Below, in pieces: positions 1-64,000 of a stretch of 64,000 bases of DNA. The DNA comes from Ptychodera flava (taxonomy: Eukaryota; Hemichordata; Enteropneusta; Ptychoderidae). The notes beneath the pieces were generated by a model. It worked only from the letters and a program-made list of their open reading frames with translations. It was not told where the DNA came from and did not search any database. Position 1 is the first letter of the stretch, and each line of letters opens with the position of its first letter. The position numbers and the translations under genes were made by a program. The stretch lies in contig NC_091940.1 of NCBI RefSeq assembly GCF_041260155.1, positions 31,478,875 to 31,542,874 of the forward strand, given 5' to 3'.

Positions 1-325
1 TTTACCCTGTATATGGGTAGCGTTAGAAATCTTTCTCACAAACATTTTACAATCCTGCTTTATTTTGAACGGAAAAAAATCAGATCTGACTGTTGGCAGT
101 ATGTGACACAATTTGAAACTCATGTATATTTGCATAAACTTATGAACAATTAACTCCAGTTCGGAGAGTATACACTTTAAACGTATGTGTACAAATCACG
201 ACAGAAACATACAGAAACATGGGTGTGACAAAAGCCTGATACCTGTCAAAGCTGTATGAAACCATACTGCTACTGCTTTGTCACATGAAAGCGTATTGTA
301 CGAAAGAGATAGGAAACGTACTCAC

Positions 326-3300
326 ATCCATATTCGTCTTCACCACCGGGGCAATCCATGCCTCCATCGCAGAAATACTCGCAGGGAACAAAGTCCACGC
401 CCATTTCGTTACACGGACAATTGTTGCCTTAAAATAAAATCGATCGATCAATCGATCAATCAATCAGTCAATCGATCGATCGATCAATCACTCAAATTAA
501 AATCAATCATACAGATTGTAGCTTTGACTGATATAGACAAATTGGTTATCTGTCACGAACGATCTTGTAGTGTTACTAAAACTTCATCAAACGATTATGG
601 TCCGTGATGTAGCATAGGTGATGTACACACACGTTTAAAAAGAACGAACGTAAAGTGGGTATTAAGATATGAAAGCTTGCACGCATGTTTCACAACTTCC
701 TAAAATGTGAAACGATCTACATCGATATCAGTATTATGAATTGGAACTCAAATTTACCGCAGCCATATTCATCACTTCCATCAGCACAGTCTGGATAGCC
801 ATCACAGATTTGATACCAATAGATTGGTGAGTAGTAGGTAGTGCCAGTCACATCGTCATAACCAGTGATGCAGTCGTAAGCATAGTCGTCTTCTGTGTAT
901 ATGTACAGGGAATGAATACACACTGAATATCGCTATTCTTATCGAACTGACATTTAAAAATGAACGATAGCACTTATTTGATGGTGTAGTCTTATCTCAT
1001 GTCTAACTGGAAAATCGACAAAGTTCCCCTGCGAACGGGACTAGCTAACCGGGGCATTGGTCATTTACATACGCCTTGTTCTGATCACTCGTGAAAAGAC
1101 AAGCTTTTATGTGGCTTTTTTTGTAAAACCATACTGTAGTCTATGACCTCTACTTGATTACGGTGTGAGCTGCGCTCTCTCGGCGGGAATGTAACGTACA
1201 CCGTATCCCACCAAGAGAGCGTAGCATACACCGTTTGCCGAGGAGATATTCTAGACAAACCACATTCTAAATCCAAACATTAACAGCAGCCCTGACCAGA
1301 TGCCGTTTAGGCAGGATCTTGTTTCCTCGAGGTAAATCTTGAATCAGAGTGAAAATGAATTTCCTGAAAATTCTTATCAACAAGTTGACTTGACAAGGTC
1401 AAGAGGAAAAAAATTCTTAGAAACAGTATAACATCATGCCATGGACTTAAACTCTGACAATTATTGTTCACACTTGACTGATTACATACTATCCTATCGA
1501 AATAGTTATCTCTCAGAAGAAACGATGTTACTCACCATAGCAGTCTTCACTGATAGCCTGACAAACTGGAGAAAACAAACAAAACAAACAAACTTTTATG
1601 CGAATGAAATGAAGTAATCACTTTGTAATGGCGGAGAGGGTGTTCAATTGAACCAGTGGCTTTAGAGAATGATGAACTAATTTTGTTAGCCTTTAGTTAG
1701 TAGATAGTATCACGATTTATCTTAATTTTTGTGTGTTAAAAACCGAGTGAAATCGCAGGGCAAAAATGTTCCAATTTTGAACATGAATATGCGCATCCAG
1801 GCGAAGTAGATTGGGAAATATTGATCAAATAAAGTGTTCCTTGCTTCACCAAAGGAATATTAATTGTAAAAGTTCTTAAAGGCGGAGCCTTTCTTTAAAA
1901 GGGCGCGAAGCTATGGCGGCGATCATAAGTGGACACCAAACAGATAACACGCGGGTACACGCTCCTGAAACTGTCACTTTTTAGTTTTTTCCGGCCGCAA
2001 AAACGTAGGCAGACTGCCAGGCGGTCAGCACGTAACTGCTGCCGATCGAATTCTGTGGTTATATTCAAATTCTAACGCGACTGGAAGACGATGTTTTAGG
2101 AAGTTCGAGCGTTGGTGGTGCGGAATCAATGACCGTTGGCGATTTGAACTGACCGTCAATCAAACGCTTGTGTAAACTCTGTTTGCAAGATTAGCAAAAG
2201 GTGACAAAAGGTTGAGATCAGTTTGTGTAATTACGGTAATGTTATAGAAATCAAACATCGTATTGGCCAGGTATTTGACTGGGAGGAGAACTCCGCTAAT
2301 GGGAAAAACGGGATTGAAAATTGCGGCTTTAAATTGTTAAAGTAAATCATCATTATTGACTTAGATGCACTCAATATTTGTCTCTTCAAGGTGAACTCAT
2401 CTTGTTTGCAGGGCTTTCTACATAGTATCATAACAAATCATTTACTTCTCAACATTAATCGTAAACAAAAAATATGTAAGTGTGTTTGAATTTCAAGACG
2501 TTTCACTATATATATCTGGTAAATGTCTAGATTAAATTACCGCTTTTTTCTTGTCCCACTTGTAAGGGCTGTTCCAAACGAGGTTTGCTTGCCGAAAACG
2601 TGCCGATCAATGTGACTAACCTCAGATGATAAAAAAGCTTACGAACATACATAATGCTGAAAAGGGTCGACTTCATCTAACTCGAGTTAGAATTTACTCA
2701 CGTTCAAATATTGATTCTACGTCCCGTCTGGCTTGACAGGCCACCTCAGATTCATCGTCGAAATAGAAGAGACAGTCATACACTGAGTCACAGATCAGTT
2801 CGGCTGGCATGCAGAAGTCTCCACACTGGTAGCCCAACGGAAAATCAGACGTGAAGTTCACGCAAACTAGAGGAAAAGACGAGAGGTAAATGTACCCGAT
2901 TGCGCAGAATGTTTGTGTAGTGTAGTGTTGGGTAGTGTTGTGAAGTGTAGTGTAGTGTAGTGTATGTGTAGTGTAGTGTAGTGTAGTGTAGTGTAGTGTA
3001 GTGTAGTGTAGTGTAGTGTTATGTTACATGTATGTTGTGTTGTGTTGACGGGTAGTTATTAGTCCAAAAAAGACGAGTAATGCAATGTAAACGACGAAAG
3101 TGACTGGAAATCAAACCAAATGATTGAATCATATAAAGATATGGATTTCTAAACGAAAACAATCTTACAAAGTAAAGAGGGGCAATTGATGAACCATCTC
3201 CACCAAGTTCAAAAGCTACCGTTTGTAGCATGAAGTTAGTGTGGCGTGCGTGAGCAACGAAAGTTGAGTAAGCCCTGTTGGTGTCTCGTGGATTTTAATG

Positions 3301-5515
3301 TTTGACAAACATTGACTAGGTTGTCACACGTGGCGGTCATGAATATTGAGCTAGTCTATGTGTTCAATGAATCTCAATGTGGCACGTATTGCAAGGTAGT
3401 TAACTCTCAGTCTAACTTCCGGATCTTTGACGGTCAACGAAAATTCAACCTTTCATCAAATAATAATACATTTATCACCTCAAACGTTGTCAAGTTTTGT
3501 TATTAGAAAAACGCCATGTGCATTAATTAAACACCAGCGAAAAAAGGAAAAGCAAACAAATTTCATCAACAGCCGCTGGTTCAAGCACTATGGCTGTGTA
3601 ATAGTTCGAGACAGTTCGTTTGTCGATAATCTCACCGAGATTGATCTTGACAACCATAGTTTATATTAACGAAGGCACTCCTAGCCAATAAGATAACAGG
3701 ATACACATCCTTCTTCCTATAACCAGTGTTAAAAGCTCGTTTGTCATCGGTCCCGAGCGTATTCTCACATGGACAGTACAAAGGTTTGTCTAGTCCTTGT
3801 TATACCTGGAATGTAAGGTTTCGTCTGGCTCCAGTTCTCGTTCCAGGGAAGAGATCTGGCTTGCCAGTGTTCTATACCCAAAGGAGCGGTGAGGGAAGTT
3901 GTTGCCAGGTTACAAAAAGCGCGGAATTTAGTAGCAATGTGAAATGTTGCCACAATGTCATATCAATGCCAAATGTGTCAATCAAAACGCGCATCGGCAA
4001 ACTCATCGAAATTGACTAATCCCCTATAATCTATTTCAGGGGAAGGGTTAAATATACGTTGCATGGCTTTGGATTGTCAGAGACTGTGAAGGGAAGGACT
4101 TTATCTTCGACGGTTCAAACGCATTGCCAGCTAGTCTCGATGCAAAGGCTAACTTATTTAATGACCAACATTGTCAATACTTTGCCATAAGTTTTCATGA
4201 AAAGCTAGTGTTCACAGGTCTTTTATTGAGATGTCGTTTGAAAGTCATAGATCTTGTTCTAACATCATGATAGCAAGTCACAATTTGAACAAATGACGCT
4301 CCTTGCAAAAATAACTTTAAAACAATATTACAACATTTCTTTTTGAAGAAACATTAGCAATTTCAGGCCAGTTTTGCATCAATACACCAATAATGAAATA
4401 AACAGCATTTTCAATTAAAGCTTATACGAAAAAGTCAAACTATAAAATTTTAAGTTTTACTCACGTTGAGTTCCGAGTTCAGCTTCAAGTTCAATAACAA
4501 TTCTAGATATGATGTCATCTCCGAGGTAGAGATAGGGGTCATTCATGTCAAAGTTATAACCCATTGTAGGGTATTGTTTCTTCTGCTCGGGCTTGTAAGG
4601 AATTTCAAAACGATTTCGCTACAGAGAGAATGGAGGTGATTATTGCATATCAGTATATCGATGTCGCAAACTGAATACAGCAATCTGATTGGTCGAGACG
4701 AGAAAATAACCTTGCTATATTCACGATATAGCACGGGTAGAACACGCACGAGCTCTTAGCTTGAAAAATTATTTTCTAATGTTTCACGCTCCGGAATTTC
4801 ATGACACTATTATGATGTAATGGCTCTAAACTACCTTCAGCAACGGGTGAATCACTGAGTTTTGACCAGATCATTCCATATAAGCGTTCGCTATTTCTCG
4901 TGCATATGTGTCGTGGACTGGTCAAAATGTCGCGGTACACCATCGCCAAATGAGATTGCGTAGATATATCACACGCCAGACATTTGCAAATGATTTGGGT
5001 TACATAATGTGATTGGTTTTTTAAATAATACCCTCAATATTTTGCTTTGTGAGGTATCTGTGTTCGCGCTGAGGTAGCTGGAGGGGTGGGGCATCATTAT
5101 GACTGACGATTGGGTATCAAATCTTTCGCTTGCTATTGTCGGGGATTAAATGCATAGGTTCTCACGACATTAAAAAAAATATATAACCCTATCACTGAAA
5201 ATGGAGATATTGACTGAGTACAGAGCCAATCCATAGTCACTGTAGAAAGATCCGTATTTTAATGACAAAAGCGTTATCTTAAAGTGCGTTTCATTTGTTT
5301 TAAACAACCAATAATTTTGCAAAATGTTGTGATGCATGGATCCCTCCTGGACAGGTTATCTTGGATACAAAAATAAATGAAATGTAAGCAGTAAACGACA
5401 TCGCCAACACGTGTCTTACCTTGATCTGGTCTTTTTTCTGGTCCTTTGCAGGCCTGGTCGCCGCAGCGAGAACAGCGAGGCATGCCAACAATACAGACAC
5501 TGTGAAGAAACGCAT
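326..5515 (-). CDS. Gene D: secreted LDLa-repeat protein, 5' six exons, continues off left edge
   Basis: The sequence shows six minus-strand exons with good splice sites and matching phases: 5515-5420, 4618-4465, 2866-2702, 1565-1536 (30 nt), 892-758 and 427-326. Exon 1 encodes a 32-residue signal-peptide segment beginning MRFFTVSVLLACLAVLAAA and ends in phase 0. Exon 2 encodes a 51-residue linker rich in charged and aromatic residues and ends in phase 1. All later exons are phase 1-1. Exon 3 carries a six-cysteine LDLa module ending in DDESEVAC. Exons 4 and 5 together give a second module with a long C3-C4 loop, ending CADGSDEYGC. Exon 6 gives CPGGEDEYG and donates in phase 1 to an exon outside the window. 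LDLa modules bind calcium through the acidic DxSDE region and act extracellularly. Neither C-terminus nor transmembrane segment is visible, so a receptor cannot be excluded. The exon chain is inferred from splice signals only. Confidence 0.72.
437..492. repeat. Short tandem repeat of AATCGATC-type units
   Basis: Imperfect repeats of a 4-8 bp ATCGATCA-like unit lie just upstream of the acceptor of gene D exon 6. They look like a simple microsatellite in intron 5. Confidence 0.7.
2925..3022. repeat. (TGTAG)n microsatellite
   Basis: About 90 bp of the pentanucleotide TGTAG, with a few broken units at the left side, lies in gene D intron 2 about 60 bp upstream of the exon 3 acceptor. Confidence 0.9.
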
Positions 5516-5591
5516 TGCTTCGGTGAGCGAGTGAGTTCCGGTATCAGAAACTTGTCATCAGAGAGTGACGGAAATGTGCAAATTTCGGCTG

Positions 5592-5663
5592 AATTTATTC
5601 ATTTTTGCACCAGAATTTGGTCCGATATGACAAAAGCAGCAGCAATCATCCAAAATATTTGCA
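5592..5663 (-). promoter_or_regulatory. Putative core promoter of gene D
   Basis: An AT-rich GAATAAATTC motif (5600-5591, minus strand) lies about 80 nt before the gene D start codon. Further upstream are blocks resembling the region before gene C: a GACAAAAGCAG-like block and a CCAAAATATTTGCA-like block (5645-5663 on the plus strand). Conservation between paralogous first exons supports promoter function, but the transcription start is not visible. Confidence 0.4.
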
Positions 5664-5669
5664 ATGTGA

Positions 5670-7925
5670 ACGACGTTTACACAAAAAGTGAAAGCTTTCA
5701 TATTTAATTACATCGTATACATACTATAAAACGCGCAAGTCGAAACTTGTCATTCTTTAGTACATTTCCCGTAATCTACGACACAAACGCCTACGTGCGA
5801 TATGGCTTTATGCTCAGTGAAGAATACTTTGTAAATATTTTGGATAATGAGTGTTAGTTTTGACAAAATGAATCACCTTGGTTTAAAAAGCAAATAACTG
5901 TAACTTTTGATAATCTTTTTCACTACTTTACTTTTAATGTCAATCACACCTTCTTGTCCTTTTCCCCAAAGCATGTTTATATACACAGTTTTCAGCTTGC
6001 CAAAACAGCCTGAACATGTGTTGTTGACCTGATAATTCTGGCAGGGATTGGGGTTAAATGTAAACATTGCCGGTAAATTTCAGACTATCGACATTATGTA
6101 GACGAAGTAGTGGATGTTTCAACATGCTTGGCAGTAGAATAAAAACTTGCAACTGACATACAAGGCAAAAAATATATGAAAAAATCGTCCAATAAGAGTT
6201 GCTAGCTCTTTTATACAGTGGCTACTAGACGATACCATCAACTTTCTGTAGAGTAGCACTGCAGTATATTTATTTGAAGCGGCTGTTTCCGTTTATGCTC
6301 AAAATGTTCGTTGTCAGAGAATGAGCGGAAGTCTCTACAGTCGGTGGTGAGTAAAGGTATACAGTCATCTGTAATCTAAATATGCCCAGATGTGGTCAAA
6401 GGGGCGTTCCTTGGTATTCAAAATGCCCATGTGAGGGCGCTGTTTATAAAAAGCGGCCGCCCGCTTAAAATCTGTGATTGTTTAGATTTTCTCTTTCCAT
6501 GGTAACTTTGGAAAAAATTGGAACAGGTGACAGTATAGCTTTAATCTATGTGTGGCCATGGCTTCTCATGTTTGAGTTTTATTGTTAAAAGTTTTAGAAT
6601 GTCACTGCGGTACCTTTTGCGTACAGAATTTGAAACAAGTATATTCCATCAAGAAAACTTTGAAGCCTTGGTTCCCATATTACCAAATTTGACTACTCCT
6701 TGCAGCGTCTGTAAAATGACGATTCTATGACATGAAGTGCATTAACTTTAGTATGGCAATACTTGCAGTATATGCAAAATACCACAGCATAATGTTAAAC
6801 CACAAATAGTTGAAAGGGACCCAGATATTTTTTTTTAAGTTTGAAAATGATACTCATATTTCATTTCGTTGGTCTCTTTCCAAGGCTAGAATTGACTGAT
6901 TAGGTTACATGTGCCAGGTTAAATTAATGGTTATAATTGCAATCACAGAGGTCATTGTAAATTGTGCGCTACTTCCTCTACAAAATTATGAGTCAATTAT
7001 AAATTAAAGCAAACCAAAACGCTTGCGGTGTTTGAATGTATAATCTCTTTATCTCTTAATCTAATAAATGCGTATTTACGTCGTTTAAAGTATGACAATG
7101 CCCAGTGTAAATGAATCAGTGAGTTCTGTTAAAGAAGTTCCAAACACGTTTCAACCCGCTCTAAATGTCCTCGGGAAGCGTAAAGAAACGGTCAAAAGAA
7201 TTTAACAGTCCATTAAATTTGTGAAACACCAAATGAGGTGTAGCTACTGTGATAAGGGCATCGACCAGTCTGGCATTGAAAAAAGTAAATGTCAGGCGAT
7301 ATTCGTATAATTAATGTAATTTTCAATCAGGTGCCCCCGAAAAATGATATGTTTACGTGACAGAGGGCAATTTGAAAATCGAAAGGCAAACATGTCGATG
7401 AATCTACGGTTTCATTAGTCTGGGAATGAAATTAACAATTTGTCAACTTATCGCGTCACTGATGGGTAACTTATAGCAACAGGCTAGCAAAGACAGTAAG
7501 TTAGTATTGCTTAAATGGCCAGTGTCAGCAACAACCTCCGTTTACGGAGACAGATAGCCAAAATCTTGAGAGTATCATTACAATGGCTACCGTCATCCTT
7601 CGGAACGACACAATCTACTAGTAGAGATAAAGCTCTCTGATCCCTAATTTAAAAATCTTAGCCGCAGTCACAGTCATATTCGTTCATATTCAAAATTAAA
7701 TAAACCCACATAAATAACAGAATAAAACATATAAAGTAACCAGATATGAACTGAAAATGCTCACATGTTTAAGTAAATATTGCAGTTGTATGAGAATTTC
7801 AACTTTTGCCACATGTTTGCAACTTCATGGAAAATATTCACCACAGATTATATCCAAAGTCAGTAAGTATATAAATATGTAATTAGCTGAAATACAAATA
7901 TCAATTTTCTTTGACTGCTGTCATT
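5670..7925. other. Non-coding stretch upstream of gene D
   Basis: Apart from the gene D promoter region at its left side I see no exon, RNA gene or recognisable element here. The sequence is AT-rich and single copy as far as the window shows. Confidence 0.5.
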
Positions 7926-8706
7926 GTATTACCACTTTTTTACCCTGGTAGTCCCATTGGGCTACCATTTTCTGAAGTTGGTAGCCCAGCGACAAGGTCT
8001 GGTAGCCCATGCATGAATGAAGAAGGGTTTTTTTGTAAAGAATATTTTATTTATATCTAGACAATGAACGATTTATTTTGCATGATTCTATCCAGTGAGT
8101 GAATTTTCTAGTCATTTGACATCAATACCTGCAGATCATAGCCTTAGGAGAACGGTATATCATGTGTAGTGGACAACGGTGACGCCTCAAAGTTTGACGA
8201 CCTATTCACACACACGCAGAGCTTTGATGTTCGCAATGACAACGACTTTTCACTCGGCACGTGTAAACATAACATGGCTAAAATAGATTGGCTATGAATT
8301 TCAGGATGGCAACTTGGTACAGTCATGTTCCTAATACTTTCGTGGCAATTTTGACTATATTTCCCCAGCATATCATGGGATGATCTCGTACACTTCGGAA
8401 AGCTAAATGTGTGGATGGCCCGACAGCTTTTTCTTTGCAGTTTGAATAATTTTGTGTCTAATTGTGATTGATAAATTGTGATTAAATAAATATGAAAATG
8501 AATTTTCATTGGTCATCATTTCTCGAGCCTGTTATCCAAGTACATCAGTTCAGATATAAATGATATTTTATTGAAAGTTTGTCGCAACAAATTCGACATG
8601 TCCCTTCTGTGTCCAGCTGGGTTGACTGTATGAGCATCGGTATAGCATGTGTAGTGGCGTCAGCGATCAACATAATGTCGTCCACTAAGTAATTTCATGT
8701 CCCATG

Positions 8707-9040
8707 CAGTGTGCGAAATTAAGAGAAAATAGCTTCAGGTCATAAGGGCCTTGCACCAAGCCAAAGCTTCAGGTCCTTACAGAAAACTGCCGGTCCTCAA
8801 TAAATGCAGTTGAACGACCATTAAAGTCATACACTCTCTCGACTAATACTATGCTTTTGAATGTTGTAATATTTAATTTTTCTTGTCCTTTTTTCAATAC
8901 AAAAGTGACTATTGTTCACATAGATTGCAGAATAGTGTAAGTGAATGCATCATTCAGCTACATGATATGGAATCTGAAAAAGATCACAGCCCTCATCTTC
9001 CTCACTGTCATGCGCACACATTTATCAATGTTTTCCACCA

Positions 9041-9091
<51 letters not shown>

Positions 9092-10624
9092 CTATGGGAC
9101 TAACAGGAGAATTTGACTTTTTTTTTCTAGCCATGTCAAATCCCCCACTTTCGGACCATAAAATGATGTCAAACACCCAGGGGCCGGCGAATACAGGCTC
9201 ATGCACTGACTACGTGTGGGTGATGAAAGTGAGACAGTTTGTCTCTCATGACAGTCTATGGGAGATGATGTTCTCTATATGGCTGTGTAAAATTGTACAC
9301 TACACCAGGGCATGTGATATTGTGATTTGAAAATGGTTGGCGAGCTGAAAATCACTTCTGAAATTAGCCAACGTGAGTGGTAGAGAAGTGAGTGAATACC
9401 TTAGTACCCTGAAAACGGTCATGAGTAAGGGGAGTGTGTGAATAATTTTTTATGCAAACATTGATCACTACGTCTTTTTTAATTGTAATGTAAAGCAGAA
9501 GGAAGAAAATACTTGGTATGTATTTTGATATGACGTATGGCTTACTTTCAAAATTTTCAAAAAATAAATTGTGCTTAAATGTGGCCTCTGTTGCATTCAT
9601 GAAGAAACAGGTGAAGTTATACTTTTAATTAAAAGGACAAGTATCGTAACTTTTTCTCGATTATAGAAATTGCAGACAACATGAATGGCACACGTCGCCA
9701 CTCGCGGAAATGAATGCATATTTTCTGATTGAAAAGTTTTGACTGAGCGATTGCTGGGTCTCATCGCCTTTTAAAATGATTCTGAAAAGTTTGACAGACA
9801 CTCTATACTGCTGAAAACGATCGCGACACGATCAGTTAATGATACCGTAAAATCTTGAAAGACGTAATTTTGTGCGATATTTAGGCGTAAAGCCCGGGAG
9901 ACGGTGAGTTTTGCATGCCTGTCGTAAAACGGTATACATTGAAACAATTTGAAGCCCTACTCTCGGCCTCTGAGAGTATACACGACGGATCGTGCAACTC
10001 GACAAAACTGTTATGATAAGGCCGCTATGTTTTATAAAATGTACACTTGTTATCACGTCGATATATATCGTGCTAACAGTCGGTTTTGTGAACTTTGGTT
10101 GAAGACCAACGAGCAAGCAAGATGTTCTAGTGGTCCAGAAACAAACGTAGCGAAACGTGAACTTGACTGTCGACTGCAGGTAGCACTATTGGGCTGTCGT
10201 GTAACATCTTATCCTTGTATTGGGCGTAGTTCAAAACCATGGAGGTAAAAAAATACCTCCATGTTCAAAACTAAATATGTTTAGGCAACAGCACTGTACT
10301 CGTAGTAGGTTTTTGTCTTAAACTCTTCTATGAACCGTTTATGTTTTGAACGCGTCTACCAGGACACGAAGTGCGATCAATATCCCCTGTTGCCCCGCAC
10401 TCCCACGGTGGAAAACATTGATAGGTGCATGACATTCAAGTCTGAATCAATATGATTCAAAGTTAGTCATTATCTGGATCTGTTACAGGTCTTGACGGAG
10501 AAATTTTCATCATCTATTCCAAATTCCAGTCGGTCATAAGGACCGACATGTTGCTAAAAACTTTCGGCCCGACGAGAAATCTGTCGGTCTCGGACCGTCG
10601 GACCGACGTTAATTTCGCACACTG
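8707..10624. mobile_element. hAT-type non-autonomous element nested in the previous one
   Basis: The ends form a 16-bp inverted repeat: CAGTGTGCGAAATTAA at 8707 and its complement ending at 10624. It is flanked by GTCCCATG (8699-8706) and GTCCCAGG (10625-10632), an 8-bp target duplication with one difference, which is the hAT hallmark. The relative at 23752-24835 keeps the unfilled site around 24729-24745 (TGTCCCGGTGTTTGGTAG). The element is 1918 bp, contains a 50-G run, and has no recognisable transposase. Confidence 0.85.
9042..9091 (+). repeat. Uninterrupted poly-G run of 50
   Basis: Fifty consecutive G residues lie inside the nested hAT element. Reading frames through it give poly-glycine or poly-proline and are not genes. 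The length may be an assembly estimate, since such runs sequence poorly. Confidence 0.9.
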
Positions 10625-10732
10625 GTCCCAGGCTTTGGTAGTCCGTGTGGGCTACCATTTCATGGACTTTGGTAGCCCCAGGGAAAAGTTGGTAGTCTGT
10701 GGACGCGGGACTACCGCTAATTTCGAGCCCTG

Positions 10733-12741
10733 TTAATATAGCAAGTGTAATTGCCTTTGGTTAAGTTCTTCAAGATATGTATGCCTAACTAAAAGCTCAC
10801 TAGATAAACAAATTATAAAGTAGTTGACATGAAAATGCAACATATCTTTCACTTCCACAAAATAATTATGTCATTAATACATAAACTATATCCCTAATCG
10901 GAAAAGTTAGTTAAATATGCAAATTGCAAGTTTTGTCAAATATGGTCATGTCAATCCAGATATATATCCCTAAAAAGGAAAGCGTATATTAAATATGCAA
11001 ATTAGTAATAAGTACATCTGTTAAAACCACGTTCATCGTCCTTATATCAGCGTATCTTAACTACACATAGCAAGGTCCGTCAACTTTGATCACAGCAGTG
11101 CAGATATATATCCCTAATTTGGAAAGTTCGTTCGATATGGAAATTAGTGATCAGCTGAAGTGAAAGACAGAAAAGAAAGACAAATGTTACCATCAGGTAT
11201 AAATAGTCCAATGATTTCGGCATGATATCTACAACAAAATGCTCGACCGAAGAGGGAAGCCATTCTTCGGAGTATTCTTGATTCAAAAGTTTGCCGCAAA
11301 GGAGGTATCCCAGACTAAGCCTTCAAACAATCAGCGTAAGTGCCACGTTTTCGCTCCAGCACACTGAATGAGTTATGGTACTCACGGTATGCTGGCTATG
11401 CTTGTTGATATATAGATAAGGGATAATTGTCAGGGTTCTTTAATCATGTGACATGGCTAACAAGTGTCATTACTAACTGTACCTATTCAAATATAGCGAG
11501 CAAAACAAACAGAATTCGCCTGTTGAAATGTAAAATGATGCAAGAGGGCGCACTTACCATGATTAAGGCAGAGTATAGTCTAACATTCACATAAACAGCT
11601 TATCATCGTTGTAATATTTAGATGTATTATCTCTCTAGCTGTACTAATGGATATTCACCTATTTTGGAAGCACTAAAGGAGCGAGCTTGGCATTTCGTTA
11701 CGATTGTGGAGAGGGTACCACCCGTAAACGAGAGCGGATAAAGGAGTTTGGCAAATTATAGTGGGCTACCTGCCCACTATAAGTTGCTATCTACTTTTAA
11801 TTCCTCCAACACTTTTTTGACTTTCTTAACTGCACCTTTATCACTAACGATGCTTCGATTGTCTTACGAGCAGGATAACAGAGCTCAACCAGAGTAGTGG
11901 CTTGTGAATGACAAATGAGCATCTTTATTTCTTGGATGATGTTTACAGAAGAGCCCGCTGATGATAAAGATTAGCTTTCTCTAAATCAAACACTCCATTT
12001 CTACATTTAATTATGGGGTGAAATTTTACATCACAAATTACATAGCTGCTAATTAAAAAGTTAATAACTGACCGTCGATACGATTTGTCATGCTCCTAAA
12101 AGAGTCCATAAGACATGCTCGTAAAAATCTTGATTACATTGTTCTCGAGACAAATAAAGCAGTGTTAATTTGGCGAAGATGTGTTTTCTGGCCACTTCTC
12201 CATCAGGTTATTGCAATTTTATGTCCACCAAATGTTGTTTATCAAGGATTTTTTAATCACCTTCTTTGTCAATGTTTCCAATTAACATAAGCTTATAACT
12301 GTTTTAATGATGTTCCCCTCGACATATAACAATGTTGGTTGTGATAGACTGGGATTCCTCTGTAACTTTGGAGTTTTCTCCGTAACACCTTTGAGCATAT
12401 GCTGTTGGCCTTTCGAAAAAACCCTATTGTCAAAATCTTATGTAGATGGGTAATATTAGGTCTAGTCATTACTTGAAGTTTGTGTGTAGTTTTCTACTCC
12501 GAGTAATTGAACCACTAAGTAAGCACCTTTCGACCAGTTACTTGTAATGTTTGTATTCTAGGACACTTTAGCCACAGGTAACAATGATACGTGTAATAAA
12601 TACAGCAGAATCAGTGACAACTTTCCAACATCGTACATAATGGCAGCCAGCAGTAGACATGGGTGTTAATATTCACACATGTATATAGACGTACAACCAT
12701 GATACTTAAAATTAGTAGGTGAAGCATTGAAAATATTTGAC
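10733..12741. other. AT-rich non-coding stretch
   Basis: I find no supported gene. Three spaced copies of a motif like TATATATCCCTAA with nearby TAAATATGCAAATTA (about 10890, 10960 and 11100) show a local degenerate direct repeat of unknown origin. Confidence 0.4.
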
Positions 12742-12846
12742 TTTTTCCTCTTCCACACGCCGATCGTTTACTGGTTTGTGATCTGCAGTGAGAATAGCAA
12801 GTCGTGCCATGGCAACAAGCAGCACAGCCACAATACAGAAACGCAT
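12742..12846 (-). pseudogene. Gene E: lone signal-peptide exon, paralogue of genes C and D
   Basis: ATG at 12846 starts MRFCIVAVLLVAMARLAILT, clearly related to the first exons of genes C and D in length, hydrophobic core and MRF start. The following charged stretch (HKPVNDRRVEEEK) ends where its relatives have a GTAAAG or GTAAGA donor. Here the position reads GTCAAA, a poor donor. Downstream on the minus strand I find no convincing second exon before gene D. It is either a relic of a tandem duplication or a first exon using a weak donor, with later exons I cannot see. Confidence 0.45.
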
Positions 12847-13145
12847 CGCTTGGACTTTTTGGTGTAGGTACTGTTATCAATAAGAAATCTGTCTACGGAG
12901 ACTGATGGAAAAGTGCAACTTTATTGGATTTGTTTTGCACGTAGATATGTTGTCGTCGAACAAACGGCGGCAGTCGCAATCCAAACTACCTAGTCAGGCA
13001 TCTAGAATATTTTTTGCACAAAACTTAGAATTTCTATGATGTAATTACGCCGTTTACGGAGTAATGGTGGTCGGAACTTTACGAGAAATGATAAACACCA
13101 ACGGCGAGTTTTTTAATATGCACATACTCATTTTCTTTTCAACAG

Positions 13146-13205
13146 AGTGTCCGACTACGGTCGCTACAAATGGAGACGCTTGGTACGGTGGACGTTTACG
13201 TACAG
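13146..13205 (+). other. Candidate lone plus-strand exon, 60 nt, phase 1-1
   Basis: A pyrimidine-rich tract ending TTTCAACAG precedes the segment and a GTAAAT donor follows. Read in phase 1 it encodes CPTTVATNGDAWYGGRLRT with no stop, a length divisible by three. I do not recognise the domain. No partner exon is evident nearby, so chance is possible. Confidence 0.25.
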
Positions 13206-13752
13206 GTAAATACCATCAATCCTTTATTAGTCGTGTTTTAGGAGCATCGAGATATAGCACATTTGAAATGTCTCATTTTCTCCGTTGGATGCTTTAAGTT
13301 TTTTTCTCAGTCGAATTCTTCACATGCAAAACTTTGTGAAATACTTTTCTGTGAAAAAATGATCCACATATCCCACCTTGCATCATAGAGAGGAAATAAG
13401 ACTAACTGCTGGTGTTTTGCAAGATTACAAATATGAGGATATCAAGCAAAACATCAAACTACTTTTACAAGCCGATTCCTAATAATACTGATCACTTAGT
13501 AATACTTAAGCTTTTCACTGGGAAATCACCAAATGTAAGAGGACATGGATAAGACTCGGGATTAGTGGATAACGTGTTTCGCATTATTCATAACTGGGAT
13601 GACGTTGAGTTGCAGGGCAGGTGTCTACTGTAAGACGTTCTGGAGAAGTGCCTAAAATGTATATAACTTTAGTTACAACACTGCTCTTGGACATTGTCTT
13701 TGTTTTGTCGTGCAGTTCTCTGCGAGATAAACATCGACCTGTTCTCAATTTT

Positions 13753-13862
13753 GTACCGGTACAGTGTAATATCTAGATATTGCACTGCACCGGTGCAATA
13801 TCTAGATATTGCACTGCACCGGTGCAATATCTAGATATTGCACTGCACCGGTGCAATATCTA
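13753..13862. repeat. 29-bp tandem palindromic repeat
   Basis: A 29-bp unit repeats about 3.7 times with a fixed period (TCTAGA at 13772, 13801 and 13830). Each unit is made of two palindromes, TGCAATATCTAGATATTGCA and TGCACCGGTGCA, so every unit can form cruciforms. It lies just beyond the C-terminal end of the Crypton gene. Confidence 0.9.
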
Positions 13863-14015
13863 ATATCGAAATCAAACGAGTGCAAACTTGACAACAGGTG
13901 GCCGTTACCACACAGTGACCGACACAACAGAAACACTACAAAAACACCCAACAACAAATGACAGCAGAAGGGACTTTAATACACCATGATTTAATTGAAT
14001 GTCTACATTACAACA

Positions 14016-15914
14016 TTACTTTTTATCGAAATTCAAAGATATGTTTGCTCCCTCTGGAAGATCGGCCTCAAAATGAACGTAACGGACGCTGCTCTTGTTT
14101 TCTTTATGAATTTCGACGTTCGAACATTCTTCCACCTGGCACTTCAATTCTTCGTCACACTCCTCTTTTATCGACTGTTTTCCCGGCCCAAAATCTGCCA
14201 ACTTCGCCATTTTTGGTGGCCTTCCTTGCAAAACTTTGCTCACCTTGAACTGCTGATTAAATGAGACAGTTAAGATTTTGATTATGCACGTGAACAATAA
14301 ATCGGCAAATGCACGGCATTGAAACCAGAGCAAATATAAACATTTTAGAAATGCCATCGCATGATAGAGTCCAACTACCGTCATTCATTCGGTACCACTT
14401 TTCCGTTTGTACCCAAAAGTTTATCAGTTTATACAAAGTTTATGATACCAAGTTTTCTTTTTGATCAATTATATGAATAAACGTCTCGAGTTATAATTTA
14501 CTATGTTGTAATTTATTACTACCTTGTAAGATCTAATAGCAGAACTTCGATGACCCGTTTTTTCAGCAATTAGTTGTTCGTCCATACCATCGGCAAATAA
14601 GCGAGTGGCAGCTGTGGCCCGTAGACTGTGGTTCGTATAGTATCCTTCAATTCCCGCGTTTTCGCAGAGTCTTGCCACAGTTTTCATTAGTGTATTCCTC
14701 CCAACTGGCATCGTAGAATACCAACAATCTGCGGTTATTTTCTTGGCCGGCTGCAAATAGTATACGTCTTGAGGGCGATCTGAAGGACTAAATTGACATA
14801 AACGTGTTAATTATCCGAAATCGGTTGGGGATACAATTAAAAGTTGGACTTGGTGAAGTAATATAGTATACTGATCATGTCAACGTTAACATTAAGGTTG
14901 TATGCATCTCGTTATCCATGTTTGTCAGATAATTTCAGCTATTGGCAGAATATGCCCAAGGTTTTTATTCATAAAAATATATAAGGTCACTGGGCTTAAT
15001 TTTGAAGAAAGGCGCCCTCTATCAGCCAATATTTCTAGTTCAACAAATTTTACTCAGAATATTACAAAACCACCGAAAAGTAATAATTTCGAGCGTCGTA
15101 GTGGACGACCCAGTAGACCGGACAATCGAATTAATTGTTCACATTATGCGCAGTGGAAAGCGCCACAACCAAAATAATCAAGGCACGATATACTTGGAAC
15201 ATCTACCATGGCTCTAGTAAAGTACACTTCAACACTGAAGCAAAACGATTCTTACCAAAGTTTGTTGTATGTATCATACAATCGCACAATGCATCTCTCC
15301 TTGCAGTCTGTGTTTTCGAACGCAGTTGTAACTTTACGCTTCACTTTCCTTGATGCCAAGCCACCACTGTTTGTTTTTGACACGTCCTCGGTGTATTCCA
15401 GATAATATTTCCCAACATCTCACAGTATTTTTTGCAAATTTGGCCAGGGCGTAAATTCCTGTGCTCTTGGCCCCCTCTCAAAGCAAAATTTATTCCGAAA
15501 AGGACGACCTGAGCGTCCAATAGAGTTTGTGGTGTAAAATCGCCAATCAATTTCCTGCTCCAAAATTTGTTCTCATCGTCTACACTCAACACCATGGCCT
15601 GTCGCTTTTCGTACCAATTCCTTTTGCGCTCCTTGTTTTCATGATACAATCTAAAGTATCTTTTAGCTGTTTAAAGGTGGGGGTCATTCAGAAACTGGCA
15701 GCTTTTATCCATTACTGACAAAATGGTTTTGTATACTCATCACCAATTCATACAAAGTTTGTCCAGGATAATCATTCCCATCTTTTTTCTTTATTTCAGA
15801 AACAAAGCGTGACAATGCAAAATTTAATTCATCTTTCGTCATTTCCTCGAGTTTAGGATGTATTACACAATTCCGGATAGTTTTCAGTCGGATTCGAACC
15901 ACAACATACGGCAT
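14016..15914 (-). pseudogene. Crypton tyrosine recombinase (DUF3504-like) pseudogene with introns
   Basis: The enzyme would cut and rejoin DNA through a tyrosine-DNA intermediate. Catalytic-type residues are visible: R in GGQEHRNLR, the HSLR box, H in EKTGHRS and the tyrosine of IRSYK. The C-terminal catalytic exon is 14750-14523 (76 codons, phase 0-0, acceptor TATTTGCAG, donor GTAGTA). A last exon, 14252-14016, ends KVSKVLQG... and joins in phase. Upstream, 15914-15256 holds the N-terminal and first catalytic parts, but the frame changes and stops are present, and the donor at 15255 is out of phase with 14750. It is therefore non-functional as read. Introns inside a Crypton gene are notable. 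Domestication is unlikely given the decay. Confidence 0.75.
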
Positions 15915-15985
15915 CAGTCGCCTAGCTGAAAGGCCACAGACAGAACCAGTCGGCTAAATCTCCACTCCCAAAAAAGAGTGGTTCA
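15885..15985 (-). repeat. tRNA-derived SINE head inside the Crypton
   Basis: On the minus strand an A-box-like TAGCCGACTGG (15956-15946) is followed by a perfect B box GGTTCGAATCC (15900-15890). The gap between the boxes, about 45 nt, is longer than in an ordinary tRNA and there is no clear cloverleaf. It is best read as the pol III head of a SINE. It abuts the Crypton N-terminal coding region. Confidence 0.6.
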
Positions 15986-16741
15986 ATAGCCGGCTAAGTT
16001 GTTACATTTTTCTGACTGAGGCCGCTCAACACGTTGTAGAGTTCGTGAAGCACTCACGCACGCATGCTCACTATCATACATCGCACATACACACTTTATC
16101 GAAGCGAAGAAACGAATTTCATCAAATATAAATGACGGGTTCTGAGGCCAACTTATTTCTCTCGTTTTGCCAGAAATTAAATGTGTTTACGGCCCAACTA
16201 TTTTTGTTTAGGGTTTTTAGGATCCTTTCAATCGCCATTTTTTCTATCTCTTTGTCCTTTTTATATCCAAACGGGAAGGGCAAGGTGTGTCAGAATGAAC
16301 AGGCAACGTGTCTCTTACAAGCAGTGGAACAGGCTTTGACATACCAGGAGGCGCAACGTCGACAGCGAGACTTTCTACTTGTGCCGAGCCTTCTCCCAGT
16401 TCACCAGTAACTCTCCAAAATCTTGAAACAGCCAGTCGTCTTCTTCAGGGTATCACTTTCAGTGGGGTTTCGGAAAGTATTTTGTGTAATGAACACTTCT
16501 TCATCGCTGTCACTCAGCATGATGCTTGCAGTTCAGTTGCAGTGTCACCAATGACAAAAACGTGCACGTTGGAAAGCCACGTCTACGCTCCGTGTAGAAC
16601 ACGTGGAAATTCCCATGTTTTATCCTTAGCAATGAAATAGTACTATACACAGGTGTGCACTTTCAAAATGGCCATTAATTAATTGCTGTAATCTGATTGG
16701 TCCGTGCCCACTCGCAGGTGCAAGGTCACGTGTTGTAAGTC

Positions 16742-16849
16742 GGATAATGCACTCGTGTCGTGCAATCGTTCAGATATTGAACGGCACTCGGGCCTACGGC
16801 CCTCGTGCCGTTCAATATCTAACGATTGCACTCCACTCGTGCATTATCC
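16742..16849. mobile_element. Fold-back (hairpin) element with GGCCTACGGCC centre
   Basis: Arms of about 52 bp (16742-16793 and 16800-16849) are inverted copies with a few mismatches, meeting at a GGCCTACGGCC centre. Other fold-backs in the window (37.05, 39.3 and 63.65 kb) share the same style of centre. Confidence 0.75.
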
Positions 16850-16859
16850 TATACTTAAT

Positions 16860-17358
16860 CGAATTAACTGTAAAATGTTAACATTGAGTAATGTAAGTGT
16901 CATTAGGGTTGTAATTCTTATCTGCAGTTCTTATATTTGATTAGAGTACTAAAGAACTACAGTCTAAAACGATTACTATTATTTTGGAACGACTGAATGG
17001 TCGCAAAAGCTCTAGGGAGTATACATACACAGCTATTTCCTATATTTTCTTTTGAGTGATACATAAGAATTATTTGTCAACTATTTCTCCTTCACAAGTA
17101 CTAAACAAGTTATAAAGCTAACAAAAGTCTTATTTTTATTTGATGTAATTTTCCCACTAGGGTACAGTTACGTTTAAAAGACCGACGTCAACCAGTCGAT
17201 CAAATTATGATCTAGTAATGTGTCAGTTGCAAAACTATAACGACTTGCAATTATGAATAAAACCTATTACACCAGCTGTACAGTTCTATAATGAAACAAA
17301 TTAGTTGATTTTTATGATTTAGCTTGAAAATCGCCATTCGACTGAGATTTTTTCGTTT
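16860..17358. other. Non-coding AT-rich stretch
   Basis: No gene, RNA or element is recognised between the 16.8-kb fold-back and the first MITE copy. Confidence 0.4.
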
Positions 17359-17571
17359 AACACGATTGGAACAAGTTTGGGACAATTGGGTCTCCATATT
17401 TTTCAAATTTGTCAAAAGTGTTAGGTGCCCTACAGCTGAATGTTGCAATATTACAAATTACTCATAAAAACCAGTGTATAACTTAGAAAGAAAAGCAGAT
17501 TAGCTTACATTCGCTCATTAAACCGATATTAATTCACCTTCCAATTATCCCAAATTAGTTCCAATCGTGTT
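17359..17571. mobile_element. MITE copy 1 (ACACGATTGGAAC family)
   Basis: The left end AACACGATTGGAACAAG and right end TTCCAATCGTGTT form an inverted repeat of about 30 bp that continues inward as GGGACAATTGG. Two further copies lie at 28622 and 29087. TTAA/TA-type flanks suggest a mariner-like or similar non-autonomous element, but the family is not certain. Confidence 0.8.
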
Positions 17572-19540
17572 GTTTCTTTTTCGTTCCTTGAAATGGTAAC
17601 TTGTGTACAACGTTTAGAAAGTCAATACGTGTGTGTTTGCCTTCTGTGTCGAGTTTCAAGCCTTGTATTCAGTAATAAAGATTAATTTTTGATTTTTTTC
17701 CATCAATTGAAAAGCTTCTGAGTGATGAAGCAGACGTTAAAATGAAACTTCCATCACGAACAATCAGGATGAATATTCAAGGGACATAAGTTGTAACTTG
17801 TGGCAAGTTTTTCAGTATTCTGCTTCTGTATATCAACTGCCGTGTCTGATCCTAATCCGTTTGTCCTCCTGAAATTTCGAGTATTCTTTTTGTCAACACA
17901 GCTTCTATGTGTGTAGTGGTCATTGTTTATTGTTTACAAATTAATTCTAGTCCGGATTTGAATACAATTTTCAAAAATAACAATGGAGATTATACTCATA
18001 TAGGTTGTGTTGATATGCTAAATGTTTGGCATTAAATTACAGTTTAGGGATTCAGTGTAGAAAGTATAGGGAAACCACAAAACAAAAGTTCTGTAAAAAT
18101 AGCCAAAAGATACAGCTTATGGAGCTTTAAGGTAGTAGGGACCCCCAAAAGGAGAGGATTTTTTATCACTTCCTTAACCTCTCTGCAAGGACACTTTGCA
18201 CAATTCTCTACCAATTTCTTTCAAAACCAATACAGACGGAAAACGTAAGGTAGAAGAATAGGTTGGGAGCAACACATACGGAAGGAGAGAAAGAGGCTGA
18301 TGGGTTAACTGGTGCAGAAAGTGATGCAGAGGAAGGGAAAACAAAAGGAACGAAGTTATGCGACGTTGAGGGCTCTCACGGTGACACATAAGAGGCAGAG
18401 ATGACATTTGATCTATATGATACTTTATTAGGAGAAGTCAACAGGGAAATATGATGCAGGTGGAAACACGTTGTTTTCCTTAAATACGTTTGTGAACATT
18501 CTTTCACACAAATGATGGATGACAAGAGTCTTAAATTTGACATGCTTCAATAGTTAAATATATTTTCTTGTATCAGCACTTATCTTTTTGATTTCAAATG
18601 GTGCTTGCTAACATCGTTTAGTTCTTTTTTCATCTTGGACCAAGTGTTTTTGAAACCTGTAATGAATATTCTTTCCGAATAAAGCCTAACCAGGTTTATA
18701 AAATAGAAATCACGCATACAAATATTTCAGGAAGGAACCATAAGACTCAGAAAATGCGAAAGCGGTACGATAGGGGGATCTACATAAGGAATTCAAAATG
18801 CCACCACCATCAACCATCTACAATCATTTCTCTTACTTTTGTTGCACCTTTGTAACTTATTCTAAAGTATTCGGGGTGATATGAGCGGCAACTTTTGCTA
18901 AATATTCCATCCGTTGACGGGTCGTACCAACCGCTATGTTAAAACTCTGAAAATAGACAGATATGATAAATACAGTTAGAAAACAAAAAAATTCATTTAA
19001 ACAAACGTAAACGCACCAAGGGGAAAAATTTGGCGACAATCCTGATATTGTAACTTCTGGTGAGAGGTGATGTCGATACCTTTGCAAGGGGATTATTGTC
19101 CGAAAAGTTTTTCCAAGCACTTTATTTTATGTTGGCCCTCATAAACAGGTCAATAAACACAAAAAGTACGTCGCGTATCCCGAGAACGCATCGTTAAATC
19201 TTCTTTTTTTTTCAGATTACCTTTATAGTTAGCACGTTTTACATTATCGTCTAATTTTATTGCAGGAAAGTATCCTCAATGACTGTTGTAGAGATACAGT
19301 TACAAACTGACACAATAACAACTTTGGTAACGGCACAGTTAAAAGAACACAGTAGACTAACTTGGAAAATCAATTCATTTGTGGGTCAAACAGTGACGCA
19401 GAGTAGTTTTTGTTGAAATGCTTCCGGTAAATACTTTTTATGGTCAAAATTTGAAATTGCACACTTTTTTGAAGTACTTATGTTCTAATGTTCCAATGTT
19501 GGCCACCAGAGACACAGATTTCAATCGTAAAAAATGTTTT
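17572..19540. other. Non-coding stretch; weak candidate terminal exon of gene C
   Basis: A pyrimidine-rich acceptor ATTTTCAG ends at 18947 on the minus strand. If gene C exon 3 spliced here in phase 1 it would add two residues and stop at 18939. In phase 0 the segment would encode 29 residues ending at 18857. No AATAAA follows closely. No other feature is seen. Confidence 0.25.
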
Positions 19541-19546
19541 TACTTA

Positions 19547-21266
19547 GGCTGCGTTCACAAAAAACGGTTAGGGGGGGGGGGTGCTGGAGGAATTCAGGGG
19601 GATTCGAAAATTTTGGGGTTAGTAGAGGGGGGACTTGAAAATTTTGCTCTACCTGTAGGGGGGACTTGAAAATTTTTGGTTCCCTTTTGTGTTTTTACAT
19701 TTTCCAATTCCAAGTTTATGTAGGTAATTCAATGAAAAATGAATACCATTTTTTATGTCATCAAAATGATGTAATGTTAGTGATAATTTAGAACCATTTT
19801 GTCACATTTGATGACTTTTACCTCGAAAAAATCTAAACGTGTGATTTCTCGTAAAAAGCAAACTTCAGCCTCGTAACAGGGCAGAAGCTGCAACTGTTAA
19901 TGATTTTTGCAATATTTCTTTGCAATATAACAACTACAGTTTCTTGCTATCTCCCTACAGAATGCTCAAACACACAATATTTAGATTTTGTTTCTTCTCC
20001 AACTAGCTACCAGAATCTAACTATAACAATACGAAGCAATACTACTTATATACTGTGTGTGGCTACGCTACCACCATCTGCTTTATTACAACAGTAGACA
20101 AAGCCTGTATATATAAAAATATAAATATGTATTTGGTGATAATTTAAGTGGAGTCCAGACTGACAGTCAGTTGTAAGTGATACAAATGCATGGTACACAT
20201 ACATAGGCTGTGATAGCAAGCTGAATACTAGACAATTCAACATGCTGTAGGGAGTAGAACAAGAACGCAGTTGTAAAACTGAACAAAAATATTGCCAAAA
20301 TTATCAAAGTTAATACAGCTACTGCCTACGGGTAGTGTCACTATCATTAATGCTCTGCTACTGCAGTGTCACTGTCACTGCATACCTGAACAGTGACAGA
20401 GATAGCTCTGACTCTGATGTACATGGTAGTTGAAGAAGAGTTTGGGTCAAATGACGCTCATGACAGTGAAACATACTTGTACACAAGATCAGGCCAGAGA
20501 GCAACACATGGAAGAACACATAGAAATTTTTTAATTCTGGCATATGAGAATAATCAAATATCAAATAAAAAAGATAGGGTCACCATGCTTTATTTTCTAA
20601 ATTTTCACATTCTTGTTGAAGTAAAACTTTGAAAAGTAAAGACTAAAAGAAAAAATATGTGACCAAATGGAGTTATTTATTTTTTAACCAAATTTTCAAT
20701 TATTACACCCAAAATTTCAGAGATTAAAACATTTATTTGATGGAATATTTTAACCTTCCAGTATTTTCAATTTTGAGTAGCATCTAATTCATATATTGTA
20801 GTTTTGAAACAATTTTTGGTAGGTCACTGTGCAATATGGCAATTAGCCAGAGTTCACAATTTGCCTACTCTCTCATGATTGTCATTTTGTGTGCTCTTCA
20901 GCAGGCGCAATTGACCTGGCCAGAGTTGGATTAACTCAAGTTGGCTTTTAGACCAATAAATTTAAAAATTTCACTTATGCATTTAAAGAACTTGCCTTGG
21001 GAATATGACTATACAAAGTGCTAATACAGGTAGTGTTGAACACCTTTGAGCAGAACGGCGCAATACATGTTTATTTTTTCACGCTGCTCACATCCTTTAC
21101 AAATATACAGGCCTCTGATAGTTGGGGGGACTTGAAAAATTTTGACCATATAGAGGGGGGGGGCATTTGAAATTGTTTTAGGGTACTTAGGGGGGATCTG
21201 AAAAAAATAAGATTTCAATCGAGATTCCTCCAGACCACCCCCTAATCGTTATTTGTGAACGCAGCC
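19547..21266. mobile_element. Harbinger-like non-autonomous DNA transposon
   Basis: The termini GGCTGCGTTCACAA at 19547 and TTGTGAACGCAGCC ending at 21266 are inverted repeats flanked by TTA on both sides (19544-19546 and 21267-21269), a 3-bp duplication typical of PIF/Harbinger. Subterminal G-rich repeats of the form GGGGGGACTTGAAAATTTT occur near both ends in opposite arrangement. No transposase or Myb-like frame is recognisable in the 1720 bp. Confidence 0.8.
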
Positions 21267-21605
21267 TTAATAAGGCATACGCAAGCTTTGACGACTTTCC
21301 ATTTTATGGGTGAAAACGAAAGCAAGACTGATTTTTTGTTTGTTCAAATTTTTTTTGTCATCAGCAGATCATCTTCTGCTGCAGCTAGAATTTGGTCACA
21401 AAGTAATACAAGACTGTGTCTAACAAAACGTAATTCCCGCCTAGCCAGGTGGTCAAAAATTATAGCAAAGTGAAAATGCGAAGTTTTATTAATTTGGAGC
21501 GGTGAAGCGGAGAGGGTTCCCAGACCGGCTTGTAGTGAAAGAAACCAATGGGCTCAAGAGAAAATCGGTCGGTTCGCTGCCCCTGTCGGAACTGACCACA
21601 CTTAC

Positions 21606-23403
21606 CTGTTTCGCATTGATATCCCGTGTACTCCGGTGGGCATACACACCAATAGCCCCAGGGTGTCTCTAAGCATGAACCGCCGTTGTAACACTCGTCA
21701 CCACTGCCGCAATCGGGAAATTCTGTGTAAAGAACAGGTATAAAAGATCGCTGAGGAAGGCGCATAACCATGGCTTATAATGGTAAAAGTCAGCATATGT
21801 GTCAGAGAGCGTACAGGATCAGAATTCCTTTTACGACAAGAGATCAGAGATGTCACGTCTTAGATGAAGATCCCGTAAAACGTCAATCTTCAAGTTTTAA
21901 AATGAGCTCAAGGTGGCGTAGTTCCGATTTTGGGCTGGGAAGGAAATTATATTCCTTCGAGTAATGTGACATCGAAACAGAATTGTAAAGTAAATAAAAA
22001 GATGATTGCAGTTTACTGTTTCGTTTTGGTGTCATGTAATATAATTTTCGCCCAAGGACTGGCTAATGTGACCCCTTCAAAAGAAAACACAAAGGCATCT
22101 GCTTCCATCTTTGTCGGTATTATGAGTACAGCCGTGCCTGGTCCCAGGCATTGAGTTTCCTCTTTCATACACGAACTACACTGAATTATACTTATATTTG
22201 TCGCAATATAATTCAATGTCTGGGGAAATCTTCAATATCTTTCTTTGTAGAGCCTACGTCTCCTGCAAACTGCATGGAAATAATCAAGATTTACTCACTG
22301 GTCTCGCAGTACCTCCCCGTGTACTCGTCGGGACACAGACACCACAAATTACCCTGACTGTCTGTGTCGTAGCTTCCACCGTTCAAGCATTGAGTCGCAT
22401 TGTTTCGTTCGGCAACTCGCTTAAATGAAAAAAAGAATGAAGTGATGCATTGATGTAGTACCAAAACCTCTCATCTACGGGTGTGATTTCTTCTAATTGT
22501 ATGAGATTATTCGGTCCTTTAAAGGGGCAGTTTTTAATCCCTAGTTCTCGCATTAGTGGTTGTTGACATTAATTTTATGCGATTTTAGTTCTTTTTTCTC
22601 CCAAATTTTAGTCAATTTACCCAGAGATAAAGCTGATAGAGAATCTACCCCTGTAAGCATGGTAGTACGAGTATCGGTGTCAGGGTCGCACCTATGACAT
22701 TCGTCTGCCGATACAGTGCTACTCGATTCTGCAAAATGATTCCAGGCCGAAAATGTTTGTCTGTCAACCAAATGTACCTCCCTCGGAATAAAATGAAACT
22801 GTCTGTAGCTTCATAAACTTATGCAGCGTACAAAAGGTTGGGTTGAGACAAATACTGATTTCCATCGAAAAGCTGCTCTCGACAGAAGTAGCAGGGGCTA
22901 CGGTGCTAAGACCTTTAGGTCTAGGTGACGTAAACAGACTTTGTACTACATTCTAGAAGAACTCAGAAAATTTTTTTCTGTAGACCGGTGGTCAATTTAA
23001 GCTATCAAATAGAATGGAAAAGTCCCAATAAGCGCTGCATTTTTGTACGAGACGATAGGGAATGTAAAAATTGCCTGCACGGCATTCTGGGAAAACGGCA
23101 TTATTTTTGTACTTGACTGGTATAAGAAACTAACGATTTGTTTTTGTACTGACAGATAAAATATAGAAATGTTAGAAAAATCTTGAATGGAATTCTTCCC
23201 TAGTCTTGCACGGTTGGATAAAATTTCCATTAACAAAACTATACGAGAACCCAGTGATACCAATACATAACAAAACGCATTACTCTGCAAAAACCCTCAC
23301 ACTTTACCTGTTCCTTGTCCACATGCTGATTCTTTGAAGGCAGTGCCTCTACGGCAAGTACAGCAAGGCAGGCCGATGCCACAAGCACCGTGTAGAAACG
23401 CAT
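21606..23403 (-). CDS. Gene C: secreted protein with two EGF-like modules (3' end not identified)
   Basis: Three minus-strand exons agree in phase: 23403-23308 (96 nt, phase 0 out), 22419-22299 (121 nt, 0 in, 1 out) and 21722-21606 (117 nt, phase 1-1). Exon 1 encodes a signal peptide, MRFYTVLVASACLAVLAVEA, then a short charged stretch. Exon 2 encodes an EGF-like module ending CLCPDEYTGRYC with only four of six cysteines. The two missing positions are C1 and C3, which normally pair. Exon 3 encodes a full six-cysteine EGF module (GSGDECYNGGSC... CVCPPEYTGYQC). EGF modules act in extracellular binding. The exon 3 donor GTAAGT means at least one more exon follows to the left. I found only a weak candidate at 18946. 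A Harbinger-like element lies between. Confidence 0.68.
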
Positions 23404-23480
23404 TGCTTCGATATGTCGAGTGTGTACAGGTTTCAGAATTTTACCAGCGCAGTTTGTTGGAAATGTGCAGATTTCATCTG

Positions 23481-23548
23481 CTTATATACTTTTGAATTAA
23501 CATTAATCTGGCTTGACAAAAGCAGGGGGTCATTATCCAAAATATTTA
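23481..23548 (-). promoter_or_regulatory. TATA box and upstream block of gene C
   Basis: A clear TATATAAG (23488-23481) lies about 80 nt before the start codon. Upstream are a GCTTTTGTCAAG-like block (about 23515-23526) and a TAAATATTTTGGATAATG block (23548-23531). Both resemble the region before gene D, and gene E keeps weaker traces. Confidence 0.55.
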
Positions 23549-23751
23549 CACCTAGAGTATTTTTGCACGAGAATTGGAGCTTTTTATTTATAGTTGTACC
23601 ATTTATGCTTTGATCATCGCGACTGAGCACGTTTAAACGCGATAGAAACCTCTAACAGCCAGTAAGAAAAACGAATATTTTAATCGTATTTTGACGTGTC
23701 AGTGATTTTGGACAAGCTTATACAGAAATGGGTAGTGGGCAGTAGACTTAC

Positions 23752-24835
23752 CAGGGCTCGAAATTAACTTTTTCCCCCTGCTTATCCACTTAACTACCAT
23801 TTTCTGAAGTTGGTAGCCCAGTGACAATTGCTGGTAGCCCATGCATATTTTAGTTTGGGGTTATTGTTTTTCATAAACCAGACAAGAAAAAGCAATTTTT
23901 CAAGATTCTACCGATGTAGTGAATTTTCTAGCCGTTTGATGTGAATACTTGCACACCTAATACTAAAAGGAAACAAGTATAAGGGACCCCCCGGAAAATG
24001 TTTCTGGTCCTTAACATTCTGCAAAAGTGATGCGGCGACGCGATTTTCTTTTTCTCTTTTTCTTTTAATTCTTAACTATGCTGGTTTGGCACTATTGATG
24101 CAACAGTTATTGTCTTTTATTACTGGCTGCATAATACTTCCGCTTTCTTTTTAGCATTTTGAAAAAGCATACAGGGATATCAAGGATAGCTGTACTGATG
24201 AGTATGTAACCCCCAAAAAGCCATGATGCGCAGGTTCTGAAATGACATACGTGGTGACCAAAAAGATCTTTTTTGGCCTAATAGACAACTGTGATACCCG
24301 AAAGTTTGGTGACCAATTGACAACTCGTTTCACTCAGAGTTGTAAGCAATTTTTGACAGTCGTCATGACAACGACCACAAACTTCTCAGCACGACTAGAC
24401 ATACTGTAGCAGGGCTTAAACTAGACCATGAGCCTTCTGTAGGGAGGAGGCATATTGTCCGTGATGGATACATTATGATCAAAATGCAATGAAATTGCGT
24501 TTTCATTGGCCATCATTTCCCATGCCTGTCATCCAAGTACACCAGTTGAGAAAATGAAACTTGGTTGCAAAGTTTCACTTCACGGTTGTCTTTGTAATTT
24601 GTAGAACAAAGTCATAGTCTGGCATTATTCTTGTTACTGTGTCCAACTGGATTTGACTGCAATTTAGCTCGTTCCAAGGTGACGGACCCGACATTACATG
24701 GCACGCCAAGTACTGACTGAATTTTATGTCCCGGTGTTTGGTAGTCAGTGTGGGCAACCATTTCATGGATTTTGGTAGCCCCGGGCAAAAGTTGGTAGTC
24801 TGTGGACGAGGGACTACCGCTAATTTCGAGCCCTG
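23752..24835. mobile_element. hAT-like non-autonomous element, intact ends
   Basis: The 15-bp termini CAGGGCTCGAAATTA and TAATTTCGAGCCCTG are perfect inverted repeats, with GGTAGCCC/GGTAGTC subterminal repeats inside. CTTAC directly flanks both sides (23747-23751 and 24836-24840). That is shorter than the usual 8-bp hAT duplication, so the superfamily is not certain. It is the same family as 7930-10732. There is no transposase frame. Confidence 0.75.
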
Positions 24836-24840
24836 CTTAC

Positions 24841-26288
24841 ACATATTTACATCAATGTGAAGTGTGACTCTGACGTTGTTTTACACAGACACACATGCAT
24901 ACATGCACACAGACACAGACAGAGCGACACAGACAGACACGTGGGCAAAATTACTACATTTTGATATTACACCCTAACAAATTATTCTTTTGTAAATTTT
25001 TCATGATTTTTTGTCTTTGATTTTGTTATGTTTCCTCTTTATGATAATTACATTTTTCTCCTTATGACTGTTTTTATCTTGCATATTAGTCCGAATCGCT
25101 ATGAATCGCTTAGACAGCGCGCAGAGCGATCGCTGCTCTCCTCAAATCAATACAGGCGGACAAGGAATTCAGAGCAAGTGATGTCCGCAACACTTAACGA
25201 TTATGGCTGCTTTTATCAGGGGAGAACGAAGCTAAATGGAAGAAAAAAAAACAAAAGAAGTATGTTTGACCGACGTTGAGAAATGGAATAAGAGGCAGCC
25301 TGTTGCAGGAAAATATTTCTCGGCTGGTGGGCGGGCAATAAGTTTATCGTATGAGCAGGCGGGCGATTGTTCACCATATCGACGGGTTGGGAAAGAAAAG
25401 GCTGGTAATTATATTCATTGTAGCAGGTGGGAAACTTTCATTCTCTTGCCAAGCGGGCGGACAGGGAGAAGGACTTGATTTGATTTCGGCAGAATTTTTG
25501 TTTGGCTTATTCGGTGGGGAGAGCAGGTGAAAGGGCAGTGGGGAGTTTCTTTGATTGGAAGAGGGGAAGCACGAACATTTCCAGGTTTGGAGTGGGGAGT
25601 GGTGAATTTTTTAAAAATTGCAGCGCAAGGACAGACATAACAACCCCTCTCATTTTGTTTGTGTTTAAAAAAAAATCAAAATACGTTAGAATAGGCTAAG
25701 CATACTTATTTAAAATCATAAGGGTTACAATTTCCGGCCTATTATGTCATTACAAAAAGACACGGAAAAAAGAACAAGTATTTACGGGAAAAGTTCGGAA
25801 AATTAAAACCTCAATATTGGTAATATGGAGTTAGCCATTTAAACAATCGATATTAAAGCCTTTTGCAACTGTTCTGTATGTTTCACAACGTACAATTAGT
25901 ATCCCCTTATTTATTTTCTTTCAAAGTGGTGCAAATTAACGGACATTTTAAAATAAATTAGTTCCGTGATAACATTGTGCCAGAGACAAATATTCGCCCA
26001 CCATCAATATTCTCTCGACATGTACAATCATAGGGTCGTGAACAAACACCTCGACTAAGCTTAAGTGCGTGTAATTACCATGATTCTAAAAGTATTATAG
26101 TAATATGCAGTAATCCATTACAGGAAATTTTACACATGTCGACGCAATTTGGATAATTGAAAACAAAACCGACGGTCTTGCCCAGGTTAGACCCTTAAAC
26201 ATACAGGACGACGATGTTGAAAGTTTTGTTTGTCTGATGAGGTGACTGTAATGGCATTGTTCGTTCTCGGACGAGGATAAAGTCTTCG
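24841..26288. other. Non-coding stretch with CA/ACAGAC-rich simple repeat
   Basis: An imperfect ACACAGACAGAC-like tract runs from about 24880 to 24945. The G-rich region 25080-25680 is open in short frames only and shows no recognisable protein. Confidence 0.4.
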
Positions 26289-26525
26289 CTCCTTTTTTTT
26301 ATTTAGTCCACCATCCAACGGGCGCTAGCCCATTTACAGGATGAGGTACCCATAGCCTACGGCCCCAATGGAGTAAAGTGCCTTGCTCAAGGGCACAACA
26401 CCAAGTTGGAGTCTCGAATTCACCGTCATCCGACAGTGAATCTGCTACTCTGGATCTACCGGGACTTGAACCGGTTCTCGAAATCACCATCCTCCGTTGG
26501 CGAAGTATATGTCACCATCTTTTTC
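26289..26525 (-). repeat. tRNA-derived SINE, minus strand
   Basis: Read on the minus strand, a B-box-like GGTTCAAGTCCC (26472-26461) lies near the 5' part. The body contains CCCTTGAGCAAGGCAC, a motif found from memory in SINE-like repeats of many marine animals. The 3' end is A-rich (complement of the T tract at about 26291-26303). The A box is poorly preserved. Confidence 0.55.
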
Positions 26526-26529
26526 TAGC

Positions 26530-28615
26530 ACATCTCTGCATGGTGAACGTTTATTTGATATTATGGCGTCAACAAACAGTTTAACTTAAGCAAGTACGAT
26601 GAGGAAGGTGGAATACTGCTACAAACTACGTGATTCATCATTGCCTGTTCTAAATGTCATTTATAAATTGAAATGTAGTTGGTTTCGTTATTGTTGAGTA
26701 ACATGTCATTGCGCTTTTCATTGAATTACCTCAATAAATGTATTCATTTATGCCAGGCATATTAACGAGGATTTTTGGAGAATACAGATAAACTTATGAT
26801 GTGGTTTCTACGGTGAAGACACATTCACTGGCCTGAAACCTGCACTCGGCTACAAATAGATGTGATCTTCTTCGTCAGAATGAAGGAACTAGGGTCAAAG
26901 TTGAAAGAAGAAATGCATCAATGGTTGAATTATAGACAGCAGTATGTTTAAAATAAAAATGAAAATACTACAGATGAAAAAGAGTGAAAATAACACGAAG
27001 ACTAGACACACGCCACAGAACACAGTACATGCATGCAAAGCAAATGTGTGACAAGAGAAAATTAATCTTTGGAACCGTTTCCCTGCAATGCATCGGACTG
27101 TGACAAATTTATTCTTTTCCTGTTCGTGTCAGAGGTCGATTATATGTCTGTTTCTTGTACTGTGTTCATAACGAACATTGGCTGCAATTTATCGGAATTG
27201 TTCCTGTCCTTTGTTATTGATGGAGAGCATGAACTTACATGTCTTTAGGCCTAAGGCTACTTGTGCAAATTAACAGAGTACATGAAATCGATTTAGAGTC
27301 ACAAATAACTCAAGTATTTTTTTCTTCGTTGTCGTCCATCCTTCTTTTCACTGATTCTTGTGTAGCTGTGTAGTGAGTTCTCCGCTTTTATGGTAAATAA
27401 GTTTATTTGCATGGTCCAACGAATTATCATGCCGAATGGTTCAGATTGCTATATTCCATGGACCCCGCACTGTTGTGTTCCTTCCGATTGAGCAAGCGAA
27501 TGTCATTCACTGTACAGTGTCAGCAACTGTATTGTAAACATCAAAGTCCCCAGTGACACACCCATACCCTTGCAATCAAGCCATACGATCAGCCATTAGT
27601 TTTAGTCAAAGCGTAGTTCATTGAGGTGACGAAACAAAGGCGAATCTCAAGGAATACACACTGACACACGACAGGTACACGCAGTACGTGCCTGATATAC
27701 TTTTGCTCAAACTTTCCCTAAGGGAAGTTTAACCACCACCTTTCGAAATTTTTGAAATTCAAAATGGTTGCAGTCCCTAAGGGAAAAATAAATTTTCGAT
27801 TTGTTTTTTTTAATCCAAGAGCTTTAAAGCTAACTCCCACAAAGCAGTGGATCACAAAAAAATTGTAAAAAATTGAGAGTTCGAATATCTATCCCCGCGG
27901 GGCATTCTACCTAGAACAATGTGGAAAATCATGAGTAGCAAAGAGAATTGAGATCGCGTTGGAACTTGCGATGCGACACAGGAAAAATAGAGTTTCGGTG
28001 AATGCATAATTGATTTACTTTCCTATGTGGCTTGGCTAGCAATGTTTCCCTCCTTGTCATACAGTTTAATTATCCTGGCACAAAGTAGTTCATTCAAAGT
28101 TTTCCGTGTCGCTAGTCAGATACACATTTTCGGCTTTATAATTTCACTTCCAAAAGCAAAGTTCCGCTAAGGCATTTATCATATACCACCAAACACTTGC
28201 TTTGGGATAAGCTACTTCGGTTTATACAGTGCAGCTAAGCTCAAATCTTGTGTCACACAACGATACTGAAAGCAGTACTTCTCTGACCGAGTCGATGCAA
28301 CGTTCTTGGGTATCCTTTCTGCTTCCAACCATTGTCACCCTGTCTGTCGTCGCCTCCCTGATGGAGACGCTTGTTGGTGAAAACCTTTCGGTGAGGATTA
28401 AGCATCAACGGGCATTTACTTTCGTACCTTTGTTGGTGAACTTAAATGGATTGAAAGATGCAGAATTTTACTATGAGACAACAGGACGCAGCGATCAGCA
28501 AATCACATGATCTGCAACCGTCTGAATGATAAGTTTGAGGTCGAATAAGGAAATACCAATCAAGTTTAGTCAATCCAGCAGCGTTTTGCCAGTCACAAGC
28601 TAGGGTTAAAAATTC
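26530..28615. other. Non-coding stretch
   Basis: No supported gene. A short palindromic CCCTAAGGGAA motif appears twice (about 27715-27732 and 27774-27784) in opposite contexts, hinting at a small element. A 93-codon open frame at 28229-28510 has no recognisable domain. Confidence 0.4.
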
Positions 28616-28621
28616 ATAGAG

Positions 28622-28811
28622 AACACGATTGGAACTAATTTAAGATAATTGGATTTTCATATTTTTCAAATTTCTCAAACGTGTTATGTGCCGTGTAGCT
28701 GAATGTTGCAATATTGCAAATTATTCATAAAAGCAAGTGTGTAATACAAGAAGAAAAGCAGATGAGATTACTTCACCATCCAATTATCTCAAATAAGTTC
28801 CAATCGTGTTA
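28622..28811. mobile_element. MITE copy 2 (ACACGATTGGAAC family)
   Basis: The ends AACACGATTGGAACTAA and TTCCAATCGTGTTA match copy 1 in the same orientation, including the interior GCTGAATGTTGCAATATT. Confidence 0.85.
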
Positions 28812-29086
28812 GAGCTTCCTTGATATACTGTAAGGATGTAAATTTAGAGCAGTTTCCCGTTTACATTAATATGGTTATATTGTAGGACAATACACGGTTT
28901 ATAGTCAATGTATGGAATAATTGTTTGAGTCAGTGAAAAACGTCAAATTATGCTATGTCAGTGTGTCAAGCACTGATTGGACCGAGAGGTCACGACAGCT
29001 GTGGTTTAAAGTAACATACCAGTACTGAAACGGTGTTCTTCACAAGCAACGGATATACGGAAACAAAGGGGCATATCGATAATATT

Positions 29087-29297
29087 AATACGATTGGAAC
29101 TAATTCGGGATAATTGGACGGTGAAGTAATGTCTTTTAATCTGCAAATGTAAGCTCATCTCCTTTACTTTTTACTTTACACACTTGTTTTTATGAGCAAT
29201 TTGTAATATTGTGGCATTCAGCCACAGTGCATCTAATATTTTAAGAAATTTGAAAATATGAAGATCCAATTATCCCAAATTAGTTCCAATCGTGTTA
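29087..29297. mobile_element. MITE copy 3, inverted orientation
   Basis: It has the same inverted ends (TACGATTGGAACTAATT and TTCCAATCGTGTTA) with the interior reversed relative to copies 1 and 2 (AATATTGTGGCATTCAG). Confidence 0.85.
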
Positions 29298-29493
29298 AAA
29301 ATATACGATTTAAAGCATTGGGATTATTAAAAGAAGCGTAAACTTTCTGAGTTGTTTTAAGAATTGCCTAATTCTAATACCAGAGGTGTCACTTTTTGCC
29401 GTCTGCTCCAAGTCGGAGGTGTGTCATCCCGGAGAGGAAGGCACAAGAAAATACCAGACAGTCCACCTGTACAAGTTTTCATATGCTCAATGA

Positions 29494-29499
29494 TTTATT
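29494..29499 (-). terminator. Polyadenylation signal of gene A
   Basis: AATAAA on the minus strand lies about 410 nt past the gene A stop codon. It is the first canonical signal downstream and would end a transcript from the giant exon without another intron. Confidence 0.55.
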
Positions 29500-29906
29500 C
29501 AGTACATTAACATGGCACATAAGCCACAACATTCTTTGAGAAAAAAGGCGCGTAAAGTGCTCACAAAACTAGATGTCACGGTAGTACAATCGTTCATAAT
29601 TGTTATTCATTATCGATCATGGTATCTGATATGATCTAACGATACGAGCAAATTAAAAGTTATTCGGGAACAATGTTACATCGATGGAGTCACTGTAATG
29701 CGTCACAGAGATTCATCAATGCTGATGAGGAGATACAAGTAGATTTAAACAACGACTATCAAGTAAACTCAGTCAAGGTCAAAGTAAGGAATCGCGATCA
29801 TAAGGTATAACAAATCTTAAGATTTCATCGTCATACTACATCTGGTCGATCATGTCATTTCTGAAAGGTCATGTCTAGATCTGTTACCGCATCTTCACGA
29901 GGCAAT

Positions 29907-32900
29907 TTACAGCTTAGACAATTTTATTCTCCCGACGCCCATTTCTTCGTGCATAAACTCCTTGGCAGTTCGACGAACAGGAACTGTACTGTGCTTCTTC
30001 ACACCACTCTTTCCAGCTGTCTTCACCTTGTCAAAAAGATGCCTGATTCTCCCTGTGTTCATCTTCTCATCTGCTCTGACCGTCTTCGCCATCAAAAGTT
30101 TCTTCTTTGCCGCAAGCTTAGACTTGGCGTTGCCAGAGGATGTCGTGGCGGGAAAGGATTTGTAAGAATGGTATTTTTGTGTGTATTTCAGAGTACGCCT
30201 CTGCCGTCCGCCTTGGTACCTCACTTGTTTCTGATTTGCCCTCTTGACCTCATCTTGATTACGACTTTTGGTGACTCCATTGTGTCTGATGACGGAACGA
30301 GACTTTCTCTTTCCACAGGCGCCTGGCGCACCATCGACACACTTCTCTACATCCCTTTGTTCTCTTTCTATTGTAATGGATTTTTTCAGCAGGTTGGCGC
30401 GAATGGCGTGCCGTGTTTCCCGCCTTTTCTTACCGAATGTCGCAGACATAAGTTTGCTGATCCAATGTTCGTTTTCATCGTCATTGATGTCTGGCTCACC
30501 CTGATAACTTCCACGTGACTCACCTTCATTGCCTCTATGAGGCAAATCGTCATTGTCTACATAATGTCCCTCGTGGTTGCCGTCATGAAGCCCGCCCTCA
30601 GTGTCTCCGTGGGGGCCACCGTTAGTGCCTCCCTGATGCCCTCCTTTGTAGCCTGCAGCCTGCCAGCCTGGCTTTCCTTTATCCTTCCCACCTTGATATC
30701 CCCAATGTTGCTCTTCTGGATGTCCACCTTTGTCGTCGCTGTGATGCATGTTGTTGGGTTTATTCTTATTTTTGTCACCATGTCCTGGATACAAATTGTC
30801 ATTCCCATGCTGGTGTCCATGAGGAGGTGTTGGCTTATCGCCAAAAGGAGGGAAGCTATTTTCAGTGCTGTCACCAAAATACCCTTCGACACGATCGCAA
30901 AAATCATACAGCTCATCTTCTCCCTCAGAACAGTCATGATGACCATTACAAAATAGGGAGACATGCACGCAGCTTCCGTCATGGCAGGCTATTTCAGTAT
31001 CCTGACAAAAACAGGAGGGTATTCTTTCATCTTCTCCCGTTGGGCAGTCTGGTCTGTTGTCACATAGTTTGTACATCGAAATACATTGGCCATTGAAGCA
31101 CGGGGCACTATGTTCTCCACAATCACATTGGGCTTCATCCTCACCCGCCGGACAATCTTCTTCCCCGTTGCATACGCTTTCTTCAGACACACACTTGCCA
31201 TTGTCACACAGCATTCCGTCGCACTGTGTTCCAGGGTCGTGACAGTCACCTTCATCATCATTGTCCATGCAGTCGTTGATGCCATCGCACTTGTACTCTG
31301 AGGGTATGCACATCCCATCATTGCACCTGTACTGATTATCAGAGCAGACACAGTCAGCCTCATCATCACCTTCAGAGCAATCCCTAATTCCGTCGCACAC
31401 AAACTCATTAGCCACGCACATGTCATCACTACATGCAGTTGTACCCTCGCCACACGTACACGATTCTTCGTCTGCATTGTCCTCACAGTCACGCTTCAGA
31501 TCGCAAATGGAGGAGTATGGGATACATGTTCCATCTTGACATTTGTACTCTTCACAGCCTCCATAATCACACCACAGTTCATCCGAGCCATCTTCACAGT
31601 CCAACATATTGTCGCATTTCCAATTGGCGCTGATGCAGGTTCCGTTCCCGCAATGAAACTCTGAGTCTGCATCACAGTTGCTGTAACACTCGAGCTCATC
31701 ATCTTGATCGGCGCAGTCGGGCATGCCATCACAGTGCTTGTGAAGAGGAATGCACTCTCCAGAAACACAGTGAAAATTGCCATCAGTGCACCCACAGATA
31801 TCTGACCCTTCGTCGTCACCAGACTCGCAGTCATTGTAGTTGTCACAGAGATAGATTTCAGGAATACACCCGCCGTCAATACAGGTAAACTGATCATCGT
31901 TACACTGGCAGCCGACTTCATCTTCACCTTCATCACAGTCATCCCATCCATCGCACCTAAAATCTTCTAAAATGCACACGTTGTCATGGCACTGAAATTG
32001 TTTGGAGTTGCATTGCCAGGTCCCACACGCAGCTTCGTCGTCATTCATGGGACAGTCGGGAAAATCATCGCATACCCATCCAAGAGATATGCAATCACCA
32101 CTCCCACAGGTGAACTGGTCTTCACTACAAGTCGTCGCTGGACATTTCGTTTGGTCTTCATCATCTGAACAGTCGTTATAGCCATCACAAACCCAGTTAT
32201 CGGGGATGCACATGCCGTCAGAGCATTTCACTTCGTTGTCTGGACACGGACAATCATTTTCATCATCAGCCTCCCAGCAATCCCAGTCACCATTGCAGAC
32301 AAACTCAAGGGGGATGCAGCTACCGCTAGAACACTTGAACTCGTCATCCCCGCATTGTCGACTTGCGCAGTTTTCCTCATCTTCATCATCCGCATCAATG
32401 CAGTCTGTGAACCAATCACAGACGTAGTCGCCTTCGATGCAATGACCAGAGGAACATCGATACTGGCCAGGTTGGCAGGGACAACCATATTCGTCCTCCC
32501 CCTCATAACAGTCATCGACATTATCACAGGTGTAGTATTGTGGGATGCAGGTGTTATCGTAGCATGTAAACTGATCTTCTGAACAGGGATGGTCATCACA
32601 ACCAACTTCATCTTCACCCATTACACAGTCTGAGTTATAATCGCAGACCAGACTGCTTGAAATACATTTGCCCTCTCCACACAGGAACAAGCCATATTGA
32701 CACATCTCGCAACCAAGCTCGTCGCTTCCATCGACGCAATCCGAATTGCCATCGCAGGTGAAGAATGAAGGAATGCAGATGCCACCAGGGCACTGATAGT
32801 CATCCCCAGAACAGTGACAGCCATACTCATCATCGCCGCCGGGACAGTCGGAAATGCTATCACATACCTTGCTTAGTGAAACACAGCTTCCATCGGAGCA

Positions 32901-35819
32901 GACATAATCTTCTGGATTGCATGTGTTACAGCCCCATTCATCGCCTCCGTCATGGCAGTCCGGTACGCCGTCACAAACAGACTCGATCGGAATACAGCTA
33001 CCATCGTGACAGTAGTAATCGTGAACGCCGCATTGAGGGTGTCCACATTGGGCTTCGTCTTCCCCATACAGACAATCTATCACACCGTTACACAAAGAGC
33101 CAAGGGGAATAATTGACCCATCACTGCAAGGCGTATAGCTTCCATCAACGGGTGGGTAACATAATTTTTCATCACTTCCGTCAAACAGGCAATCTATCAC
33201 ACCGTTACACAAAGAGCCCAGGGGAATAATGGTCCCATCACTGCAAGTCGTATAACCCCCAACAACCGGTATGGGACAGGCCATTTCATCACTTGCGTCA
33301 TAACAGTCTGGGTAGGAATCACAAGCCTTGTATTCAGGTATGCACTGACCATTGGAACATCGGAATTCGTTGACAAGGCATTGGTAGGATGATCCACAGT
33401 ACATCTCATCCTCTCCAAACGGACAGTCAATTATTCCATCGCACATGGCGTCAAAGACAAAAATGCTGCCGTCCAAACATACAATAATGTCTTTGCCGAT
33501 CAACGTGACTGAAAAATACAATGTTCAGTTTCACAATTTAGTCTTTGGTTTGAAATTATCAGTGAAAAATGTATTATCTTTTTACATCTCAAATGGTAAA
33601 CGCGTGCTCTTCCGGCATGCCTCTGAAACTAAACATACAAGAACAAACATATATCATAGTGAAATTTATGATATATTAATAAAGTATCAACATTTTTAAT
33701 TAAATTAATTGTAATATATTCGACCAAAAGGAAATGTCATGGATGTTCATAACAATTTTATTTCTATAATCATTTTAAAGACTCTGAGACAAAAGCAGTA
33801 GCCTTTGATAGCAGATATATTTTCATTATCTTTTTTGAAGAAAAATATGAAGTTCATTTTCTTCTCCTCTGTTTTCGTCTTCCTTCTCAAGAACGTTGAA
33901 AAGTCAGGTATCAGATTCCAATTCAAAGCAACGCCTGTGGTGCAACATACAAGGTTGCTGTTGACAAATTAATTCAAGTCCGGACTGGAATTCGTTTGTC
34001 AACGATCGCACCAAACATCACAGATAAGCAAATAGTGTTGAACTAGGAATTTCGATAGAGCAGACCAAGGAACGGTATTTCACAAGAGAACAAAAAAATT
34101 CACGACCAAAGGAGGTTTGATAATTAAGACGTAGAGCTATCTCTCTTCTGGATGCCACACAAGAAATAGATATCCGTTCAAACCCCATCAACTATAACTT
34201 TATGCTTGCTTAGATAAGGTGATGTGATAATAAATGTTTCTTATGTAAAATGTCTACCGAAGTGTGGCCAGAGAATGTTTTTCAAACATTTACGATGAAC
34301 GGACAAGTTAGATTTTCGCAACTAATTTTCGAGTCACATCTCTAATATGGCCGCCGCAAAAAAAATCACACGTTTGTAAGCACCTGAATTTAATCCGCTA
34401 AATCTATCACCAAGGATTAAAAAATTGACATTTTCATAGAACATAGGACTTAATTAATCAAAAGCATCTCTCCAAATAGTTGCTGGTATTGCTGGTGGTA
34501 AGTAAAATGCAAAAAGGATACAGTCAATGGGCTTTAATTTCTACAGAACATGTAGTTAAAATTACATCTTTTTCAACTATTTCAGCTCCAGGAAAGGCAT
34601 GTTTAGTCAAACTTCTATTCAACAAGTTTTATAACCATGAACACCTACCTTGCCGTTTCTTACTAGACGTAGATGTGTCTGCTTTCCTGGGTCCTCCAAA
34701 TTGATTTCCGTTGTCCTGATGATGTGATATAAAAAATTTCCATAAATACTTGCTACAAATCCTGATCAGTCTAATTCAACTTTAGTTGTCACATTGGGCG
34801 GATAGGAATTGCCTATAGGAACTTTATCATTACGGAAAAGGTTTATCCTTCGTTAAAACCTCGATGCCCGCCAATTTTAACCCTCCATTCTGTTTACACA
34901 ATGCACATTGCAACAGGAGTAACGGAGATATATCAACGTTCGTGCCGTGATTCTAGTTGAGACAGGTTTAGTCACTTAATCGACCGGGATCGAGTGATGT
35001 AACGTTCCCGCAAATTGCGTGCATAAAGAAGGCATGGCTGAAAATTATAAATATTAAAATAAATCCCGGACACTTAATAATGCTACTCAGCTACACTCTT
35101 AAGACAGTGCTGTCCTCAAAATTGAAATGCTTCAAGATTTTCTCAAACCTTCCTCGACTAAATCATATATAAAAATAAATTACCAATGTTTAGCGACATG
35201 GCCGCCATTCCTTTCTTAAGTCTTTGGTGGGAAATGATCGATCTTTAGAAAAACTAAGACGGTGAAATTTTCTTGCTCAAAGATATTTAAATGAGCCCAA
35301 TAAGTATTAGAACAGTAGAGTATTGAAAAAATGAGAGTCTCTGTCCCTTGGTGCATTCTATCTTAAATCACACACATTTTGTGGAGGGACCGTGCTTAAA
35401 TAGATCAGTGGGTTAATGAGAAGGAGACAAACATGTCGGCGCACACACATATCTATGCTCACTTACGCCGTGGAGGTTAGGGTGATCCCTCCCCTCTGTA
35501 TATGCTCATTCACTCAAACATCCATACACACAATGCAAGTCATGATCATCGTATTTACCCGAAGCGAGGGTTTGCCAACATATTTGGCCTCCGTGGCTGT
35601 ATTTGCAGATTTCTTTGCGAACAGTGGATTCAAACCTCCAGTGATCGTTGACGTAGGATTCATATTCAGCGAAGTGGATTCTTTGATTCGGCCTCGAACA
35701 GTACTTTTGGAACCTCTAAAAGTTGCCGTTGCTTTGGTTCGATCAGCATCGCCAAGTCTGGCCAGTCCACATGCGACCACAAGCACCAGTGAGACACGAA
35801 GGATCTCGTGTAGCCCCAT
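29907..35819 (-). CDS. Gene A: secreted protein with 23 LDLa modules and a Gly/His-rich then basic tail (1309 aa predicted)
   Basis: Three exons join in phase: 35819-35559 (phase 0 out), 34715-34649 (67 nt, 0 in, 1 out) and 33508-29907 (acceptor TATTTTTCAG, stop at 29907). Residues 1-25 are a signal peptide (MGLHEILRVSLVLVVACGLA). Residues 26-114 are a Ser/Thr/Lys-rich lead. About 115-980 holds 23 LDLa modules, most with six cysteines and the calcium-binding CDGxxDCxxxxDE core. Modules 1, 3 and 4 lack C1 and C3. Residues about 995-1130 are rich in Gly, His, Asn and Asp, and the last 180 residues are strongly basic with dibasic sites such as KKRRE and KRKSR. There is no transmembrane segment, so the product is probably secreted and may be processed. 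LDLa arrays bind proteins or lipoproteins with calcium. The partner is unknown. The coding of all modules in one uninterrupted 3.6-kb exon is unusual. Confidence 0.85.
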
Positions 35820-35882
35820 ATCGACTGGCTTCTATCAAAACCAATCGATGGAGATCTGTGTGGACGTTCGTTGAAGCCGCTC

Positions 35883-35888
35883 ATTTAT
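35883..35888 (-). promoter_or_regulatory. TATA-like box of gene A
   Basis: ATAAAT within GCATAAATGA on the minus strand lies about 65 nt before the gene A start codon, a reasonable place for a core promoter. Evidence is positional only. Confidence 0.35.
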
Positions 35889-35894
35889 GCATTT

Positions 35895-36888
35895 TGAAAT
35901 CTCACATGAATTTTCAAACTCGTGACCAGGGATGTAAGAATAAGTGAAAGCTTTTCCGGCTTCTTAAACAATAATCTTTTAAATTTCAATTTTCATTATT
36001 CGAAAAAATAAAACATTATGAGGATTATCTAAAACGCATCCGATTAGTAATAAAGATTAGTGAAAATGTTAATCATATTTTCATAAATACTTATTTTCAA
36101 AATTAAAAAAACAAGTCGCGATGTGCTGCATTATCGATGCTTCGTGATAAATTAAATTCATAAATTGTTAAATGAACTGCCTTACAGATATTTATTCTGT
36201 GTCCTCCTGGTAGTATTTACAGATTTCCTGTTCACAGGATTATTTCAGCGAAAAACACTCCAAGAAAAAAGGTATTTCCTGTGTACAGGGTGTTAACAGT
36301 GCGACTGCGGGCTGCAAAACTGGAGTCTTTGAGATAAATCTGTCCTAAAGCTTTCCTGAATGGCTTTCAAAAATCTATTAAAGGGCCTTGACAATATGCA
36401 CAATATTGGTACATGATACTTGTACGATGGCGCAAAGTCTCGCCCGTGGTGGTTCCGGAAAAAACATGTGCAAGACATGAATTCCAATCTTTAGAAGATC
36501 TGCTGACTTAGAAATGGTTGGATCAAAGCAGGTCTCTGATCCGCACGATGATGATGTTGTAACATGTCTCAACAGCACTTTATAATGACGCTTTCTTTTT
36601 CATCCTCAAAAACAAATAGTCATGAGAATACAAAATGACCATCATGCATGTCATGAGCTGCAAGTTGCAATGACAGCTTGAGTCATATTTCAAACGAAGT
36701 AATAATGTACTTTAAATAAATTCCTGAATATGTCCTAAAACTTTGCTTATTGTATCACCTATAGCATATTTGTGGTTTCATTTTATATCTCATTGCACAA
36801 CATTCATCTTCTAAACGATGTATAAAAGCAAAATAATACTGCGCAAACGTTCTGATGATTTGCTGCCACTGAAATCCATCTTCATGTT

Positions 36889-36892
<4 letters not shown>
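35895..36892. other. Non-coding stretch upstream of gene A
   Basis: No exon or element is recognised. It is AT-rich to about 36190. A CACAGGATTATTTC-like sequence near 36235 is followed by unremarkable sequence. Confidence 0.4.

Positions 36893-36948
<56 letters not shown>
36893..36948. repeat. (GA)n microsatellite
   Basis: About 28 uninterrupted GA units. Confidence 0.95.
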
Positions 36949-36951
<3 letters not shown>

Positions 36952-37047
36952 AATCTCAAAGGAATAAGCCAGTTGCTTCGAAATTCATAAAACACGGCAC
37001 CAACCGTGTAAACAGATGTAGTAAACACTTTTTAACTAGTCATATGG

Positions 37048-37188
37048 GTTATAGCGCCCGTTTATTACCCCCAGGAGCCGTGCGTTACTGGAAGCACATC
37101 GCTATTTCGCGAGGCCGTAGGCTGAGGGGTATAGCGATGTGTTTCTGGTAACGCATGGCCATGAAGGGTGATGAACAGGTGCTATAGA
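37048..37188. mobile_element. Fold-back element (TATAGCGCCCG family), copy 1
   Basis: TATAGCGCCCGTTTATTAC at the left is inversely repeated by the right side ending GGTGCTATA. The centre is GAGGCCGTAGGCTGAGG between two copies of the CACATCGCTAT/ATAGCGATGTG block. It is related to 39313-39455. Similar flanking sequence (37190-37460 and 39470-39860) is shared downstream. Confidence 0.75.
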
Positions 37189-37469
37189 TCAAATGAGTAC
37201 TAGGTTACAGGTGTTTTATAAAACTCCACATGCTCATGTTTTTTTATGTTGTAGTTTTTAATGTGTTTTGAATTTATGCGCTGCAATTTTTCCTCACGAG
37301 TAACAGTAGTATAAATTTCTTCTTAAAAATATCCTAAGCATACTTAGCAACATCGTTTGTTGCACTTGAATCTTTTCGTCGATGAGCTGTTCAAGTCCCT
37401 ACCCTGTTGCCGACGACACTACGTGATGGTCACGTGACCGAGCACTTTTCAAATTTAGTTCGAGATCAT

Positions 37470-38188
37470 TTAAGAAATAAAAACTTAGCAACCAAATCTC
37501 TAGTTTCATGGAAATATGTACTTTTTTAAGGAAACTATTTGGATGCACAGAATGCACCTCCCTCAGTGTGACTGTATTTGAATATATTTATCTTTCGGGA
37601 AATTTTCAAATCTTGAAATCAAGTACATGTACCATCTCATCATTGCCAATTACCTCTAAGTACTGATCCAGCAATGGAAATATGAACATTGGCGCTACAT
37701 TACTTATACTTTAACCAAACTGACGTTTCTTTGATTTGAGTGGACAATATTTCACGGCGTTCACATAAAAAAATAAATGAATTAGTACACTAGATCGCTC
37801 AGTATACGTGATTGACAGTGAATTACTATCAAATGTATTGTTATTGAAAAGTCCTCGCAATCTCAATAGACTCAGCGATGCCTGCAAATGCATGCTTTTG
37901 ATGTTGAACATCAACGTGTGGATATTTTTATTGTATTCTATTATTTTATATTTTAGTTATTAGTTTGTTCTATTTTACTTGATTTGTATGTTGTTATTAT
38001 TTACCCTTTATTTCACAGTTGTAAATGTACAATTCGGGGTTTTCTTTCAACTGTAAGTTCATTTTAGGTCACATTCTTAACATTAGAGTGGGACGACATT
38101 TACCTATCCGCATTACGCATGTTTGAATTCATCACCAGATAATTTTATTAAAACCTGTAATATCAGCAACCTACTGGTCGATAGGGAT
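37470..38188. other. Non-coding stretch
   Basis: No gene or element is seen. Confidence 0.35.
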
Positions 38189-38190
38189 AC

Positions 38191-38259
<69 letters not shown>
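38191..38259. repeat. (GTAA)n microsatellite
   Basis: About 17 units of the tetranucleotide GTAA, nearly perfect. Confidence 0.95.
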
Positions 38260-38261
<2 letters not shown>

Positions 38262-38264
38262 ACT

Positions 38265-39185
38265 GAAGTTGAATTTGATGCTGATGTAAACGCCTGCCGA
38301 TAAGTAGCCTTCTCTCCCATTTGATAATGTTTAGAATTTCAAAAAACTTACCTCGAACTTTGAACTCCTATTTGCCAAAAGTTTACAGGGGCGGAGCACT
38401 ACGAGTACGCGAACGTTCCACTGTAATGATCGTGACTATGAAAGGTGCAGGGTCACGGAGCGAAGGTGCTACATACCAGTATTACTAGACCAAACCGAGC
38501 TCGGCCAATTGCAGAACCTTCAGGCGTATATGGGACAAAAAGCCTGTCACACCGATTTCGAGAGTCGGCATATCTCAACTAGTTCCCAGCCATTTAAAAG
38601 CTGTAGATACAGGAGGTGGATGCGGTAGGTAGTTTGAATGATTCCAATCACAATAGCTCTTCCGCCTAACTCAGTAAAGGGAGATCGAAGAAGCTAACAA
38701 TCATTTGGGCAAATGGGCTGCTTTGAGAATTAGTTATAATTTGTTTTCTAAAATCTGTGAATGGAGGTACATGTACATGTCTTTACTGCAGGCAAATACT
38801 TTGATGAGTTGAAATACCTATATTTATGGTTATTCTGTAAGACATCCCACAGTAAACGCCTATTGCCTGGTCATGAGGGCTTTATTACATGCCTCGAGGT
38901 GAATGCAAATCAGTGCATAGATTTGAATAGGAACATCGGGATGTTAGCGGGCCGGTGAACGATGTACTGACCGGTTTCCATGGTTACCCGGGCCAGGAAG
39001 CCTTTCGATGTTTTCCACGTCAAAGTAGACGCATATCGCTAGATGTAAAATATCCATGCGCGCACTGCTATTTTGACTTTCGTTAAAATCTGTTTGATGC
39101 TGGTCGATAATGGTAAAATTGTTTGAAAATGCCCTGCATGTAACTAAATGTCACATAGCATTAACTGTGAAGAGGCATGTAATAA
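38265..39185. other. Non-coding stretch
   Basis: No gene or element is recognised. Short open frames here have no recognisable domain. Confidence 0.35.
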
Positions 39186-39186
39186 A

Positions 39187-39311
39187 AATATTATTGCCTG
39201 AATACATGGGTTTATGTGCTCTCGCAGCAGGAGACAATTTGCCCTCCTGGCGTCGGGCAAATTGTCACCTGCTCTCGGGCACCTAAACCCATGTATTCAG
39301 GCAATAATATA
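39187..39311. mobile_element. Fold-back hairpin element
   Basis: Arms with AATATTATTGCCTGAATAC and its complement, extending through ACATGGGTTTA and GACAATTTGCCC, form a long hairpin. It directly abuts the next fold-back. Confidence 0.75.
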
Positions 39312-39312
39312 T

Positions 39313-39455
39313 AATAGCGCCCGTCTATTACCCCGAGGGGCCGTGTGTTACCAGAAACACATCGCTATTCCCCGAGGCCGTAGGCCGAGGGGTATAGCGA
39401 TGTGTTTCTGGTATTAAACACACGGCCACGAGGGGTAATAGACGAGCGCTATAGC
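39313..39455. mobile_element. Fold-back element (TATAGCGCCCG family), copy 2
   Basis: Inverted arms ATAGCGCCCGTCTATTACC... and ...GGTAATAGACGAGCGCTAT flank a GAGGCCGTAGGCCGAG centre. The arms contain AAACACATCGCTAT and its complement. Better preserved than copy 1 at 37048. Confidence 0.8.
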
Positions 39456-39483
39456 CCGAATAAAGACCAGGCTATAGGTGTTT

Positions 39484-40008
39484 TATAACACACCACATGC
39501 TCATGTTGTATTGTTATATAGTTTTTAATGTGTTTTAATATTTTGCACCGCAACAATCCATTGTGAAAAGTTTACTGGGCGATGTTTCCACAGCGGTTTC
39601 AGTTGTACGTGGTACCACTTTCTTTCAAAAAATATTCTAAGCATACCTAGCGACATCCTTAGTTGCACTTTAATCTTTTCCGTCGATGAGCTGTTCAAGT
39701 TCCTACGCTGTTGGAATGTTGGAAAATGTTGGAAAATCTGTTTTAGAGAATGTGTCGTTACCTATCCCGGACGCACATCACGTTCCAGTCATCCGCCATT
39801 GTTGCAAAGCTGCAGACGACACTACAGTCATGTGACCGGGCACTTTTCCAAATTTGGTCAGAACTATTTCCCTAGGGAAATAGCTTTTCGAAAAATACCC
39901 TCTGACGTCACTTTTGTTGATCCGGTGAGGACTAGACGTATCTATTTTCTCGTCACGTGTCGTATTCTGGCGAATCGCGACACGGAATGAGCATGTGGCG
40001 TGTTATAA
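39484..40008. mobile_element. 525-bp element with about 22-bp terminal inverted repeats
   Basis: TTATAACACACCACATGCTC at the left is matched by the complement of GAGCATGTGGCGTGTTATAA at the right with one mismatch. A diverged relative of its left part follows the fold-back at 37200-37460. No coding content is seen and the family is not recognised. Confidence 0.65.
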
Positions 40009-40009
40009 T

Positions 40010-40680
40010 TTTCTTACCCCAATGTGTCAGGCAATTGACTTCCTCCCGCCTGGTGCTCTTCGAAAATTTCCCACCAAACTATGCAGTGGCATATCTACTG
40101 GTTTAAAGAGATCATCAAGTAATTCAAGTAAGATTTCCCTCCAAGGGAAATCCCATATTTCAACGTTGATGACAGTTACTTATCTTACAAGACAAAGATA
40201 CAAATTTCTATATTCATTTCCTCGTGGGCTTTGTGTTTTCTTACGTATAAACAGGCGTATATGACCTCTATACCTCGTGGAATATTCCCAACGATACGCC
40301 TCAGCTCATTGGAAGCTTATAGGTAGAATCGACCTTCTCGTCACTACCTCCATGTTCGACGTCGCAGTTTACAGTCCCAACAATATAATAAATCTTTATT
40401 GTGATGCACTGCAGGAAGAAGACATTGTTTGTACATCCAGCCTTTATGTGGATTTTGAGTTTAACTTTGCACATTTGCAAACACCCTTTTCTTATTGCTT
40501 ACTGTGCAGTTTGTGGGGTGCCCCTGCGTGTCTCTTTAGTTTGCACCGTGTAGATAGCTGACTGTGTACCATCCAAGGGCACTCGGGGACGTCCTGTCAA
40601 AATATTGCCACATAAAGCATGCATTGAAGTAAAAACAGAGAGGAAAAAACGATATGTAGACAATACTGATTTGCATGAAA
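40010..40680. other. Non-coding stretch downstream of gene B
   Basis: No supported gene or element. Confidence 0.35.
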
Positions 40681-40686
40681 CTACAT

Positions 40687-40747
40687 TTTATTCAAGAAAG
40701 CCATTCACCGCCATATAAGCTTAGTTTATTTTTTGCCAACTTTTATT
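40687..40747 (-). terminator. Cluster of polyadenylation signals for gene B
   Basis: Three AATAAA hexamers occur on the minus strand (40747-40742, 40730-40725 and 40692-40687), about 455-515 nt past the gene B stop. Confidence 0.55.
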
Positions 40748-41200
40748 GTTGGTTTTTGGAACATAAAATTCTACTATTGTTTTCAGTTCAAAATGACTGT
40801 AATTCAAGAAATACTTTAATTTCTGAAATAGCTCAATGAAGGATAAAGTGGAACTCCGCCTAATTGGATATAACAGAATAAAAGTCTCGCCCATAGATTT
40901 ATCAATTTAGTATATTTATCACCTTAAATCACGTATTTTTCATTCCATCGATATGGATAATTTGACCAGTTCTTAAAATTATACTTTGTTCATTGGCATT
41001 TTTCCTTTCCATTGTCAGCTTGTCATCTCCAATGTATTGTTGGTTGCTTGAGTGGCATTCAGACAGATACAGTCCATATGGCCGGGATAAAGAGGCTGTG
41101 AAATATTTGCGGACGGAAGTTCCCTATGGATATTCAGACAGGTCGCTTAAAGTGTTCTTAACTGCTGACTATTCTGACAAATATCTACTGGACTCATCTT

Positions 41201-44200
41201 TTAGGCGATTTCAAGTTTACCAGTCTTGTACTTCTGTCCTTTACACAGGAACATATCTTCGTCTTCGCCAAGCGGGCAATCCTTTTTACCGTCACATTTT
41301 AGCTTGGACGGCAGACAGGTGCTGTCGCGACACTGGAAATCCGTCTCTCTGCAGCCGCACTCACTCTCATCCTCGCCGTATGTACAGTCTCGGACACCAT
41401 CGCACTCCTTTGACTGTGCAATGCAGGACCCGTCATCACAGAGGAAATCGCTTTCAGAACAACACCCCACTTCGTCTTCACCGTCTGGGCAGTCAAACTG
41501 ACCGTCGCATACGGAGCTCGGGTCAACGCAGGACTTGTCCGCACAGAGTAATTCCCACTCTTCACAGAAACAGGCATGCAACATTTCGTCTTCCCCATCG
41601 TGGCAATCAGGGTGTCCGTCACACAACGAGAAATATTCCAAGCATCCACCGGTAGTACAGCTGAATTGATCTGCCAAGCATGTGCAATTTCGTTCATCCT
41701 CGCCGTTTGAACAGTCATACAGCGCATCACATTGCCAATCGGATATTATACATTTACCGTCATCACATTCGAAACCATTACAATCCGCTTCTTCACTGCT
41801 GAACTGGCAGTAGTCTTGTTGTTCATCCGAATGGTCATAGCAATCGGATATACCATCACACAGCCACGCATAAGGTATACAGAAGCCGTCGGGACATTGG
41901 AAATCGCAACAGTCGGTTTCGTCGGACCCATCCAAGCAGTCAGCTATGCCATCACAGAGTGAAAACTCGGGAATGCATTGATTACCATCGACACAGGGGA
42001 TCTCTAGATTGCTGCAGTATCCATTGTTGTCACAACCCTCTTCATCCTCACCATCAGAGCAGTCTGGAATGTCATTGCACTGTAGGCTACCATCAATGCA
42101 GTCGCCATTTCCGCATAGAAAGCTGTCAGACTGACACGAGTTACAGCCCAATTCATCACTACCGTCACTGCAGTCAGGCCCGCCATCACACGCTAAGTCT
42201 GGATGGATACATTCACCACTGGTACAGAGAAATTTGTCACTCGTGCATGTAGAAGATTTGCAATGGCTTTCATCCTCCCCATCGACACAATCACTAACAT
42301 CGTCGCATACTTTGCTTGCCGAAATACACCAACCATCACTGCATCTGTACTCTGAGTCGAGATGGCATTCTTTACGTTCGTCTTCCTCTTCCTCAGCATC
42401 ACCGTGATGATTGCTTAGGTCATCATCATCATCATGATCATGATCATGATCATGATCATGATCATCATCATCATCACTGTAATCACTGTAATTGTAATCA
42501 TCCCAATGTTGTTGTTCTCCCATTTCTTCATATTGTTCTTGTTCTTGTTCTTCTTCCTCTTGTTCTTGTTCTTGTTCTTGTTCTTCTTCCTCTTGTTCTT
42601 GTTCTTCTTCATTTTTGCCGGCATCTTCTCCCTGTCCACCATCTCCTTCCACTTCCTCTTGACAATTTTCCTCGTCGATGCCATCCCAGCAGTCATTTAC
42701 ACCGTTGCATGCCAAATTTTTAGGAATGGAAAGTCCGCCGCTGCATTTTATTAAGTGTTCTTCATTAGTAACAGACTCACAATCTTTCTCATCATCTCCA
42801 TCGGCACAATCATTCTTTGCATCGCAGACCGATGCACCAGAAATGCAGGCTCCATCAGAGCAGGTAAACTGATCTGAAAGGCATAGGCAGCCACGCTCAT
42901 CTTCGCCTGTTTCGCAGTCTGGAGCGCCATTACAGACCAATGGCTGTGCTATACAATCTCCGTTTGCACAGCGGAAGCTGCCAGCTGAGCAACCATTACA
43001 GCCACATTCATCAGTTCCATCAAAACAGTCAGGGTGGCCATCGCACACGGCGCAAGGTGAAATACAGCTACCATCCGGACAATAGTAATCGTTTTCTCGA
43101 CAAACACTCCCACCGCAAACTGCTTCGTCTTCGGCACTCTCACAGTCCACACGTCCGTCACAGAGATTACCGATAGCGATGCATTCTCCCGAGGCACAGT
43201 TGTACTCGTGAAAACCACACATGGGACAGTTGCGTTCATCAAAACCACATTGACAGTCCTGGTATCCGTCGCAGACGAGACCTTGTAGTATGCATAAACC
43301 ATCACTGCATCGAAATTCGTCGGAGAAGCAACTGTCCTGTTGAGAACAACGAGACTCGTCTTGACCGCAAGGGCAGTCATGCCACCCATCGCACTTGAAG
43401 TGGGAAGGAATTGTACTCCAATCCGCACAGGACATACCATCGACGCCTGACGGGAAACCTGCAATTTCGTAGCAAGCAAGATAGGGAGTTATTTATTAAT
43501 TTGAAAGAGATTGATGCATAAGTTGTCGCTCAGATATGATGGCGTTTAATTGTTTTGCACATTCTCAAATCCATACCTATGCGTAATACTGGTCGTTTGG
43601 AAGTTTCACAACCTCTTTTCGACTGATAAACTGTACATTTATTTGATTTCAATGAATTTAATATTTTTATTATGTACGCCTGGAAGTTGTTTTAATGTTT
43701 GTATCAAATAGCTCTACGTCAGTCTATTTGATCAAAGCAATGCCAAAGCTGTTTACTATACCTTGTCCGATAAGCATTGAGCGCTTCTCAAGTCCTTCAT
43801 TATTCCTCGAGATCTGTGAGGTGGGTAAAACATAATGTTCCAGTCAAAATAGGGTTAGACCCACCACAAATTGCAACAGAATTTTTTTCTTCGGAATGCA
43901 TTTCAGAGAGGTACCCAGAACAACATATTAAAAGTTTACTCGATTCCACCTTGGGGAAATATGTCTAATTTGCATAAATCAAATATGGCGGCCAACCATC
44001 CAACAAAATAACATAATTTGCTATATATCGCATGTTAAACAAGCTATTTCAGTGATTTCAAAGTCTGACACTAGTAATTTGGCCCAGGGAATTATTTTGG
44101 AGGTATAATGTTCCTTATAGGTACTTTCCTAATTTGCATAATTCCAATATGGCGGCCAACATTCCTACAAGGGACATTTTCGGTCATATACCACATATTA

Positions 44201-47200
44201 AACAAACTATTTCAGTGATTTTAAAGTTAAAAGTATATTTCTTTGGCATGGATAAACGATTTTCGAGATGCTACGATTTGCATTGGTAATTTGTTAATTT
44301 GCATAAATACAATATGGTGGCCAACATTCCTACAAAGGACATTGTCGGTCATACACCACGCATTAAACAAGCTATTTCTTTGATTTTAAAGTTTTAATAT
44401 TTTTCTTGGGTATGAAGAAACACTTTTAGTGGCTCAAGTTTTACAAAGGCCCTTTGATAATTTGCATAAATTAAATATGGCTGCCATATTAATGGCCCAT
44501 GGCTTAATAGCTACTAATATAAATAACGGTTTTGGTATAGTTTTTAGCACTAGGAAACTATCAAGAAGGAACTGTTAAATCCTTGGACATTCATTTTTAT
44601 TTTTTTTTATTTTTCTGTATATGACGACTGTTAATGTTAATGAATGTTAGTCTTCTGAATGATATATTCTCTTTTTAAATATAACATTGAATTTATCTGT
44701 GTGTGGCATTTTCGTAATTTGTAAGGGTGTTTAACACTCTACAGTGTCAAAGCATGTAATCTGTAATGTTTACTGTTAAAAAAGGGGTGTTCAAAATCTT
44801 TAGTTTTTAATTTAGACTGAACCCCCTTCTTATGGATGGGTGCATCTTTATAAGATCCCTTAGATGATAGGCAAGAAGTCATCACACATACCAGCAAAAT
44901 ACAATAAACACAACAAAGCTAAAAAAACAGAAAAAATGATATGACCGAAATAAAAAGTGTCGTAATACTCACAAATTGAAACTTAGCACTATTGCAAACA
45001 ATGTCAGATTCATAAAAACTTTCTGGACACACAAACTCAAAAAAATATGAAAACTGCATGCTTTAGCAAAGACTTACAATTAATCCAGACACAGAATTCA
45101 ACTATTACACAATACAAAGAAGTACATCTTGAGTCATTTTTCCAAGTGTCATTTTGCAGATGTACATGTTTGTATCGTGTAACAGTTGGATTCTGTTGGG
45201 CTAATGAGTTGTTTGAATTAATTTTAAGTTTTTGCTAAGCATGCAATTTTCAATTTTTGTGAGTTTGTGTGTTGATCAAGTTTTTAAGAGTTTGACATTG
45301 TTTGCATCAGCGCTAAGTTTTAATTTGTTTCTATTGTGGCATGTGTTATTTTTGGTCACATTATTTTATTTTTTGCATTGTTATTATCTTTGTTGTGTTT
45401 ATTGTATTTTTGCTGTTACATGTGATGACTTCTTGCCTATCATCTAGGGGGATGTACCAAAGATGCACTCGTCCATAAGGAAGGGGTTCAGTCTAAATTA
45501 GAAACTAAAGATTTTGTCCACGACTTTTTTAAAACAGTAAACATTAAAGATTACATGTTTTAACACTGTAAAGTATAAAGCACCTATAAAAATCACAAAT
45601 AATGCCGTACACAGATGAATCCAATGTTATATTCAGAAAGAGATTATTATTAGATGACTAACAATCATTAACGGTTGTCATATTTAGAAAAATCACAAAT
45701 AATTAAAATTGCATGACTTTCTTACAACTCAATAGTAAACGCACATCAACATATACGTATTTTAATCCGTTCGGAAGTCATATATGTAAGTCTACCAAAT
45801 TTGCTTTAACATTCTTTTCAAAATACAATATATTTATGGGGTATTTTAACGAATTCAGGTATCACAGACACCTATTAAAATAAACTTTTATTCGTAAATG
45901 GATCGTTATTGTATGTAAATTTTCTATATTTTTAAAAATAAATGTTCAAGGCCTTAATGTGGAGCTGCACGTTGCCAACACAGTTTTTTCGAAGGAATAT
46001 TCTCATCTAAGATGACAAGGAAACCCTTACAAACTATTTTGTGAAATGTAATATTTCACTTGAAACAAGAGTATATCCTCATTCTAAAATGGAATGGGCT
46101 GAACAACTGACACTCAAAAAGTGCTTTAAATCATGGTTAGCAAAATAAAAATGCCTCTAATTCAAAATGTAAGAATTTTATTACAAAACAAAATAGTTGT
46201 TTTGTTATATAGCATTTAAAAACATAATGTGAAAATTTCAGAAAATATGACCCAGCCAGAACAGTTATATTCTTTGGAAATCTTGAAATTCGGATAAAAG
46301 GGAAGCAGGAATTCGGGTGATTTGCATACATTTGCATACATTAACCCTTCTATATCATGCTATCTACTTACGACTGCTTGCCAAGCTAAAAGGTGAACCT
46401 AACCAATTTTAATCTTGGGTTAACAAATTAATAAAAATTTGAAGAATATTTTCAAAATACAGTGCGTTGGGTGCTGTGCCCTCTTGACAGTTTTTTCTTG
46501 ATATTCCTATTCCTAAAAACTCTACCATAACCTTATTTATATTAGAAGCTATTTGGGCATTAATTTGGCAGCCATATTTAATTTCTGAAAATCATCAAAG
46601 TGTCTTTTAAAAACATTGAACCACAAAAGGTGTTTCTTCATGCTCAAGAAATATAATTAAACTTCAAAATGGCTGAAATAGATTGTTCAATACATTTTAT
46701 GACAGAAAATTTCTTTTGTATTGGATTTATGCAAATTAACGAAGTGCCAACGCAAATCATTGCACCTCAAACATCATTTGTCCATGCCAAAGAAATATAC
46801 TTTTAACTTTGAAATCACAGAAATAGCTTGTTTAACCCTTTGACTGCTGTAATTTTTTACACCAAAATTTTAATGCAATATTTTACCAATTTCTGTGAAC
46901 ATTTCTGTACGTTTTTTTCATAATTTTGGACCAAATGGATATCATTTTTCAGCAGCTACAGATTTTTATCAAAATTTTGGCAAAAAGCAGAAAAATTGAC
47001 TGTGGTACATTTTATAAAGTTGACAAAAATAGAGTTTGGCGCCCAAAAGGGTTAATACATGGTATATGATAGAAATGTCTTTTGTAGGTATGTTGGCAAC
47101 CCTATTGGAGTTATGCAAATTAACGAAGTACCTAAGCAAATCATTGCATCTCGAAAATTGTTTGTCCATGCCAAAGATATACACTTTTAACTTCGAAATC

Positions 47201-48447
47201 ACAGAAATGGCTTGTTTACCCTTTGACTGCTGTAATTTTTTACACCAAAATTTTAATGCAATATTTTACCAATTTCTGTGAACTTTTCTGTACGGTTTTT
47301 TCATAATTTTGGACCAAATGGATATCATTTTTCAGCAGCTACATATTTTTATCAAAATTTTGGCAAAAAGCAGAAAAATTGACTGTGGTACATTTTATAA
47401 AGTTGACAAAAATAGACTTTGGCGCCAAAAGGGTTAATACGTGGTATATGACAGAAAATGTCTTTTGTAGGTATGTTGGCCACCATATTGGAATTATGCA
47501 AATTAACAAATTACCTATGCAAATCATAGAATCTCGAAAATCGTTTGTCCATGCCTAAGAAATATACTTTTAACTTTAAAATCACTGAAATAGCTTGTTT
47601 AATACGTGGTATATGACCGAAAATGTCTTTTGTAGGAATGTTGGCCGCCATATTGGAATTATGCAAATTAACGAGGTGCCTATATGAAACATTATACCTC
47701 TAAAATGATTCCCTGAGCCAAATAACTAGTGCCAGTCTTGAAATATCTGAAATAGCTTGTTTAATATGTGATATATAGCCAATTATGTTATTTTGTTGGA
47801 TGGTTGGCCGCCATATTTGATTTATGCAAATTAGACATATTTCCCCAAGGTGGATTCGAGTAAACTTTTAATATGTTGTTCTGGGTACCTCATTAAAATG
47901 CATTCTGAAGAAAAAAATTCTGTTGCAATTTGTGGTGGGTTAGGTGCCAAAATCTCGTAGATTGACTGGACTAAAAGTTTGAGTCAAAATCTTGTAGATA
48001 TCTGGATGTGTTTTTCAATTGCACTGATATATGCACCACCGTGTACCATTGGTCTAAGGAGTCGATTTTTATATTATTTATCCGATTTGCTTCTCAGACA
48101 GAAAGTTTATAGTGATCGGGTGAGTAGTTTCAATTGGAATAAAATATTAAAGCCATCCACTGTGTATTTTCTAGACGACAACAACAATGCGTTATGAAGG
48201 AATGACTTACAAACTTGTCGGGAAACAGATACCAGAAGCCACTCTGGCTTCCAAAGTTGCTTGGAGCAAATGGCGCTCGACGGACCGTGTCATCGTAAAC
48301 GCCAAGATGAACATCCTCACTCTTGTAAACTTTGGATTCTGGGAACGAAGCGCCCCATCGTCGTTGAATGCCGCCTGGCCTCAAAGAGAACGGTTCAACG
48401 GCAACACTGCGTAATGCAACGCATACCAAAAACGCCAACTTCAACAT
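41201..48447 (-). CDS. Gene B: secreted protein with 17 LDLa modules and an acidic Glu/Gln-Asp/His linker (848 aa predicted)
   Basis: Three exons join in phase: 48447-48211 (79 codons, donor GTAAGT), 43813-43762 (52 nt, phase 0 in, 1 out) and 43458-41201 (acceptor ATTGCAG, stop at 41201). Residues 1-17 form a signal peptide (MLKLAFLVCVALRSVAV). Seven LDLa modules span about residues 107-360. An acidic linker of about 95 residues follows, with EEQEQE repeats and a DHDHDHDH tract. Ten more modules run to about residue 832. Modules 1 and 7 lack C1 and C3. There is no membrane segment and the tail is short. The exon plan (signal exon, mini-exon, one giant LDLa exon, same phases) matches gene A, showing common descent. 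Likely role: extracellular calcium-dependent ligand binding, with possible metal binding by the DH tract (inference). Intron 1 is almost wholly a 4.08-kb palindrome. Confidence 0.85.
42376..42660 (-). repeat. Coding microsatellite-like linker in gene B
   Basis: Within the giant exon, GAA/CAA-type codon repeats encode Glu/Gln runs (about 42535-42615) and a GATCAT repeat encodes alternating Asp-His (about 42430-42465). They keep the frame open and separate LDLa modules 7 and 8. Confidence 0.85.
46834..47054. mobile_element. piggyBac-type MITE in the right arm, copy 1
   Basis: TTAA precedes CCCTTTGACTGC at the left and AAAAGGG precedes TTAA at the right, which is the piggyBac target and terminal pattern. 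The unit of about 220 bp interrupts a tandem unit of the palindrome. Confidence 0.7.
47215..47437. mobile_element. piggyBac-type MITE in the right arm, copy 2
   Basis: Nearly identical to the copy 380 bp to the left, and in the same position relative to the tandem unit. It probably arose by duplication of unit plus insert rather than a second insertion. Confidence 0.7.
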
Positions 48448-48486
48448 TTTGCAGGAAACTGAGGTTTGGTGAGACCGGAGCTAGGG

Positions 48487-48492
48487 TTTATG
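48487..48492 (-). promoter_or_regulatory. TATA-like box of gene B
   Basis: CATAAA on the minus strand lies about 40-45 nt before the gene B start codon, which would imply a very short leader. Weak evidence. Confidence 0.25.
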
Positions 48493-48871
48493 TGTGCAAG
48501 TAGTCGTCTTCCTGGTTAGGTTTGGTACTTTGGGCAAATCTTTTACCGGTAAAATATTCACTTCAGTAAAACCTGGCGGACACGATTCTTCCATGATCTC
48601 ACACTTCCGTTTGCCTTGAAGCCACCGTATTTAACTTACGAGCACAGAAAAAATGTTTTCAAACTCTCATTCAGTAGAAGGGTATTTCCGATCTGTACAT
48701 GTCTGCACAAGCTCTCTCCCCATCACATACAACTAAGCGCTAGTCGTGGATTTACAAGGAATTTCCAAAAATTTAAATGAACGTAAATTACATTGTATTG
48801 CTTTCAGTCATGTTTTTGTGATTCGAACCACAGCCCTTAATCTGTAATGGAACATTTCTTTCTATAGCTAT

Positions 48872-49447
48872 TGTTACGTGCAGAGAAAACGAACAAAAGG
48901 GTGAACTCAGCAGTTTCCGTTTAAACAAAATTTATTACGAAAACAAAACTAATTGCTAAGTCAGGGACAGAGTACAAGCTTTAAAAGTGTACAGACTACT
49001 TATCTCAGCTGGGACGGCAAAGCTCCAGTCTCAGAGTTGTAACAGTCAGTTGGATGAATGAACAGTCCTTTGGCTTGCAGGCTTGAAGCTGCACAAAGTC
49101 CACAGTATAAATCCAGCGTTGACAGTGAAGGTCTTGGAAAGTCTTGAGAATGACACTGCTGGAGTTTAGTAACACACAAGAGACACGATCCCAAAAGTCT
49201 GACTGGAAGCTGTGCACGTCCCCTTTTATATACACATGCATATAAGAACAATCTAGAACTTTTATTGACATGCTAGTTACTGTGCTAAAATTATCTCCCT
49301 TACACAACTAATCAACTTTCCAGAACATTCCAAACATGACTAATTGAATTCAAGGTTGTGAGGTCATCAAGGGCAGTGACCTTGAGAATGTTCTAGACTA
49401 ATTGAACTCAGGTCATGATGAGTGTGGGGGAAATGACCTACATAACA
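48872..49447 (-). mobile_element. Solo LTR of an LTR retrotransposon (fossil)
   Basis: The 576-bp unit starts TGTTATGTAGG and ends ACGTAACA when read on the minus strand, and is flanked by CTAT on both sides, consistent with a 4-bp target duplication. A TATATAAAAGG promoter box lies at about 49230. No internal region or second LTR is present in the window, so it is a solo LTR. The Gypsy group is likely but not proven. Ends look whole, suggesting moderate age. Confidence 0.7.
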
Positions 49448-49449
49448 CT

Positions 49450-50455
49450 ATGATAACAAGTTCAAATATCGGTTTTAATATCATGAGGTCAAGCTTTATT
49501 AGTGAAAATTTCACAGTTGTCGAAACGCTTTACGTCGAATCTCATCTGCTAACGCGCGTCGAGTGAAAAACAAACGGTGATCCACTTTCATTAAAACCAC
49601 GTATTTTCGCACATTTCTGTTAGTATGCACAGTGAACTTCAAGCCAACGCTAACGTGTTATTTCTTTACAAATCTTGCCTTCAAATGCACGAGAAAATGG
49701 ACAGAAATTACAGGGAGGGGGGTGTGGTCCAATGTATAGGTCCCCTAATGTTGACGTTTAGGTATTAGTAAGTTTCTTGATAAACTATAATAGTGCTCTC
49801 TGTACAATTACAAGCCAAACGATAAATGAAGGTATACATTACAACCGTTTTCTCTCTTACTTTTGAATTGCCAATCGGACTTCAAGTATAGTTGAAAGAT
49901 TTAATTATTTTGAAATATGATCTCTTTTCATCAATTTACCAGAAACTTGCATGACAGTTATTACTTGTAAAGGTTAAAAAGTATTCTTTTGAAGTTCGCA
50001 GTTCAAATAATGTGATGAGCAATGATATGTAAATTAAGACATGTTATTGATATTTTCTCTGACACTCAGGGGGAGGGTCACTTTCTTTGCAAATGGAAAT
50101 TCGGGACGGTAACTTATTTTCTTGCAAAGGGTCACTATTCTCCGCTCGGCTTCAGCTCGGTGACTTGATATCGTGTAGTCCATGTAACATTTATTCAAAC
50201 TGAACCTACTTAGCTTTAAGTTAACATCTATAAGATGAAGCAGGCAATTGTGTCTGATTTACCCACAAATTATGTTTTAGCATCGCTGCGCCTGAATTAT
50301 CAGGGTATGGATGTTGTTATTGCCTTATTGTAGAGATAAGGATTCCTTCCATCGTAACCTAAAACATACACCATGATATGAAAAAAAGGAAGATATCCGT
50401 CTGTCCGAGCGAAGGTATGTACTTTAATTCACATCAACCTACCTATCTACCTATA
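49450..50455. other. Non-coding stretch
   Basis: No gene or element is recognised. Confidence 0.35.
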
Positions 50456-50458
50456 CCT

Positions 50459-50590
50459 AGCTGCAATAACTGAAGCCATGGTTGGCCATGGGGCTTGGGC
50501 TTCTGTCGTGCGGCTTGGTTGGGACAAGGTGCGAGCCGCACGACAGAAGCTCAAGCCCCATGGCCAACCGAGGCTACAATTATTGCAGCT
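50459..50590. mobile_element. Fold-back hairpin, 57-bp arms
   Basis: Arms 50459-50515 and 50534-50590 are inverted copies with few mismatches (AGCTGCAATAA ends, GCCGCACGACAGAAGC inner part) around an 18-bp loop. CTAC/TACC tetranucleotide repeats flank both sides. Confidence 0.8.
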
Positions 50591-50606
50591 ATCTACCTAC
50601 CTACCT

Positions 50607-50608
<2 letters not shown>

Positions 50609-50674
<66 letters not shown>

Positions 50675-50676
50675 CT

Positions 50677-50760
<84 letters not shown>
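50609..50760. repeat. (TA)n followed by (GA)n microsatellite
   Basis: About 65 bp of TA with small interruptions, then about 73 bp of pure GA. Open frames through it encode only alternating residues. Confidence 0.95.
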
Positions 50761-50764
<4 letters not shown>

Positions 50765-53611
50765 GTTTACAATATAATACAACTGTCATTTTAACATAAT
50801 TGACAAGAAAAGATCAGACGAGTGTAAACACGTTCCGTAGTCTTGCAGGTTAACCACTGGCGATGTGTTTTGCTGACGTGGAAGGATTAATTTTGGAATA
50901 ATATCATGTAAGGCAATTATTGACAAAGAAGTTTTTATCACAAAAAGAGACTCTGCCTCTTGATTGGCTAACAGTTTCTCTTGATTGATAAGCAAGTGTC
51001 TGTTCGATGCTAAATAGGATTGGTAGATTTTCTGTGACACATTCGTTTTGTTCTAACAGCTGTGCTGCTTCACAACGGTTGAAGAATTGCCTCGAGGCTT
51101 TGCCGAGCAGTTTGCTCGGTAGTAGAGGGAAATTTGATTCCTAGGTTTATGCAGCTAGTTGGGACGATGCTAATGGAAGAGAGAAATTTGGGACGCCTCG
51201 ACGATAAAACTTTGCTATATCCAGACAACAGCAAATTGACCTCGCATTTGTACAGGAAGATGCCAACTTCAGAGAGAGCACAATCTAAGGAGCATCAAGT
51301 TCAAGATTTCCGTATCCAGACGCATTTTGGCGAGTTAACTAAATATTCCACAAAATAATTCCAGTGGAGTATCTACAATTAAGCAATATGGATGTAAACA
51401 GATCCAGTTAGCAGCAGTAAAGTATCGTTATATAAGCCACAATAGCTACGAATGTGTAACAAACCGATCTCAAAATATCCTCACTGAGTTTTCCAAGAAT
51501 TTTCTTTGAATTAGACCCATTGAAGACTGAAAAAGTGTACAACACTGTCATAAGTGTCGAAAGTAGCATGTAAATTCAAATGTTTTCAAATTATTTTAGA
51601 TTTTCCACCGTCTTAAACCAATCACGTTGCAGAGAAAATAAAGATTACAACAAGAAAATATAAGCCATGATGTTTTGTGCATTCAAGTAAATGACATTAT
51701 GCTTGTTTCTTGGATGATCACGATGTGTATGCGCGCGAAATACTGCATTTTATGTATTTTTCAATGGCGGCACCATTTTACGAGTGCGGCACCCGTTTAT
51801 TATTTAACCAGTTTAAAAGTGTCGGCATGGTCCAAATCAGCAAGCAGTGATACTTCTATACACGTCATTCAGTTAGTGCATTTACACTAACCAATTTGGT
51901 TTGAAAATGAAATCATTAAAATAATGCATGAAATTTGCGGCTCTTGTGGCTTTAGAGAATTCATTGACAAGTCGAAGGGCAGAGCACGTTTATGAAAGAT
52001 CCCTGTTTTTCATCGGGCTCAGGCCGTTAATCATAGCGTTGGACGCAACACAGCATTGTTATACTCAGAATCAAGTGTTTTGCAATATTCAATTACTTTT
52101 TGTTAGTTTACTGACTAAACATAAAAAATATTAGATGGGTTCGCCTTCTAGCATTACAAACAGTCATAAGTTGAGTGAAAAAGAAGTTTAAAATTATGCA
52201 AATGTATGAAAATTACCTGCTTTCCCGGCTTCATTTTTCTCCGTTTTTCAACATTTAACTGGGTCAAATTTTGTTAAATTTTCATGTTATGTTCTTCAAG
52301 TACTATATATACAAGAAAACGACAATTTTTTTGTAATAAAGTTCTTACATTTAGGAGTGAATGCCGAACGAATTCACGTACAATTCGTAAAGTCATATAC
52401 AATAATTTCAAAGAAAGCACACGCCTAGAAATTTACCTCAGACAAAGTTGTACTATTTTTGATTGAATCTCAAAGCGCCACCACTGTAACTGCGCGCGCG
52501 ACCCTGGTTGCATTGCTTACAGCACCCCCCATGATGCAAATAGCTTCGAGTTCGCTTTATTTCTGCGAATTATTCACTCCATTTATGGGAATATACATGC
52601 ATTACATTGTATTAGGCTCATTCAGGTTGCAAATCTAAGCGTGCGCGTACGCAACCATCCACTACCCACCATCCTCTTCATTTGGTAGGTCACTGTACAG
52701 GTGAACATACTCCGGACGAGCAAAACAGATTTTCATTGCACCTCCATGACGTTATGGACAGTGAAAATTAAAAGAAATGAGACATGAACAACAAGAGTAC
52801 ATTATGTCGGGTTTGTTTATTGTGTGTACAATTCTGTTCAAGAATGGACAGCCATTGATCTTGTGATGGAAATCTTGGATCTTTGGTCTTCGTTTTCATA
52901 GCGCTCAGCATGTGCGGTGGTGTCACACCAATTTTAGTAGGAAAAGTAACTCTCTTCACGGTTAACTGTAAAATGGAGCCCATTAATGTTAAAACAAACT
53001 CGGGGTGTTTCGAATCTGTAATGACTTCATTCGCATCAATTCTAACGTTACAAGGCCCATTGAAATTGTAGCAACGAGCATGAATTTCTGCAAAACACCA
53101 CTGGGGACGCTATTTTCATCACTGACTGCATACTGCCAATGACTGACCTGACACCTCTCAACATGATTGTGCCTCTTACTGTTTTAAAATATGAACATTT
53201 TGCTCAAAGCTACTGTCGTAGCCTATGAGAGATTAATTATTGGACTTGAGCCAAATTTATATGTTGCGTGGGACAGCTTTTTGCGTTGCTCGGTATCTAA
53301 GAACATTCCTATACTTACGACTGAAAGCAAATATATCAAAGGGTGGTGGCTATTCTTTCAGATTTTCTTGGACAGTATCCAAATGGAACGACAGCACGCT
53401 CTTAATAAAGGATTTCATTGTCCATGTTGCTGGACGTAACAAATGGATGCTATTACAGGGCAGTGGGAGAGGTAAGAGAGTTTTAGGAAGATTTTCATAA
53501 AAACCTTTAGTTTTCAACACTTACAAGAAATCTTTCGAGGAAAACATCGATACCATCAAGCATTCGGTGTCAGCGTGATATTAAGTGATGGTTTGATAAA
53601 CGCTGTTGGAG

Positions 53612-53612
<1 letters not shown>
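50765..53612. other. Non-coding stretch
   Basis: 2.8 kb with only short open frames without recognisable domains. No RNA gene or transposon end was found. Confidence 0.4.

Positions 53613-53674
<62 letters not shown>
53613..53674. repeat. (TA)n microsatellite bordering the hammerhead palindrome
   Basis: About 31 TA units running directly into the inverted repeat at 53676. Confidence 0.95.
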
Positions 53675-53675
<1 letters not shown>

Positions 53676-53748
53676 CGGATGAATAAAATTGCACACGTCT
53701 ACTGATCTGCTTGTATATTTTCTGTTTATTCTGTTGGTAATTTTGATA

Positions 53749-53781
53749 CAACGTTTCGTCCTAAAAGTAGGACTTCATCAG
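53749..53781 (-). ncRNA. Hammerhead-ribozyme-like motif, minus strand
   Basis: Mirror copy of the plus-strand motif in the other palindrome arm, identical in sequence. Confidence 0.5.
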
Positions 53782-53861
53782 GTTGAAGATGTCGTTTATG
53801 TGTGGCGCAGATGGAATGTGGCCACTTTCCATCTGCGCCACACATAAACGACATCTTCAAC

Positions 53862-53894
53862 CTGATGAAGTCCTACTTTTAGGACGAAACGTTG
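53862..53894 (+). ncRNA. Hammerhead-ribozyme-like motif, plus strand
   Basis: CTGATGA (53862-53868), stem II GTCCT/AGGAC, GAAAC (53886-53890), loop GTT and GTA. The predicted cleavage follows GTA. Stem I complementarity in cis is not obvious, so activity may need a dimeric fold or be absent. Confidence 0.5.
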
Positions 53895-54024
53895 TATCAA
53901 AATTACCAACAGAATAAACAGAAAATATACAAGCAGATCAGTAGACGTGTGCAATTTTATTCATCCGCTATTACCAAACCACGCTACGAACAACACTGGG
54001 AGCTATCTGTACATCTCAAGTATA

Positions 54025-54189
<165 letters not shown>

Positions 54190-55560
54190 AAACTGGGTTG
54201 ACACACACTACCACACCTGGTTGTTAGGTTCCAAACGTATTTATTATACCTCAAACACAACGTTTCGCTCTAAATTTAGAGCTTCTTCAGGTGTTTTCTA
54301 CAATAAAAAGTACGAACATGAAAATTACAATGGTTGAATTGTGTAGGAAAACGAGCAATGTAGAGTTGTAAGTCTGTGAGAATCTGGAAATGTACATGAA
54401 TGACAGGAGAGAGACTAAAAAAATTACAATGGTTGAATTCTATAGGAAAACGAGCAATGTGAAGTTACAAGTATCTGGAAATCTGTAAATGTACATAAAT
54501 GACAGGAAGAGACTAACCTCGACTCGAGGTTGTGAGTACGGTCAAAACTGTCTGGACCGACGTCGAGAGCTTGAAATTGGCGCGCTGAAGTCCAGGGGGG
54601 TTCCTTTAAATACTCAAAAGCTGGTATATGGGAGCGCTATTGAAGACTATGTAAATTTTGGGCTAATATTTAGGCCAACTGGGGACAGTGTGTCAAATTT
54701 TTTGATCCATTGTGATTCTAAATGTTTGCGTAGTTTGTCATCCTGTTTGTTGACTTGTATGATGCCAATTACTGAAATGTCACTGATATTGTGTTGATCA
54801 GAATTAAAATGTATGGCCACCGGGCTTTCTTTATTTTTGACGCACTGAGGAGAGGTACGTGGTTGTTGAAACGAAGTCGGAGAGATGTTTTGGTTTTTTC
54901 CCAACAATACTGTTTGTTGCAGCGTTGACATGTAAGAAGGTATACGACGTTTTTGCTGTTGCAGCTGATGTCATTTCTGATTGCGTATGTTTTGTTGTTG
55001 ACCGTGCTTGGAACTGTGATGTATTATGGGTATATTTGCAAATGTTGCAACCCCTCGTAGATTGACATTTGGTGAAACGGGGCTGGATTCACCGGCGTTG
55101 TTAATATTCGAGCGGACAAGGAGGTCTTTGAGGTTAACATTGCGTCGATATGATATAATTGGTATGTTAGGGATGGCTTCTTTACATCTTTATGACTTAT
55201 GGAGTGTTGGGAGATTCGAGGATATGATGAATTTCAAGTTAGGGAGACGGGGATTATATGTCGAGACTAGTGGGATTCGACAGTCTCCCTGTTTGTTTTT
55301 GTACTGAAGGAGAGCCGGCCTAGGGATTGATTTCGCTCTATTTATTTGTTCTTTGACGAGGTTGTGAGGGTAATCCCGTTCAATCAGCGATTGTTGTAGA
55401 ATGTCGAGGCGTGTATCACGCCATTCTGGCTCCGAACAAATGCGACAAATGCGTATTGCCAGGCCGTAGGGGACACCTAGTTTCATATGTCTGGGATGTG
55501 CTCCCGGGGGTGTGCTGACTGAAAATGTAAATATTGATGGGTATCAGTTATTTCGGTGAA
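54190..55560 (-). mobile_element. Penelope-like element copy 1 (fossil), minus strand
   Basis: Parts seen in order on the minus strand: a reverse-transcriptase thumb-type region (LGVPYGLAIR, IPLVSTYNPRLPNL; about 55490-55200), a GIY-YIG endonuclease-type region (HFNSDQHNIS, LESQWIKKFDTLSP; about 54930-54650), a 3' part with a tandem duplication of about 95 bp, and a hammerhead-like terminal motif (54290-54255). It is 5'-incomplete, lacking the main polymerase domain, and looks broken. The copy is old enough to differ clearly from its partner. Confidence 0.85.
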
Positions 55561-58370
55561 ACTAAAACATCTCTCAGACTTCGTTTCAATACCACCTCTC
55601 CTCAGTGCGTCATAAAAAAGATTTCCCGGTCACCATACATTTTAATTCTGATCAACACAGTATCAGTGATATTTCAATAATTGGCATCATACAAGTCAAT
55701 AAACAGGATGACAAACTACCCAAACATTTAGAATCACTATGATCAAAAAACTTGACACACTGTCTCCAGCTGGCCTAAATATTCGCCCAAAATTACATAG
55801 CCTTTAACAGCGCCCCCACATAACTTAATATTTAAAGCCGTATCACTTCGCTCATGGGTATAGCCTATTGTTATAGGATTTGGCCGGAGTCCTGGTCGGC
55901 TACCTGTAGTCGTCGCTTTCCCTTACTCTCACCACATACGTCACCATACCACCCATACCCCAATCACTCAAATCTTCTAAGCCCAAACCAGAATATTTAT
56001 GCAGCACAACGATTTTATTTATTCGTTATTAAAGCATTATCATATACACCGACATACTGATTATTGACACCAGTAAAATTCTCCATTCGCCAATATCTGC
56101 ATAACTAATGCACGAGTCGGTTGTTTAACCTGTGAGTAACTTTCAGCAAAGTCTTATAATCGTTCACCCATCCCCTATCCTGCTATATGTGTGTCATAAT
56201 TTAGAATATATCATCTCTTTCAAACGCCCTAGTGAATCCAGTGAGTTCATCCATTTTTCGATAGGCATTTACATTGGAATTAGGGGTTTCTACAAGCTGT
56301 GCCAGTCTATCCGCCGGAGCTGCTGGCTGCATTACTTTTGATAGTTGCATGTAATATCTTGCTGTCTCTTCCGCCCTCCAGCCCACGTGGGTCATGAGTG
56401 ATTTTTGCATATCTATGCACATTCGAGGTTTGTTTGGCTCGATTGTAATCGACATTACAATAAATGGTGGTGGGTCTATACCGACCCGCCCGGCGGTTGA
56501 AATTGCTCCAGTTTGCAATCTATCTGTGATAGTCTTTGATATATTATTAAAAGTCAACAAAATCTCGGCAAGTTGGGTTATTTGTAAAGACTTTACTTGG
56601 TGGCGTGGGACTATCGTACGCTGTGCCTTTGAAAGTGCCTCGGTATGGTTGGAAGGGTTAAGATATGCTTACACCATCATTTACCCACTCCATAATTTGC
56701 TCGAAATTATCTGCGGCTCTTGCGATTGATGACCAGGCGTCCCTGTGCTTATGTATCTCCCCTGCTGTAAACTCGTCCGGGTTACGCAAGGCAAGCATCA
56801 ATGGGGAGGCTTTTTGTTTCCCCGTTACTACATCCTGGATACTAGGACAGCATTCAGTGGGGCCCTGTCGAGGGGCACCCTCAAAAGTCACCCACGTTGT
56901 CGTAGTCCTGACGGGAGACGTCCCCCTGGTGAGTTTTTCCCAGCTTAACGGTACTTACTGCGAAAGTGAAGAACAGGGGGAAAGCTTTCACAAATTGAGT
57001 CTTACAACCTGTAAACTTTTGAGGGTACCCCTAGACAGGACCTCGGAAACCGAGGCTGCATAAGAATGCAAAAGGGTGCTATGGACCCTCCCTGCCTAAA
57101 GGGTAGGTGTACTTATAGGGAGAGCTGTGAACGAGGTCAGTGTCCGAAACTACACATTCTACTATGAGGATGTCCACTTCGAGTGGGACCGGGATTTGAT
57201 AATGGCAAGGGGAACATGTGCGTTGTCTCTGTATGGATTTCTGACTTTGGGAGAGGTATGAGGGACTAACTTTTCTGATGATACATTTCTACGTTTGTGA
57301 CAAGAGGGGAAATTCAACCTCAGATTGGTCTCCCGGAATATGAATATTCCAACATGCAAACACAACTCGTCCAATCACGTCATAGAACACAATACAAGTT
57401 GTATTATTTGCAAATGAACACAAAAAAAGAGAGAAAGACCTTATTTATTATCTTGAACTTGAAAGAACAAGGAATGTGCGTACAAGTGCGTAATAATTTA
57501 CCACACATTTAATCCGAATTCAGCAAGCACACTAGATTCTTTTTGGACATGACCGGGCCATATGCCCAAGCTCGTGACATGTAAAACACTTTATTTCATC
57601 GAGAGTTTTTTTTTTTTTGCGGGCATAAGGTGCATATCTGACGTCAGCAAATTTTTTGTATGTGTGGTTTGTGTGTCACATAAATTTCGATACTTTAGCT
57701 GCTATTTCTTCTTCTTCCTTGTTTCCTAGGAGTATAAACAATAGCGTCCGCCTCTTCTCCGAAGTCGTTAGCCTCGAATTGCGCCAAGACTGCGCGAAAC
57801 CTGGGAAGTTTGGGGTGGGCTGCGACAGTTGCTCTGTCCACTAACGCTCGAAGGGCGCTTTTTAGCTGTAGTCTCGTGGTAAGAACCGGTCACAGTCCCT
57901 CCGGGCCGTGAACCGGTGTATGAGCCAACTCCATTACTTTAGCAAGAGCGTCTTCAACGGATGCCGACTCGGCCATGTCCTGCAGTTTTTTTATCTGCTT
58001 CTTCAGAGCCGCAATCTCGTCCGCCTGTGGATACGGTCCAAACAAAGATAGTCACATATAAACTCTTCCCTTTGTTACTCGCACACCACCAGAATGTAAA
58101 ACATACAGGTATACATCTTACCATTGTATCTCAAATTATGCATACGCTCACAGTGAACCTTAACGGGTTGACTGCCTGGCTAGGGCCCGGGCCGTAAATC
58201 TAAGACAGAAGCATTTTTTTTTTTTTTTTCGGTCTCGAGATCTCTTTTTTTGATAGTAATAGTTTTTTTTTAATTTTGTAAATCTAGTACAAAATCGTTT
58301 AATTTAATTTTTTTTTATTAGGCCCCACAGTAACCTTTGGGCGGCACCCAAGCCGAACCCTTGTAATTCC

Positions 58371-58467
58371 TGGCGCCCTCGCAGCAACCCTTCAGCGGAT
58401 TAACTGCCCGGCCATCTGTGAATAATAGCACCCTCGCAGTAACCCTCGGCGGATTGACTGCCCGGCA
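58371..58467. repeat. Two tandem copies of a 40-bp CCCTCGCAGTAACC motif
   Basis: Two adjacent copies (58371-58412 and 58428-58467) share GCCCTCGCAG, CGGCGGATT and GACTGCCCGGC. A third copy lies at 61343-61382 on the far side of the satellite. Confidence 0.8.
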
Positions 58468-58544
58468 CTCCATCCATGGCCAGAAGTCGGGATTTTTTCA
58501 TTTTAGACATTTTTACATTTTAGTAGTGCATGTTTGACATGTTT

Positions 58545-61300
58545 AGGTCGGAACTAACAGCCGAACTAACGTGACCAAAAAAGCCAAACTTGCAAACCTA
58601 TCGTGTATCGTGCAGACCCAATATCCGCACCTATCGTTTCTAAAATGTCTAACGTGTATGCCAGGTTGGAACTAACGTGCCTAAAATGCCAAACGTGCAA
58701 ACCTATCGTGTATCGTGCAGACCTAACATTAAAGAACCTATGTCTAACATGTATTGCATTTTAGGGCGTACAAATAAGTCCTATTCTATCATGCCAATCG
58801 TGCAAACCTATCGTGTAATCGTGCACGCCAAACATGGATGCACCTATCGTGTCTAAAGTGTCTAACGTGTATATCATGACTGCACGATTGACATATGGTA
58901 CCATTCGACTTATCTGGACATACACGTTAGACATTTTAGACACGTTAGGTCCGTACACGTTGGGTCAGCACGTTACACGATAAATTTGCACGATTGGCAT
59001 GATAGATTTTGACTCTTGGACAACCTAAAATGACATACACGTTAGACATTTTAGACACGTTAGCTCCGTAAATCTTAGGTCGGCACGTTATACGATATGT
59101 CTCAAGATTCACGTGATGGCCTACAAACACGGTAAGGTCTAACTCTATCATGCCAATCGTGCAAACCTATCGTGTTAACGTGCCGACCTAACGTGTATGC
59201 ACCTAACGTGTCTAAAATGTCTAACGGGCATGTCATTTTAGGTTCTCGACATGGGTCAAAATCTATCATGCCAATCGTGCAAACCTATCGTGTATCGTGC
59301 AAACCTAACGTGTACGCACCTAACGTGTTAGTCTGGCAGAGACCCTGCGATTCGCGTTCTCCCCTGTTGGAACACGCGCGCCCTTCAGAGACGCGACGCG
59401 AATCCCAGGGTCTGGACGTTTCTTGCAAGCGACCGGTCGGATTTCTGCTGATCCGGTACTTTATAGAACACCACACACCCGTTAATCAAAACAAAAATGA
59501 CAAGTAGCAATTCCAAATAAAATGAAAAATAAAAACATACCACGTATATAGGTCTACCGGCTACTAGTATATATTCTCTCCGCCCAGTTAGATAGGTGTT
59601 TCTTTTGAGGTCACTACCCTTATGAATATTCATACCCTTGCAAAAACGGACAGTCGCTGTGTCTGGCAGCGCGTGTTCACACCTGCATAGCGTAGTCTTC
59701 GAATGCAGGCCCATCGTGGGCGCGCACAAAACAAGGCACAGCGACTGTGGAGAGTCTACTAACGTGTCTAAAATGTCTAATGTGTATGTCATTTTAGGTT
59801 CTCGACATGGGTCAAAATCTATCATGCCAATCGTGCAAACCTATCGTGTATCGTGCAAACCTAACGTGTACGGACCTAACGTGTCTAAAATGTCTAACGT
59901 GCATGTCATTTTAGGTTCTCGACATGGGTCAAAATCTATCATGCCAATCGTGCAAACCTATCGTGTATCTTGCAAACCTAACGTGTACGGACCTAACGTG
60001 TCTAAAATGTCTAACGTGTATATCATGACTGTACCATTCAACTTATCTGGAGACCCTAAAATGACATACTTGTTAGACATTTTAGACACGTTAGATCCGT
60101 ACTCGTTAGGTTTGCACGATACACGATAGCTTTGCATGATTGCCATGATAGATTTTGACTCGTGGACAACCTAAAATGACATACACGTTAGACATTTTAG
60201 ACACGTTAGCTCCGTGAATCTTAGGTCGGCACGTTATACGATATTTCTCAAGATTCACGTGATGGCCTACAAACACGGTAAGGTCTACCTCTATCATGCC
60301 AATCGTGCAAACCTATCTTGTATCGTGCAGACCTAACGTGTACGCACCTAACGTGTCTAAAATGTCTAACGTGCATGTCATTTTAGGTTCTCCACATGAG
60401 TCAAAATCTATCATGCCAATCATGCAAACCTATCGTGTATCGTGCAAACCTAACGTGTACACACCTAACGTGTCTAAAATGTCTAACGTGTATGTCATTT
60501 TAGACATGACTCCAATTTCTATCATGCCAATCATGCAAACCTATCGTGTATCGTGCAGACCTTACGTGTACGGACCTAACGTGTCTAAAATGTCTAACGT
60601 GTATGTCATTTTAGGTTCTAAACATGGGTCAAAATCTATCATGCAATCGTGCAAACCTATCGTGTATCGTGCAAACCTAACGTGTACGCACCTAACCTGT
60701 CTAAAATGTCTAACGTGCATGTCATTTTAGGTTCTCCACATGAGTCAAAATCTATCATGCCAATCGTGCAAACCTATCGTGTATCGTGCAGACCTTACGT
60801 GTACGGACCTAACGTGTCTAAAATGTCTAACGTGCATGTCATTTTAGGTTCTAAACATGGGTCAAAATCTATCATGCCAATCGTGCAAACCTATCGTGTA
60901 TCGTGCAAACCTAACGTGTACGCACCTAACGTGTCTAAAATGTCTAACGTGCATGTCATTTTAGGTTCTCCACATGAGTCAAAATTTATCATGCCAATCG
61001 TGCAAACCTATCGTGTATCGTGCAAACCTAACGTGTACACACCTAACGTGTCTAAAATGTCTTACGTGTATATCATTTTAGGTTGTCCACATGACTCCAA
61101 AATCTACCATGCCAATCATGCTGACCTATCGTGTATCGTGCAAACCTAACGTGTACGGACCTAACGTGTCTAAAATGTCTAACGTGCAGACTTTTACAGT
61201 GTTTAGTCATGCACGTTTGCCTTACACGTTTGGGTTCTATAATGTACAATGGCATACAACTCCCCATAGCACGATAGCTTCAACAATGTGAAACGTGCAT
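58545..61300. repeat. 117-bp satellite array in alternating orientation
   Basis: The unit contains CTAACGTGTCTAAAATGTC, ATCATGCCAATCGTGCAAAC and CTATCGTGTATCGTGCAAAC blocks. Plus-oriented runs alternate with minus-oriented runs at about 58900-59115 and 60050-60270. Most units are 117 bp (39 codons), giving long in-frame translations that are not genes. A 431-bp insert interrupts the array. The array lies between the leader exon and body of the DIRS-order element. Confidence 0.9.
59329..59759. mobile_element. 431-bp insertion with 8-bp target duplication in the satellite
   Basis: TAACGTGT flanks both sides (59321-59328 and 59760-59767), whereas an uninterrupted unit has it once. Ends TAGTCTGG and the complement AGAGTCTA form a weak inverted repeat. 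Two internal hairpins exist (ACCCTGCGATTCGCG region and ACAGTCGCTGTG region). An 8-bp duplication suggests hAT or a similar superfamily. Confidence 0.75.
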
Positions 61301-61342
61301 TTTACCAACTACTGGCCATAGCTCCGGCACCCAGTAAATCAT

Positions 61343-61382
61343 GGCACCCTCGCAGTAATCCTCGGCGGATTGACTGCCTGGC
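61343..61382. repeat. Third copy of the 40-bp flanking motif
   Basis: GGCACCCTCGCAGTAATCC ... GACTGCCTGGC, the direct repeat of 58428-58467 on the other side of the satellite. Confidence 0.8.
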
Positions 61383-62315
61383 CTTATTATTTTAAAACAA
61401 AACAAAACAACAAAAACAGATACTGGTAACAGACTATCGTATAGCGCTATAGTGGACTTGCCGTGACCATGACACGGCCACGGCACATAGTACCACCAGG
61501 TGCGCGTAACAAGCATGCAAATTCAGAATGTAAGCAAGCCGAGCTGACAGATTTGTGCCGTCGCTGGCGTACTGGACAGGTGGAGACCTGCACTGTAATA
61601 GTAAGTAGCGAAATCCACGTGGCGAAGTTAGATAAATCTAATTCTTAAAAACAAACACAACCTGCCAACTACCACTAACGGGACCATATCAGGTGCACGA
61701 TACGCCAGAATGCCTATAGTGGTGGCCGAGGCCTAACAGACATGTGAGAATTATGCACTATCACAACTGGTAAGAAACAAATCAATGACGAGAATTATAC
61801 ACGGTCTAAACGCCCTACACAGAGTCCTAAGGCCTGGCTGAACAAATAAATTCAATGGGTGAGACCCGGACGTACCTGCGAGCTTTTATTTTCAGCAGGT
61901 GGTGTTCCCTGTGCATCATTGATGGCTGTAGCTGGCTGCCGTTGCTGCCCCGAAGTGCTCGGGCCTGGAAGAATATCCCGGGGTTGGTGACTTGCTTGGT
62001 TGGTATACGCTGCAACAAACGTTTGACCAGCCGTGGCGGGTGCCGGTTTAGACGAAGCCATGGTGTCGGGTGCTGTTGTCTTCGCTGTGTTGCAATGAGG
62101 GAGATAGTCCGTATGGTATGTTTCCTATTTATACCCCCTTAATTTACATATAGCGTACTAATATCGCTGCGTGATGCGGCTTTGAATACCAGCTTTTGAG
62201 TATTTAGAGGGACCCCCCCCCTGGACTTCACGCGCCAATTTCCAGCTCTCGGCGTAGGTCCAGACAGTTTTGACCGTACTCACAACCTCGAGGTTAGTCT
62301 CTCTCCTGTCATTTA

Positions 62316-62571
62316 GGCCAAAGTAATAATTCTTTGTTTTCGTCCACTCTAAATGGGAAAAGGTACGCGTCTAAGCGGCTGAAAAACACACACAAGAAAT
62401 TAACACAATGTAATTTGATTGCAGCAATAAAAAATTGTAACAAAATTTTAGTTCAGAAAAGCTAAGCGGTCATGTCCTAAATTTCCTATTCAAATACATT
62501 GTGTGTGTTTTTCATGAAAACCTTAAAAACCTACGCGTGGGGACGCAAAACAAAATTTAATTACTTTGGCC
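62316..62571. mobile_element. Harbinger-type MITE, 256 bp, in Penelope-like copy 2
   Basis: Ends GGCCAAAGTAAT and ATTACTTTGGCC are flanked by TTA (62313-62315 and 62572-62574). Penelope-like copy 1 has the unfilled site (CATTTATGTAC on the complementary strand), confirming insertion. Non-coding. Confidence 0.85.
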
Positions 62572-62776
62572 TTATGAACATTTACAGATTTTCAGATACT
62601 TGTAACTCCACATTGCTCGTTTTCCTATAGAATTCAACCATTGTAATTTTTAGTCTCTCTCCTGTCATTCATGTACATTTCCAGATTTTCACAGACTTAT
62701 AACTCTACATTGCTCGTTTTCCTACACAATTCCACCATTGTAATTTTCATGTTCGTACTTTTTATTGCAGAAAACA

Positions 62777-62813
62777 CCTGAGGAAGCTCTAAATTTAGAG
62801 CGAAACGTTGTGT
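62777..62813 (+). ncRNA. Hammerhead-like motif of Penelope-like copy 2
   Basis: CTGAGGA fits the CUGANGA core. A perfect GCTCTAAATTTAGAGC stem-loop follows, then GAAACGTTGTG. The base at the predicted cleavage site is G, which is not permissive, so activity is doubtful. Copy 1 has the same layout at 54290-54255 on the minus strand. Confidence 0.4.
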
Positions 62814-62936
62814 TTGTGGTGTAATAAATACGTTTGGAACCTAACAACCAGGAATGGTAGTGTGTGTCAACTCAAGTTTTTTCTATCTTCACCCCACTCC
62901 ACGCTCCACTGGGGATCACCTGAATTCCTACAGTTT

Positions 62937-63640
<704 letters not shown>

Positions 63641-63641
63641 A

Positions 63642-63834
63642 CTCAGACCACAGGCCCACGGAACGTTTCGTAGATCGTCGTCGGATGGGAAGTGACTGAC
63701 ACTGTAAGGCCGAAGGCCGAACCTCGGTACTGTATAAGAATACCGTCGATAAGAATACAGTACCGAGGTTCGGCCTTCGGCCTCACAGTGTCAGTCACTT
63801 CCCATCCAACGACGTTCCGTGGGCCTGTGACTGA
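63642..63834. mobile_element. Fold-back hairpin element with about 90-bp arms
   Basis: CAGGCCCACGGAACG, GGATGGGAAGTGACTGACAC and GGCCGAAGGCCGAACCTCGG on the left are repeated inverted on the right, with one 10-bp difference in the left arm. The inner loop is about 8 bp. The arms contain a small nested palindrome, GGCCGAAGGCC. Confidence 0.85.
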
Positions 63835-64000
63835 GACAACACTCAGAACAGAGTTTGCGTCATATAACAAAATTAGGATGTGTCACTGCAAACATCAAAG
63901 TTAGTAAAACGAAAACATTGATACCAAGATTGGGATCGACAAGTTGACACCGGCAGAGACCGGTGACGGCAGCGTAGTGGACGTGGGCACAGACATGCAA

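Follow-up and report, generated by a model that had tools for sequence, protein, structure and literature searches.

A 292-bp palindrome from the hemichordate Ptychodera flava (contig NC_091940.1), at positions 53676-53967 of the 64,000-nt stretch that was analysed (hereafter the window), is best read as one insertion of a Penelope-like element (PLE), in which two severely 5'-truncated 3' ends of ~146 nt each are placed head to head within a (TA)n tract. We give this reading a probability of about three in four. That estimate refers to the head-to-head PLE reading, and the observed part of the reading consists of the palindrome, its unequal 3' ends, the TA flanks and a neighbouring head-to-head pair. 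The features of the palindrome and its immediate surroundings are as follows:

53615..53674, no strand: (TA)n tract on the left side of the palindrome, interpreted as its insertion target
53676..53821, sense on the minus strand: left arm, a 5'-truncated element end with a short 3' end that lacks a tail
53753..53781, minus strand: hammerhead-like core of the left arm, CTGATGA-A-GTCCTACTTTTAGGAC-GAAAC, with an extra A after CTGATGA
53818..53825, no strand: junction GTGGCCAC, bordered by the mismatch T53817/T53826
53822..53967, sense on the plus strand: right arm, a 5'-truncated element end
53862..53890, plus strand: hammerhead-like core of the right arm
53968..54026, plus strand: AC-rich extension of 59 nt, confined to the right arm, the proposed PLE 'tail'
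54027..54187, no strand: (TA)n(CTAT)n(TA)n tract separating the palindrome from the neighbouring pair

The palindrome is interrupted by a single non-complementary pair, T53817/T53826, which gives arms of 146 nt. A first-pass annotation of this DNA had reported a perfect inverted repeat of 141 bp, and this was borne out, 53676-53816 and 53827-53967 being exact reverse complements. The 10-nt spacer that it had placed between them (TGTGGCCACT) proved to be self-complementary apart from its outer T/T, and as it contains the self-complementary 8-mer at the junction the arms effectively touch. A scan of the window for exact repeats (seeds of 20, the 15 longest being listed) placed the palindrome at the top of the exact non-simple inverted repeats with 141 bp, the runner-up among the matches listed having 74 bp. 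Self-comparison of the window (145 matches at E <=1e-5 with dust on, identities being considered for matches of at least 60 bp) recovered a maximum identity of 96.83% outside the palindrome. The earlier statement that every other repeat pair has diverged thus holds for whole pairs, but not for the internal exact direct stretches of a minisatellite in the window, which reach 87 bp. The insertion is probably young, as just one of its 146 pairs is mismatched. Among the options raised in the first-pass annotation a recent insertion into (TA)n is the likeliest.

Several other features of the window were recorded in passing. An inverted repeat pair at 43859-44366 and 47434-47940 shows 92% identity over 508 aligned positions, with a 74-bp exact match inside. 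Two long minus-strand ORFs (29907-33524 and 41201-43492) encode 23 and 17 LDL-receptor class A repeats (PF00057), respectively. A further minus-strand ORF (14469-14810), possibly Crypton-like, matches the tyrosine recombinase profile PF00589 (E 5.4e-10), with DUF3504 just under its cut-off.

The flanks of the palindrome are asymmetric: (TA)n adjoins it on the left, while on the right 59 nt of AC-rich sequence precede the (TA)n(CTAT)n(TA)n tract. Alignment of the two copies from the core onward accordingly makes the 3' end of the right copy 59 nt longer than that of the left. This asymmetry bears directly on the possibility, also raised earlier, that the palindrome is an artefact of assembly or of a fold-back read. 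Missing adapters or template switching are known to generate palindromes, and such an event could have yielded this one. However, after a fold-back the sequence on the right should continue as the complement of the left flank, and instead 59 nt without a counterpart on the left intervene ahead of the next TA tract; the flanks differ, and there is the one mismatch near the centre. An artefact is therefore very improbable.

As a short non-coding inverted repeat adjoining TA repeats, the palindrome might also be taken for a small DNA transposon of palindromic form, or for a MITE-like fold-back element, bounded by terminal inverted repeats. Inspection by eye recognised no target-site duplication at the palindrome beyond the TA repeat, and a transposase-cut element fits poorly with both the one-sided extension and a core that recurs in a neighbouring pair with endonuclease-like remnants, so that we regard such an origin as highly unlikely.

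This neighbouring pair, which adjoins the palindrome at 54190-62941, was identified by self-comparison and alignment as a second head-to-head arrangement that is more diverged and carries the same core motif. The pair, its subdivisions and its outer flank can be described thus:

54190..55560, minus strand: left copy, 5'-truncated, with PLE-like decayed coding sequence, a core at 54262-54290 and no tail; its upper boundary is approximate
54647..55023, minus strand: frame-broken, decayed GIY-YIG-like endonuclease region of the left copy
55190..55543, minus strand: ORF of the left copy resembling the Penelope reverse transcriptase (RT) thumb
55559..55822, plus strand: right copy, first piece, with the endonuclease region; it may start a few codons earlier
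62186..62315, plus strand: right copy, second piece, beyond a 6.4-kb insertion
62572..62941, plus strand: right copy, third piece, which contains a core (62778-62806) and, at 62868-62941, the longer 3' end
62939..63046, no strand: (TA)n tract on the right side of the pair

The right copy of this pair has been broken up by two insertions, and over three collinear stretches the two copies show identities of 86.6, 89.0 and 87.9%, the first of which includes the TA tract. The position of their junction is approximate, as the plus-strand copy may start a few codons before 55559. The copies begin at different positions of the element, the left one in the RT thumb and the right one in the endonuclease. 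To judge from sequence resemblance, their decayed coding regions look like a PLE RT thumb and a GIY-YIG endonuclease, with weak support from profiles. When the endonuclease pieces were joined with X they matched PF01541 with an E-value of 0.00099 and 19.8 bits, under the cut-off of 22.6; in single frames the region gave no GIY-YIG match and returned weak, sub-threshold matches to other families (best zf-AN1, E 0.0044, 17.6 vs 27.9 bits). The minus-strand ORF at 55190-55543, which we take to be Penelope RT thumb-like, found no match in Pfam at E <=0.1, and its X-joined form gave only an unrelated match (E 0.17). A protein search for its relatives in viral contigs yielded 12 pattern matches, of which none was confirmed.

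The two insertions in the right copy have features of their own. The 6.4-kb insertion (55823-62185) has a possible ATA duplication and inverted-repeat-like ends, with TTAAAGCCGTATCAC lying ~10 nt inward of the left end and GTGATGCGGCTTTGA at the right end. It contains an array of ~117-bp repeats in both orientations (58.6-61.2 kb) and a short minus-strand ORF (57532-57675) with a CCHC zinc knuckle (PF00098, E 2.4e-6). The second insertion (62316-62571) is a MITE-like sequence of 256 bp with terminal inverted repeats starting GGCCAAAGTAAT and a possible TTA duplication.

The palindrome is devoid of coding sequence, and its membership in the PLEs, a link already suggested by the first-pass annotation, hence derives from the core motif that it shares with the second pair and from its position and head-to-head layout. 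Both pairs are bordered by (TA)n tracts, one of which is common to both, which agrees with the AT-rich or simple insertion sites expected of PLEs; this arrangement makes it probable that a single TA microsatellite received both insertions. The divergence of the second pair (~87-89% identity), together with the ability of palindromic arms to convert one another, might suggest that the palindrome represents two separate, older PLE end insertions homogenised by gene conversion. This would, however, require two insertions at the same place and with the same truncation point, and we consider it hardly probable beside the single head-to-head insertion.

The one-sided 3' extension recurs in the second pair, where by counting the right copy's 3' end is 58 nt longer than the left's. 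A first reading of the alignment suggested sequence homology of the two extensions, but a shuffle control made the similarity marginal, their alignment score being reached in 94, 114 and 266 of 2000 shuffles under three scorings. The tails are thus identified by position and not by sequence, and their marginal resemblance might fit two different families. As in the right copy, the left copy of the second pair ends in CAGTTTCTTA before the TA tract, and its 'missing tail' could therefore be an internal deletion. We propose that these ~60-nt extensions resemble the optional 'tail' of PLEs, even though the 59 nt seen here exceed both the 31 bp given for the Penelope tail in the relevant passages of PMC3846280 and the 30-40 bp given in those of PMC11167929.

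The core motif reads CTGATGA-A-GTCCTA-CTTT-TAGGAC-GAAACGTT and occurs once in each arm of the palindrome, followed by GTA. The CTGATGA...GAAAC core and GTA site that had been noted for each arm are therefore present, at 53753-53781 (minus) and 53862-53890 (plus). That earlier description mentioned neither the additional A behind CTGATGA nor the neighbouring pair, nor the 59 nt by which the right arm is extended. The cores of the second pair, at 54262-54290 (minus) and 62778-62806 (plus), have the stem GCTCTA/TAGAGC. A loose version of the core pattern occurs 6 times in the window against 0.64 expected. The form with the extra A and a stem II of 4 bp occurs 4 times (the two identical arms account for two of these), whereas 100 resampled windows gave a mean of 0.02; the canonical core with a 4-bp stem II is absent from the window (mean 0.03 in the same resampling). 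The string CTGAWGAAG...CGAAACGTT is found 3 times against a mean of 0.00 in 100 shuffles, and the fourth core copy reads CTGAGGAAG. The stem II sequences of the palindrome and of the second pair differ at 2 of the 6 base pairs, each altered on both sides, which supports a conserved stem as far as a comparison of just two families allows. In viral contigs an exact scan for the core motif found nothing, and 9 degenerate matches were all set aside as apparent chance occurrences, their inner segments, read in the register of the four copies of the window, pairing over 1-2 bp as against 6-7 bp in those copies.

In the hammerhead consensus CUGANGA and GAAA directly abut stem II, and the cleavage triplet follows the NUH rule. 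All four copies in the window (4/4) depart from this by the A inserted between CUGANGA and stem II, and so may differ from the minimal type I hammerheads of PLEs. In the palindrome arms the GUA register offers a stem III of 2 bp and a stem I of 0 bp, and the GUU register a stem I of 2 bp; their longest stem I run, of 4 bp, falls in the AAC register, which has neither a stem III nor an NUH triplet. In both copies of the second pair a 6-bp stem I is available in the GUU register. The Rfam hammerhead models recovered nothing at gathering threshold in the whole window. In a lenient search the best hammerhead match in the palindrome was Hammerhead_3 in the right arm (13.9 bits vs a cut-off of 48.5, E 1.3), the extra A being placed as an insertion in the alignment; the left copy of the second pair matched HH9 (12.6 bits vs a cut-off of 52, E 8.8), and its right copy matched no hammerhead model up to E 10. 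For RNA transcribed across the whole palindrome a single long hairpin is predicted (-257 kcal/mol), in which both cores would be hidden. The lenient search of 53600-54400 returned 49 rows, all of them (49/49) under their cut-offs and 34 belonging to microRNA families; the microRNA matches (best MIR5998, over the palindrome, E 5.5e-16, 74.6 bits vs a cut-off of 180) were dismissed as what any long hairpin would yield. The idea that each arm carries a competent ribozyme is thus not supported, in view of the lack of helix I in the GTA register, the A beside stem II and the Rfam scores. From its sequence the motif is hammerhead-derived or hammerhead-like and probably inactive in the palindrome copy, and it would have been carried along as part of the pLTR or 3' end of the PLE.

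Comparison with described systems places these features in context. The accounts of minimal type I hammerheads of PLEs in parts of PMC7761336 and PMC11167929 share with the present motif the CTGANGA...GAAAC string, stem II, the location in a PLE-like end and a minimal or missing stem III, and differ in that stem I is lacking from the palindrome arms in the GUA register, and in that no Rfam hammerhead match approaches the cut-off. PMC11167929 also reports, in its relevant portion, that the hammerhead of a PLE did not cleave without its protein. The metazoan retrozymes, as treated in portions of PMC7229834, where PLEs are named as candidate helpers, are likewise short non-coding repeats with hammerhead motifs; those are, however, tandem and have canonical type I ribozymes, unlike the inverted pair and non-canonical core found here. 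The closest likeness is to the inverted pLTRs of the Pen2a_Av type from Adineta vaga, which in the sections of PMC3846280 that deal with them combine head-to-head ends, a palindromic inverted junction, an optional tail on one of the pLTRs and a simple AT-rich target. Both pairs in the window show inverted pLTR-like ends with an extension on one copy, the tail again being recognised by position. In the A. vaga cases described in those sections an ORF or captured DNA lies between the pLTRs, whereas here ~146 nt per arm are all that remain. Inverted pLTRs and short 3' extensions are also counted among the peculiarities of PLEs in the relevant text of PMC8969392. As head-to-head is already the commonest of the inverted Penelope layouts observed, according to the same sections of PMC3846280, the paired form alone would not define a new mobile unit; the palindrome is a minimal new example of a published arrangement.

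Little is known about the mechanism of PLE transposition, as is stated in a passage of PMC11167929, but the in vitro results given there suggest how such pairs may arise. A PLE protein cut and extended both strands and preferred AT-rich DNA, and reverse transcription had two internal start sites, the interval between them being the tail. By extension, the PLE endonuclease would here have cleaved the TA tract on both strands, and each cut end would have served as a primer for reverse transcription within the element RNA. The right-hand cDNA would have begun at a start site that takes in the tail, and the left-hand one at a start site ~60 nt further inside. Both cDNAs would then have stopped early, and their 3' ends would have annealed via the self-complementary 8-mer at the junction; annealing at that point would force an identical truncation and hence a perfect palindrome. 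The 8-mer by itself is no proof of annealing, since any exact inverted join has a palindromic centre. Like the PLE origin, the age and the inactivity of the insertion, the two-sided priming and the annealing are the interpretive part of the reading, and for two-sided priming taken alone, which rests on two examples, we would put the odds somewhat below even.

The head-to-head Penelope palindromes were interpreted differently in the pertinent sections of PMC3846280, namely by self-priming on an antisense template. This rival concerns the mechanism and not the origin: the same PLE would have inserted, and its first cDNA or antisense template would have folded back at its end and been copied onto itself. 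Such snap-back copying accounts directly for near-identical arms with a common truncation point. A complete fold-back copy would, however, have given both arms equal 3' ends, and the 59-nt extension is present on the right only; an incomplete copy could accommodate this, but the unequal truncation of the second pair would still be left unexplained. Given the unequal 3' ends of both pairs and the unequal 5' truncation of the second, two separate cDNAs are favoured, and self-priming appears doubtful for the present loci.

Thus, in conclusion, the palindrome first offers a caution, in that a hammerhead-like core string alone does not make a ribozyme. With respect to the PLEs as a family, it may be put forward tentatively that they insert by using both strands of a single break to prime reverse transcription on two RNA templates, and that head-to-head pairs are the direct signature of this process and not of self-priming; with similar reserve, that signature would include perfect palindromes wherever the cDNAs meet at a self-complementary microhomology. 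The two pairs of the window connect the cutting and extension of both strands and the two start sites, as seen in vitro in the relevant parts of PMC11167929, with the head-to-head pairs that had been put down to self-priming (PMC3846280), and they suggest a simple genome-wide test.
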